64,000 bases of DNA, from NCBI RefSeq assembly GCF_020509005.1, contig NC_063015.1, positions 2,108,001 to 2,172,000 on the forward strand, given 5' to 3'. The translations under genes and the position numbers were made by a program. Shown here piece after piece: positions 1-64,000 of the stretch. Position 1 is the stretch's first letter; each line of letters starts with the position of its first letter. The notes beneath the pieces are model-generated. The model was not told the DNA's origin. It did not search any database and saw only the letters and a program-made list of their open reading frames with translations. This DNA is from Fulvia fulva. Taxonomy: Eukaryota > Ascomycota > Dothideomycetes > Mycosphaerellales > Mycosphaerellaceae.

Positions 1-1651
1 TTGTCTGCAACCCTGGAGTTGTCCCCCTCTTCCTGCTCTCCTCCTCCTTCTTTCTCTCCTCAATCCATCTCTCTGTTTCCCTAGTAAGAGAGAACTGCTC
101 CAGAAATCCTTGGTAGATGATCCACCTTGTAATTCTCTGGAGGTCTCCCTTATTGCTGATCATGGCTTAGAAGTTTCTGTTCCTTGCCCTTGCCCTCCAT
201 TCACCTCTCCCTGTACTCCATTCTTTGCAAACCAGAAGTCTATATTCGACATTCTGGGACAGGTAGCCGCATGGGCAACTCTTGTCTTCGATACCTGGGA
301 CTTTTCTCTGATGCAGGTATGCCCTGACTCCGATGTGTTCAGAGCGGATTTGTATTGCTATGCTTGCTTCTGACCTGGTCAGGTCTGAGTACAGTAGGTA
401 GTTGTGGCTACCAAACTGTTGGAGTGCCTTTGGGGTTCCTGGCCTCTATGGGGTTCTTGTCCATTCAGTCTTCCAGAGGAGTCCTGCCATCCTTTCAGCT
501 AGAGACTGTTGCTTCTTCCCTTGGCTGGCTGCTGATCCTCTCCCTTGAGCCCTTCTGTCCTGTTCCTGCTGGGCTAGGTGCAGCTGTTCTGTTAGTTCTT
601 TGAACTTCTGCAGGTCCTGCTGCTTCTGTGGGGCTGGATTGGGTCTTGCTTGTCTGTGCCTTCTTGTGCACTGGCTCCTGATTTTGTTGACTGCCTTCTG
701 GATTACTAGCTGGGCTGGGTATGCAGACGTCTTTCCTGCATACTGGTATCTCAACCCTTGAAGGTAGAGCTTGGCTGGTGGGGAGCCAGACTCCATTTCG
801 ACCACCCTTGTTAGAGTTGACTTGTATGCTCCAAGCACCTTTTTCAGACAGGAGGCTTGGGCTCTGCTGATGGGATCTGCAATTCTCTTTAGGACCTTGT
901 CTTGGGCTGACCAGATCTGGGCTCTATATAGCATGGCTGGCTTCACAATGGCCTTGTACATAACCTTTGCTTTCGCAAATGTGGCTCCCTATGTGGAGGC
1001 TGTAAGCCTGTCAATTGATTGCCTGTTGTTGTCTGCTCTTGCCTGTGCTTTCTTGACCTGTGGTCCCCAGCTGAGCTTTGGATCCAGCCATATTCCTAGC
1101 ACCCTTAATTCACTTGAGGGTTCTGTTGTGTGTCCCTGAATGGTGATTGGGGCTTGCATATTGTGTCTGTTTCTGGCTCTACTGAAGTGAATGAGTTGAT
1201 ACTTCTCTAGGGCAAATCTGGCTCCATGTTTCCTGGCCCATTCCTCACATTCCTTGTGTTTCTTCTGCAAGATTCTGCAGTTCTCTTCTGTGCTGTCTGA
1301 CCAGGCTAGGATGTTTGTGTCATCTACAAACCCTGAGGCTGATGTGTTTCTGGAGTTTAGCTTTGCTGGCAGGTCTGCCATAAAGAGGAGAAACAGGATT
1401 GGAGACATTGTTGATCCCTGTGGGATTCCTGTCTCTGTAGGCATGCTGTCAGATTTGTATCTGCCCAGTCTTAGTCTTGTGGTTCTGCCTCTGAGGAAGG
1501 ACTGGATGAACTGGACTGTCCAGTTGGGGATAGCCTTCTGTTTCAGGATGTGGATCAGCCTCTGGTGTGAGACATTGTCAAAGGCTCCTGATATGTCCAG
1601 TGACAAGGAAGGAATCGTATTTAGCAAGCTAGCTACGAGATAAGGTGACAA
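1..1651 (-). pseudogene. Tad-like LINE, C-terminal part of ORF2 (reverse transcriptase), partial
   Basis: The frame reads from 1651 leftward off the window edge. It opens at reverse transcriptase motif A (LSLDISGAFDN), continues through GIPQGSTMSPILF and the catalytic FVDD, then the thumb, and ends in the cysteine-rich tail typical of Tad/I-clade LINEs (CPCG, then VEYRLLVC where the expected His is Tyr). Three in-frame stops interrupt it: TAG at 989-991 (a Trp is expected in STWG), TAG at 446-448 and TAA at 167-169. All fit C-to-T or G-to-A changes of the RIP type. The endonuclease and N-terminal half are missing; the LINE ends abruptly near 1620-1651 against heavily mutated DNA, as in a 5'-truncated insertion or a rearranged end. 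The mutation load is far lower than in the neighbouring DNA, so it is probably a later arrival. It is related to LINE K at 55-60 kb. Confidence 0.88.
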
Positions 1652-2371
1652 GTCTTAACCGCGCTTTCCCACTCATCTAGCACCACCGTGTAGCCTCGTT
1701 TCGAGAGGTTAGCCCGGAGCAAAAGCTTCCCTCTACGCCCTCCCTCCCTGTTTGCTCCTTAAGCCAATATCCACCTCTATAGGCCTAAGCCCTTTAGTGC
1801 TCTCTATTGACCGACATACGCATCCGTCCTCTCGGGCTGTACAGATAGTGTTAGCCGTCGCTACTAGTATATACCACGCCCTAGGTTTTGACGCCCTTCG
1901 CGTTACCGCAGCCTATCTCTAGAAAGCGGCCGTCTATACCTCGAAGGTTTGCTCGGGGCACACACTACGCCGGGCAGCGTACTCCTTACGTTTCTACCTA
2001 CTAACTAATATGAAGTTCCTTATCACCCTGCCCTCGATCCTCCCCGATTATAGAACTAATCCACTTATATTATACGTCTTTTCCCCGTCCTAATAGCCGT
2101 CTTTTCCTTACTTAGGCTATCGTCTTTTCCTCGTCGTAATCTACTATATTAGACTAGGTGCGTTATGTAGCGGGATAGGCAGTGCCTTAGGCAAATCCCT
2201 CGTTCCTATACCGGGTACTTAATAGGCCCTTATAGGCTTTGTCGCGTGTCTACCTACCTACCGTATTACCCGCTAGTAAATACTAGATTGTTTCGTAGTC
2301 CGCTCGACGCCGTCGTATAGTCCGCTTAGTTATTGTTCTATAGTCCGCTCGTCTAATATTCGTCGCTCGGC
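1652..2371. other. Mutated DNA with no recognisable gene
   Basis: No coding region is recognised. The stretch is TpA-rich with stops in all frames, as in RIP-mutated repeats. Near 2290-2371 a short motif (TAGTCCGCT, with C/T variants) recurs about three times, and around 2065-2140 the motif CGTCTTTTCC recurs three times. They may be relics of subterminal repeats of an unidentified element. Confidence 0.5.
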
Positions 2372-2891
2372 TGTTAGGGCGAGAGCCTAGCCTATAAGAT
2401 ATAAGGGTGAAAGCGAGAATGTAGGTGCGAAGTATAGATACAAAAGGGTATAGTATAATTGCTATACAAAACAAAAGACGAAGGAAGTAAGAGAGGCCTA
2501 GGGAAGGCCAGATATTTATACGCGACCCTCGCGAGTACGTGTCCCCGTATCAATAGGGCTAACCCGTGCGAAGCCGCGCTTAGTAGCTTTGCTCAAAACC
2601 TTATTCTAACCTGCCCTACGTTCCGAGTCTTCTACGTGCTTCTTCTAGGGTCTAGCGTAGTCGCGGGTGCTCGCGGGAGTGCCGTGAGTCACATAGTCAC
2701 GAGCCGAAGTGAATCTATTAAGGTTTAGTAGAGGGGTGAATTTGGAGAGCTAGGTCCCGTAGTGAATATTACGGGGCATATAATTCTTAGCGCTTATATA
2801 CTAAGCTAGACTGTCACTTCTTGACGACTTCTGAGCACTCTAAGGCTCTTCTGTCCCTACCTTCTATACTCTCTATAGGGAGACTATAATA
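2372..2891 (-). repeat. 3' LTR of gypsy copy B
   Basis: A 520-bp terminal repeat with RIP-changed ends (TGTTAGGG at the left edge, TATAATA at the right). The poly-purine tract of the element appears in reverse as CCCCCCC at 2896-2902, four bases from the LTR. Confidence 0.93.
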
Positions 2892-5800
2892 GTAGCCCCC
2901 CCGAACAAAGCTAAGTTCCTACGAAGCCGTAGTAGTTCTATATATCGAGGATGTTCAGCTTTAGTACTAGGCCTAGGCCTGATGTTATAGTCGATACACT
3001 ATTAGTAAGCCCCGTCGAAGAGCTTAGATTCGAAGAGCCTACCGATGTTGACTTCTAGGCCGTCTACGCGGGCGTAGTATTCTTCGATTACTTAACGATT
3101 GAAGATGATATGTTAGATAGGTTCCTATAAGGTATCCTACTTAGGGCAACCTTGCTATTCGACTTTATACTTAATCGGCGGTAGTCCTTTAACGTCGTTA
3201 GGCTCTACGCGGATTCCCCGGATCTTACGGACGGCATAGTCGTCAGAAGGTAGGTTAATAGGCTCGTCGACTTCTACTTTATCGGGAGGACCTAGTATGT
3301 CTTAGTTTTGGTTCGGGAATAGGTCCTTAGCCGACGGCCGAAGGCGTACGGGATAGAAGACGTCGTGGATCTTTATGTTCGTAGGAAGAGCTAGACGGTA
3401 GGCGTATGAACTAATACGCTCGGTGATCTTAAAAGGACCTAGGTTCTTCTAGTTCAGCTTCTTAGAGGGGCGGTCTGTCTTAATGTTCTTAGAGTTAAGG
3501 TAGACTATATCGCCTACTTAGTAGTCGGGAGCTAGCTAGCGACGACGATTAGCTTGATCCTCGTAGATTACTTGTACGTACACCATCTCGTCGTGAACTT
3601 CTTTATAGATCTATAAGAGTATAGTAGCGAACTCGTCTACTACTTACTCGTTTACGTCTTCGGTAGGCGGGAGAGGTTCTTCTAGTTCTATGCCTATACG
3701 AGGGTGGTAACCTCTCGTAGTATAGAAGGGAGAGTAGCTAGTAGTCTCCGAGTCCTAGTTACGAGTAGCGAACTCTACCGTAGGGATATACTAAGGCCAA
3801 TCCTTCTAGTAGTAGTCGACGAAGTAACGAAGGACCTACTCGAGGATAGCGTTCGTAATTTCGGTCTAGCCGTCGGTCTGTAGCTAAAAACTGGTCGAGA
3901 GGTTATACTTAATGCCTAGGATAGCACACAGACGCTTCTAGAAGTACGAGATGAACTAGGTGCCTCTGTTAGAGGTGATACTATCCGGGAGGCCTTGAAA
4001 GCGCTAGACGAATTCGTAGAACAAGCGAGTAGTCTCCTTTACGGTCATACTCTAGTACGGGATTATATACCGGTCCTTAGAGTGACGGTCCACGATTACT
4101 AGAAGGGCCTTTGCTTTTACGCCGCTAAAGGTCTTGCCGTAAGGAAGATCGGTGATAAAGTCTATAGTAATGTACTTCTACGGACGATTAGGAGCCGGGA
4201 GAGGGTGTAAGAGACCGTAGGGACGGTGGCGGTTAGCTTTAGCTCTTCGGCAAGTAGCGTAGTTTAGTACGTAGCGGCGGACGTCCTTCTAGGAATACGG
4301 CTACTAGTAATACCTAGCGAGGAGCTTGTAGGTCTTAGCTACGCCTAGGTGACCCCTAGAGGCGGAGTCGTGGATAATTTAAAGAATCTCAGCTCGGATA
4401 TTAGAGCCTTCGGGCTGCGGTACGTAAAGCTTCTTACGGAAGTAGACGACACCTCCCTAGAGCTCGTACTCGGACAGCGAGAAGCCCGGGAATGTCCTCG
4501 CGCTAGATTCAAGGGCCTGAACTAACTCTTAGGCGTCTATGTCGGCATCGTACGCTATTCGTACTCGTGCTATAATGCCTTCGGGCTGCTCCTTATTATT
4601 AAACCCCTTAAAGTCTAATTCGGATAAGCCGTCGGTCGTTACTAAGCCCTCTTTATCGTCGTTCAAGTCCTTAGCGTCCGAGGCGTATTCTTTAGGCTCG
4701 GATTTATCGTCACTCTCGTTAAGGTAGGTAGGAGCGAGCACGAGAGTAGTAAAGGAAGCGGCGAGCGTAGGCTAGCCGTTCGATAGGTACTCTCGAAGCT
4801 CGGAAGAGAGGTTATGCTCTTTAATGACTTGTTGCCCTACGATTTGCCGGCCCCCTCTTCGATCAACTAGAGAGTTACTAGGGCGGCGGGTAAGGGCGTC
4901 GGCTATCGAGTTGGCCTTACCGGGCGTGTACGAGATCACGAAGTTGAACCGGGAGAGGAACTCGCTCTAGCGGGCCTAGCGACGATTAAGCAGCTTGCTC
5001 TTTATAAAGTAGACGAGGTTCTTATAGTCGGAGCTTACTTGGACGGGTATAGTAGAGCCTTCGAGCTCGGGGCGCTACTCTTCGAAAGCTTTGACGATGG
5101 CGAGAAGCTCCTTGTCGTAGATCTCGTAGTTATACTCCGTAGCGGTCATCTTCTTAGAGAGGAAGGCGACAGGTAACCAGGGGGATTCAGGCGAGCGGCG
5201 TTGTAGTAGGACACCGCCTACTACGCCGTCGGATGCGTCGGTCTCTACACGGGTCTCTAGTTCGAAATCGAAGTGCCGTAGAAGCGGGTTCTTAACAAAC
5301 TTCGCGTTGAGCAAGTCAAAAGCCTCCTAGCATTCGTCGGTCTAGGCGAACTTCTCACCCTTACGCGTGAGCTTCGTTAAAGGGCGTACTACGCCCGAAA
5401 ATGCGTAGATAAAGCGGCGGTAGAAGTTAGTAAAGCCTAGGAAACCCTAGACCTCTTTAACGTTCGTAGGAGCATCCTATTCGACGATAGCGTCGATCTT
5501 CTCTTAGTCTATCTTGATGCCGTCTACGGTAATGATCAAACTAAGGAACTTGACTTCGGTCTTCTTAAACTCGCACTTGTCGATGTCGAGCTACAAGCCG
5601 GCGTCTACGAGCTTCTGAAGGACCTTATAGACGTGCTCGCGGTGCTCCTCCTTGGTCTCGCTATAGACTAGGATGTCGTCGATGTAGGTAGTGCAGAACT
5701 GATCGAGGAACTCCTAAAGGATGTCGTTAATGAAGTTCTAGAAGGTACTAGGCCCGTTACAAACGCCGAAGGGCATAACGAGCGACTCGAACAGCCCGTA

Positions 5801-6954
5801 GCGAGTACGGAAGGCTATGAGATACTCGTGTCCTTCTGCCATTCGTAACTTATTGAACGTAGCGATGACATCGAGCTTAGTGAAGTACTTGGCCTTAGAG
5901 AGGCGCTCGAGCGTCTCCTAAATCAACGGTATTAGGTAGCGGTTCTTCTTTATAATAGCGTTTAAGCCTCGGTAGTCTACGTAGAAGCGTAGACCACCGC
6001 CGGGCTTCTTAACGAACATGACGGGACTACTAGCGCTAGAACGGCTCGCTCGAATAAACCCCTTCTTTAGGTTCTCTTCGAGGTATCTCTTAAGGACGAT
6101 AAGCTCTTCTCGGGACATAGAATATAACGGTCCGAACGGTGTCTCTGTACCTTCTTCTAGCTCAATCTTGTGGTCGTGAGGGCGATGAGGAGGTAGCTCG
6201 TCTGCGGCTTTAGCATCGAATACGTAGAGGATGTAGTGTGCCTAAGGAGGGACCTTCGTAGTAGGGTCGGTAGGTATACGCTTCTTGTCGAGCTTCTCGA
6301 GGGCGATGTCGATATCGCGGAGAGAGGCGGCGAAGACTTGAGCTTTAGGCTGCTTAGTAGTAGTAGTAAAGGCAGCGGCGTTCACCTAGAAGATCTTAGT
6401 ATACTCAGGACCGCGCTAAGGCGGCGGAGAAGGCGGAGGTGCCGGAGGAACTTCTAGAGGGAAGCTGATAGTAAGGGAAGTCTAGTCGATAATAGGTCGG
6501 TGTCGTCTGAACTAGGGGAGGCCGAGGATAAACTTCTGATGCGGTAGGGACGTAAGGAAGCTAGTGATCGACATACGCTTGCCTCCGAGGGTGATTAACG
6601 TGTATACAACATAAGTAATCTTACTAGTAGTAGTCTCCGTGCCGTTAAAGAGTTCAAGGGTGCGAGGGTACTTCAGTTCCTAGGGTTCGAGGTTGAGAGA
6701 GGTCGCGAGTTTATAGTCTATAAAAGACTCGCCTAGTGCGCCAGTGTCTATGAGAGTGAGATTGGAAGAAGAGAGTTTCTTTGAGCCGATATTTACATTC
6801 GTGACGAACGGTTTGTAAGCGTAGTCCTTGCCCGTCTCGTCGTACAGGTCTAGCTGTGCTATATTGATCCTCAACTTCTTTCCTCTCTTTACTTTCGGTA
6901 AACGTTATTCTTAGTCTTTATCGCGTCGATAAGGAAGACCTAGGCTTTTTCCTA
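2892..6954 (-). pseudogene. pro-pol remnant of gypsy copy B
   Basis: A dead pol region read on the minus strand. Recognisable pieces are a protease stretch with DTGALGESF (6680-6874), a reverse transcriptase stretch with [18 protein letters not shown] (5918-6118), RNase H with ETDASDGVVGG (5075-5314), the acidic linker (4529-4741), then integrase and chromodomain down to about 2950. Stops are frequent, mostly TAG from CAG or TGG. The TAG separating protease and reverse transcriptase in element A is also TAG here, at about 6392. Confidence 0.9.
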
Positions 6955-8100
6955 CTTAGCGGGAGTAGTAGGAGTAGGCTCGATAGCGCCGATAGCGCCG
7001 CGAACCGGGTTGCGGGCGTTACGGGTAGCGAGCTACGGACAGTTAGCTACGATGTGGCCTAGACCGCCGTAGTAGGTGTAGAGTCCGGCCTAGCGACGGC
7101 GAAGCTTCTCTTCGGGAGTAAGCTTACCGTTAACGAGGCCCTAGACTCGAGGGACGGCGGCACTAGCGCTAAGATCTATAGCGTTACCTATAGAGACGGG
7201 AGGGAGAGCCGTAGGAGCGGCGGCGCCTAGTAGAGTAGCGAAGTAGCTTCCGGGACTACGAGGCTAACGACCTTAAGAACGGGAAGCGAGGAGAGAGGCG
7301 GTATGTTTTATGTTAGAGTCGAGGCGCTAGTAGGTCTCGACGAGCTTACGGAAGCTTATAGTACCGACGTCCTTGTCCTCGAGGGCTCGAAGAAGCTCTA
7401 CTAACAAACCACGGCGGAGAGTGCTCTTCTTGGTCTCTTCGTTATAGCCGGTAAACCCGATATCGCGGTTAAAGGCCGCGAGGTACTCGGCGAAGCTCTT
7501 GTTCTTCTAGAGGAGGTTATAGATAGCGTTCTAGGCGGTGGCTCTACGGTCTAGATCACTAAAGGCAGTACGGAGGTCCTATATCAAGGTAAGGACGTCC
7601 GGGCAGCCGATAGTCTACGTAGCGTTGTCGATATAGTATTGTACCTAAGCCGCGGCGTCTCCCCGAAGGAGGGAGAAGACGTACGTGACTTTGTCCTTCT
7701 CTTGCGGAAAGTGGTCGGCATTAGCTAACAGCTTGATGGTGAGCTGTATCTCAAATGCCTTAAACTTGCTCTTATTACCGTCGAACTCGTCTAGGTCGTT
7801 AACCTTCTTAGAGAAGTACTAGCGGCGGTTGTCGTCGGCGTACGGGGCGAGGTTCTAGAAGGTGTTTATAATACCTTAAAGGTATGTTGCTTAGTTGTTT
7901 ACTTGCTCGACCTGCTAGGCGGTCTCGCGGAAAGAGGAGACGGTGCGGTTAATAAGAGCGTAGGCGGTGTCGGGGTTAGCGTTTGCCTAGGCACCGAAGG
8001 TAGCGGCGTTCGAGAAGGGGATATTAGTCCACTTACTAAAGTGGAATAGAGTGTCTTAGTTGTCGAGGTTGACACCTCTATCGGTAGCGTGGTCACCTAT
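6939..8100 (-). pseudogene. gag remnant of gypsy copy B
   Basis: Aligns with the gag of element A. The start codon is ATA (8098-8100) instead of ATG, and several Gln and Trp codons are stops. A short open stretch survives at the N-terminal end in another frame. The coding start lies 43 nt from the LTR edge, as in A. Confidence 0.85.
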
Positions 8101-8141
8101 AAGGATGACTCGAGTGGTTAACGGTTTGTTAGTCTTTTATA

Positions 8142-8662
8142 ATGTTAGGGCGAGAGCCTAGCCTATAAGATATAAGGGTGAAAGCGAGAATATAGGTACG
8201 AAGTGTAGATATAAAAGGGTATAGTATGATTGCTACACAAAACAAAAGACGAAGGAAGCAAGAGAGGCCTAGGGAAGGCTAGATATTTATACGCGACCCT
8301 CGCGAGTACGTGTCCCCGTATTAACAGGGCTAACCCGTACGAAGCCGCGCTTAGTAGCTTTACTCAAAACCTTATTCCAACCTACCCTACGTTCCGAGTC
8401 TTCCACGTGCTTCTTCTAGGGACTAGCGTAGTCGCGGGTGCTCGCGGGAGTGCCGTGAGTCACATAGTTACGAGCCGAAGTGAATCTGTTAAGGTTTAGT
8501 AGAGGGGTGAATTTGGAGGGCTAGGTCCCGTAGTAAATATTACGGGGCATATAATTCTTAGCGCTCATACACTAAGCTGGACTGTCACTTCTTGACGACT
8601 TCTAAGCACTCTAAGGCTCTTCTGTCCCCACCTTCTGTACTCTCTATAGGGAGACTATAACA
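8142..8662 (-). repeat. 5' LTR of gypsy copy B
   Basis: Same terminal repeat as 2372-2891, also RIP-mutated. The mutated primer site lies beside it at about 8131-8139 (GTCTTTTAT on the plus strand). Confidence 0.93.
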
Positions 8663-9178
8663 TCGGCCCGCTTAGTTTACGGTCTCCGGAGGTAAAAATT
8701 CTATACTTATACTAGAGGTGTCCTATCGAGCGTATAGGCTACGGTTCCGCGCCCTTCTTATACGTAGAAAGAAGAGGAACTCGCTCCCGACACGAGTATA
8801 CGCTCGTCGGATAGTTTTTATACCCGTTTTACTAGTAGTCCTCTATTCGCCGCGGCTTCGCCTACGTTACGCCCCCTTAACGCCTACGACGCTCTAGCGT
8901 AAGAATACTTAGCTCTCTCGTAGTAAGACGAGAGGTTCGTAGCTAATACTATATATATATAGGTAATTCTCGTCGTCGACCGGGACTATATAATAGAAAC
9001 TAAGGTTAGCCTCTTTCCGTCCGCGGGTTCTCTACTAAAGTAGGTCATCCTCGCCGCCTACTATTAATCGAAGGTCTAACTCTATTTAACGACGTTCGTA
9101 CTCGCGTTATAGGGTACGTTACGCTACGTCTCGCTACTACTATCTTCGTAGCCGGTCTTACTCCTATCGGGCGTACTT
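8663..9178. other. Mutated DNA, no gene recognised
   Basis: No open frame or family motif is recognised on either strand. Base composition is as in the flanking RIP-mutated repeats. The first five bases are the right target duplication of gypsy copy B. Confidence 0.5.
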
Positions 9179-9373
9179 AAATACGGATAAGGCGTAAGAT
9201 AGGGCGTAAATGTATTAATACCTTAGAATCGAATAAGTTCTATAAAGAAGAGAAGATAAGAATGTCGCGAAGCCGCGATAAAGTAAACGTCGAGGTTAGG
9301 GTCTAGGGTCCGGGCGCGCTAGCGTACTAGGCTACGTAATACTAAGTATAGTCTTACGAGGTGAACCGTAATA
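9179..9373. repeat. LTR-like repeat L1 (about 195 bp)
   Basis: Nearly identical to the sequence formed by 9704-9778 joined to 21683-21800, which was split when copia D inserted. The ends resemble a decayed inverted pair (AATACGG at one end, CCGTAATA at the other). The two copies are separated by only about 330 bp of non-coding DNA, so they may be LTRs of a very short non-autonomous element (TRIM-like) or two solo LTRs. No convincing flanking duplication was found. Confidence 0.6.
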
Positions 9374-9703
9374 TACTTAGCGATATCCGCTTAGCCTTAT
9401 ATCTATATTTACTCCTCTATCTTACGGAGTCGTTCTATACCCTATATATTATCAAATTCTAGGTCCTATACTAACTCGTCTTCTACCTCTTTCTACGCTA
9501 TACTAAGTGTTCCGTTCTTCTATTAAGCTTCTTAAAGGAACTACTTAGTAAGCGGGTTAAGGTTTAAGTTAGGGAGAAAAGATAATTCGTCTAGTCGGAG
9601 AGTCGCGTTAGTAGTTACTACTCGTCTTAGGCTATACGCGTACGCTCTACTATACGTATATCTAGATCGTACGGCTCGGCGATCTAAGGGCGGTAGAACT
9701 TAA

Positions 9704-9778
9704 TAATACGGATAAGGCGATATAGGGCGTAAACGTATAAATACCTTAGTATCGAATAAGTTCTATAAAGAAGAGAAG
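9704..9778. repeat. LTR-like repeat L2, left part
   Basis: First 75 bp of the second copy of the L1 repeat. It ends at the AGAAG duplication created by copia D and resumes at 21683. Confidence 0.65.
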
Positions 9779-10013
9779 TGTTGAACAGGTACGGGTAGAT
9801 AGTAGCGGAGTAGAGTAAGAGATCAATCTTTAACTAACTAATAGTACGAGTATATAGCAATATATTAGGAACCAATATATTGATTGTGTTAGATGTCTAT
9901 CTAAGCTAAAGGGGAGAGAAGGTATCTCCCTATAAGCTAAGTTATCGTGGATGCCTTAGGCTGCTAGATCACTTCCTAATTGTTAACTCCCTTTGAGATG
10001 CTACATCTTAACA
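9779..10013 (-). repeat. 3' LTR of copia D
   Basis: 235 bp with TGTTGAAC at the left edge and CTTAACA at the right. On the minus strand it follows a short purine-rich stretch (GTAGGAG). Confidence 0.92.
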
Positions 10014-13000
10014 CTCCTACTTATCTCGTATAGGAGGTTACAGTCTGCTCACTTCCTGTCAATAGTACTTAGACCTTTTTATAATAGGTTTAGCTAGCTT
10101 ATAAACCTCTAGAAGTATAGACTAGTCTTTAGTTTTATAAACCCGTCTACAACTATCTTAGAGGTTAGGGTGTACTTAATAGCAATAAGCCTCCTCTACT
10201 AAAGTTTCCTAATAGCGTTATAGGTAATGTCAATGTGCTTCGACTTGTTATAAATATGTACATCTTTTACTAGGGTGAGGGCAGCTTAATTGTCACCTCT
10301 TAATTAGACTAGTCTCAAATTTGATATAGTCTCCTAGTTTCTAGTGATTCTTAGTTAATAGGAACAGTCTCCTACTAACTCTAGACAATCCATTTCTCTT
10401 AGTAGTAAAGCTAGGAATTAGGACTGCTTCGTATATATATTTATAGCTATATATTCAGCCTCTATTGTGGATGTTACTACAGACTTTTGCTTCTTACTCA
10501 TCCAAAAACTGGTGCCCTATAGAGGAAGAAGATATACCTAAGGATTGAGACTCTGTCTGCTTTGTCTATTATAGAATCAGAATTACAGTATCTAATAAGG
10601 TGTCCTTTTCTAGACTTTAAGAACTGAAGTCCTAGATCAGGGTATAATCTAAGGTACCTAGTGATCTTCTTCAAAGCCTTTATATAGTAGGTGGATAGGT
10701 CACTCACAAATGAGCTCATCCTTCCTAGGGCAAAAGCAATGTCTAGCCTTATAATTGTTACTAGCTATATCTAAGTACTATTGATACTCTAGTACTCTGC
10801 CTTATCACACCTCTCATCTATATGGCTTGAAGGTTTGAGGGCCTTATAGCTGTCTATGGGTGAGTGTGTAGGTGCTGCCTTCTTATAGTTCATTTCTATC
10901 TTAGCTAGGCTGTCCCTAACAAAGTATCCTTAGTCAAGCTTTAGGATTCCTCTCTTCCTGTCCCTTATGACTCTTATGCTAAGGATCTTTTCAGGTTTAC
11001 CTAGATCCTTGATCTTGAAGATCTTGCTAAGTTCTCTTTTAAACTAAAGAACATCTATTAACTTTAGTATAGTAATTGGAATGTTATCTATATATATAAG
11101 GATTATGATCTCCCTCTTCTTATAGATAAGTAGGCATAGATCTACTTCTGACTATATAAATCCAATCTCTCTAAGCTTTGACATATAGAGTTGATTTCAA
11201 TCTCTAGCTACTTACTTAAGTCATTTTAAACACTATGTTTAGTGGAAGCTTAACTCCTAGTAGTGGTAACATAAAGATGTCTTTATAGAGGGTGCTTTCT
11301 ATAAATGTATTGTTCATATCCACTTAGTGAAGATGAAGATCCTTCTTATACATAATAGCTATAAACACCCTAAGGGTGTCCTGTCTTACTATAGGTGTAA
11401 ATGTCTCTATAAAGTCAACACCAAACTTCTGTAAGAAGCCCCTTATAACTAGTCTAGCCTTGAACTTTTCAATAGCTCTACTAATACTTCTCTTAATATT
11501 AAAGACCCATCTTAATGTAACTAGATTTGCTCCTTTTAGTAGAACAGAATTTTCCTAGGTGTTATTACTCTATAGAGCATCTAGTTCCTTTTGGATTGCT
11601 TCCTTCTAAAGATGTCCCTATTTCTTACTATTCACAGCATTCTTATAGGATTTTGGAATTAGGACCTCTTACTTATATATAATAGCTTCTATAGTTACTA
11701 TTAAGACCATTTCCTTAACTTCTTCTAGGAATTCGCTATCCTATAGTATTGAACTGTCTACTGATTGTATAGCTATAAAGAAAGCTTAGTGAAAAGTAGT
11801 AAGGTTCTCTAAGAGGTCTATTGCTTCTCCTACTTTAGTGGTTAGTTCGGGCTTAGGGACTATAGATTTTAGGGCTTTCTGTTTCATATCATAGCCCTTA
11901 ACATCATAGTCAGCCTTTCTCTTTCTAAGGGATGATTTAGGGACCGTCACTTATGACCTAGTAACGTCTATTTCCTAGGGATCTAGGGAGCTTCTCTTAA
12001 TTAGCTAATCGATTTTCTGAAATTCCCCTACGTTCTCCGGAGGTTAGGGAAGTTATACAAATAGCTTTCTCGGCTAAGCGACTTTAGGGCTCTTAATTAG
12101 CTGATCTATTTCGGGGGTACTCTAATAGACGCCTAAATAGTAGGTAGATTGTTCTAAGGATACGTTCTTCCTCGGCCTTCCTAAGGGCTTCCTAGCTAGT
12201 ACACTACTTAGTAGATTTAATGTTAGAACATTAAGACCTATATCACCTCTAGGCTAGTCCTTAAAGAAGTCTATATATATGTGTTGTTTAATAGCTCTTA
12301 TGTCTAGTTCCTAAAAGAGCTAGGCTTTAGCTATGTTTTTAATATACCTAATAAACACTGCTTCTTTACCCCTATTTATTAGCTTATTACTTCTTGCCTA
12401 TTAAGGTTAGGATCTTGTGTCTATATAGACAACAGCTTTGTATCCCTAAACTTTCAAATGGTTAATGGTCGGTTTGATACTATCAAAAGCCTTATCTAGT
12501 AAAACCTTGAACCTATCGTAATCTAGGCTATTTAGTAGTTTGTTCCTTATATAAGTTTAGGCCTCTAGTACTTTAGGCCAAAATTCAACCGGCATTTTAG
12601 CCTCTTTAAGCATTGCCCTTATAGAGTCCTCTAAGGTTTGTATTGACCTCTCAACTAGTCTATTCTATAGAGAGTTGTATACCTTAGTCGGCTCGAGCCT
12701 AATCCCTAAATCCTTCTCCTACTACTTTACTAATACAATAAGTTCTTTTACATTATTAAGTCTTACTGCTTTTAGCTACGCTAATGATTTCCTCTCTACT
12801 TTGATCTTCTAGTTCTAGAGAGCAACTGGAGCATCTTCTCTTTTCCTAAGAGGAAAGATCCACTTCTTCCTAGAGAAGTTGTTAACAATCTTAAGCTAGT
12901 ATTTGAATCCTAGTCTTAAGATTAGTAGTAGGCTATATATGTCAATAGATATAAGGGCAAGTCTTTTAGGTCTTCTCTCTATAACTTTGCCTTTGTACTT

Positions 13001-14255
13001 CTTTATCTTTGCTATTGAACATACTCTATACTAGTAAAAGCTATCCTTAGGGATAGGAATAGGTTCTTTTAAGTCTATTACCTTATGAAGATTCTAGAGC
13101 AAATTCTTCCTAAAGTATATAAATCTTCTATACTAAAGCTCCTACTACTTCAGGTCGGTCTCTAATTAAGTAGTCACAAAGACATTCTCTATTAGTAGTG
13201 TACATAATGAGTAATATGCCCATTCTTATAGGAGAGGAGAAATCTTATTAATGAATAGAACCCCCCTAAGGAGCTTTGTCTAGACAACAGTCTTACTAGA
13301 GGGGGAAACAAGAGAAAATGATAGAGGTTATACACCAAACTGCTTGCTAAACTAGTTCTATAAAACTAGGTTTACTCCTAGCTTAGGTATAAGCAGGACA
13401 TCTTCTAAAACAACTTTTCTACTAGCTCTCCTACTTATCTCTACATTCCTAATATAAGTGGCTAATAAGAACCCACCTCCTACTTTGATCCATTTCTTCC
13501 TTGTTAAGGGAGTTATAGATCTAAAGAGGTAGCTTTGGTCAGTTATATAGGATAAAGTATAGGAGTTAAGTAACTACTCTAACGAGGGGAACTTGCCTTA
13601 GACTTCTATAGTTAAGTAAGCCACTTCATTATACTCATCATTATTAGACATTGTCTCTAGGGATGAGCTGCATGAGTCACGTGACTCTTAGGCGGAAAAA
13701 CCTTTTCTAGTCTTCTTTACTTTAGAGGTATAAGACTAGGCCTAGTTCTTCTAGAGTGACAGTATGTTAGAGCTGAGTTTTTTCACTATTTTCTTAAGTT
13801 CTTCTATAGAGGACTTCCCTCTTAGTGTCCTCCTTGAAGTGGGTAGTAGAGTTCTCTTCTTCTTAATATATGTTATATTCTAGGAAGATAGTAGTTAGGA
13901 ATAAGATCTAAGGACCTTTCTTGCCTTAGGCAAACTAGAGCAGTCCTTAATCAGATGATCCTTCTTATAGAGAAGGTAGGAGAGTGGTCTTGCTAGACCT
14001 AAGGGCTTGACCTAGGTAGCTACTATGCTATACTTAGCCTTAGAGGGATCTAACCTAGCTTCTTAAGCTTTAAGGATCTTTAAGGTCCTTTTATAATCTA
14101 TCTTTAGCTGAGCCATAATAGTATCCTTAGCTATATAGTAGTCAGGTAGTAGTAAGCTTAAGAGCTAGGTCATCCTTACATCAGCTTTCCTATAATGCTG
14201 ACCCTCTAGGTTAACATTAGCAATCCTTTTTCTAAGAGAAACTAGGTATGTCTAT
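10014..14255 (-). pseudogene. pol and gag C-terminal remnant of copia D
   Basis: A dead polyprotein on the minus strand. The clearest piece is 10498-10719, which matches the copia RNase H segment of element E (ALKKITRYLRLYPDLGL, then VSILRY). Further right are reverse transcriptase and integrase relics. A knuckle-like stretch around 13945-13990 (YKKDHLIKDC) marks the end of gag. The region is full of TAG and TAA. Element A inserted at 14251-14255, inside gag. Confidence 0.85.
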
Positions 14256-14775
14256 TGTCATGGTCTCCCCACAGAGTGTACAGAAGGTGGGGACAGAAGA
14301 GCCTCAGAGTGCTCAGAAGTCGTCAAGAAGTGACAGTCCAGCTTGGTGTGTGAGCGCCAAGAATCACATGCCCCGCAACATTCGCTACGGGACCCAGCCC
14401 TCCAAATTCACCCCTCTACCAAACCTTGACAGATTCACTTCGGCTCGTGACTGTGTGACTCACGGCACTCCCGCGAGCACCCGCGACTGCGCTGGACCCT
14501 GGAAGAAGCACGTGGAAGACTCGGAACGTAGGGCAGGTTGGAATAAGGTTTTGAGCAAAGCTGCTGAGCGCGGCTTCGCACGGGTTAGCCCTGTTGATGC
14601 GGGGACACGCACTCGCGAGGGTCGCGTATAAATATCTGGCCTTCCCCAGGCCTCTCTTGCTTTCTTCGTCTTTTGTTTTGTGTAGCAATCATACCATACC
14701 CTTTTGCATCTGCACTTCGCACCTGCATTCTCGCTTTCACCCTTGCATCTCACAGGCCAGGCTCTCGCCCTGACA
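14256..14775 (+). repeat. 5' LTR of element A
   Basis: 520-bp LTR with the inverted end pair TGTCA/TGACA. It carries the promoter (TATAAAT at 14627-14633). No difference from the 3' LTR was seen by eye. Confidence 0.97.
14627..14633 (+). promoter_or_regulatory. TATA box of the element A LTR
   Basis: TATAAAT lies 41 nt upstream of GTCTTTTGT (14668-14676), the segment complementary to the primer site. This is a suitable distance for an RNA start at or near 14668. Confidence 0.7.
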
Positions 14776-14777
14776 TC

Positions 14778-14786
14778 ACAAAAGAC
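14778..14786 (+). other. Primer-binding site of element A, candidate self-priming
   Basis: ACAAAAGAC starts two bases after the LTR. It is the exact complement of GTCTTTTGT at 14668-14676, where the RNA is predicted to start. The site does not begin with TGG, as it would if a tRNA 3' end were the primer. The arrangement matches the known self-priming of Tf1 in fission yeast, where the RNA 5' end folds back on the primer site. Confidence 0.65.
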
Positions 14787-14817
14787 CAACAAACCGTCAA
14801 CCACTCGAGTCATCCTC

Positions 14818-15978
14818 ATGGGTGACCACGCCACCGATAGAGGTGTCAACCTCGACAACCAAGACACTCCATTCCACTTCAGTGAGTGGACTGACATCCC
14901 CTTCTCGAACGCCGCTGCCTTCGGTGCCTGGGCAAACGCCAACCCCGACACCGCCTACGCTCTCATCAACCGCACCGTCTCCTCTTTCCGCGAGACCGCC
15001 CAGCAGGTCGAGCAAGCAAACAACCAAGCAACATACCTTCAAGGTATTGTGAACACCTTCCAGAACCTCGCCCCGCACGCCGACGACAACCGCCGCCAGC
15101 ACTTCTCCAAGAAGGTCAACGACCCAGACGAGTTCGACGGCAACAAGAGCAAGTTTGAGGCATTTGAGACACAGCTCACCATCAAGCTGTTGGCTAATGC
15201 CGACCACTTTCCGCAAGAGAAGGACAAAGTCACGTACGTCTTCTCCCTCCTTCGGGGAGACGCCGCGGCTCAGGTACAACACTACATCGACAACGCCACG
15301 CAGACTATCGGCTGCCCGGACGTCCTCACCTTGATGCAGGACCTCCGTGCTGCCTTTGGTGATCCAGACCGTAGAGCCACCGCCCAGAACGCCATCCACA
15401 ACCTCCTCCAGAAGAACAAGAGCTTCGCCGAGTACCTCGCGGCCTTCAACCGCGACATCGGGTTCACCGGCTACAACGAAGAGACCAAGAAGAGCACTCT
15501 CCGCCGTGGTTTGTCAGCAGAGCTTCTTCGAGCCCTCGAGGACAAGGACGTCGGTGCTATGAGCTTCCGTGAGCTCGTCGAGACCTGCCAGCGCCTCGAC
15601 TCCAACATGAAACACACCGCCTCTCTCCTCGCTTCCCGTTCTCAAGGTCGCCAGCCTCGTGGTCCCGGAAGCCACTTCGCTGCTCCACTAGGCGCCGCCG
15701 CTCCTACGGCTCTCCCTCCCGTCTCTGTAGGTGACGCTATGGATCTCAGCGCTAGTGCCGCCGTCCCTCGAGTCCAGGGCCTCGTCAACGGTAAGCTCAC
15801 TCCCGAAGAGAAGCTTCGCCGTCGCCAGGCCGGACTCTGCACCTACTGCGGCGGTCCAGGCCACATCGCAGCCAACTGTCCGCAGCTCGCTGCTCGTAAC
15901 GCCCGCAACCCGGTTCGCGGCGCTGTCGGCGCTATCGAGCCTGCTCCTGCTGCTCCCGCTGAGCAGGAAAAAGCCTAG
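14818..15978 (+). CDS. gag: Gag capsid/nucleocapsid protein of element A
   Basis: A 386-residue structural protein expected to form the particle and bind the element RNA. The start at 14818 is the first ATG after the LTR; the same frame is open further left, but that part lies in the LTR. The middle region (about residues 100-270) has the helical make-up of retrotransposon Gag. A single zinc knuckle, CTYCGGPGHIAANC (CX2CX4HX4C), lies at about residues 341-354, followed by an Ala/Pro-rich tail. The frame ends with TAG at 15976-15978. The protease frame lies in -1 and is open only from 15963, giving a 13-nt overlap that contains GGAAAAA. Gag-Pol is therefore probably made by -1 frameshifting. 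RIP-mutated versions are in copies B and C. Confidence 0.93.
   Translation: MGDHATDRGVNLDNQDTPFHFSEWTDIPFSNAAAFGAWANANPDTAYALINRTVSSFRETAQQVEQANNQATYLQGIVNTFQNLAPHADDNRRQHFSKKVNDPDEFDGNKSKFEAFETQLTIKLLANADHFPQEKDKVTYVFSLLRGDAAAQVQHYIDNATQTIGCPDVLTLMQDLRAAFGDPDRRATAQNAIHNLLQKNKSFAEYLAAFNRDIGFTGYNEETKKSTLRRGLSAELLRALEDKDVGAMSFRELVETCQRLDSNMKHTASLLASRSQGRQPRGPGSHFAAPLGAAAPTALPPVSVGDAMDLSASAAVPRVQGLVNGKLTPEEKLRRRQAGLCTYCGGPGHIAANCPQLAARNARNPVRGAVGAIEPAPAAPAEQEKA
15963..15978 (+). promoter_or_regulatory. Candidate -1 frameshift window between gag and pro
   Basis: The gag codons are GAG CAG GAA AAA GCC TAG. The -1 frame is blocked by TGA at 15960-15962 and by TAA at 15897-15899, so any shift must happen in the 13 nt before the gag stop. 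The only slip-prone run there is G GAA AAA (15966-15972). This heptamer is not a perfect X XXY YYZ, so the site is inferred from reading-frame geometry. Confidence 0.5.
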
Positions 15979-16532
15979 GTCTTCCTCATCGACGCGATGA
16001 AGACCAAGAACAACGTTTACCGAAAGTGAAGAGAGGAAAGAAGTTGAGGATCAATACAGCACAGCTAGACCTGTACGACGAGACGGGCAAGGACCACGCT
16101 TGCAAACCGTTCGTCACGAATGTAAATATCGGCTCAAAGAAACTCTCTTCTTCCAATCTCACTCTCATGGACACTGGCGCACTAGGCGAGTCTTTTATGG
16201 ACTATAAACTCGCGACCTCTCTCAACCTCGAACCCCAGGAACTGAAGTACCCTCGCACCCTTGAACTCTTTGACGGCACGGAGACTACCACTGGTAAGAT
16301 TACTCATGTTGTACACACGTCAATCACCCTCGGAGGCAAGCGTATGTCGATCACCAGCTTCCTTACGTCCCTACCGCATCAGAAGTTTATCCTCGGCCTC
16401 CCCTGGTTCAGACGACACCGACCTATCATCGACTGGACTTCCCTTACTGTCAGCTTCCCTCCAGAAGTTCCTCCGGCACCTCCGCCTTCTCCGCCGCCTC
16501 AGCGCGGTCCTGAGTATACCAAGATCTTCTAG
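15979..16532 (+). CDS. Aspartic protease domain of element A (pro)
   Basis: Open in the -1 frame relative to gag, from 15963 to the TAG at 16530-16532. The active-site motif LMDTGALGES has its catalytic Asp at 16170-16172, and a second protease hallmark, FILGLPW, follows about 70 residues later. Both fit a retropepsin that would dimerise and cut Gag-Pol. There is no ATG at the head, so it must be expressed as a fusion with Gag. A proline-rich end (PPAPPPSPPP) precedes the TAG. The sequence continues in the same frame into reverse transcriptase, so the stop splits what is normally one polyprotein. Confidence 0.88.
16530..16532 (+). other. In-frame TAG between protease and reverse transcriptase
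   Basis: The codons read TTC TAG GTG, with the same frame open on both sides. TAG could come from CAG by a single RIP-type C-to-T change, or it could be read through. Copies B and C also have TAG here, but RIP would create it in them anyway, so they do not settle the question. Confidence 0.85.
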
Positions 16533-19500
16533 GTGAACGCCGCTGCCTTCACCACTGCTACTAAGCAGCCTAAAGCTCAAGTCTTCGCCGCCTCTCTCCG
16601 CGATATCGACATCGCCCTCGAGAAGCTCGACAAGAAGCGTACACCTACCGACCCTGCTACGAAGGTCCCTCCTTGGGCACACCACATCCTCCACGTATTC
16701 GATGCTAAAGCCGCAGACGAGCTGCCTCCTCATCGCCCTCACGACCACAAGATTGAGCTAGAAGAAGGTGCAGAGACACCGTTCGGACCGTTATATTCCA
16801 TGTCCCGAGAAGAGCTTATCGTCCTCAAGAGATACCTCGAAGAGAACCTAAAGAAGGGGTTCATTCGAGCGAGCCGTTCCAGCGCTGGCAGTCCCGTCAT
16901 GTTCGTCAAGAAGCCCGGCGGTGGTCTACGCTTCTGCGTAGACTACCGAGGCTTGAACGCTGTTACAAAGAAGAACCGCTACCCAATACCGTTGATTCAG
17001 GAGACGCTCGAGCGCCTCTCTAAGGCCAAGTACTTCACCAAGCTCGATGTCATCGCTGCGTTCAACAAGTTACGAATGGCAGAAGGACACGAGTATCTCA
17101 CAGCCTTCCGTACTCGCTACGGGCTGTTCGAGTCGCTCGTTATGCCCTTCGGCGTTTGTAACGGGCCTAGTACCTTCCAGAACTTCATTAACGACATCCT
17201 TCAGGAGTTCCTCGATCAGTTCTGCACTGCCTACATCGACGACATCCTAGTCTACAGCGAGACCAAGGAGGAGCACCGCGAGCACGTCTGTAAGGTCCTT
17301 CAGAAGCTCGCAGACGCCGGCTTGCAGCCCGACATCGACAAGTGCGAGTTTGAGAAGACCGAAGTCAAGTTCCTTGGTTTGATCATTACCGCAGACGGCA
17401 TCAAGATGGACCAAGAGAAGATCGACGCTATCGTCGAATGGGATGCTCCTACGAACGTCAAAGAGGTCCAGGGTTTCCTAGGCTTTGCCAACTTCTACCG
17501 CCGCTTCATCCACGCATTTTCGGGCGTGGTACGCCCTTTGACGAAGCTCACGCGCAAGGGTGAGAAGTTCGCCTGGACCGACGAATGCCAGGAGGCTTTT
17601 GACTTGCTCAAAGCGAAGTTTGTTGAGAACCCGCTTCTACGGCACTTCGATTTCGAACTGGAGACCCGTGTAGAGACCGACGCATCCGACGGCGTGGTGG
17701 GCGGTGTCCTGCTACAACGCCGCTCGCCTGAATCCCCCTGGTTACCTGTCGCCTTCCTCTCCAAGAAGATGACCGCCACGGAGTGTAACTACGAGATCTA
17801 CGACAAGGAGCTTCTCGCCATCGTCAAAGCTTTCGAAGAGTGGCGCCCCGAGCTCGAAGGCTCTGCTATGCCCGTCCAAGTAAGCTCCGACCATAAGAAC
17901 CTCGTCTACTTTATGAAGAGCAAGCTGCTCAATCGTCGCCAGGCCCGCTGGAGCGAGTTCCTCTCCCGGTTCAACTTCGTGATCTCGTACACGCCCGGCA
18001 AGGCCAACTCGATGGCCGACGCCCTTACCCGCCGCCCTGGTGACTCTCCAGTTGATCGAAGAGGGGGCCGGCAAATCGCAGGGCAACAAGTCATCAAAGA
18101 GCACAACCTCTCTTCCGAGCTTCGAGAGTACCTATCGAATGGCCAGCCTACGCTCGCCGCTTCCTTTGCTACTCTCGTGCTCGCTCCTGCCTACCTTGAC
18201 GAGAGTGACGATGAATCCGAGCCTGAAGAATACGCCTCGGACGCTGAGGACTTGAACGACGATGAAGAGGGCTCAGTAACGACCGACGGCTCATCCGAAT
18301 CAGACTTTGAGGGGTTTGATAATGAGGAGCAGCCCGAAGGCATCATGGCACGAGTACGAACAGCGTACGATGCCGACATAGACGCCCAAGAGTTAGTTCA
18401 GGCCCTTGAATCTGGCGCGAGGACATTCCCGGGCTTCTCGCTGTCCGAGTGCGAGCTCCAGGAAGGTGTCGTCTACTTCCGTAAGAAGCTTTACGTACCG
18501 CAGCCCGAAGGCTCTAATATCCGAGCTGAGATTCTTCAAATCATCCACGACTCCGCCTCTGGGGGTCACCCAGGCGTAGCCAAGACCCACAAGCTCCTCG
18601 CTAGGTATTACTGGTGGCCGCATTCCTGGAAGGACGTCCGCCGCTACGTGCTGAACTGCGCTGCTTGCCGAAGAGCCAAAGCTAACCGCCACCGTCCCCA
18701 CGGTCTCTTGCACCCTCTCCCGGCTCCTGATCGTCCGTGGAAGCACATCACTATGGACTTTATCACCGATCTTCCTCACGGCAAGACCTTCAGCGGCGTG
18801 AAAGCAAAGGCCCTTCTAGTGATCGTGGACCGTCACTCCAAGGACCGGTACATGATCCCGTGCTGGAGCATGACCGCAAAGGAGACTGCTCGCTTGTTCT
18901 ACGAATTCGTCTGGCGCTTTCAAGGCCTCCCGGATAGCATCACCTCTGACAGAGGCACCCAGTTCATCTCGCACTTCTGGAAGCGTCTGTGTGCTATCCT
19001 GGGCATCAAGCATAACCTCTCGACCAGTTTTCAGCCACAGACCGACGGCCAGACCGAAATTACGAACGCTATCCTCGAGCAGGTCCTTCGTTGCTTCGTC
19101 GACTACCACCAGAAGGATTGGCCTCAGCATATCCCTGCGGTGGAGTTCGCTACTCGTAACTGGGACTCGGAGACTACTGGCTACTCTCCCTTCTATACTA
19201 CGAGAGGTTACCACCCTCGTACAGGCATGGAACCAGAAGAACCTCTCCCGCCTACCGAAGACGCAAACGAGCAAGCAGCAGACGAGTTCGCTACTATGCT
19301 CTCACAGATCCATGAAGAAGTTCACGACGAGATGGTGTACGCACAAGCAATCTACGAGGATCAAGCCAATCGTCGTCGCCAGCCAGCTCCCGACTACCAA
19401 GTAGGCGATATGGTCTACCTCAACTCCAAGAACATCAAGACAGACCGCCCCTCCAAGAAGCTGAACTGGAAGAACCTAGGTCCTTTTGAGATCACCGAGC

Positions 19501-20402
19501 GTATCAGTTCACACGCCTACCGTCTAGCTCTTCCTGCGAACATAAAGATCCACGACGTCTTCCATCCCGTACGCCTTCGGCCGTCGGCTGAGGACCCATT
19601 CCCGAACCAAAACCAAGACATGCCAGGTCCTCCCGATGAAGTAGAAGTCGACGAGCCTGTTAACCTACCTTCTGACGACTATGCCGTCCGCAAGATCCGG
19701 GGAATCCGCGTAGAGCCCAACGACGTTGAAGGACTACCGCCGATCAAGTATGAAGTCGAATGGCAAGGTTGCCCTGAGTGGGATACCTCATGGGAACCTA
19801 TCCAACATATCATCTTCAATCGTCAAGCAATCGAAGAATACCACGCCCGCGCAGACGGCCCAGAAGTCAACATCGGCAGGCTCTTCGAATCTGAGCTTTT
19901 CGACGGGGCTTACCAATGGTGTATCGACCATGACATCAGGCCTAGGCCTGGTACTGAAGCTGAACATCCTCGATATGTGGAACTACTACGGCTTCGTAGG
20001 AACTCAGCTTTGTTCGGGGGGGCTACTGTCATGGTCTCCCCACAGAGTGTACAGAAGGTGGGGACAGAAGAGCCTCAGAGTGCTCAGAAGTCGTCAAGAA
20101 GTGACAGTCCAGCTTGGTGTGTGAGCGCCAAGAATCACATGCCCCGCAACATTCGCTACGGGACCCAGCCCTCCAAATTCACCCCTCTACCAAACCTTGA
20201 CAGATTCACTTCGGCTCGTGACTGTGTGACTCACGGCACTCCCGCGAGCACCCGCGACTGCGCTGGACCCTGGAAGAAGCACGTGGAAGACTCGGAACGT
20301 AGGGCAGGTTGGAATAAGGTTTTGAGCAAAGCTGCTGAGCGCGGCTTCGCACGGGTTAGCCCTGTTGATGCGGGGACACGCACTCGCGAGGGTCGCGTAT
20401 AA
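16533..20402 (+). CDS. pol: Pol of element A: reverse transcriptase, RNase H, integrase, chromodomain
   Basis: A 1,289-codon open frame after the TAG (the first codon is GTG, not a true start). Reverse transcriptase: [10 protein letters not shown] near residue 133 and the catalytic YIDD at 234-237. RNase H: ETDASDG with its Asp near 383. A strongly acidic linker lies at about residues 551-620. Integrase: zinc-binding His672, His679, Cys709 and Cys712; catalytic Asp742, Asp806 and Glu842, with exactly 35 residues between the last two. Chromodomain at about 1073-1110 (YEVEWQG, then DTSWEP), expected to steer integration to modified histone tails. All catalytic residues are present. The frame runs on through the G-tract and 376 nt into the 3' LTR, where its TAA overlaps the LTR TATA box. 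Confidence 0.93.
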   Translation: MNAAAFTTATKQPKAQVFAASLRDIDIALEKLDKKRTPTDPATKVPPWAHHILHVFDAKAADELPPHRPHDHKIELEEGAETPFGPLYSMSREELIVLKRYLEENLKKGFIRASRSSAGSPVMFVKKPGGGLRFCVDYRGLNAVTKKNRYPIPLIQETLERLSKAKYFTKLDVIAAFNKLRMAEGHEYLTAFRTRYGLFESLVMPFGVCNGPSTFQNFINDILQEFLDQFCTAYIDDILVYSETKEEHREHVCKVLQKLADAGLQPDIDKCEFEKTEVKFLGLIITADGIKMDQEKIDAIVEWDAPTNVKEVQGFLGFANFYRRFIHAFSGVVRPLTKLTRKGEKFAWTDECQEAFDLLKAKFVENPLLRHFDFELETRVETDASDGVVGGVLLQRRSPESPWLPVAFLSKKMTATECNYEIYDKELLAIVKAFEEWRPELEGSAMPVQVSSDHKNLVYFMKSKLLNRRQARWSEFLSRFNFVISYTPGKANSMADALTRRPGDSPVDRRGGRQIAGQQVIKEHNLSSELREYLSNGQPTLAASFATLVLAPAYLDESDDESEPEEYASDAEDLNDDEEGSVTTDGSSESDFEGFDNEEQPEGIMARVRTAYDADIDAQELVQALESGARTFPGFSLSECELQEGVVYFRKKLYVPQPEGSNIRAEILQIIHDSASGGHPGVAKTHKLLARYYWWPHSWKDVRRYVLNCAACRRAKANRHRPHGLLHPLPAPDRPWKHITMDFITDLPHGKTFSGVKAKALLVIVDRHSKDRYMIPCWSMTAKETARLFYEFVWRFQGLPDSITSDRGTQFISHFWKRLCAILGIKHNLSTSFQPQTDGQTEITNAILEQVLRCFVDYHQKDWPQHIPAVEFATRNWDSETTGYSPFYTTRGYHPRTGMEPEEPLPPTEDANEQAADEFATMLSQIHEEVHDEMVYAQAIYEDQANRRRQPAPDYQVGDMVYLNSKNIKTDRPSKKLNWKNLGPFEITERISSHAYRLALPANIKIHDVFHPVRLRPSAEDPFPNQNQDMPGPPDEVEVDEPVNLPSDDYAVRKIRGIRVEPNDVEGLPPIKYEVEWQGCPEWDTSWEPIQHIIFNRQAIEEYHARADGPEVNIGRLFESELFDGAYQWCIDHDIRPRPGTEAEHPRYVELLRLRRNSALFGGATVMVSPQSVQKVGTEEPQSAQKSSRSDSPAWCVSAKNHMPRNIRYGTQPSKFTPLPNLDRFTSARDCVTHGTPASTRDCAGPWKKHVEDSERRAGWNKVLSKAAERGFARVSPVDAGTRTREGRV
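20016..20022 (+). other. Polypurine (G7) tract of element A
   Basis: A run of seven G, followed by CTAC and then the 3' LTR. It is the expected primer for plus-strand DNA. The same G-run with a 3-4 nt spacer ending in TAG, TAC or CTAC precedes the 3' LTRs of H and I. Confidence 0.75.
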
Positions 20403-20546
20403 ATATCTGGCCTTCCCCAGGCCTCTCTTGCTTTCTTCGTCTTTTGTTTTGTGTAGCAATCATACCATACCCTTTTGCATCTGCACTTCGCACCTGCATT
20501 CTCGCTTTCACCCTTGCATCTCACAGGCCAGGCTCTCGCCCTGACA
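20027..20546 (+). repeat. 3' LTR of element A
   Basis: 520 bp, same as the 5' LTR by eye. It carries the last 125 codons of the pol frame and is followed by the TCTAT duplication at 20547-20551. Confidence 0.97.
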
Positions 20547-20551
20547 TCTAT

Positions 20552-21442
20552 ACAGATCTAATAGTGAACTCTTCACTTATCTTAAAGGTCATAAATTGCT
20601 TTATAAGCTCATATATATAGGTTAGTAGCACCTGGCTATACTTGTTCTAGAGATATACCTACTTCTTATTAGCTCTTCTAGATTTATATAAGCCCTTAAG
20701 CTCAAATTTATCTTCTTCTGTGATCCTACTAAGGATACTAAAGTTGCACACTACATTATGTCTTGTCTATATTGGCGTATTAAGGATCTCTTTAGTTATA
20801 GCCTCTTCTTAGAGTTTTAGAGTCTTGCCCTTAATATTGTCAAAAGACACTTCTATTAGGTCATCAATTGCAAAGAATACTAATTAGCTCTCTATCTTAT
20901 ATCTCTAAAGGTTGAACTATCTCTTCTAATTGTCCCTCCTAAGAATTGGGATTTTGCCTCCCTTCTCCTCTGTCTTCTCTTAGTATAAATCTCTAATAAA
21001 TTGGATGTAATGAAACAAGGTGTGTATATTCCAAGGTAGTGGCTCAGATCCTACTAAGGCTTCTAGTATAGAATAGGAAAGTTCGTAGGTATAGATACTA
21101 AGGCCTACTTAGTAAAGTAAAGAAGGAGCGGTATGAGGTCTCGGGGCTAGGACATAGGTCTGTCTCTCCTAGTAGAGCTTCAAATGACTTACTTGAAGTC
21201 CTTCTTAATAGTATCTCGATACAGTTCTACCTATAGAGTATCTTTAAGGTATTAGCTTTAAGTAAGCCGTACAGAGTCCTTGTCTAGGTTACCTATCACT
21301 TAGTATCGAACTAAGCTCCTTAATAGAATAGACGGGGTAGACTTCTAATTCCTAGATGTTTTCTACTACGATAGTAAGGGATATAAGTAACCTATACTAA
21401 TATAGCTTACTCTTATTTCTATATAAACCCGGGCTTATAACC
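20552..21442 (-). pseudogene. gag N-terminal remnant and leader of copia D
   Basis: The rest of copia D on the other side of element A. No long frame survives. The minus strand next to the LTR (about 21425-21442) reads GGTTATAAGCCCGGG, a mutated form of the tRNA-Met-internal primer site seen in copia E and F. Confidence 0.75.
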
Positions 21443-21677
21443 TATTAAATAGGTACGGGTAGATAGTAGCGGAGTGGAGTAAGAGATCAATCTTTGACTG
21501 ACTAATAGCACGAGTATATAGCAATATATTAGGAACTAATATGTTGATTATGTTAGATGTCTATCTAAGCTAAAGGGGAGAGAAGGTATCTCCCTATAAG
21601 CTGAGTCATCGTAGATGCCTTAGGCTACTAGATCACTTCCTAATTGTTGACTCCCTTTGAGATGCTACATCTTAATA
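21443..21677 (-). repeat. 5' LTR of copia D
   Basis: 235 bp, the partner of 9779-10013, with RIP-changed ends (TATTAAAT at the left, CTTAATA at the right). It is followed by the AGAAG duplication at 21678-21682. Confidence 0.92.
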
Positions 21678-21682
21678 AGAAG

Positions 21683-21800
21683 ATAAGAAAGTCGCGAAGC
21701 CGCGATAAAGTAAACGTCGAGGTTAGGGTCTAGGGTCCGGGCGCGCTAGCGTACGAGGTTACGTAGTACTAAGTATAGACTTATAAGATGAACCGTAACA
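21683..21800. repeat. LTR-like repeat L2, right part
   Basis: Continues 9704-9778 after copia D and matches the right part of L1 (9258-9373). It ends in CCGTAACA, the best preserved version of that end. Confidence 0.65.
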
Positions 21801-22295
21801 CTTTTATAAGCTAAGAGAAGTCATTATAAGCTGTTTTAGAGTTGCTTAGTATAGCGTCGTATATAAGCTTAGATTACGGCGTAAACTCCTTTAAATTACT
21901 CGGAGTTTAAGACTACTATAATGTCGTCTAAGGCGGGGGTAGTCCTAGCGGAGTTTTTAGGCGTATATTAAGGCAATTAAGTACTACTTACGCGTTAATA
22001 GAAACTAACCCTATAGCCTTAAAGGCCTTCTTATAGTTTAACGCGGTAAATATATCGAAAAACGCGTCTTTAAACGCCGGAAGGAAGGTTTCTTTATTAA
22101 TATAGAAGACGCGCTAATGCGCTAAGTCCCGTACGCGTTATAAGTACTCTAGCTTTAACGGCGTAAAACAAATACGTTAAGAGGCTATAGGATATATAAC
22201 GAATACGCCGGTATATAGAGCGTAAGGATCTTATAGTCTAGATAGTAGTTATTATAATCCTTGCTTCGTTATCTTAATATAGGGTATATTCTATA
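21801..22295 (-). pseudogene. Fot1/pogo-type transposase, C-terminal fragment
   Basis: On the minus strand the region reads INKETFLPAFKDAFF, then KKAFKAIGLVSINA and RLKTPLGLPPP. This is the known C-terminal pattern of Fot1/pogo transposases (the GLVPxxP...RTPTPP region). Before it stands a mutated version of HSSHLLQPLDV, the conserved end of the DDE core, with a one-base frame change between the two. Several Gln/Trp codons are now stops. The N-terminal part is not visible: the fragment is cut on the right by the Fot1-like element at 22296 and ends on the left at the L2 repeat. Confidence 0.75.
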
Positions 22296-22370
22296 ACGTG
22301 CTTTACTACCGAGCGGGCTATACTACCGAGCGGGCCACTTTTGCTAAGAACTGTACCACTTCTATAGATA
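22296..22370 (+). repeat. Left terminal inverted repeat of the Fot1-like element
   Basis: Starts ACGTGCTTTACTACCGAGC and matches the reverse complement of about 23354-23428 with a few C/T or G/A differences. Inside it ACTACCGAGCGGGC occurs twice in direct orientation, 17 bp apart, probably a transposase-binding pair. Confidence 0.88.
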
Positions 22371-23330
22371 TAGCTATATAACTACTATTATAGCGTATAT
22401 TGTCTTTAAACAAGGCCAAACTGACCTTAGCTGTCTAGGCCACGAAACGCGACGCGACAATTACGAATCGACTTACTATAAAGGTATACGACGCGTCTCG
22501 AACTATACTAGGGTATCAATTAAATAGACGACCTCCTCGGAGTGACTACGAGCCCAATTCGAAGAAGCTTATAGAGCTAGAAGAGAGGGTTATACTTAAG
22601 TACATACTCGAGCTAGATCTTAGAAGTTTCCCGCTATTAAAGGCTAGTATACAAGTAATAGCCGATTCATTACTATAAGAGAAGGGTCTTAAGCCCGCTA
22701 GTCTTGATTAGATAGATAGGTTTATTAGGCGGTATCGTAAGCTAAAGGTTCGTATAACACGTAGATACGATCGTTAGCGAGCCCTAATAGAAGATCTAGA
22801 CGTTACCGAGAGGTAGTTCTTACTTATACGTAATACAAAGGAGAAGTATAGTATCCTTAACTAGGACACCTATAACTTCGACGAGATAGGGTTTATAATA
22901 GGTGTCATTACGTCTTAGAGCGTCGTTACGGGTTTAGAAAGGCGTAGTAGAAAGAGGAAGGTCGTTTAATAGGGCAATAGAGAGGGAGTAGAGAGATAGC
23001 GTATTAGATAGCTCTTATACAAAGCGAGTTTAGTAAGCTACCTAAGTCTAACGAGGCCCTTATATAGCGGAAAGCACGAAAGCGTAAGTACATTTAGTCT
23101 AGAGGGTCTCTAACCTTCGATAAGGCGTCGTAATCAATACCTCTAGAGGATACTAGGAGGTAGGAAGTAAGTAGAGAGTCGCTAGATAGTATTCGGCTAG
23201 TACTAAGGCTACGACGCTATAAGCGATATAGCGAGTCGGGGTATAACGTACGTATCTATTAAGTAGACTCGCTAGATAGCGAAGAATCTGAAGAGGAATT
23301 GTCCTCCTAGTAACGATTCTATAGGATGTC
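22370..23330 (+). pseudogene. Fot1/pogo transposase with central deletion
   Basis: The N-terminal reading (VYDASRTILGYQLNRRP, then SDYEPNSKKL) is the helix-turn-helix and start of the CENP-B-like DNA-binding region. It runs to YNFDEIGFIIGV, which holds the first catalytic Asp, and to RRSRKRKVV near 22965. After a short GNRE-like stretch the sequence jumps to a C-terminal tail (KASLVS, then GKHESVSTFSLEGLSTFDKAS). The region with the second and third catalytic acids is missing. Many TAG/TAA codons at Gln/Trp positions are RIP-type. No function is expected. Confidence 0.8.
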
Positions 23331-23353
23331 GTCGTGTTAAGATACCGTCGTAA

Positions 23354-23428
23354 TTAAAGTAGAAGTAGTATAGTTCTTAGTAAAAGTAGCCCGCTCGGTA
23401 GTATAGCCCGCTCGGTAGTAAAGCACGT
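23354..23428 (-). repeat. Right terminal inverted repeat of the Fot1-like element
   Basis: Reverse complement of the left repeat, including the internal pair of direct repeats. It ends CACGT before TA. Confidence 0.88.
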
Positions 23429-24272
23429 TATATATTCTATTATTAAGGTAGTTCTAGAGTAAAGAGGATAGTTAAGAGCTAAGTTGTAACGGTTATTATT
23501 TGTCGGTAGTAGAGAATTAATATATAAATAAGGGTATTGTATTTAAGCTATAATATACGTACGCGTCGTACCGCTTTTATAAGGGTCTATCTATAGTAGT
23601 CGACGTTTTACTATAAGGAGAGTTAAATAGGTATATAACGAGAACCAAGTAGTTTATATCTAGCTATCGATATTACCTAAGGAGCGAGAGTATTTCTTAA
23701 GCGAGAGGTAGCTTTTGTTCGTACGACCGCTAAGGCCTCTAGGGAGTACTTTAGAGGTACTAGTTAGATACCTTCTAGGTACCTTACCGGTACCTCGGCG
23801 GGGTTATAAGGTAGTTTCTATATAATAAGTAAATAGCTTTAAAGGTATCGCCTACCTCTCTAGAGATATAGAAGGTCGTCCTACGGAGAGCTCCTTTACG
23901 CGGCGGACGACGTAAGTACCTTCGCTACGACGAAGAGAAACTAAGACTCTCCCTCTCGAACTCGAACCCCCCTCTCGAATCGCGGCTTAGCCGTAAATAC
24001 GAAAAGCGACGCCTATTCGAAACCTATAACGCGACGGGTAACCTAGGGTACGGTACGAAGAAGAAGGAAAGAGAAGAGAGGAGAAGAGAGGATACGCCCG
24101 GATATCTATTAACGAAGATACTTAGAACTACTCGAAAGAAGAGAGAAGGCGGCGGACTCTCTCTTCGGATAATAACGGCCGTATAAAGCGAGCGCTCTAG
24201 CTACGAATCTAGAGCGAGATACTAAATCTCGGGATATCGTATAAAGGAGGCGGTCGAAGACTCTCGGAGGGG
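23429..24272. other. Mutated DNA, no gene recognised
   Basis: TpA-rich DNA between the Fot1-like element and chromovirus H. It may include the missing upstream part of the pogo transposase at 21801-22295, but no motif supports this. The last five bases (AGGGG) are the left target duplication of H. Confidence 0.5.
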
Positions 24273-24457
24273 TATTACCGTACCGGCGTATATTTACTTA
24301 AACCCGTAGGTACGTACCTAGACCCCGCGCTCGCTAACTAATCCGACTAGCGGCTTAGCGCCCGTATATAACTCTCGCGCCCGCCGCGCCGATCTTAGAT
24401 AGAACATCTATTTAACTTATACCTTACCCGGCTACGTACTTATATCTACTTATAACA
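24273..24457 (+). repeat. 5' LTR of chromovirus H
   Basis: 185 bp; TATTACCG at the start (from a TG end) and TTATAACA at the end. It contains a TATATAA box. Confidence 0.88.
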
Positions 24458-24459
24458 CT

Positions 24460-24467
24460 TCGAATAG
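24460..24467 (+). other. Primer-binding site of H, candidate self-priming
   Basis: TCGAATAG begins two bases after the LTR. It is the complement of CTATTCGA, preserved in the 3' LTR 43 nt downstream of the start of its TATATAA box (RIP has changed the 5' LTR copy to CTATTTAA). The geometry is the same as in element A. Confidence 0.6.
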
Positions 24468-24603
24468 ATTATTACTAGCGTATAGAGAGACACGAGAAGC
24501 TATATTCGGGAGATTATAGAGAAACCGCGATAGTATACGAGGAAGTACTAAGATTAGGTATCGTACTCGCTAAGTCGTACCTTAAAGTAGATTATAGCTA
24601 ATA

Positions 24604-24837
24604 TATTAAGAATATATAGGCCGTAGGACAAGTATATAGGTGTGGGTGTGTTATGTGACTAGATTACGTGACTGGGGTTTGCTAGCCTATAGGCTAGTAA
24701 ACATCCGGACACCTAGTATCTATCTATACTAATACTAGCGATACTATATATAGATACACGCTATCCTATTAGGTCCTTCTTCGTCTTTTGTATAATCCGC
24801 CGTCTTCTACTACTACGTAACTCGTACCTATTTAATA
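24604..24837 (+). repeat. 5' LTR of copia F
   Basis: 234 bp, the same family as the LTRs of E with nearly every CpA and TpG changed. It is followed by GGTTATAAGCCCGGG, a mutated primer site. Confidence 0.93.
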
Positions 24838-24860
24838 GGTTATAAGCCCGGGTTAGTAAC

Positions 24861-25094
24861 TGTTGAGAACATATAGGCCGCAGGACAAGCATGTAGGTGT
24901 GGGTGTGTCATGTGATTAGATCACGTGACTAGGGTTTGCCAGCCTACAGGCTAGTAAACATCCGGACACCTAGCATCTACCTACACTAACACCGGCGATA
25001 CTGTATGTAGATACACGCTATCCCATTGGGTCCTTCTTCGTCTTTTGTGTGATCCGCCGTCTTCCACTACTACGCAACTCGTACCTGTTTAACA
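24861..25094 (+). repeat. 5' LTR of copia E
   Basis: 234 bp, TGTTGAGAAC at the start and TTTAACA at the end. It includes TTCTTCGTCTTTTGT (25034-25048), also present in the LTR of gypsy element A. Confidence 0.95.
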
Positions 25095-25117
25095 GGTTAT
25101 GAGCCCGAGTTAGCAAC
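25095..25117 (+). other. Primer-binding site of copia E (internal tRNA-Met segment)
   Basis: GGTTATGAGCCCGAGT directly follows the LTR. Its complement, ACTCGGGCTCATAACC, reads as the 5' half of an anticodon arm with a CAU (Met) anticodon in a seven-base loop (CTCATAA). The primer would then be a tRNA cut just after the anticodon loop, as known for Drosophila copia. Confidence 0.65.
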
Positions 25118-25601
25118 TCGGTGTTTCACCCTCGACAAAGTCGTATTGGAGTTATTCCTCTTCAGAACAAAAGGAAGGCAGACTGGAGGCCGCACCCGCA
25201 TTACATAGGAAGCTATAGCCGCGCTGTAGGTGCATATAAGACGTGAAAGAGCCTAGTGAGGCACTGTTAGACTCCGAGTCAGGGAGCCTATGCCAATACC
25301 TTAGACAAGTGGGCGAGCTTACTGAGAAGAGTCGCTCTCCGGACATCGCGTTCGCATCGACTAACTGTTCTATCTAAGAGAGCCGTAGTGTCTTAGAAAC
25401 CCCCTCTGCTGAGAGAGTTACGCTACAGTGTCTTAGCACCAACACGATCCTTACCGACCGACTTTCCTCCTCTTCCCGGCGGATAGCCATCCTCTCCGCT
25501 ATCAACCTCGCGTTCGGTTTATCCCATTTCGATCCGATCGTGTACGACCGAATACATCCTTTTACCTGAGGGCAGCCAACCTGTCCCTCAACTTACAAAA
25601 A
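25118..25601 (+). other. Untranslated leader of copia E
   Basis: About 480 bp between the primer site and the first Gag ATG. No coding sequence is seen. A packaging signal would be expected here but cannot be pointed to. Confidence 0.6.
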
Positions 25602-28600
25602 ATGGAGAACGAGACTGGGTTCATAAGAAAGAGAGCAGCACCTCTTCTGACAAGAGAGAACCACGAAACATGGTTCAAGCTGATGAGAATACACCTGGTA
25701 TCAAAGCAGGTTGACTAGGTCCTCGAAGACATTATCACGGACATTCCCGCTGCAACCCCATCTATAGCGACACCCTCTACATCATCGGAGTCATCCCTTC
25801 CTTTGGATCAAGCGATAAGGAAGGCATCGTACAGACGGCACAATGCAACGGCCCTGTATGAGATGTACATCTGTCTGTCGACAGATGACCAAGAGATGAC
25901 ATACGAGATCCGGCATGCGAAGGAGTTGTGGGAATGGGCTGAAGCTAAATATAAGAGAAGACTTCTCGCTACTGGAAGAAGTTTGCTTCAGCAATACACC
26001 AATTTCGTAATGACAGAAGACCAGTCTATAGATGACGCCTGGCAGGAGCTTAGCTCAATTGCAAGGAGGGCTGTTTCAATCTCGCCTTAGTTCTAAGACA
26101 TCAAGACTGAGGACAGAAAGATCCAGCAACTCTTAGCAGCTCTGCCAGACTCATTTGGCTCAATTCGCGATGCAATTGATGCCCAGGTGAATCTCTCACC
26201 ACAAGACATTCTTGCAATTCTTAGGGAGAAGCAAGAATCAATGATTCATCAAGGGACAGCCATGTTCGCTAAGAAGGGTTTCCAGGGCAAGCTCACGTGC
26301 CATCTCTGCGGTGGTGACCATTTTATGAGCAAGTGCCCACACCTTTCTGCAGCTCAGCAGGCTGTTAGGAACAAGGACAAACTAGCTAGGGTTACCTACC
26401 CTGCTAAGAGACAACCGTCACCACCTCGTAGGAGGTCATCATCACCAAACCTTCGTGATGTCCTCAAGGTGATGACGGACCTTGCAAAGCAGATGAAGGA
26501 GAGCCGCAAGCCAAAGGCCTCCTCTAGTAAGCCTGCAAGGGCCCATGCGACCCAGGAAGACGCATCAGACCCTGAGATACCATCAGAAGATGATGATGTT
26601 GATGAGGTTGCCCATTCCACTGTGGAAGCCAAAGGCAAGTACCCCTCGTCCGAGTGGTTGCTTGACTCTTGTGCATCATCACATATGACTGACCAAGATT
26701 CACTATTCAGGACACTGAAGCCTCTTCAAAAGAGGAAGTGGATCAAGGTTGGGGGTGGCTATCTACAAGCTACACATATGGGAAGTGTAGTAATGGGTGG
26801 TCCTTCTGGAAAGCAAATTGTCTTAGAAAATGTCCTGTTTGTTCCTGGCCTTGGAGTTAGTCTTGTTTCGTGGAATCAGTTCAGCCAACAGTTTGCTGTC
26901 CAACCACCCAGTTTCACCCTAAAATCCTTGTCTGGTAAACCCGTTGTCCAGACCAAACTTCGAGGAGGAGTACCGTTTATCCACTCGATCTCGGAAATTC
27001 TTGAGCCACAGCATGCTGGCATACTCTCTCAAGAACGTGACGGTACCGCTATGGCTAACACCGAGTCCGAAGATCAGTGGGAGCTATGGCATAGAAGATG
27101 TGCACACCTTGGCAAGGGACTGCTAAGAAACCTGCATAGAGTCACTGACAAGAAAGATCCCATTCCTGTTCCTTCTGAACACCAGAATTGCAAGGTCTGC
27201 TCCCTTGCAAACATGAGGAAGTTCAAAGGACCTGCCATAGAGAGGAAAGGGGAGAGGCTGGCCCTCATCTCCATTGACATCTGTGGGCCTTTTCAGGGCG
27301 CAGTCTCTAGGCTAGGATACAAATATTGGCTTGAGATTGTAGACAACTTCTCTAGGAAGAAGTGGGTAATCCCTTTGAAGGCCAGGAGCGACGCTCCTGC
27401 AGCCCTACGGGATTGGAAGGTCCAGGCAGAACGGCAGTCAAGGTGCTTTCTGTCTGCGATCCGCAGTGATGGTGCAAAGGAAATTCTCGCCTTGCTAAAA
27501 GAGTGGGAGAAGGAGTTTGGCACTCAGATGGACACAACTGATGCCTACAACTCTCTTCAAAATGGACCTGTGGAAAGGTCAATTCAAGCCTCTGAGAACA
27601 CAGTCCGGGCTATGCTTGAAGACTCTGGCATGCCAGTTGAGTTCTGGCCAGAAGCTTTGCAAGCACAGACTGTGATCAGAAACAGACTGCCTAATGGTCC
27701 GATCATTGATGGTATTGCTCTTTCACCAGAAGAAGCCTTTACTGGCCAAGTACCGTCAGTCGACCATTTCCGCGTCTAGGGATGCAAAGCTGTGGTCTAT
27801 ATAGACCCAAGAGCCCAACCTCAAGGCTTGAGGAGAGACAAGTTGATGAACCGAGGAAAAGAAGCCGTGTTTGTGGGCTACTCAGAAAACACCACAAAAC
27901 AATGGCTGTTCTGGGATCCCGACATGAAAGCAATAAAAGCGCATAGTCACGTCGACTAGTTTGAGAATGAGAAGGGGGGAGATATGGATCTTGGTATCAC
28001 CTTCACTAACCAGCCGAGTCGAGCGCCACAGCGCAATCCTGTTAGGAGGAAGCCCTTTGGGGCGAAATTTTCCGATAGGGGATTATCAGAGACACCGTTA
28101 CGAAGGCCAGGAGAAAATATTGAGGCGGTTTCAACACTGTCGAAGGCCGATAACGGTGGATCTATACAGAACCTACCCAAGTCATCAACACCACAGCAAC
28201 CGCTGTTTGTGCAACTTCCCCCTCCCCCAAAGGACATTGGGGAATACCAGAAGTTTGGAGATTAGGGTACTCCAATGAAAGAAAAAGAAGATGTCGTTCA
28301 GTTCGACCCATCCGAACACCCAGCGCCACCTCAGGTTGCAGGCAACAAGAGGTCAAGGGGGGACGGAGATGATAACTCTAAAGAGCATGAGGCTAAACAC
28401 TATAAGGCTCTTATCGCCCAGATGTTCCATCTAGACCCTACAATGAGCTGGGTAGAGGAGATTCTGAACGACGTGGAAGAACATGCATTTGCTGCTGTTG
28501 GGCAGGCCATAGCTAATCAGTAGGAAGTGCCAATCCCAAAGTCCTATAAGGCAGCCGTAGGAGACCCCGAATGGGGACATATATGGAGAGAGGCAATCGA

Positions 28601-30128
28601 GAACGAACTTATTGCCTTAGCAAGCAACAACACCTAGGAAGCAGTTGTACCGCCAAAGGGTGCGAATCTAATTACTTCTAGGTAGGTCTTTGATGTGAAA
28701 AGAATGATTAGTGGAGCTATTGAGAAGTTCAAGGCAAGACTAGTTGTAAGAGGGTTTTCATAGAAATATAGGGTTGACTTCGAAGAGACCTTTGCACCTA
28801 CTGTTAGACATGATACTCTCCGAGTATTCATAGCAGTAGTATGTGAGAGAGATCTCGAGATGCACCTAGTGGATGTGAATAATGCTTTTACCCAAAGCAG
28901 CCTTCTTGAAGACATCTATATGATCCCACCCCCAGGAGTTGAAGCACCTCCAAACATGGTGTTCAAGGTCCTACGAAGCCTTTATGGGCTTAAGCAAGCA
29001 GCTAGAGACTGGAACAAGCTCTGTGTTACGAAGCTAGAGAAGATTGGATTTACCCAGTCCCAGGTAGATCCATGCCTACTTATCCATACGGATAGAGACC
29101 TTATGGTCCTTACCCATGTGGATGACATACCCATTGCAGCTCCGAAGCTGTCAGATGTTCAGTGGTTTAAGGCTGAGCTTGGAAAAGTGTTTAAGATTCA
29201 AGATCTTAGTGAACCTACGAAGATCCTTAGAATGAGGATTACAAGAGACAGGTCCCAAGGCACTTTGAAGCTTGATCAAGGACACTATGTCCACGCTAAC
29301 TTAGCCAAGATGAACATGGCTAGAGAGAAGGCTACGCCAACCCACTCACCTATAGAGAGCTACGAGCATTTAGTGCCTACGGCACCTATAGATGAGAGGT
29401 GCAACAAACAGGATTACTAGAGCCACAATGGTACCTAGATGTGGCCAATGACAATGACAAGGCCAGACTTAGCATTCCCCCTTGGAAGAATTAGCTCATT
29501 TGTTGCTGATCCCTCGCAGCAGCATATGAAGGCTTTGAAGAAGCTCTCCCGATACCTGCGGTCGTACCCAGACCTAGGTCTTATGTATAGAAAGGGAGGG
29601 GGCAATCTCCAGGGATACTCGGACTCTGACTACGCTATGGACAAAGTGGATAGAGTCTCAATTCTGGGATACGTGTGGTTCCTTTGTGGATCACCTATGT
29701 CCTGGATGAGTAGGAAGCAGAAGTCTGTTGCAACATCAACAATGTAAGCTGAGTTCATGGCTATGAACGCAGCCGCAAAGCAGTCACAATTTCTTGCTGC
29801 TGTCCTCAGGGAAATGGGGTGCTCAGAACTGGTGGGAAAGAGCTCTTTCCAGCCGAGTGTAAGGGCAAGCAAGGGCACTGTTAACGAGCTAAGGCCAGTC
29901 AAGCTCATAGGTGACAACCAAGCCGCTTTGACACTTGTCAAAGATGCCCATGTGCATGAAAGGTCAAAGCATATTGATGTTGCATATAACTATGTCAGAC
30001 ATCTCTGGTGGCAGAAGAAGATTGCAGTGGACTACTGCCATATAAAGGACATGGCTGCTGATGGGTTAACAAAGCCCCTCAATGGCCAGCAGTTCCAAAA
30101 CTTTGTAAGGCAGCTCCAGCTTGCGTAA
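25602..30128 (+). pseudogene. Gag-Pol polyprotein of copia E with 13 in-frame stops
   Basis: A single frame of 1,508 codons starts at ATG 25602. Order: Gag; knuckle CHLCGGDHFMSKC; protease with DSCASSHMT (Cys where Gly is usual); integrase with the HRRCAH...CKVC zinc site, SIDICGP, RSDGAKE and NGPVERS; reverse transcriptase with GFxxKYRVDFEETFAPT, VDVNNAF and THVDD; RNase H ending GLTKPL. Copia order (integrase before reverse transcriptase) is clear. Stops fall at 25716, 26088, 26094, 27777, 27957, 28263, 28521, 28635, 28683, 28761, 29418, 29436 and 29745. Nearly all are TAG, consistent with light RIP of CAG or TGG. The last (TAA, in STM-stop-AEF) needs GAA to TAA, a transversion; copy F has GAA there. 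The copy is not autonomous as written. Confidence 0.93.
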
Positions 30129-30163
30129 AGGGATTGTAGGAGACCATGTGGCCTGAGTGGGAG

Positions 30164-30397
30164 TGTTGAGAACATACAGGCCGCAGGACAAGCATGTAGG
30201 TGTGGGTGTGTCATGTGATTAGATCACGTGACTAGGGTTTGCCAGCCTATAGGCTGGCAAACATCCGGACACCTAGCATCTACCTACACCAACACCGGCG
30301 ATACTGTATGTAGATACACGCTATCCCATTGGGTCCTTCTTCGTCTTTTGTGTGATCCGCCGTCTTCTACTACTACGCAACTCGTACCTGTTTAATA
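30164..30397 (+). repeat. 3' LTR of copia E
   Basis: 234 bp following the purine stretch GTGGGAG. It differs from the 5' LTR only by transitions, for example its last bases AATA against AACA. Confidence 0.95.
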
Positions 30398-30402
30398 GTA
30401 AC

Positions 30403-33400
30403 TTAGAATTTTACCCTCGACAAAGTCGTATTAGAGTTATTCCTCTTTAGAACAAAAGGAAGGCAGACTAGAGGCCGCACCCGCATCGTATAGGAAGCTA
30501 TAGCCGTACTATAGGTGTATATAAGATGTAAAAGAGCCTAGTAAGGCACTATTAGACTCCGAGTTAGGGAGCCTATACTAATACCTTAGACAAGTAGGCG
30601 AGCTTACTAAGAAGAGTCGCTCTCCGGACATCGCGTTCGTATCGACTAACTGTTTATTCTAAGAGAGCCGTAGTGTCTTAGAAACCCCCTCTACTAAGAG
30701 AGTTACGCTATAGTGTCTTAGTAACAATACGATCCTTCGACTTTCCTCTCCTTCCCGGCGGATAGCTATCCTCTCCGCTATTAACCTCGCGTTCGTTTTA
30801 TCCTATTTCGATCCGATAGCGTACGACCGAATACATCCTTTTACCTAAGGGTAGCCAACCTGTCCCTTAACTTATAGAAAATAGAGAACGAGACTAGGTT
30901 TATAAGAAAGAGAGTAGCACCTGTTCTAATAAGAGAGAACCACGAAATATAGTTCAAGCTAATAAGAATACACCTAGTATTAAAGTAGGTTGACTAGGTC
31001 CTCGAAGACATTATTACGGACATTCCTACTATAACCCTATCTATAGCGACACCCTCTATATTATCGGAGTTATCCCTTCCTTTAGATTAAGCGATAAGGA
31101 AGGCATCGTACAGACGGCACAATATAACGGCCCTATATAAGATGTGTATCTGGCTGTCAATAGATAAATAAGAGATAATATACGAGATCCGGTATACGAA
31201 GGAGTTATAGGAATAGGCTAAAGCTAAATATAAGAGAAGACTTCTCGCTACTAGAAGAAGTTTACTTTAGTAATATACCAATTTCGTAAGGACAGAGGAC
31301 TAGTCAATAGATGACGCCTAGTAGGAGCTTAGCTCAATTATAAGGAGGGCTATTTCAATCTCGCCTTAGTTCTAAGACATTAAGACTAAGGACAGAAAGA
31401 TCTAGCAACTCTTAGTAGCTCTACTAGACTCATTTAGCTCAATTTGCAATACAATTGATGCCAAGGTGAATCTCTTACTATAAGACATTCTTATAATTCT
31501 TAGGGAGAAGTAAGAATCAATAATTCATTAAGGGATAGCTATGTTCGCTAAGAAGGGTTTCTAGGGTAAGCTTACGTACTATCTCTACGGTAGTGACTAT
31601 TTTATAAGCAAGTGCCTACACCTTTCTGTAGCTTAGTAGGCTATTAGGAATAAGGATAAACTAGCTAGGGTTACCTACCCTACTAAGAGACAACCGTTAC
31701 TACCTCGTAGGAGGTCATTATTACTAAACCTTCGTAATGTCCTTAAGGTGATAACGGACCTTATAAAGCAGATAAAGGAGAGCCGTAAGCCAAAGGCCTC
31801 CTCTAGTAAGCCTATAAGGGCCTATACGACCTAGGAAGACGTATTAGACCCTAAGATACTATTAGAAGATAATGATGTTGATGAGGTTGCCTATTCTACT
31901 ATAGAAGCTAAAGGCAAGTACCCCTCGTCCGAGTAGTTACTTAACTCTTATACATCATTATATATGACTGACTAAGATTTACTATTTAGGACACTAAAGC
32001 CTCTTTAAAAGAAGAAGTAGATCAAGGTCAGGGGTGGCTATCTACAAGCTATATATATAGGAAGTGTAGTAATAGGTAGTCCTTCTAGAAAGCAAATTGT
32101 CTTAGAAAATGTCCTGTTTATTCCTGGCCTTAGAGTTAGTCTTGTTTCGTAGAATCAGTTTAGCTAATAGTTTGCTATCTAACTACCTAGTTTCACCGTG
32201 AAATCCTTGTCTAGTAAACCCGTTGTCTAGACTAAACTTCGAGGAGGAGTACCGTTTATCCACTCGATCTCGGAAATTCTTAAGCTATAGTATACTAGCA
32301 TACTCTCTTAAGAACGCAACGGTACCGCTATAGCTAATACTAAGTCCAAAGATTAGTAGGAGCTATAGTATAGAAGATGTACACACCTTGGCAAGGGACT
32401 ACTAAGAAACCTATATAGAGTTACTAATAAGAAAGATCTTATTCCTATTCCTTCTAAACACTAGAATTGTAAGGTCTGCTCCCTTGTAAACATAAGGAAG
32501 TTCAAAGGACCTACTATAGAGAGGAAAGGGGAGAGGCTGGCCCTTATCTTTATTGACATCTATAGGCCTTTTTAGGGCGTAGTCTCTAGGCTAGGATACA
32601 AATATTAGCTTGAGATTGTAGACAACTTCTCTAGGAAGAAGTGGGTAATCCCTTTAAAGGCTAGGAGCGACGCTCCTACAGCCCTACGGGATTAGAAGGT
32701 CTAGGCAGAACGGTAGTCAAGGTGCTTTCTATCTACGATCCGTAGTAATAGTAAAAAGGAAATTCTCGTCTTGCTAAAAGAGTAGGAGAAGGAGTTTAGC
32801 ACTTAGATAGACACAACTAATGCCTATAACTCTCTTTAAAATGGACCTATAGAAAGGTCAATTTAAGCCTCTAAGAATATAGTCCGGGCTATACTTAAAG
32901 ACTCTAGTATGCCAGTTGAGTTCTAGCTAGAAGCTTTATAAGTATAGACTATAATTAGAAACAGACTGCCTAATAGTCCGATCATTAATAGTATTACTCT
33001 TGTACTAGAAGAAGCCTTTACTAGCTAAGTACCGTTAGTCGACTATTTCCGCGTCTAGGGATACAAAGCTATAGTCTATATAGACCTAAGAGCCCAACCT
33101 TAAGGCTTAAGGAGAGACAAGTTAATGAACCGAAGAAAAGAAGCCGTGTTTATAGGCTACTTAGAAAACACTATAAAACAATAGCTGTTCTAGGATCCCG
33201 ATATAAAAGCAATAAAAGCGTATAGTCACGTCGACTAGTTTGAGAATAAGAAGGGGGGAGATATAGATCTTAGTATCACCTTTACTAACTAGCCGAGTCG
33301 AGCGCTATAGCGCAATCCTATTAGGAGGAAGCCCTTTAGGGCGAAATTTTCCGACAGGGGATTATTAGAGACACCGTTACGAAGGCTAGGAGAAAATATT

Positions 33401-35442
33401 AAGGCGGTTTCAACACTATCGAAGGCCGATAATAGTAGATCTATACAGAACCTACCCAAGTTATTAACACTATAGCAACCGCTATTTATATAACTTCCCC
33501 CTCCCCTAAAGGACATTAGAGAATACTAGAAGTTTAGAGATTAGGGTACTCTAATAAAAGAAAAAGAAGATATCGTTCAGTTCGACCTATCCGAACACCT
33601 AGCGCCGCCTTAGGTTATAGGCAACAAGAGGTTAAGGGGGGACGGAGATAATAACTCTAAAGAGTATAAGGCTAAACACTATAAGGCTCTTATCGCCTAG
33701 ATGTTCTATCTAGACCCTATAATAAGCTAGGTAGAGGAGATTCTAAACGACGTAGAAGAATATATATTTGCTACTATTAGGTAGGCTATAGCCTATTAGT
33801 AGGAAGTGCTAATCCTAAAGTCCTATAAGGCAGCCGTAGGAGACCTCGAATAGGGATATATATAGAGAGAGGCAATCGAGAACGAACTTATTGCCTTAGT
33901 AAGCAACAACACCTAGGAAGCAGTTGTACCGCCAAAGGGTGCGAATCTAATTACTTCTAGGTAGGTCTTTAATGTGAAAAGAATAATTAGTAGAGCTATT
34001 AAGCAGTTCAAGGCAAGACTAGTTATAAGAGGGTTTTTATAGAAATATAGGGTTGACTTCGAAGAGACCTTTACACCTACTATTAGACATAATACTCTCC
34101 GAGTATTTATAGTAGTAGTGTATAAGAGAAATCTCGAGATACACCTAGTAGATATAAATAATACTTTTACCTAAAGTAGCCTTCTTAAAGACATCTATAT
34201 AATCCCACCCCTAGGAGTTGAAGCACCTCTAAATATAGTGTTTAAGGTCCTACGAAGCCTTTCTAGGCTTAAGTAAGCAGCTAGAGACTGGAACAAGCTC
34301 TGTGTTACGAAGCTAGAGAAGATTAGATTTACCTAGTCCTAGGTAGATCTATGCCTACTTATCTATACGGATAGAGACCTTATAGTCCTTACCTATATAG
34401 ATGACATACCTATTATAGCTCCGAAGCTATTAGATGTTTAGTAGTTTAAGGCTGAGCTTAGAAAAGTGTTTAAGATTAAAGATCTTAGTGAACCTACGAA
34501 GATCCTTAAAATAAGGATTATAAGAGACAGGTCCTAAGGCACTTTAAAGCTTAATCAAGGACACTATGTCTACGCTAACTTAGCCAAGATGAACATAGCT
34601 AGAGAGAAGGCTACGCTAACCTACTCACCTATAGAGAGCTACGAGCATTTAGTGCCTACGGTACCTATAGATAAGAGGTGCAATAAACAGGATTACTAGA
34701 GCTATAATAGTACCTAGATGTAGCTAATAATAATAACAAGGCTAGACTTAGTATTCCCCCTTAGAAGAATTAGCTCATTTGTTACTGATCTCTCGTAGTA
34801 GTATATAAAGGCTTTAAAGAAGCTCTCTTAATACCTACGGTCGTACCTAGACCTAGGTCTTATATATAGAAAGGGAGGGGGCAATCTCTAGGGATACTCG
34901 GACTCTGACTATGCTATAGACAAAATAGATAGAGTCTTAATTCTAGGATACGTATAGTTCCTTTATAGATCACCTATGTCCTAGATGAGTAGGAAGTAGA
35001 AGTCTATTATAACATTAATAATAGAAGCTGAGTTTATAGCTATAAACGCAGCCGTAAAGTAGTCACAATTTCTTGCTACTGTCCTTAGGGAAATGGGGTG
35101 CCTAGAACTAGTAGGAAAGAGCTCTTTCTAGCCGAGTATAAGGGCAAGCAAGGGCACTATTAACGAGCTAAGGCTAGTTAAGCTTATAGGTAACAACTAA
35201 GCCGCTTTAATACTTATTAAAGATGCCTATATATATAAAAGGTCAAAGCATATTAATGTTATATATAACTATGTTAGACATCTCTAGTAGTAGAAGAAGA
35301 TTATAGTGGACTACTACTATATAAAGGACATAGCTACTAATAGGTTAATAAAGCCCCTTAATAGCTAGTAGTTCCAAAACTTTATAAGGCAGCTCTAGCT
35401 TACGTAAAGGGATTATAGGAGACTATATAGCCTAAGTAGGAG
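30403..35442 (+). pseudogene. Leader and Gag-Pol remnant of copia F
   Basis: Base-by-base counterpart of 25123-30163 in E, with CpA and TpG almost removed. Stops are everywhere. Landmarks survive in mutated form: NSYTS for the protease motif DSCAS near 31945, and the integrase and reverse transcriptase blocks at 32.4-34.5 kb. It keeps GAA at the codon that is TAA at 29745 in E. Confidence 0.9.
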
Positions 35443-35676
35443 TGTTAAGAACATATAGGCCGTAGGACAAGTATGTGGGTATAGGTATGTTATGTGACTA
35501 GATCACGTGACTAGGGTTTACTAGCCTATAGGCTAGTAAACATCCGGACACCTAGTATCTACCTATACTAATACTAGCGATACTATATATAGATATACGC
35601 TATCCTATTAGGTCCTTCTTCGTCTTTTATATAATCCGCCGTCTTCTACTACTATATAACTCGTACCTATTTAATA
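35443..35676 (+). repeat. 3' LTR of copia F
   Basis: 234 bp, mutated, followed by the TAATA duplication. H resumes at 35682. Confidence 0.93.
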
Positions 35677-35681
35677 TAATA

Positions 35682-37760
35682 TAGTAATAATAGCGAGATA
35701 GACCGGTACCGGCGTACTAGGCGTAAGTATAGAGAATACTAATAGATACGTTTTTCGCGCGTCCCTTAATAGATTATCCTTCTTTACCCTACTACCCGAT
35801 CCGCCCGATAACGATAGCGCGAACCCGGCGATATAGACTTAAGGACGTAAAGAGGATATCGTAAATAAGCTCCTCGACGAGAATAACTAGTACCGTAAGT
35901 AGTATAAGAAGGTGTTCGACCAACTCAAGGCGATTAAAGAAGAGGAGGTCGAGATAGAGCTGAACTTAGCTAATCTATATAGGGCGGAGTTTATTAAGGA
36001 TAAGATAGAAGATAAGGGTACTAAGGTACCGAGGAAGAGGAGGGTTACTATCGATAACTTCTAGGAAGCCTTCGACTTATTAAACGGGTTAAATGTAGAT
36101 AAGTTTAAGAAGACGGTTAATAACTATCCCTAGCAGATCTATAAGATCCTCTATAATATCGAGTCCGATTACTAACGTACGTATAAGCTTAATACTACGC
36201 TCGATATAGCTAACCGTATTAACCTCTATAAGGCGTAAGATACTAAGGACTAAATAGACCGGCTCGAGGATATAATCGACACGAAATAGGCGACTAGACA
36301 GTCCCTAGAAGAGGAGGTTACGCGACTAAAGGAGGAGATCGCTAAGCGTAGTAATACTATCGTTATCGACCTAGACGAGCTTATAAGGGCTAAAGATATA
36401 AAGAAGGTATATCGTACGTAGTATAAGGTAGCGGAGAGTAAGCTAGTAGAGACCGAGACTAAGCTCGTAGTAGCCGAGAAGCGTGTTACTAAGCTTAAGA
36501 AGTAAGAGAAGGACCGTAGCCGGTCTAAGGAAAAGTAAGACCTACTACCTTAGCGAACCGAGTCTAAAGAGTTATAAGAGCGTTAGTAGAATAGAGGTAA
36601 GCCTAATAAGAAGAAGTCGGACCCGGATTTATTAGACTTATTAGACGACGAGGACGACGCCAATAAGGGCCGTAAGAATAGCCGTAAGGACGGTAGTCGT
36701 AAGGGTAAGAAGAATCGCCCGAGTACCGACTTAGATAGTAACCCTATCTCCGTATATACGACTTACGACGCCGACATAACTACTAGTATCAAGCGAGCTA
36801 AAGGCCCCTACTAAGTTCGATCTAAAGAGCGACGATATTAAGTTCTAAGAGTAGTAGCGTACTACCGAAGCTAAGCTCTAAGCCTCTAAGTACCGTACCG
36901 TAAAGGACTCCCTTTAGAACGTCTAGAGCTAGTTAAAGAACGGTATATAGACCTATATCGACTTAAAGATCCCTAGTCTTACTAAGTCTACGGAAGGTAC
37001 GACTACTTAGTACGCTTCTATAGATAACATAATAGAAGATCTAGCCCGGCGCTACGGTACCCGTAATACCTATACTAATGCTATAACTAAGCTTAATAGT
37101 CTATAGTAGTGTAATAAGGAGAAGTTCAGTAACTTCTACCTATCCTTCCGTAAGAACGCCGATATCGTTAATCTTAATAACGGCGCGAAGGAAAAGAAAC
37201 TCGAGAAGGACTTCCTACTCCGTAAGTTGAACTCGCGCTACGACAACCGTATTATAAACGAGGACATAGTCAATATAACCCTTAAGCAAGTCGTGTCTAC
37301 GCTATATAACTACGAGGACAAGTTTAAGGCGTTCGACCTTAAGTACGGTAAGACCGGTAATAGTAATAAGACCTAAGGTAAGAAGAAGACTACTAAGGGT
37401 AACGACGATAAGAAGGATACGGCTTCGAGTAGTAGCGGTAATAATACTAACCCGAACGCTAAGACTAAGTAGGCTGATCGACCTTAGGCATTTTAGTATA
37501 TCTAACCTTTAGATACTACTCGCGCCTAGGAATATATCGATTAGAATCGGTACTTAAAATGCGAATAAGAAGGTTACCGCCGTATCGATACCGATTAGTA
37601 CCCCCTTCGAGATGTCGCCCGCCGCCTATTTACGCTAGGCTATAACCTAAGTAATAACCGCCGTAACGGTAGTAATAGTAGTAACGCTAATAATACCGGC
37701 GGCGCGGGAAACGCCTAGTCTACTCCGTAAGCGTAATACGTAGTAGACCGTACGAGTTAG
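35682..37760 (+). pseudogene. gag remnant of chromovirus H
   Basis: On the plus strand a charged, coiled-coil-like stretch with many Lys/Glu heptads is readable at about 35880-36500, then a basic Ser/Lys/Asp-rich part (36590-36760). A Gag-like helical core follows (KFSNFYLSFRKNADIV, then FLLRKLNSRYDNRI) at about 37110-37300. A decayed knuckle may lie near 37555-37600. Stops are dense. No function remains. Confidence 0.7.
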
Positions 37761-40756
37761 AGTTACGGGAAAAGGAGAAAAAGTATAAATATAAATATAA
37801 ACCTCCTAAGGGAGGCAAGGTTCTAAGTATATTGGCATACTCCCTACTAGCTTTAAACTACTCTATAGATAAACACAATCCGGTAATAGCTTCTTATCTA
37901 GTTATACTATATATAGTAAATAGAAAGATCCCTACTTAAACCCTTTATAATAATAGTACTAACTCTACGTACTTTAATATCGACTTTACGTATAAGAACA
38001 ACCTTGATATAATATAGCTACCTAATCCGTTAGGGCTAATGTTAGTAGATAGCCAACCTACTAGTAACCTTATTACTTATAGAACAACGGCATAGATTCA
38101 GATCGGTAACTACGTAGAGACTAGGTCTAGCTACTACGTATTACTAGAATACGATGTAGTCCTCGGCCGTCCCTAGTATAACGAGCATTAACCTACGTTC
38201 TACTATACGTTAGGAACTATAACCCTATTCTTACTATATTATCGATAGAACTGTATACTCGGAACTGAACTAGTATACGTATAGTCTATTAACGATAAGG
38301 GTATTATACTAAGAGGCGTTCTTTAGACCGAGATACTAGTACTAGAGAGTTCGCGACCTTAAGCTCTATCTAATTACGCTAAACCCTACGTAGAGGATAA
38401 AGACGAACCTATAGTAGTATAGGAGACGTATACGATAAAGGCAGTAATACGACATACCGTCGATATCTACGATAAACCGGAACCGTCTTATTACGTCCGC
38501 TAGCTACTACCCGCCGATAGGGTTGAAATACTTAAGCGCCTAGCGCGTCGAACGAAGAAAGAACTAAAGATCGAGACTAAGCCGGAGATCGACATCAAGC
38601 CTATTAATATAGAAGCACTTCGGCGTATAAGCCGGAGGAAGGGCTATAAAGTATATATAATATAGATGTTTGATCTAAAAGAAGATCTTAATAAGGAAGT
38701 CGCGCGAGACCCGCTATCCGCGTATATACTAAAGGCTTTCGGTATAAGAGCGAAGCTAGTACTAGGAGGTAGCGCGGCGATGTTAGTAGATACTAATACT
38801 TAAGAAAATATAGATAGATAGGAGAAGCCCTAGGGTAACTATACCTAGCGGTAACTTAACGCCTCTACTATATTAGCTAACGACTATTAACGTTTTATAA
38901 ACGGCAAGGACAAAGACTAGGATCCTATCCCTTTGTTACTAGTAGAGTTTAGGGAGATAGCTAGGCTGTTTAGCCGTAAGGAAGTAGATAAGGTCCTACC
39001 GCGACGGCCTAGCGTAGACTCTAAGATTAAGCTAAAGAATAGTTAGATACCGCGAATTCGAAGACTATACTCCTTCTCTATACGAGAGAACGAGGTGATT
39101 AAGAAGTAGATCGGCGACTAACTTAAGAAAGGTTTTATTTAGAGAAGCGTATTACTAGTAGTAGCACCTATTCTAATAGTCAAAAAGCCGGGTAGAGGGC
39201 TACGAGTATACGTAGACTATAGAGCTCTTAACGCGCTTACGACGATAAGTCGCTACCCGATTCTACTATCTTAAGAGACCTTAGATTGTATTACTAGCGC
39301 GTAATAGTTCACTAAGCTAGATATTATCGCTACGTTTAATCGCATCCGTATTATAGTAGGAGATAAGTAGAAAACGGCCTTTACTACTAGATATAGGCAG
39401 TTTAAGTACGTAGTTATACCCTTTAGACTATATAATATACTAGGAACGGTTTAGTTATTTATAAACGATATACTAAGGGAGTTTCTAGATGACTTCGTGT
39501 TATATTACCTTAATGACGTACTTGTCTTTAGTAAGACAAGAGAAGAGTATGTCTAATATATCCTAAAGGTTCTACAAAAGCTAGATACCGCCGGGCTCTA
39601 GTTAGATATTAATAAATACGAGTTCTTTAGACACGAGACTACTTATCTAGGTGTTATCATCACAAATAAGGGCATTAAGATAGACCTAGCTAAGATTAAA
39701 TGCGTTAAGAATTGGCCTATACCCGTAAATATCACCGAAATCTTATCGTTTATAGGGTTTACTAACTTCTTCCGTAGGTTTATTAAGGATTTTAGTAAGA
39801 TCTACTTGCCTATAACGAAGCTTACGAGGAAGAATGTCCTATAGGACTAGACTCTAGTATATTAATAGGCGTTCGAGGCATTAAAGTAAGTATTTATCGA
39901 TACGCCTACCTTAAAGTACTTCTACCTAGGGCGAGAGACTATTCTAGAAACAGATACCTTAGAGTACGTAATAGTAGTAGTACTTTTATAACGTAACGAG
40001 CGAAGAGCGTTATATCCTATCGCTTATATATCTAAGAAGATAGATCCCTAGTAATATAACTACGACATCTACGACAAGGAGCTCCTAGCTATTATATAAG
40101 CTTTCGAGGAATAGCGACCGGAGCTAACTATTAACGAATACGGCACCGACGATTATAAGAATCTACTAGACCTAGAATCTAAGGACAAGCCGACGCTTAT
40201 ATACTCTGATTATAAGAACCTCGAATAGTTTATAAGTACGAAGCAATTAAACCGTAGACAAGCTCGCTAGGCCGAGTTTCTCTCGTAGTTCTTCTTTAAG
40301 ATCGTCTATAGGCTAGGAGTTTAAGGTACTAAGCTAGATAGCTTAACCCGACGTTTATAGGACTTACTAAAGCCTAGAGACCTAGATAATCTACGAAACT
40401 AATAGTAGTATTAGGTATTACTAGGCCTAGATCGTATCCTAAACCTATTATCTACTAGAGTATTATCGGTATATACTAATAATGTTATAACCCCGCTTAC
40501 GACCGCTATTCGAGGACTCTATACGTAACTAGAGGCTAAGGAAGCCGTTTAATAGCTAGAACGAGATAAACTATATACCTTACTAAGGAAGTACCGTATT
40601 GATGACCGTTATATAGTCCTAGTCGGAGGCATAATATATATTAAGAATATATATAGTAGTTATAGCCTATTTGTTCTTCCGGAGTTAGAAGACAATCTAG
40701 ATAAAGGTGAAATCCTAGTACGTACTCGTATTATATAGGCTTTCTACGACTATATA
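37761..40756 (+). pseudogene. pro-pol remnant of chromovirus H (to the start of integrase)
   Basis: Reverse transcriptase is clear at about 39110-39700: [30 protein letters not shown], then YLNDVLVFS at the catalytic YxDD (first Asp now Asn), and FIGFTNFFRRFI. RNase H reads YDIYDKELLAI near 40070. The integrase N-terminus stops at 40756 in the 14-bp duplication TCTACGACTATATA, where the LINE block entered; it resumes at 60005. Confidence 0.85.
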
Positions 40757-41582
40757 TATATATTGTTTATTAAGCTATTGTAGTGCCTCCTAGCCTATAT
40801 AGCTATTCTACGTACTTCTGTCTTTCGAAGGGGAAACCGCTCGCGGTAAAAACCCCTCTCCTCTCCTATACTACTATTGTCCGTTATTTGCCTTCCCGCT
40901 TTCCTTATAGAGGGTATACTAGTGTTATAGGCCTGCCCTAATAACTACCTTATCTACATACCCTTAGTCTCCCTCCTCTTCTCTATCTACTCCTCCGTCT
41001 CGTTCGCTAGTTTAAACTAGGGAAGGTATCCTTATCTTAGGACCTAACGTGCTATCCTCTATACGTTGCTCTTGTTCGTAACGATCGACTAATAGTCGCG
41101 TCTAGCTACTCTCGCTCTCTATATACTCCGCCCTTCTACCTACTATAGGCACCGTACGACTATATATTCCGGGTTCTACGACGGGTAGCTATACTCGTAC
41201 GCTAGGTTATCTATGTCTAGGACGTTCCTCCTATATAAGTAAGCCCGAAGCCCGATATATTCGGACCGGATTTAGATTATTACGCTTACTTCTACCCCTA
41301 TAAGGTCGCGGTATAGGAGGTAGTTATATCTCTAGAAGGTTTATAGGGCTAGGGGGCCTATTCTCGCTAGCGGGTTACTATTCTATTCCTATTCCTATAG
41401 GTAGCCGGCTACCTACTCTACGAGGCTCTAGGACTTTTCCTTACTCCCCTTCCTTTCCCGGGTTCTTCGTCCCTCCTCCTCCCTCGCTAGCTACTCCGGC
41501 GTTCCTTATACTTTCCTAAAAACCCGTAAGTCGTCCCGCTCCTAACTCCTCCTTACGTACGGTCCTATATATAGCCGGCTAT
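40757..41582 (-). mobile_element. RIP-mutated LINE J, 3' part (minus)
   Basis: Begins at the duplication in H and shows no LTR. The stretch near 40834-40860 (GGGGAAACC...GGTAAAAACCCC) also appears in LINE K near 55041-55068, so both seem to be LINE 3' regions. Further in, sequence similar to the LINE C-terminal region is seen on the minus strand. Chromovirus I inserted at 41578-41582 (GCTAT); J probably continues for about 90 bp at 54868-54957. Confidence 0.65.
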
Positions 41583-41766
41583 TATTAAGGGTAGCCCGCG
41601 ACCCCTTACTATAGCTACGTTAGCCCGGGTGAACCGCGGACCTTCCGTATTAGGTTAGCGCGGCTTAGCTTTACTTTATCACTTCGCCGCGCCTTACGCT
41701 CCTCTTTCGTAGCTTTATAGAACAATAACTCTCTTATTCGGACCCTACCGTACGCGCGCCCTTAAA
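41583..41766 (+). repeat. 5' LTR of chromovirus I
   Basis: 184 bp, partner of 54679-54862; both begin TATTA (from a TG end). It contains a decayed TATA-like TTTAT(A/C)A. Confidence 0.9.
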
Positions 41767-41768
41767 GT

Positions 41769-41777
41769 TTGTTCTAC
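41769..41777 (+). other. Primer-binding site of I, candidate self-priming
   Basis: TTGTTCTAC starts two bases after the LTR. Its complement GTAGAACAA is the LTR segment that reads ATAGAACAA in the 5' LTR and GTAGAATAA in the 3' LTR, that is GTAGAACAA before RIP. It lies 41 nt downstream of the TTATAA-like box. Confidence 0.6.
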
Positions 41778-41799
41778 TACCCTACCTAGATCGCGGATC

Positions 41800-44200
41800 T
41801 AGGTAAGGGACGCGTAATAATAGGAATAGACAGAACTATAGAACTCGAAGGACGCGTAGAGTCGTATTAGAATATAGAATACGGTAAGGCGTATAGCGCG
41901 TAAGTGCCTAGAGAACGTAACGCGGCGACATTACTAGTAGGTAGTCGCGCGCTCGTAGATAGTTAGGAAATAGGCATCGTTACGCCTCTCCCGAACCTAG
42001 ACAATATAACTTTATAGACAAACGGCGGTATACTACTACTACTAAAGCCTAAGAGTAAAGGTAAGTAGCGTACATCTCTTTTCCCCGACCTCTCCTCTTT
42101 TCCTTAGAGTTAGACACAGGACGATAACCGGCGGGTTATAGTAGATACCGGTGTCGCGCTATAATAGGAAATTAATAAAGCTTACTAGAAAGCCTTCGAG
42201 CGAGAAGAAGGTAGAAAGATTAACTTTATAGAACTGTTCGAATTCAAGCTCGAAGAGGACCTAGACGAGGTGTACCTATTACTCGACGAGGTAGAGCATA
42301 TTCTCGTATCCGAACACTAGAATATTATACTAGACAAACTTACGACCCTTGTATCCTAGTACACGAAGACTACCTACGACTTCGTGCTATAGGTAGTGAA
42401 TATAGCGATTACTAAAGGTAGACAACTCGATATAATAGAGCGAGCTAACAACCTCTAGAATACCTAGTATACTACGCTATATACCGAGTATAACCGCACC
42501 TATAAGATACTACGAAGCGAGAAGGCTATAATATAGAAGATCGCCGTAGACCTAAAGAGTAAGAAGGATTATAACCTAGCAAAGTTATAAGAGGTAGAGA
42601 AGAAGTATAGGAAGGCTAATAACCTATATAAGCAATTTAGCGAGATTTACGAAAAGGAGAAGAAGAAGGTATAGGATACCGAAGCTAAGAACTAGGCTCT
42701 ATAGAAGGAGGTTAACGATCTAAAGACTCGACTCTAAGCTACTAAAGACACTATATAGAATAGAGGTAGGGGTCGCTCTAGTTACCGACCCTCCTACTTA
42801 CCTCTACGCGAGACTTTACTCGAGTAGCTAATACGTAAGTATCGTAAAGCTACTAATAGAGGCGGCGGCGGCGGAGGTAGTAGTAACGATAATAATAACG
42901 GTAATAGTAATAACGACCGAGGACGTAATAGAAACCGTCTACGACCTAATAATAATAACGGTCGCGACTCTCGAGCGCGTAATACCCGTATATAGACTCC
43001 CCTAACCGAACTTTTAGAACGCCTATTTACTATTGACCGTACTCTAATACGCGGTATCGAGGTTAGTAAGGGCGTACCTAACCCGAAGTACTTTAAGAAC
43101 GATAACGACCCTAACTTCGATAGTTAGTATAGTAGCGTGCTTCTTTAGCTAACTATAACTACTTTCCGCTCCGAGGTAGACGGCCTACGTTTTATATATA
43201 GATAGATATAGGGTGGCCCTTAGAGAAGTATTAAGCCGAGGATTCCCGTACCTAGATAACAATTATTTAACGAGTTTAAGACTAGTAAAGAACTACTAGA
43301 TTAGATAACGCGCTAGTACGGTACCCGTAACAAAGGAACTAAGGCTATAGTTAACATCGCTACCTATAAGTAGGAGTAGAGCGAGACCTTTATTACCTTC
43401 TACGCTCGCTACTCGAAGCTACGTACTTAGATAGAGTAGACCGACGAGACTAAGCTAATACTATTTCGTAACCGCCTAAACCGTAAGTACTTTATTAAGA
43501 CTTTCGGCGATAGAGAAGTAGATAGACGCTTATACGATATATAGGATGTTATTAAGGAATATACGGTATTAGATAAGAGCTTCTACGAGACCGACCGACT
43601 ATATCTATAGAAAGAGCGCCTACGTAGTAAACCAATTCGAACAATAACGGCGTATAGGGCGGTAGTAATGCCGTAGGCGCCGTAGCTACTAGTACGACCG
43701 CTATAATCGTCTAGCGACTACTATAATACGTAGGTACGAAGAAGGAGGAGGACCTACCGGTTCACTTATAGAACCTACCTTTATTAAACCGTAAGTAGCG
43801 TAAGGACCTTAAGAAGTAGGGTAAGTACTACCGCTACCGTATAGGCTCGTACGTATTAACAAACCCCGAATGCCCGATATATAGTTACGACGGCGACTAC
43901 CGCCCTCTACGTCTACGAAATAACGCGAACGCTAACCCGAACCTTAGATCCCTTACTACCGACCTATAGTAATAGGGAAATAGTACGACCGCTGCCTAAG
44001 CGTAGTAGATAGCGGTTAGTAACCGAACTTTCTAAGATAGAAAGAGTATAAGATTAAGAGATATAGAATATAAGAGACGGACTATAGTAAGGAGCTTAAG
44101 ATATCGGTATATATACTAGATAAACAATAACTAGCTATACACCCTTATATAGTATTACCCGTAACGATATAACATAAAAAGGCTCGCGGCCTTATAGATT
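41800..44200 (+). pseudogene. gag remnant of chromovirus I
   Basis: Charged, helix-prone stretches (about 42480-42700), an Asn/Gly/Arg-rich low-complexity part (42845-42990) and a Gag-like region near 43250-43600. All are cut by many TAG/TAA codons. Assignment rests on position and composition. Confidence 0.6.
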
Positions 44201-47200
44201 CTGCCTCTACCTCTCTCTTTCTTAATTAGAAATTTATACGTAAATATATAACCCCCTTAATCCCTTTAATAAAGAACAGACGATTTATACTAGGAGATAG
44301 ATCGGCTATAGCGCGTTAGATTATATATATAGTGCTTATAGACGTAGTTATCGGCGGTTATTACGAGTAAATACTATACTACGTTACCGACCTCAAATAC
44401 GATATCGTCTTTAGACTACCGTAGCTCTCCGCGTATAACCCGAATATCTTCTAGGAAACTAGCGAGGTGGCGTTTAGATCTAACTACTACTTCGATTACT
44501 ATCTATATAACAAGACATCGACAATAGTACTATCTCTAAACTATATCGGTAGAACGAAATATAGACTAAAGCCCTTTACTAGCGAATTAGTAGGATTTAT
44601 AGCCGGATAGGCGGAGCTAGATATGTCCGCTCTAGAGGTAGATAAAGAGGTAGATTACTAGGAAGTCTCGTAGCGCGTATAGGAGATGTACGCGTACCGG
44701 CCTAGGGCCGAGTGCTTCTATATTATACCTACGGGGCGCGAGGATAACGACAATAACGATAATAGCCTCAGACTGAGCGCGATAGTAGCTAATGACCTAG
44801 ATCAGTTCTTAAATAAGTAGTTCAACTACAATCCTAAAGAGAAGCTCCCGCCTATATACTACGACATTATAGATACTTTCTTAGTAGAGGACTACGAGGG
44901 ACTCCTACTTTACCGACTAGGTATCGACCACGAGATTTATATTAAACCCGGTAGACCTTAAGAACCGCTATACCAAAAGCTATACGGACTAGCCGAGAAG
45001 GAGAATAAAGCCGTTAAGAAATAGTTACTCGAATAGACTTTAGAAGGCAAGGTATATAAGGCCGGTCAGAAAACAAGCTAGTTACTAGCACCGGTATTAG
45101 TAGTAAGAAAGCCTAATAGAGGGCTACGAGTATATATTAACTACCGTAGGCTAAACGCTATTACTATCAAGAATCGCTATCCTGTTCTATTAATATAGGA
45201 AACGCTTAACCGTATATACGGAAAGAAGTACTTTACGAAACTAGATATTATAGTAGCCTTTAATAAGTTACGTATCGCGGAAGGGTACGAGTAGCTAATT
45301 GCTTTCGTAATACGCTACGGTATATACGAATGCCTCGTATTACCGTTCGGCCTCTATAACGGACCCGTAACCTTTTAGTCGTATATTAATAAGGTTCTAT
45401 AGGAACATCTAGATGACTTTATATTAGTATATCTAGATAACGTCCTTATCTTAAGCGACACTCTAGAGGAATACGTCGAATACGTACGAAAGGTATTAAT
45501 TAAGCTACGAGATACCGGGCTTACTATTAATATTAATAAGTCCGAGTTCTACTAGGAACATATAAAATATCTAGGCCTTATTATTACACCCTAGGGTATC
45601 GAGATAGACCCGGAGAAATTGGAATGTATATAAACCTAGGAAGCACTAACTAATCTTAAGGATGTCTAAGCCTTCCTAGGATTTACGAACTTCTACCGTA
45701 GGTTTATCGAGGCCTTCTCTCGTATTACATCCCTATTAACTAACCTGACAAAGTCAGATAGGCCTAGTAATCACAAGAACCGTAGAATCAACTAGACTAA
45801 TAATTGCTAGAGGGTATTCGAGGCGTTAAAAGTAGCGTTTAGTAAGACGGGTATACTAGTATACTATATACCGGGTAGATAGACCGTCGTCGAGACTAAC
45901 TCCTTAGACTTTATTAATATAGGTGTACTCTTATAATACGACGAGTAGGGAGTGTTGCATCCTATAGCTTTCTATTCGAAGAAGCTGAGCCCCTAGGAGT
46001 ATAATTACGAGATCTACGATAAGGAACTCCTCGCGATTATTAAAGCATTCGAAGAGTAGCGCCCGGAGCTTACGTACGAAGTAGATAAGAACGGCGATCT
46101 AGTCAAAGTGTTTATAGACTATAAGAACCTCGAATATTTTATAACTACGAAGTAGCTAAATCGCCGACAAGCGCGATAGGCAGAATTTCTATTACAATTT
46201 AACTTCTAGATTATATACCGCCTAGGTATATAAGGAACGAAGCTAGATAGCCTAACGAGACGTAGCTAGGACCTTCTGTAGGGGGTGGACGATCCGAGAA
46301 ATCAGTACTAGTATTAGACATTGCTTCCGCTAGAGCGATTCCTTAAGATCGACTCTATACGAGCTACTATCGAAGATACGCCCGAAGAAGAAGAGACGAC
46401 GACTCCCCTAAATCCTGAAGCAATCGAGTTTATTCTAGAACTAGAACAGGTACTACAAACATAGCTAGTACTAGCTTAGGAAGTATAGACTACGAATAAA
46501 GCCGAAGTCGAAGCTAAACTCGAGTACCGTATAACGACTACTTACGCCCTAGACTAAGAACTTAAGGCGGTAAATAAGATACTACGGAAAGATAGTGCTA
46601 TCCCTCTACTCTTATAGAAGGCGAAGATACACCCTACGCACTATAAGGTAGATAGTAACATGTTATATATACGAAACTAGTACGATAGCTAGAGCCTATA
46701 GGTACCCGCTAACTAGGCCCTACGGACTCGGCTTATTAGAATAAATCATAACGCTCTAGTAGTAGGATATCTAGGACGAGCTCGAACCTATAAACTCGTA
46801 GTACGAGGATTCTACTAGCCTAGCTTAGTAAGATTAGTACGTAGATATACCGCGAATTACCGTATATACCGTACGACTAAATCTCTATACTCCTAGCTAC
46901 CTAGATTATTATACCTACTTTTAGTACTAGACCGACCTTAGAGGTACATCGCGGTGGACTTCGTAGTCGGACTTCCTAATAGTACCCTCGATAGTATAAC
47001 CTATAACAACATTATAACCGTAATAGATAAGCTAACGAAGGAAGTCGAGCTGATTCTAATCGGAGCGATAACTATATAGAATGCGGCAAGACTTTTCCTT
47101 AAGTATATATTCTCCCGACGCGGATTTCCTAACACTATTACTTTAGACCGCGGCAAATAATAGGTTGCTACCTTCTAGAAGAAACTTTATAAGATACTTT

Positions 47201-48022
47201 GTACAAGTCGTAAGCTAAGTTCTTAATACTACCTAGAAACTAATAGACAGTCGGAACGTACTAACTAAGTAATAGAACAGTATCTCCGTATATTTACTAA
47301 CGAGGTATAAGATGACTAGGTAGAATAGCTTTATCTAGCTCAGTTCGCGATCAATAACCACCTTTCTAAAACTACTAGTGTATCGCTATTCTACGCTACT
47401 TTAGGCTATAACCCTAAGTTTATAGAGCGCGTAGACCTAAGCGCTAGAAAAGAGGGAGGACTAACTACTCTCTAGCGACTAGATACGCGATCGGCTAAAG
47501 CCTTCGTACGCCGGATTTACGACCTTTATAAGTACCTTTAAGAAAATATACGGATGTTATAAGCTCTCTAAGCTAAGGTAGTAAACCGCTACCGAAGCAT
47601 CCCGCTAGACTATAAAGTAGGCAACTAGGTATACCTAAGTACTAAGAACATCCGTACGACTCGACTATCTAAGAAGCTCGATAGAAGATACGCTAGTCCG
47701 TACTAGATTATAGAAGTTATACTAGCTAAGCTCTTATATAAACTAAGATTGTCGGACGCTATAGTAGGACTCGACAACTACTTTTATACCTCGTTACTTT
47801 AGCGAGCCGATCATCCCGACTTCCTACTACTCGAAGGCTAGTATCTAGTACTACTACCGCCGATAACTATTAAACCCGATACTACCGAAGCCGATATAGT
47901 CGCTAATATAGTCGTAATACCTATATATATATATATATAAGGTAGAGAAGATCTTAGATATATATACCCGTAAGCGAGTAGGCAAAGTGAAGAAGGGGCA
48001 GAAGCGTAAAGTAGACACTTAG
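44200..48022 (+). pseudogene. pro-pol remnant of chromovirus I
   Basis: Reverse transcriptase at about 45100-45700: [49 protein letters not shown], and YLDNVLILS at the catalytic box (second Asp now Asn). RNase H: YNYEIYDKELLAIIKAFEE near 46000. Integrase near 46780-47400: TYKLVVRGFY, AVDFVVGLPN, LDRGK and a degenerate QSERTN. The C-terminus enters the chromodomain region and is interrupted by gypsy copy C. Mutated beyond function. Confidence 0.85.
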
Positions 48023-48542
48023 TGTCATAGTCTCCCTATAGAGAGTACAGAAGGTAGGGACAGAAGAGCCTTAGAGTGCTTAGAAGTCGTCAAGAAGTGA
48101 CAGTCCAGCTTGGTGTAAGAGCGCCAAGAATTATATGCCCCGTAACATTCACTACGGGACCCAGCCCTCCAAATTCACCCCTCTACCAAACCTTGACAGA
48201 TTCACTTCGGCTCGTGACTGTGTGACTCACGGCACTCCCGCGAGCACCCGCGACTGCGCTAGACCCTAGAAGAAGCACGTGGAAGACTCGGAACGTAGGG
48301 TAGGTTAGAATAAGGTTTTAAGTAAAGCTACTAAGCGCGGCTTCGCACGGGTTAGCCCTGTTGATGCGGGGACACGCACTCGCGAGGGTCGCGTATAAAT
48401 ATCTGGCCTTCCCTAGGCCTCTCTTGCTTCCTTCGTCTTTTGTTTTGTGTAGCAATTATACTATACCCTTTTGTATCTATACTTCGTACCTACATTCTCG
48501 CTTTCACCCTTGTATCTCACAGGCTAGGCTCTCGCCCTAACA
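48023..48542 (+). repeat. 5' LTR of gypsy copy C
   Basis: 520 bp, RIP-changed, ending CCCTAACA; the next bases are a mutated primer site (ATAAAAGAC). Confidence 0.94.
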
Positions 48543-48584
48543 TCATAAAAGACCAACAAACCGTCAACCACTCGAGTCATCCTT

Positions 48585-49745
48585 ATAGGTGACCACGCCA
48601 CCGATAGAGGTGTCAACCTCGACAACTAAGACACTCTATTCCACTTTAGTGAGTAGACTAACATCCCCTTCTCGAACGCCGCTGCCTTCGGTGCCTAGGC
48701 AAACGCTAACCCCGACACCGCCTACGCTCTTATCAACCGTACCGTCTCCTCTTTCCGCGAGACCGCCTAGTAGGTCGAGCAAGCAAACAACTAAGTAACA
48801 TACCTTCAAGGTATTATAAACACCTTCTAGAACCTCGCCCCGCACGCCGACGACAACCGCCGCCAGCACTTCTCTAAGAAGGTCAACGACCTAGACGAGT
48901 TCGACGGTAATAAGAGCAAGTTTGAGGCATTTAAGACATAGCTTACTATTAAGCTGTTAGCTAATGCCGACCACTTTCCGTAAGAGAAGGACAAAGTCAC
49001 GTACGTCTTCTCCCTCCTTCGGGGAGACGCCGCGGCTTAGGTATAACACTACATCGACAACGCCACGTAGACTATCGGCTACCCGGACGTCCTTACCTTG
49101 ATATAGGACCTCCGTACTGCCTTTAGTAATCTAGACCGTAGAGCTACCGCCTAGAACGCTATCCATAACCTCCTCTAGAAGAACAAGAGCTTCGCCGAGT
49201 ACCTCGCGGCCTTCAACCGCGACATCGGGTTCACCGGCTATAACGAAGAGACCAAGAAGAGCACTCTCCGCCGTGGTTTGTCAGCAGAGCTTCTTCGAGC
49301 CCTCGAGGACAAGGACGTCGGTGCTATAAGCTTCCGTGAGCTCGTCGAGACCTACTAGCGCCTCGACTCTAATATGAAACACACCGCCTCTCTCCTCGCT
49401 TCCCGTTCTTAAGGTCGTTAGCCTCGTAGTCCCGGAAGCCACTTCGCTACTCTACTAGGCGCCGCCGCTCCTACGGCTCTCCCTCCCGTCTCTATAGGTA
49501 ACGCTATAGATCTTAGCGCTAGTGCCGCCGTCCCTCGAGTCTAGGGCCTCGTTAACGGTAAGCTTACTCCCGAAGAGAAGCTTCGCCGTCGCTAGGCCGG
49601 ACTCTATACCTACTACGGCGGTCCAGGCCACATCGTAGCTAACTGTCCGTAGCTCGCTGCCCGTAACGCCCGCAACCCGGTTCGCGGCGCTGTCGGCGCT
49701 ATCGAGCCTACTCCTACTACTCCCGCTAAGCAGGAAAAAGCCTAG
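48585..49745 (+). pseudogene. gag remnant of gypsy copy C
   Basis: Same length and position as gag of A. The start is ATA and several Gln/Trp codons are TAG. The frameshift window with its A-run and the terminal TAG (49743-49745) are kept. Confidence 0.88.
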
Positions 49746-52700
49746 GTCTTCCTTATCGACGCGATGAAGACTAAGAACAACGTTTACCGAAAGTAAAGAG
49801 AGGAAAGAAGTTGAGGATCAATATAGCACAGCTAGACCTGTACGACGAGACGGGCAAGGACTACGCTTACAAACCGTTCGTCACGAATGTAAATATCGGC
49901 TCAAAGAAACTCTCTTCTTCCAATCTCACTCTCATAGACACTGGCGCACTAGGCGAGTCTTTTATAGACTATAAACTCGCGACCTCTCTCAACCTCGAAC
50001 CCTAGGAACTGAAGTACCCTCGCACCCTTGAACTCTTTAACGGCACGGAGACTACTACTAGTAAGATTACTTATGTTGTATACACGTTAATCACCCTCGG
50101 AGGCAAGCGTATGTCGATCACTAGCTTCCTTACGTCCCTACCGCATCAGAAGTTTATCCTCGGCCTCCCCTAGTTCAGACGACACCGACCTATTATCGAC
50201 TAGACTTCCCTTACTATCAGCTTCCCTCTAGAAGTTCCTCCGGCACCTCCGCCTTCTCCGCCGCCTTAGCGCGGTCCTGAGTATACTAAGATCTTCTAGG
50301 TGAACGCCGCTGCCTTTACTACTACTACTAAGCAGCCTAAAGCTCAAGTCTTCGCCGCCTCTCTCCGCGATATCGACATCGCCCTCGAGAAGCTCGACAA
50401 GAAGCGTATACCTACCGACCCTACTACGAAGGTCCCTCCTTAGGCACACTACATCCTCTACGTATTCGATGCTAAAGCCGCAGACGAGCTACCTCCTCAT
50501 CGCCCTCACGACCACAAGATTGAGCTAGAAGAAGGTACAGAGACACCGTTCGGACCGTTATATTCTATGTCCCGAGAAGAGCTTATCGTCCTTAAGAGAT
50601 ACCTCGAAGAGAACCTAAAGAAGGGGTTTATTCGAGCGAGCCGTTCTAGCGCTAGTAGTCCCGTCATGTTCGTTAAGAAGCCCGGCGGTGGTCTACGCTT
50701 CTACGTAGACTACCGAGGCTTAAACGCTATTATAAAGAAGAACCGCTACCTAATACCGTTGATTTAGGAGACGCTCGAGCGCCTCTCTAAGGCCAAGTAC
50801 TTCACTAAGCTCGATGTCATCGCTACGTTCAATAAGTTACGAATGGCAGAAGGACACGAGTATCTCATAGCCTTCCGTACTCGCTACGGGCTGTTCGAGT
50901 CGCTCGTTATGCCCTTCGGCGTTTGTAACGGGCCTAGTACCTTCTAGAACTTCATTAACGACATCCTTTAGGAGTTCCTCGATCAGTTCTGCACTACCTA
51001 CATCGACGACATCCTAGTCTATAGCGAGACCAAGGAGGAGCACCGCGAGCACGTCTATAAGGTCCTTCAGAAGCTCGTAGACGCCGGCTTGTAGCTCGAC
51101 ATCGACAAGTGCGAGTTTAAGAAGACCGAAGTCAAGTTCCTTAGTTTGATCATTACCGTAGACGGCATCAAGATAGACTAAGAGAAGATCGACGCTATCG
51201 TCGAATAGGATGCTCCTACGAACGTTAAAGAGGTCTAGGGTTTCCTAGGCTTTACTAACTTCTACCGCCGCTTTATCTACGCATTTTCGGGCGTAGTACG
51301 CCCTTTAACGAAGCTCACGCGTAAGGGTGAGAAGTTCGCCTAGACCGACGAATGCTAGGAGGCTTTTGACTTGCTCAACGCGAAGTTTGTTAAGAACCCG
51401 CTTCTACGGCACTTCGATTTCGAACTAGAGACCCGTGTAGAGACCGACGCATCCGACGGCGTAGTAGGCGGTGTCCTACTACAACGCCGCTCGCCTGAAT
51501 CCCCCTGGTTACCTGTCGCCTTCCTCTCTAAGAAGATGACCGCTACGGAGTATAACTACGAGATCTACGACAAGGAGCTTCTCGCCATCGTCAAAGCTTT
51601 CGAAGAGTGGCGCCCCGAGCTCGAAGGCTCTGCTATGCCCGTCTAAGTAAGCTCCGACCATAAGAACCTCGTCTACTTTATGAAGAGCAAGCTGCTTAAT
51701 CGTCGCTAGGCCCGCTAGAGCGAGTTCCTCTCCCGGTTCAACTTCGTGATCTCGTATACGCCCGGCAAGGCCAACTCGATGGCCGACGCCCTTACCCGCC
51801 GCCCTAGTGACTCTCTAGTTGATCGAAGAGGGGGCCGGCAAATCGCAGGGCAACAAGTCATTAAAGAGCACAACCTCTCTTCCGAGCTTCGAGAGTACCT
51901 ATCGAACGGCTAGCCTACGCTCGCCGCTTCCTTTGCTACTCTCGTGCTCGCTCCTGCCTACCTTGACGAGAGTGACGATGAATCCGAGCCTGAAGAATAC
52001 GCCTCGGACGCTGAGGACTTGAACGACGATAAAGAGGGCTTAGTAACGACCGACGGCTCATCCGAATCAGACTTTGAGGGGTTTGATAATAAGGAGCAGC
52101 CCGAAGGCATTATGGCACGAGTACGAACAGCGTACGATGCCGACATAGACGCCTAAGAGTTAGTTCAGGCCCTTGAATCTAGCGCGAGGACATTCCCGGG
52201 CTTCTCGCTGTCCGAGTGCGAGCTCTAGGGAGGTGTCGTCTACTTCCGTAAGAAGCTTTACGTACCGCAGCCCGAAGGCTCTAATATCCGAGCTGAGATT
52301 CTTCAAATTATCCACGACTCCGCCTCTAGGGGTCACCTAGGCGTAGCTAAGACCCACAAGCTCCTCGCTAGGTATTACTAGTAGCCGCATTCCTAGAAGG
52401 ACGTCCGCCGCTACGTACTAAACTGCGCTACTTACCGAAGAGCCAAAGCTAACCGCCACCGTCCCTACGGTCTCTTACACCCTCTCCCGGCTCCTAATCG
52501 TCCGTGGAAGTACATCACTATAGACTTTATCACCGATCTTCCTTACGGCAAGACCTTTAGCGGCGTGAAAGTAAAGGCCCTTCTAGTGATCGTGGACCGT
52601 CACTCTAAGGACCGGTACATGATCCCGTGCTAGAGTATGACCGTAAAGGAGACTGCTCGCTTGTTCTACGAATTCGTCTAGCGCTTTCAAGGCCTCCCGG

Positions 52701-53794
52701 ATAGCATCACCTCTAATAGAGGCACCTAGTTCATCTCGCACTTCTAGAAGCGTCTGTGTGCTATCCTAGGCATCAAGCATAACCTCTCGACCAGTTTTTA
52801 GCTACAGACCGACGGCCAGACCGAAATTACGAACGCTATCCTCGAGCAGGTCCTTCGTTACTTCGTCGACTACCACCAGAAGGATTGGCCTTAGCATATC
52901 CCTACGGTAGAGTTCGCTACTCGTAACTAGGACTCGGAGACTACTAGCTACTCTCCCTTCTATACTACGAGAGGTTACTACCCTCGTATAGGTATAGAAC
53001 TAGAAGAACCTCTCCCGCCTACCGAAGACGTAAACGAGTAAGTAGCAGACGAGTTCGCTACTATACTCTTACAGATCTATGAAGAAGTTCACGACGAGAT
53101 AGTGTACGCATAAGCAATCTACGAGGATCAAGCCAATCGTCGTCGCTAGCTAGCTCCCGACTACTAAGTAGGCGATATAGTCTACCTTAACTCTAAGAAC
53201 ATCAAGACAGACCGCCCCTCCAAGAAGCTGAACTAGAAGAACCTAGGTCCTTTTAAGATCACCGAGCGTATTAGTTCACACGCCTACCGTCTAGCTCTTC
53301 CTACGAACATAAAGATCCACGACGTCTTCCATCCCGTACGCCTTCGGCCGTCGGCTAAGGACCTATTCCCGAACCAAAACCAAGACATGCTAGGTCCTTC
53401 CGATGAAGTAGAAGTCGACGAGCCTATTAACCTACCTTCTAACGACTATGCCGTCCGTAAGATCCGGGGAATCCGCGTAGAGCCTAACGACGTTGAAGGA
53501 CTACCGCCGATCAAGTATAAAGTCGAATGGCAAGGTTGCCCTAAGTAGGATACCTTATAGGAACCTATCTAACATATTATCTTCAATCGTTAAGCAATCG
53601 AAGAATACCACGCCCGCGTAGACGGCCTAGAAGTCAACATCGGCAGGCTCTTCGAATCTGAGCTCTTCGACGGGGCTTACTAATAGTGTATCGACTATGA
53701 CATCAGGCCTAGGCCTAGTACTAAAGCTGAACATCCTCGATATATAGAACTACTACGGCTTCGTAGGAACTTAGCTTTGTTCGGGGGGGGCTAC
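49746..53794 (+). pseudogene. pro-pol remnant of gypsy copy C
   Basis: Long readable pieces: protease 49811-50005 (DTGALGESF), reverse transcriptase 50567-50767 (YVDYRGLNA; Cys to Tyr), RNase H 51371-51646 (ETDASDGVVGG), the acidic linker 51944-52156, then integrase and chromodomain to 53700. Between them stops are frequent. The piece at 51371 has Asn where A has Lys (AAC against AAA), a change shared with copy B that RIP cannot explain. Confidence 0.9.
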
Positions 53795-54314
53795 TGTTAT
53801 GGTCTCCCTATAGAGAGTACAGAAGGTAGGGACAGAAGAGCCTTAGAGTGCTCAGAAGTCGTCAAGAAGTAACAGTCCAGCTTGGTGTAAGAGCGCTAAG
53901 AATCATATACCCCGCAATATTCACTACGGGACCTAGCCCTCCAAATTCACCCCTCTACCAAACCTTAACAGATTCACTTCGGCTCGTGACTATGTGACTC
54001 ACGGCACTCCCGCGAGCACCCGCGACTGCGCTGGACCCTAGAAGAAGCACGTGGAAGACTCGGAACGTAGGGCAGGTTGGAATAAGGTTTTGAGCAAAGC
54101 TGCTGAGCGCGGCTTCGCACGGGTTAGCCCTGTTGATGCGGGGACACGCACTCGCGAGGGTCGCGTATAAATATCTGGCCTTCCCTAGGCCTCTCTTGCT
54201 TCCTTCGTCTTTTGTTTTGTGTAGCAATCATACTATACCCTTTTGCATCTACACTTCGCACCTACATTCTCGCTTTCACCCTTACATCTCATAGGCCAGG
54301 CTCTCGCCCTAACA
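53795..54314 (+). repeat. 3' LTR of gypsy copy C
   Basis: 520 bp preceded by a G8 tract and CTAC. Less mutated than the 5' LTR of the same copy. Confidence 0.94.
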
Positions 54315-54678
54315 CTTAGTACAAGGTAAAATGGCTTAGATATCAGAATAAGGAGGATAGTAAGACCTAGTAACCGGCTAAGAATATGTTTAAACACGCG
54401 GCCGCCGCTATTATAGACTTTTACTATAGCCGGTCGGAGTTGTCTACGCCTATAGGCTTCGTAGCTCTATCTAATTAGGTCCCCCTAAGCATTTCTTAAA
54501 GGGAGCCGGTCGCGGATAGGCTAGTTATAGATAGACTAGATATAGATGTATTACTAGACGATAATAAGACATTAGAGGATAATTAGACTTTCGTACGGTT
54601 ATAGAGTAGTACGGGCAAGTCGCCGTATAAGATAGATAACGCTTAGAGGACTAAGACGCGTTTTAAGAGGGGGGGTAC
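54315..54678 (+). pseudogene. End of the pol of chromovirus I, with chromodomain
   Basis: After the duplication CTTAG the frame reads YKVKWLRYQNKEDSKT, then FKHAAAAIIDFYYSRSELSTPIGF. This is a chromodomain core followed by its C-terminal helix. A G7 tract (54669-54675) and TAC precede the LTR. Confidence 0.8.
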
Positions 54679-54862
54679 TATTACGGGCAGCCCGCGACCC
54701 CTTACTATAGCTACGTTAGCCTAGGTGAACCGCGGACCTTCCGTATCGGGTTAGCGCGGCTTAGCTTTACTTTATAACTTCGCCGCGCCTCGCGCTCCTC
54801 TTTCGTAGCTTTGTAGAATAATAACTCTCTTATTCGGACCCTACGGTACGCGCGCCCTTATA
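54679..54862 (+). repeat. 3' LTR of chromovirus I
   Basis: 184 bp, partner of 41583-41766, followed by GCTAT. Confidence 0.9.
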
Positions 54863-55099
54863 GCTATATCTCTATACGATTCGTACTGTCTTATCGTAGA
54901 TAGTTTGCTATACTAGGTACTCTATCGTCTTCGCCGTATATTAGATCCTTATCCCTTAGATATAGATAGATAGATTTGTTATTCCCCTATTCTAGGACCC
55001 TACTCGGCCTATATAGGTATATATCTATTATTATATATAAAGGGAAACCCGAATAGGTAAAAACCCTTCCCGCCCCCGACTTCTCCTTATCTAGATTAG

Positions 55100-58000
55100 C
55101 TTTCCCTCTAAACGTACGTAGTCTATATTACTACCCCGTTAGCCCCCGCTCCTAGCCGGTCTCGTCGCGCTACGCCGTGTCCTCTCTTCCTATACTACTC
55201 CTACTAGGCGGTACTGTTCTAGCTAGCCCTTCTCTAGTATCTAGTTCGTAATACGCCGTAGGTCCTTAAAGTTATTAAGAAGTGCCCTAATCGTCCGGTT
55301 CCTCGCCTTTACTATCTACTCCCCCCTTCCTAGCGACTACCTCGGGTAGACGAGGAGTACGTACCGTATATTCTAGGAGTAATAGCCGTAGGGGCAGCTA
55401 GTATTCGTGTATTCTAGAACCTTCCTCTATAATAGGTACCCCTAGAGGCTGATATGTTCGCTTCGTAGTTAGGTTACTATACTACTCTATACCCTCGTAA
55501 GGCGGTAGTAGATAAGCTTCGGGGGGTACTTGACCGCGGATTTCGTAGCTAACTATTCCTTAGGTTGTCCTGCTAGCTAAGGGATCCCTTAGATATAGTA
55601 ACGGATAGGTAGTGTCCCGGTCTCTATCTCGGCTACTCTCGTCGGTATAGTCTTATACGCTCCGAGAATTCTCCTTAAGTTACCTACTTAGGTTCGATTA
55701 AGAGGCTATTCGATCCGTCGCCGTACTAGCTTATCGACTCCCCCCGTACCCTAGATTTATACCCCGTAAAGTATCGCTAGTCGAACGATTACTTTATATA
55801 TTATTCTTGCTTTGTCGAAGGTCGCCCCCTACGTTAACTTAGTAAGACGTGTTATTAATGCCTCGTTTACTTGTGCCCTATTCTAGGCCTTCTTAATCTA
55901 TAGGTTCTAGCTTAGCTTTAGGTCTAGCTAGATTCCTAGTACTCGGAGTTTAGGGGAGGGCTTCGTCTTATATCCTAGATTATTATAGTTACCTATATAT
56001 TGTATTAGGTCCTCGCTTTACTAAAGTGGATTAGCTAGTATTTCTCTAGGGTAAAACGGACGTCGTAGCGTCTAGCCTAGTCCTCTTTTACTCTATATCT
56101 CTCCGTAAGTAGTCTATAGTCTTCCTCCGTTATCGCGGACTAGGCTAGGATATTTATGTCGTCTACGAAGCCTAACGCCGAAGTCTAAGGGGACGTAAGT
56201 AAGGGGATGAGGTCGGCTATAAAGATTAGGAATAGGATCGGGGATAGCGTAGATCCTTAGGGGATTCCGGTCTCTACGTATACCCTATTAGATTTATACC
56301 TCCCGAGGATTATTCTTGTAGTCCTCTCTTTAAGGAAGGAGTATATAAATTTCGTGGCCTATACGGGGACTCCCTTCTATCGGAGTATATAGAGTAGTCT
56401 TTCGTAGGAGACGTTATCGAATACTCCGGAGATGTCTAGGGAGAGTAGCGATACTATTCTATTCCGTCTATAGTACTAGAGGGTTTAGGTCTGTTCGGTT
56501 ATTAGTTCTATTACCGTAAGGGTTAAGCGGTTACTTCTCCCTCCTATCTATATCTCCGGGAGGATGTTGTTCTCCTCGACTAGTTTTATAAGTCTCTAGG
56601 CTATTACCTTCTCTAGGATCTTCCCTACTATATTTAGGAGCGTAATCGGTCTATATAACTTGAGCCTATTATAGTCTTCCTTCTATAGCTTCCGGATGAC
56701 TACTATTAGGGAGTCTCTATACGGCTTCGGATAGTAGCCTTTCCGTAGATAAGTAGTAAAGAGCTTAGCTAGGCTCGGGGCGATTTCCTCTTTATATTCC
56801 TTTAGTAGGAGGTTTAGGATTTTGTCGGGCCCTAGGGCCTTTCTTCCCTTAAGCTATCCTATTACGGCCTTAACCTTGCCTAGCTAGACTATCTAGTATA
56901 TATCTAGTAGTTCTAGGTACGACGTACCTACTATGTCCGTTAGGTCCGCGTTGACTTATATTAAGAAGAAGTAGTCCGTAAACGCCTTCGCTTTTACCTC
57001 CGGCGTTAACCTTAGCGTCCCCGTTATATTAACTATAGGCGGGAAGTGAGGCGTCTTCTCTGTCCCTCTAGCTCTCGCCTACCTCGCTAGTCGCTATATC
57101 TAGTTAGGATTCTCTATTACGAGCCCGACCGTCGTTCTCTAGTCTAGCTATTTATCCCGACGTATCTAGGCTTTCTTAGCTTAGCTAGCCCTTTAGTATA
57201 CGTCCTATATTGCTTATATATACTCCTTCGTCTACTCTCGTCTAGCCCTCCTCGCCTCATTTACCTTTTCCGCGTACGCCGGGGTCTAGAATAGCTTCTG
57301 TCTTTAAGAAGGTCGAATATAGGGTATATACTAACGAGCTACCTCCTATACGACTATCGTTATCCGTTCGGCTTCTTTATCGAGCTCGGCTTCTTATTCT
57401 ACTTCTGTTCCTACTTCTAGTCCCGTATTTACTCTATTATCGTATAGTCGTACCGCTAGTTTATCTCGGATTTCTTCCTACGGGGCCTTCTTCTAATTTA
57501 GGCGTAGCTCCGCTATAGGTTTCTCCTCGACTCCTACCTCGATTATTGTCTAGATCGGGATATAGTCTAATCTTACTTCGAGTAAGAGGTTCGGGCGGTA
57601 CTTGTCTAGTCTCGTTACTAGCTCTCTTGAGAGGAGGTATAGGTCAATCGTACTTACGCTTAATCTCGCCTTCTACGTCTCTATACCCTTTAGGGTCGCT
57701 AGTTCTATATCGCGGCTCGCGGTAATTTCTAGTAACTTGCCTCCTAGGTATACGTATAGGGGGGTGAAGTCTAGACCCTATTACGGGTAGTAAAGGTTAA
57801 AGTCGCCTACTAGGACTTAGTATATATCCCCTTGTTCGAGTATCCGGTCTAGCGTAGCTAGGGTTCCTAGGTCTCTACTCGTTCGTCCTTATAGGGGACG
57901 GTTATAGACGTTATAGATTCGGACGGTTCCTAAGCCTATTACTATTTCGATTGTCGTTATGTCCCCCTAGTAGCCCTCCGGCTATAGTACGACCTTCTAT

Positions 58001-58330
58001 ACTTCTATACTAATAGCCTTACTTACGTAGGTATATATTCTTAGGGTGTGTCCTATACCCCTACCGATTACCGTATAGTATCGTTAGTCGTTATAGGTTA
58101 CCGGTTTGCTTATATATAGGTTAGTCTAAGGTTCCTATAGCGCTACGACGTAGTGCTTTTAGTAGTCGAGTTCTTATAGGAAGTAGAGTTAGACCTTATC
58201 TTTACTTTTATTGACGTTATACTATATAATAGTAAGGTTGTCCTATACTACTATTACGGGCTAGCTAGGATAATGTCTATAGGGGTGCTCTAGGCTTAGG
58301 TAGTGCCTACGGTTATCGTATCTTCCTCTT
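55100..58330 (-). pseudogene. ORF2 remnant of LINE K: endonuclease and reverse transcriptase
   Basis: On the minus strand the endonuclease shows VGDFNLYYP (GDFN box), then STIDLYLLS and DYIPI (from DHxPI), the order of the APE-type endonuclease of LINEs. Reverse transcriptase shows LSLDISGVFDNVSYERL, GRYKSNRVYVETGIP, GSTLSPILFLIFIADL and the intact catalytic GFVDDINIL. These align closely with the LINE at 1-1651. Many Trp, Gln and His codons are changed as expected for RIP. Not functional. Confidence 0.88.
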
Positions 58331-59850
58331 AGGTTAGTAGGCCTTCGGCCGGTAGGGGTGTTCTAAAAATCCGTATCTGTTCTATCTCGTTCACTACCCT
58401 ATTTAGCCCCCTTAGCCGTCCTAGCGGCGGGTACGTACTCGGTAGGGTGCCCCTTATTACCTCCTCCGTTCTCTTTCTTTTTACCGCCTTAAAGCCTTTA
58501 TATTAAGCGCTACCTTACTACGGAGTAGGGTACCTCGCTAGGGTCGTTATTCGTACTTAGTTAGCCTTCCCTTTTACGGCGATCCGGGTTAGGCATTAGC
58601 TCGAGTACGCCGGGTATTTCCGGCTATAGTATACGCACCTTACTTCTTCTCGTAGGCATTACTTTCCCTAGTATAGGCCTACGTAGTATAGGCACTTCGG
58701 GGTCTTCTCCGTATATTTCGGGGCGATATATCCGTACTGTTAGTAGTTAAAGCATTAGAGTACTCTATAGCTACTCTAGTAGATTTCCGTATTAAGACGT
58801 TCGTAGTTCTAGTATAGTCCTTTATCTAGGACAAGGTTTGCTTATTCCGCATTTGCTATCTAGACGATTACTAAGGAGTATGTCTTTATTAGTTCGACGC
58901 TTCTATATAGCTAGACGGCCTTAGAGAAGCGTACTCCTAGGGATGTGCTCTAGTTCTATATTTATAGCTAGAGGAGGTCATTTTCGACCTTAAAGGTTCT
59001 AGGGACCCCGTAGGCTATTACTATAAATTGTTAGTAGGAGACCTTCGCTGACTTTACTACTTTAGTTATCTATTCCTTATACGTCTCGAGTCTTTATCGG
59101 TCTGTCTCCTAATAGTAAAAAGCCTTACTTACCCCCTTAGCTCTACCTTCGCTCCTACGATCTCCTTCCGGCCGATTCTATCTACGAGCTCCTTACTTAT
59201 AAGGCCCTCGAGTTCCCTTTTCTCCTCCGGGTCGGTAACGTAGACTCGGATCGCGTTATTAGTCCTCTAGGGCTAGGCCGGGTAGTGTCCCGCGGCGATT
59301 ATAGCCTACGTAGGGTTCTTCTATTATATTACGTACTATATAGTCTAGTAGATCCTTCTTAGGGTCTAGTGTTCGAGTGCCTTAAGTATACTAAGGAGCT
59401 ACGCGATTGTATTTTTATATACTCGGGCTAGGTATTCGTCTTTATCTAGTATTACCTAGGCTTCTTTATATAATTCTGTCTATATAGAGGGGCCGGGGGC
59501 GGCTAGGGTTCGTTATGCCTTTCCTAGGCCCTTAGCTTATTGTCGTTAGCCGTTGTCTTACTATTAATAGGTTAGTTATTAGCTTAGCTATTAAAGGTTT
59601 AGTTACTACTAGCTAGGTTCCTATATCGCATCCCCGTTTATCGAGATTTAGGTGTCCCTCCCGAGCTACTTAATGCTCGCGAGTTAGGCTTAGGATCTAG
59701 TCTCTATATCGCTACACTTTAGCTACGGCTAAGGTTAGAAGTTGCCTAAATAGGTAATTCACCTCCGCGGCTCCGTAATTTTAGGGTCCTATTAGATAGG
59801 AGGTAGATTCCTATTTTCTAGTTGCTTTCCGTAGCAATTGCGTAGCCGCT
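58330..59850 (-). pseudogene. ORF1 remnant of LINE K (zinc-knuckle protein)
   Basis: Near 58600-58720 the minus strand reads KCLYYVGLY, then CLREEVRCVYYSRKYPAYSS. These are two decayed CCHC knuckles in tandem (several Cys and His now Tyr), typical of LINE ORF1. The rest upstream is too mutated to read. Confidence 0.65.
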
Positions 59851-59990
59851 AGTATAGGCGCGCTACTCTTGTTCTCGTTAGGTAATAGCCTTAATAGGCG
59901 CTTTCGAATAGTACGTCGTACGTATCTCCGATCGATATAAGGAAGGAATCGTCCTAAAGGATATATAAGTATTCCTTAGGTTCGGAAACC

Positions 59991-61100
59991 TCTACGACTA
60001 TATAGTAGCTAGTTACTTAGGAGACGAGAAGACGTATAAATTAGTAGCTCGTAACTATATCTAGCTAGGCATTACACGATTTATTAAGAGCTATATACGT
60101 ACCTACCGCGCTTACCGTACGAATAAGAATACTAATATCTAGTACCTAGGGCTACTAAGACCGCTACTAGTACTATTTAGCGCTTAGGAGGATATCTCTA
60201 TTAACTTTGTAGTTAAACTACCGAAGGGAATAAGCGTAGTCGACGGGCAAACGTACGGGAACATTATAACCGTTATATACCGCCTAACTAAGGAGCGATA
60301 TATAATTCCTATTACCTAGATAATAGTAGAGTATTACGTACTAGTATTCCTTAAGTACGTATTTAGTAGACATAGGCTCCCGAAGTCTATTGTCTCGGAT
60401 CGTAGTACGTAATAGGCTTCCGTATTCTAGCGTAGGATATACGCGCTACTTAGTAATAATCAAAAGCTATCTTCGTCGTTCTACCTAGAAATAGATAGAT
60501 AGTCGGAGAATACGAACAAAGTAATAGAGCAATACCTACGTATCTTTATTAACTATATATAGGACGACTAGCTAGATTAGACTCTATTAGCTAAGTTTAT
60601 AGCAAACAATATAGTGTCCGTAATAATAGGCGTCTCGCCGTTCTATACTAATACTAGGCGTAATCTAAGGTTCTCTAAGTTCGACTTAGACTTACCTATA
60701 CTACTAATACTATATAAATAGCGACTAGACGCCGAGTCCGCGGACAAGTTTATAGCTAAGATATAAGAGATATACTAATACTTACGATAGTAGATAGCCT
60801 TAGTATAAGTAGTCTAAGCTAAGTACGTAAACTAGACTCGTATACCTATACTACGGTACGCCGAAGGCGACGAAGTATAGGTAAGTACTAAGAACTAGAC
60901 GATAGAGAGACCTTCTCGTAAGATAGACGTAAAGTAGTCTAGACCGTACGTAATTACGGAGGTACTACCGGGTAATACTTATAAAGTAGAGCTCCTACCT
61001 ACTTTAAATATCGATAATCGCTTCTACTTATACCTTCTTATACTAGTTCATCCGCCGGTTATAGAATAGATATATTACGTTAGAAGTATAGGAAGTTATT
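59991..61100 (+). pseudogene. Integrase of chromovirus H, continuation
   Basis: Continues the frame left at 40756: YDYIVASYLGDEKTYKLVARNY, a zinc-binding region with its cysteines changed to Tyr/Arg (SYIRTYRACRTN), FVVKLPKG, then SDRST and the region with VIEQYLRIFINY. Near 61000 it reads GNTYKVELLPTLNIDNRF, the usual stretch before the end of chromovirus Pol. Confidence 0.85.
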
Positions 61101-61300
61101 ATACGGGCTTATATAGGGTGTTTCAAAAGTAGGTTATATATTATATATATCTATCTAGAATAGATAAGTATTGCTCTTAAAGAGGCTATAGGTAACTAAT
61201 CAGTTACCTAATTCTTAGCGTACGTAGCCTTAAGTTTTAATAATAGGATGTTACCTATATATACGCTCGGATCGCGATAAGATATAACCCGTACTACTAC
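61101..61300. other. Unassigned stretch in the pol C-terminal linker of H
   Basis: Between the integrase end and the chromodomain the frame is lost. AGGGTGTTTCAAAAGTAGG near 61118 resembles the end of a mariner-type element, and TAGGTAACT...AGTTACCTA near 61190-61212 is a short inverted repeat. A small insertion is possible but no matching far end was found. Confidence 0.35.
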
Positions 61301-61311
61301 TAATCCGAATT

Positions 61312-61570
61312 GTCGACGACGAATAATATAAAGCCGATCCCGCCGAACCCGATTAATAGGAAGTTAAGCAAATTCTAGACTATAAGAAGAGATAGCCGTA
61401 AGGACGAATACCGGTAGGAGGTAAGTAGCTATATTAGGAATACTTAGTGAAATATATTAGATATAATAAGCTATCCTATAAAGCTACGGACTAGGTTATC
61501 GAGACTACCGCCGCCTCCGTAGCCGACTTTTACTATAACTACCCGAGAGCGACTAAGCTACCTAGTTTTT
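61312..61570 (+). pseudogene. Chromodomain end of H Pol
   Basis: Reads EVKQILDYKKR, EYLVKYIRYNKLSYKATD, then VIETTAASVADFYYNYPRATKLPSF and a stop. This is a chromodomain (EYLVKW-x-G-Y core, with Trp and Gly altered) and its C-terminal helix. Confidence 0.75.
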
Positions 61571-61785
61571 AACTACCTATAGACTAGATACTAAATAAGA
61601 ATACTATAGGCATACGTATAGCGCGCTAACTAGTAAAAGTAGCGATGACTCTAACGCCGGTAGAACGAGGCCTCCGGGCTTATAAGAAAGAGAGCGATAC
61701 GTATAGTCTAATAGATAATAAGGTGTTCGCGAAGGTAATAAAAGATATAAGAGGAGAGGAGAGTACTCCGGAGCGTACTCTAAGA

Positions 61786-61793
61786 GGGGGGGG
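61786..61793 (+). other. Polypurine (G8) tract of H
   Basis: Eight G preceded by AAGA, followed by TAG and the 3' LTR; same design as in A and I. Confidence 0.7.
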
Positions 61794-61796
61794 TAG

Positions 61797-61981
61797 TAAC
61801 ACCGTACCGGCGTATATTTACTTAAACCCGTAGGTACGTACCTAGACCCCGCGCCCGCTAACTAATCCGACTAGCGGCTTAGCGCCCGTATATAACTCTC
61901 GCGCCCGCCGCGCCTCTCTTAGATAGAATATCTATTCGACTTATACCTTACCCGACTACGTACTTATACCTACTTATAATA
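61797..61981 (+). repeat. 3' LTR of chromovirus H
   Basis: 185 bp, partner of 24273-24457, with TATATAA and CTATTCGA preserved. It is followed by AGGGG. Confidence 0.88.
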
Positions 61982-62619
61982 AGGGGGCGGGTTATTTAAG
62001 ATACTACCTCTCTCTCTCTTAGATTCTTGGTTTTTAGCGTACGTACGGCGGGCCTACCCGGCGCGGCGTAGCGAAGAAACACGGGCGTAATTTACCGTCT
62101 ATCCTAGGCGATAAGACCGCGACAAATTTTACTACCGGGACGTAGCGTACTACCGTAGTAATATTCGTCGACCTTTATTACGAATACCGAGCGCGAGCTT
62201 ACGATCTTTCGAAGAGTTTTACGTCCGGGTACGCGGGGCTTTTCTCTTTAAATTTTGAACTCGGTCGTAGATACGACCCGTATTATATAGTCTAGGACTT
62301 AAATAGTACGGTAATAGAATAATTAATTAATTAATTAGAGATATAGAAGGTCTAGTATCGATTAGACGGGCCCGTATAATCGGACGAAGACTAGATAGGA
62401 CAAAGTACGCGGTATAGAGGTATAAAATAGTATAACTATAATAAGAAGAACAACTGTCGGACCTAGGAGAAAGCGGAATAAGATAGATATTCGATTTAGC
62501 CGTATTTATATTTCTTTTTATATTACCTAAATACCTCGTTTCCCTATTATACGTCTAATTAAAGGGATAAATATAGTTAAAAGATATAGTTAACCTTACG
62601 GTATATATATACCGAAATA
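61982..62619. other. AT-rich mutated DNA, no gene recognised
   Basis: RIP-type DNA without readable frames; contains a short AATT tandem near 62320. It ends abruptly at about 62620, where normal composition begins. Confidence 0.55.
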
Positions 62620-62780
62620 GCCCCAGAAAAGTACAATCTGATACACTTTACGCGCCGGCCACGGTTCCACAACATGCAAGCTTCTATCCAGATACAGGGG
62701 CACACGACTAACCCGGCAAATCAGCTCAGGATCCTCGCGATTCTGCCCCAGAGCGAGAGCGATCTACACACCCGGCGACA
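62620..62780 (+). pseudogene. LINE reverse transcriptase scrap
   Basis: The plus strand reads APEKYNLIHFTRRPRFHNMQ, then IQIQGHTTNPANQLRIL. This matches the LINE at 1-1651 (EKYQLIHFSRARNRHNMQ, then ITIQGHTTEPSSELRVL). Only about 50 residues of the region after the catalytic box remain, and the reading becomes uncertain after 62745. It carries no RIP signature and differs enough to be another family member. Confidence 0.85.
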
Positions 62781-62795
62781 GAGATCGCAGTCCAA

Positions 62796-64000
62796 TCATA
62801 CAGCGGTTCTTTTACGTTTCGCTTCTCTGGCCACACATTTGCGGTGGTCACGCATGTGACGTTGTAAAGCCGCGGCATCGCTACACTGGATGCCGCATTC
62901 TACCTTCGAGCACGAGAAGTCTGTATAGAAACAAAGCTTTCCGTGGGCCTTCAGCCGACAGGCATATTTGAAGGTCCTGTGACAAGCGCGGCAGGCGTAA
63001 GGCATCTGCAGTCAGTGGTCAACCTGGATGTGGCGGGCAAGAGTTTCTGGCGAAGCACATCGCCTGGTACAAGAACCAACGCCGCATGTAGAGGCCTGCT
63101 GACGCTCGTGAGCTTTTACATGGACGCCTAGAGCAGCGGAGTCGCGAAAGGCACGATCACACAGGTTTGAACCATTGGTCCAAGTGCAGCAGAATGGCCC
63201 TCTAATGTAAGACCGAGTCTTAGGTTCGAGGACTTCCAGCTGCAATTGAGCGTCTTTGGAGGGCGTACGATTCCCGGGCGTTGTTGTGTCATGCGGCATG
63301 GCTAAGTCCATATACCACGGCGAAGCATGCTGCACAGTATCGAGAGCTGAATCAACTGGTACCCACGAAGAATTTTCGCCGTACTTAGCATTCCCTGTTG
63401 ATTCATGCAGCTCTGGTTGTAGGCATTCTGCATGCTGGTGCGTGTTCATGATGTTGCTTAGGCTGTCCGCCGGTGGCCCGCTGACGAGATGTAGAGGAGT
63501 CGAATCATTGATATCTGCAGCGAGTAGCATTGGATCAATTGCTAGAACATCGACCTCAGAAGTGCCGGGTCGCATGGAATTGTTCTTTCCTGCACTGGCC
63601 GTGGTCCTGTAGTCACATTGGGCGGGTCCACTCCAGATGCAACTTTGAGGAGGCAGGGTCGGGAAAGCAGACAACAAGCCGTCGGGCTCCAAAGAGAGAC
63701 GGCCTTGATCATCTACGGTGCGATGATGGGACCGAGTGTGCCGCCCGTAGGCTTTGCGATCCTCTACAGTAATACCGCACTCCTCCAGTGCGCCATCCGC
63801 GGCTACTACCATTCGCCTACATCGTACGCGTTCCACTTCGTGAGTGTCTCGTAAGTGTTTCATCATCGCTTGGCGTCCGTTGACTGTCTGTTGACAGCCT
63901 CGTGGGCAGAACAGCGACTCGTGCACTCGCATGTGGGCCTTTCTCCTACTCTTAGCTGTGAACGTGCTCGAACAGCCGGGGAACTGGCAAGGAATGGTAC
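62796..64000 (-). CDS. C2H2 zinc-finger protein (probable transcription factor), partial, with an in-frame TGA
   Basis: Reads leftward from the right window edge; the true start is outside. The Met at 63932 is inside a finger (CQFPGC...HMRVH), so it is not the start. Five fingers precede a TGA (63012-63014): CX4C..HX3H; CX3C..HX4H; a loose third (63.75 kb); then, after a Ser/Thr/Pro-rich linker of about 130 residues, CX8C..HX3H and CX4C..HX4H. After the TGA the same frame holds two more good fingers (CRAC...HGKLC and CSKVEC...HMRDH) and a basic end (REAKRKRTAV), stopping at 62796. Role inferred: DNA-binding regulator in the nucleus; no specific family recognised. The TGA may be a disabling mutation, a real end with an abandoned tail, or a read-through site (TGA CTG). 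Composition is normal, unlike the flank. Confidence 0.75.

Follow-up and report, generated by a model that had tools for sequence, protein, structure and literature searches.

Candidate self-priming chromoviruses of the Tf1/sushi type in the genome of C. fulvum

In the Tf1 retrotransposon of the fission yeast Schizosaccharomyces pombe, reverse transcription is primed by the 5' end of the element's own RNA, which pairs over 11 nt with the PBS, compared with a predicted 9-10 nt in the families described here. Tf1 further needs two side duplexes (PMC10085805), and excerpts of the literature present self-priming as a common feature of Tf1/sushi elements (PMC10085805, PMC6317226) that is implicated from fungi to vertebrates (PMC4600332). 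According to excerpts of PMC6317226, the Tf1/sushi clades include CfT-1, Skippy, Maggy, and Pyret, elements of filamentous fungi in a group where self-priming is common, CfT-1 being placed with the Pyret clade. For Tj1 of S. japonicus, which was shown to transpose (excerpt of PMC4600332), and for Tosmo1-3 and Tcry1, self-priming was likewise predicted from an LTR-PBS complement, but these are elements of fission yeasts, whereas here four families co-occur in one genome of a Dothideomycete with RIP. Excerpts of PMC6317226, where a self-primer is recognised as a complement of 10 bp or more whose start falls 0-5 bp behind the LTR, extend the prediction on this ground to the lineages Tcn1 and TAR; the hosts are plants in these cases and TAR is Ty1/copia, unlike the families considered here. 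As to C. fulvum, among the papers available without subscription on this fungus, on Dothideomycetes, or on self-primer covariation, we recognised none as reporting self-priming in it, and the words "self-priming" and "CfT-1" are absent from the excerpted part of the C. fulvum paper PMC10823647.

Like Tf1 and Tf2, the families A, H, I, and d analyzed here combine the features, probable in H, I, and d, of chromodomain Ty3/gypsy elements with a putative self-primer:PBS duplex, the RNA 5' end being only predicted in our case. We consider, with a probability of roughly 0.87, that in these four families, as in Tf1, the primer of reverse transcription is the 5' end of the element's own RNA. They are, on this reading, new elements of an already known self-priming type, Tf1/sushi, and the mechanism itself is not new.

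Elements of the window and their relationships

The window, that is, the whole stretch of 64,000 nucleotides that was analyzed, is a nest of LTR retrotransposons belonging to families A, H, and I and to the copia family D, in a genome subject to RIP, which changes C to T and G to A. The C. fulvum Race 5 assembly comprises 67.17 Mb in 14 chromosomes and is nearly 39.2% RIP-affected (excerpt of PMC9453070). Element A (14256-20546) is flanked by TCTAT on both sides and is accompanied by two diverged A copies (2372-8662 on the minus strand; 48023-54314), the latter enclosed by the LTRs of I (about 41583-41766 and 54679-54862), when the LTRs of H bracket both I and family D (24606-35677). The D stretch is tandem-like, with four LTR copies and two long stretches about 89% alike, and a chromodomain-like remnant of I (54315-54420) adjoins the nested A copy. 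The features on which the analysis relies, where "primer site" designates the LTR segment that faces the PBS, are the following:

14256..14775, plus strand: 5' LTR of A, 520 bp, TGTCA...TGACA, delimited by self-comparison and genome copies
14627..14634, plus strand: TATA box of A, TATAAATA, starting 41 nt upstream of the primer site
14668..14676, plus strand: predicted RNA 5' end and self-primer of A, GTCTTTTGT, exact complement of 14778-14786
14776..14777, plus strand: spacer TC of A, 2 nt, from LTR end to PBS
14778..14786, plus strand: PBS of A, ACAAAAGAC, 9 nt exactly complementary to GTCTTTTGT
20027..20546, plus strand: 3' LTR of A, 99.8% identical to the 5' LTR (blast match)
48023..54314, plus strand: second A copy, diverged, nested in I; PBS ATAAAAGAC (one G-U wobble), primer site intact
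2372..8662, minus strand: third A copy, diverged; PBS ATAAAAGAC, primer site intact
24273..24457, plus strand: 5' LTR of H, altered, RIP-like
24365..24372, plus strand: TATA box of H, TATATAAC, 41 nt above the primer site
24406..24415, plus strand: primer site of H, altered here to ATCTATTTAA
24460..24469, plus strand: PBS of H, TCGAATAGAT, 10 nt, after spacer CT
61797..61981, plus strand: 3' LTR of H, ends set by alignment to the 5' LTR
about 41583..41766, plus strand: 5' LTR of I, altered, RIP-like
41717..41725, plus strand: primer site of I, altered here to ATAGAACAA (8/9)
41769..41777, plus strand: PBS of I, TTGTTCTAC, 9 nt, after spacer GT
24861..25094, plus strand: LTR of D (Ty1/copia), negative control, scored from 24863

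With 6.3 kb and an LTR of 520 bp, A appears to differ in size from CfT-1, itself a C. fulvum element. The pol of A is 99% identical (461 residues scored) to a "Transposon Tf2-9 polyprotein" of Passalora fulva, a synonym of C. fulvum (excerpt of PMC3510045). At least 40 copies of its LTR-PBS region (including 14256-14790) occur genome-wide at 100% identity, when other repeats are widely RIP-mutated; in so RIP-rich a genome, this implies that A probably multiplied after its last exposure to RIP. Both sites are unchanged in the 31 A copies read here that are more than 99.5% identical and reach the PBS, copies which are alike because they were selected to be so.

The window copies of H and I are altered as RIP would alter them, and both families were read mainly in better-preserved genome copies. 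The H primer site is intact, as ATCTATTCGA, in the 3' LTR of the window (starting at 61930), and likewise in 16 of another 20 copies (the best 20 of 40 listed); over these 20 copies and the window, pairing with the PBS is 10/10 Watson-Crick in 14/21 and complete with G-U in 17/21, complete pairing being lost in the other 4/21. For I, among the best 30 of 42 rows, 22 copies carry the primer site GTAGAACAA or its C-to-T form GTAGAATAA, and the pairing is 9/9 Watson-Crick in 14, complete with G-U in 21, and no longer complete in 9.

The earlier note had described A, I, and H as unrelated, a term that has to be abandoned: over scored positions, which leave out stops and gaps, RT identities are 52.0% (A-H), 53.3% (A-I), 51.4% (A-d), 54.6% (H-I), 58.6% (H-d), and 59.8% (I-d), and when stops are included, the identities to A by tblastn are 45.8, 45.6, and 44.2%. 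The RT stretches of H (38921-40363) and I (44830-46272) come from interrupted copies and were assigned by their position between LTRs. With 51-60% RT identity, shared ancestry can explain the geometry that A, H, I, and d have in common. Pfam recognises a chromodomain at the integrase C terminus of A (PF00385, E 1.2e-6, 28.7 bits vs a cutoff of 25.1) as well as SH3_Tf2-1, and many matches of A are polyproteins with SH3_Tf2-1 and a chromodomain. Degraded chromodomain-like cores were identified by eye in d2 and d3 (two copies of d), I, and H, those of H and I being assigned by position; five short pieces of H and I, taken from the integrase part outside these cores, returned no Pfam match. We therefore read A, H, I, and d, from these sequence features, as probable divergent chromoviruses related to one another.

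Complementarity two bases after the LTR

As the earlier note had reported, the PBS begins two bases after the 5' LTR in A, H, and I, behind the spacers TC, CT, and GT, respectively. At this offset, the exact complement within the LTR measures 9 nt in A, 10 in H, 9 in I, and 9 in d, and is in each family the longest among offsets 0-5. The 8-9 nt claimed before are therefore right for A and, as read in genome copies, for I, when H reaches 10 nt rather than 8. The primer site also lies at a near-constant distance below a TATA-like box, as previously proposed, albeit within 40-42 nt (A 41, H 41, I 40, d 40-42) and not 41-43; for I, the value of 40 nt applies to 25 of the 29 copies where the site was located by script, TATA being absent from the other 4. 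A pyrimidine-purine step stands at all four primer starts (C-G in A, C-A in H, C-G in I, T-A in d), which is consistent with an RNA start predicted at the primer. No TGG-type tRNA PBS, judged by a TGG start of the sequence after the LTR, is present at A, H, I, or d.

Family d was drawn from the same genome. An RT-motif pattern matched 273 places in the genome (100 listed), from which variants b, c, d, and e were fetched, d alone being assessable: no LTR pair lies in the sequence read for b, c, and e, several stretches of which are copies of A, D, and other repeats. The d LTR (L083:179-336) terminates in CCGTTATA, for which two other places have CCGTTACA; behind it come CT and the PBS TAGCTAGGT, and within it lies ACCTAGCTA, a 9-nt complement of the PBS at +2 located 40-42 nt below TATA. 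The arrangement is hence present in a family outside those of the earlier note, with the 2-nt spacing and the complementarity that the latter had suggested looking for elsewhere, and its idea of a feature general in this genome is shown for the four families assessed. The complement was spotted by eye in L083 before the LTR end was fixed from the 3' LTR of copy d2, and the boundary rests on d2 and on the inverted LTR ends; d is new to the finding, yet it makes for an only partly blind test. The 5' LTR of d2 (L087, L088; C1:10602002, C1:10594688) has a purine-rich stretch upstream, like the one before the 3' LTR of I, and the two ends of d2 share no target duplication. In d3, the 3' LTR is followed by CTTAG, the very letters of the d spacer and PBS start, by chance or through a tandem copy. 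When A pol aligned to 15 relatives was used to search viral contigs for independent elements, 82 pattern matches and no confirmed element resulted.

The pairing is not random. The observed length at +2 was reached by dinucleotide-shuffled LTRs, the very control that the earlier note had named, in 13/5000 cases for A, 1/5000 for H, and 0/5000 for I, as well as in 22/5000 for d, and by internal mock-PBS windows in 9/5170, 0/3200, 20/4130, and 16/5480 cases, respectively, one copy per family being scored (the window A, H L061, I L032, and d L083). Across copies and with G-U counted, 95% of positions are paired in I and 98% in H, compared with at most 75% and 61%, respectively, when the partner is slid by 1-6 bases. 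Pointing the other way, the 9 nt of A, I, and d fall short of the 11 nt of Tf1 and of the 10-nt rule in the excerpt of PMC6317226, and some H and I copies have lost complete pairing, all of which counts against self-priming.

Blind searches are far noisier. On both strands of the window, a scan returned 28 signatures of at least 9 nt vs a mean of 4.0 in a Markov control, and among them only that of A sits at a fixed LTR end: RIP-rich TA sequence gives many spurious 9-10 nt complements in such scans. A scan of 349 kb with an independent check of the LTR end retained 13 PBS strings out of 257 candidates, 6 of which belong to A, H, and I (a variant of A included); it missed d, as the script accepted only sites situated in full 40 nt or more ahead of the PBS. 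The other 7 strings, found in one or two places, were taken as chance or artefact, the one in L086 sitting where 30 fetched A loci end.

In the negative control D, the self-complement is of just 3-4 nt at each offset 0-5 after the LTR, and GGTTATGAGCCC follows the LTR directly, without spacer (24861-25110), a string that would be complementary, as in copia elements, to the anticodon region of the initiator tRNA. A 15-mer, TTCTTCGTCTTTTGT, is nevertheless common to both LTRs of A (14662-14676, 20433) and to three of four LTRs of D (24777, 25034, 30337). It includes GTCTTTTGT, 41 nt (A) vs 38 nt (D) below TATA or TGTA, D having no matching PBS, and is perhaps a common initiation motif.

Matched changes of primer and PBS

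Two subfamilies of A are distinguished by a double change that is matched between primer site and PBS, GTCTTTCGT/ACGAAAGAC vs GTCTTTTGT/ACAAAAGAC. Among the pattern-fitting copies of the genome, the 82 with GTCTTTCGT divide into 70 with the PBS AYGAAAGAC and 12 with AYAAAAGAC, and the 246 with GTCTTTTGT into 7 and 239, respectively. The letters at site and PBS are in other words C-G in 70 copies, C-A in 12, T-A in 239, and T-G in 7, and match in 309/328. Since T and A cannot be turned into C and G by RIP, the C/G pair of A is a real ancestral state; it is seen in two length classes, 118 (48 G, 2 A) and 119 (22 G, 10 A), and RIP decay can account for the 19 mixed copies. Because the members of a subfamily are not independent of each other, they were counted as at least one matched double change, which may be a single event, and the large Fisher value of these counts was given no weight; given one change per 9-mer, the facing complementary change has a chance of about 1 in 27.

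Between families, the promoters of I and d upstream of the start are identical at 32/42 bases (ungapped, best of five shifts), and their primers differ, each being matched by its own PBS. The earlier note had concluded that the pairing is maintained by compensating change; this is supported by the double change in A and by the comparison of I with d, but not by the matched double changes seen in 9/30 I copies (best 30 of 42 rows), which we set aside as evidence because both I sites carry the same RIP target, so that RIP alone can make both.

A tentative interpretation, to which we give somewhat less than even odds, is that each round of replication recopies the PBS from the primer, so that a change of start site spreads to the PBS without a second mutation, and that the older GTCTTTCGT/ACGAAAGAC pair lies RIP-frozen beside GTCTTTTGT/ACAAAAGAC in more than 300 copies. 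Such a rewriting would follow from the established order of reverse transcription. If it were genuine, unRIPped mismatched intermediates should be almost absent and PBS changes should follow those of the start site.

Putative priming mechanism and its rivals

In the mechanism that we infer by analogy with Tf1, the RNA would begin with the opening base of the primer site, some 41 nt below TATA, and its first 9-10 nt would double back to pair with the PBS, which stands two bases past U5. The RNase H of the RT would be expected to free the primer by cutting, and minus-strand synthesis would then copy the two spacer bases and U5. The spacer bases may form the end of the cDNA, which integrase would then shorten to CA according to established retroviral and Tf1 logic. 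After a change in the primer, plus-strand synthesis should copy the new primer into a new PBS, such that pairing could be restored in one cycle. If A were genuinely self-primed, its minus-strand strong-stop cDNA would carry an attached GUCUUUUGU.

The predicted fold of the RNA, from its start to beyond the PBS, agrees with this mechanism unevenly: the mean pair probability of primer and PBS is 0.99 in A, 0.95 in H, and 0.94 in d, when the RNA of I folds otherwise (0.25), which counts against self-priming, so that the fold suggested as a check by the earlier note is predicted in A and H but not in I. As to one of the two side duplexes of the Tf1 "pretzel", the sequence that follows the PBS is complementary to the part of the LTR beyond the primer at no more than chance level, with 183, 188, 84, and 255 of 300 shuffles reaching the observed value across the four families; MFE folding cannot show a pseudoknot.

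Self-priming nonetheless appears well supported by the features of the four families, and is the best reading because the longest complement stands at +2 in 4/4 chromovirus-like families with a fixed LTR end, the TGG site is absent, the distance from TATA is constant at 40-42 nt, and the starts are pyrimidine-purine. It has to be weighed against the idea that a half-tRNA or another cellular RNA primes at A, H, I, and d, the LTR complement being incidental. The case of D lends this idea some weight, as the motif of A occurs there where it cannot be a self-primer, in an LTR followed by GGTTATGAGCCC and without matching PBS. Yet in none of the four families does the sequence after the LTR begin with TGG, the complement recurs in all four at the same offset and TATA distance and has no equivalent in D, and the changes are matched within A and between I and d, which makes foreign priming very unlikely.

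The sharing of TTCTTCGTCTTTTGT at about the same distance below TATA or TGTA in A and D also suits a view in which the LTR motif is mainly a transcription-initiation element, its match to the PBS a replication accident and another RNA the primer. We deem this very improbable, for H, I, and d carry other sequences at that place, each matched by its own PBS, and the roles of initiation and priming are in any event compatible. A reading in which the complements are fortuitous, made commoner by the TA-rich sequence that RIP creates and by a favourable choice of families, could for its part invoke the 28 signatures of the blind scan, only one of which, that of A, sits at a fixed LTR end. However, the match is the longest at +2 each time once the LTR end is fixed, the LTR and flank of A are GC-rich, slid controls are far lower, and d lies outside the families initially considered, so that this explanation is highly improbable. 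Self-priming thus keeps our preference for A, H, I, and d.

On this basis, the window and its genome copies would provide sequence support for Tf1-type priming in a Dothideomycete, across several chromovirus families that share one genome. What is new and most useful here is a natural record, in hundreds of fossil copies, of a primer and a PBS changing together. In A, this record could help decide how the pairing is preserved, through selection acting on both sites or because the primer is copied into the PBS.
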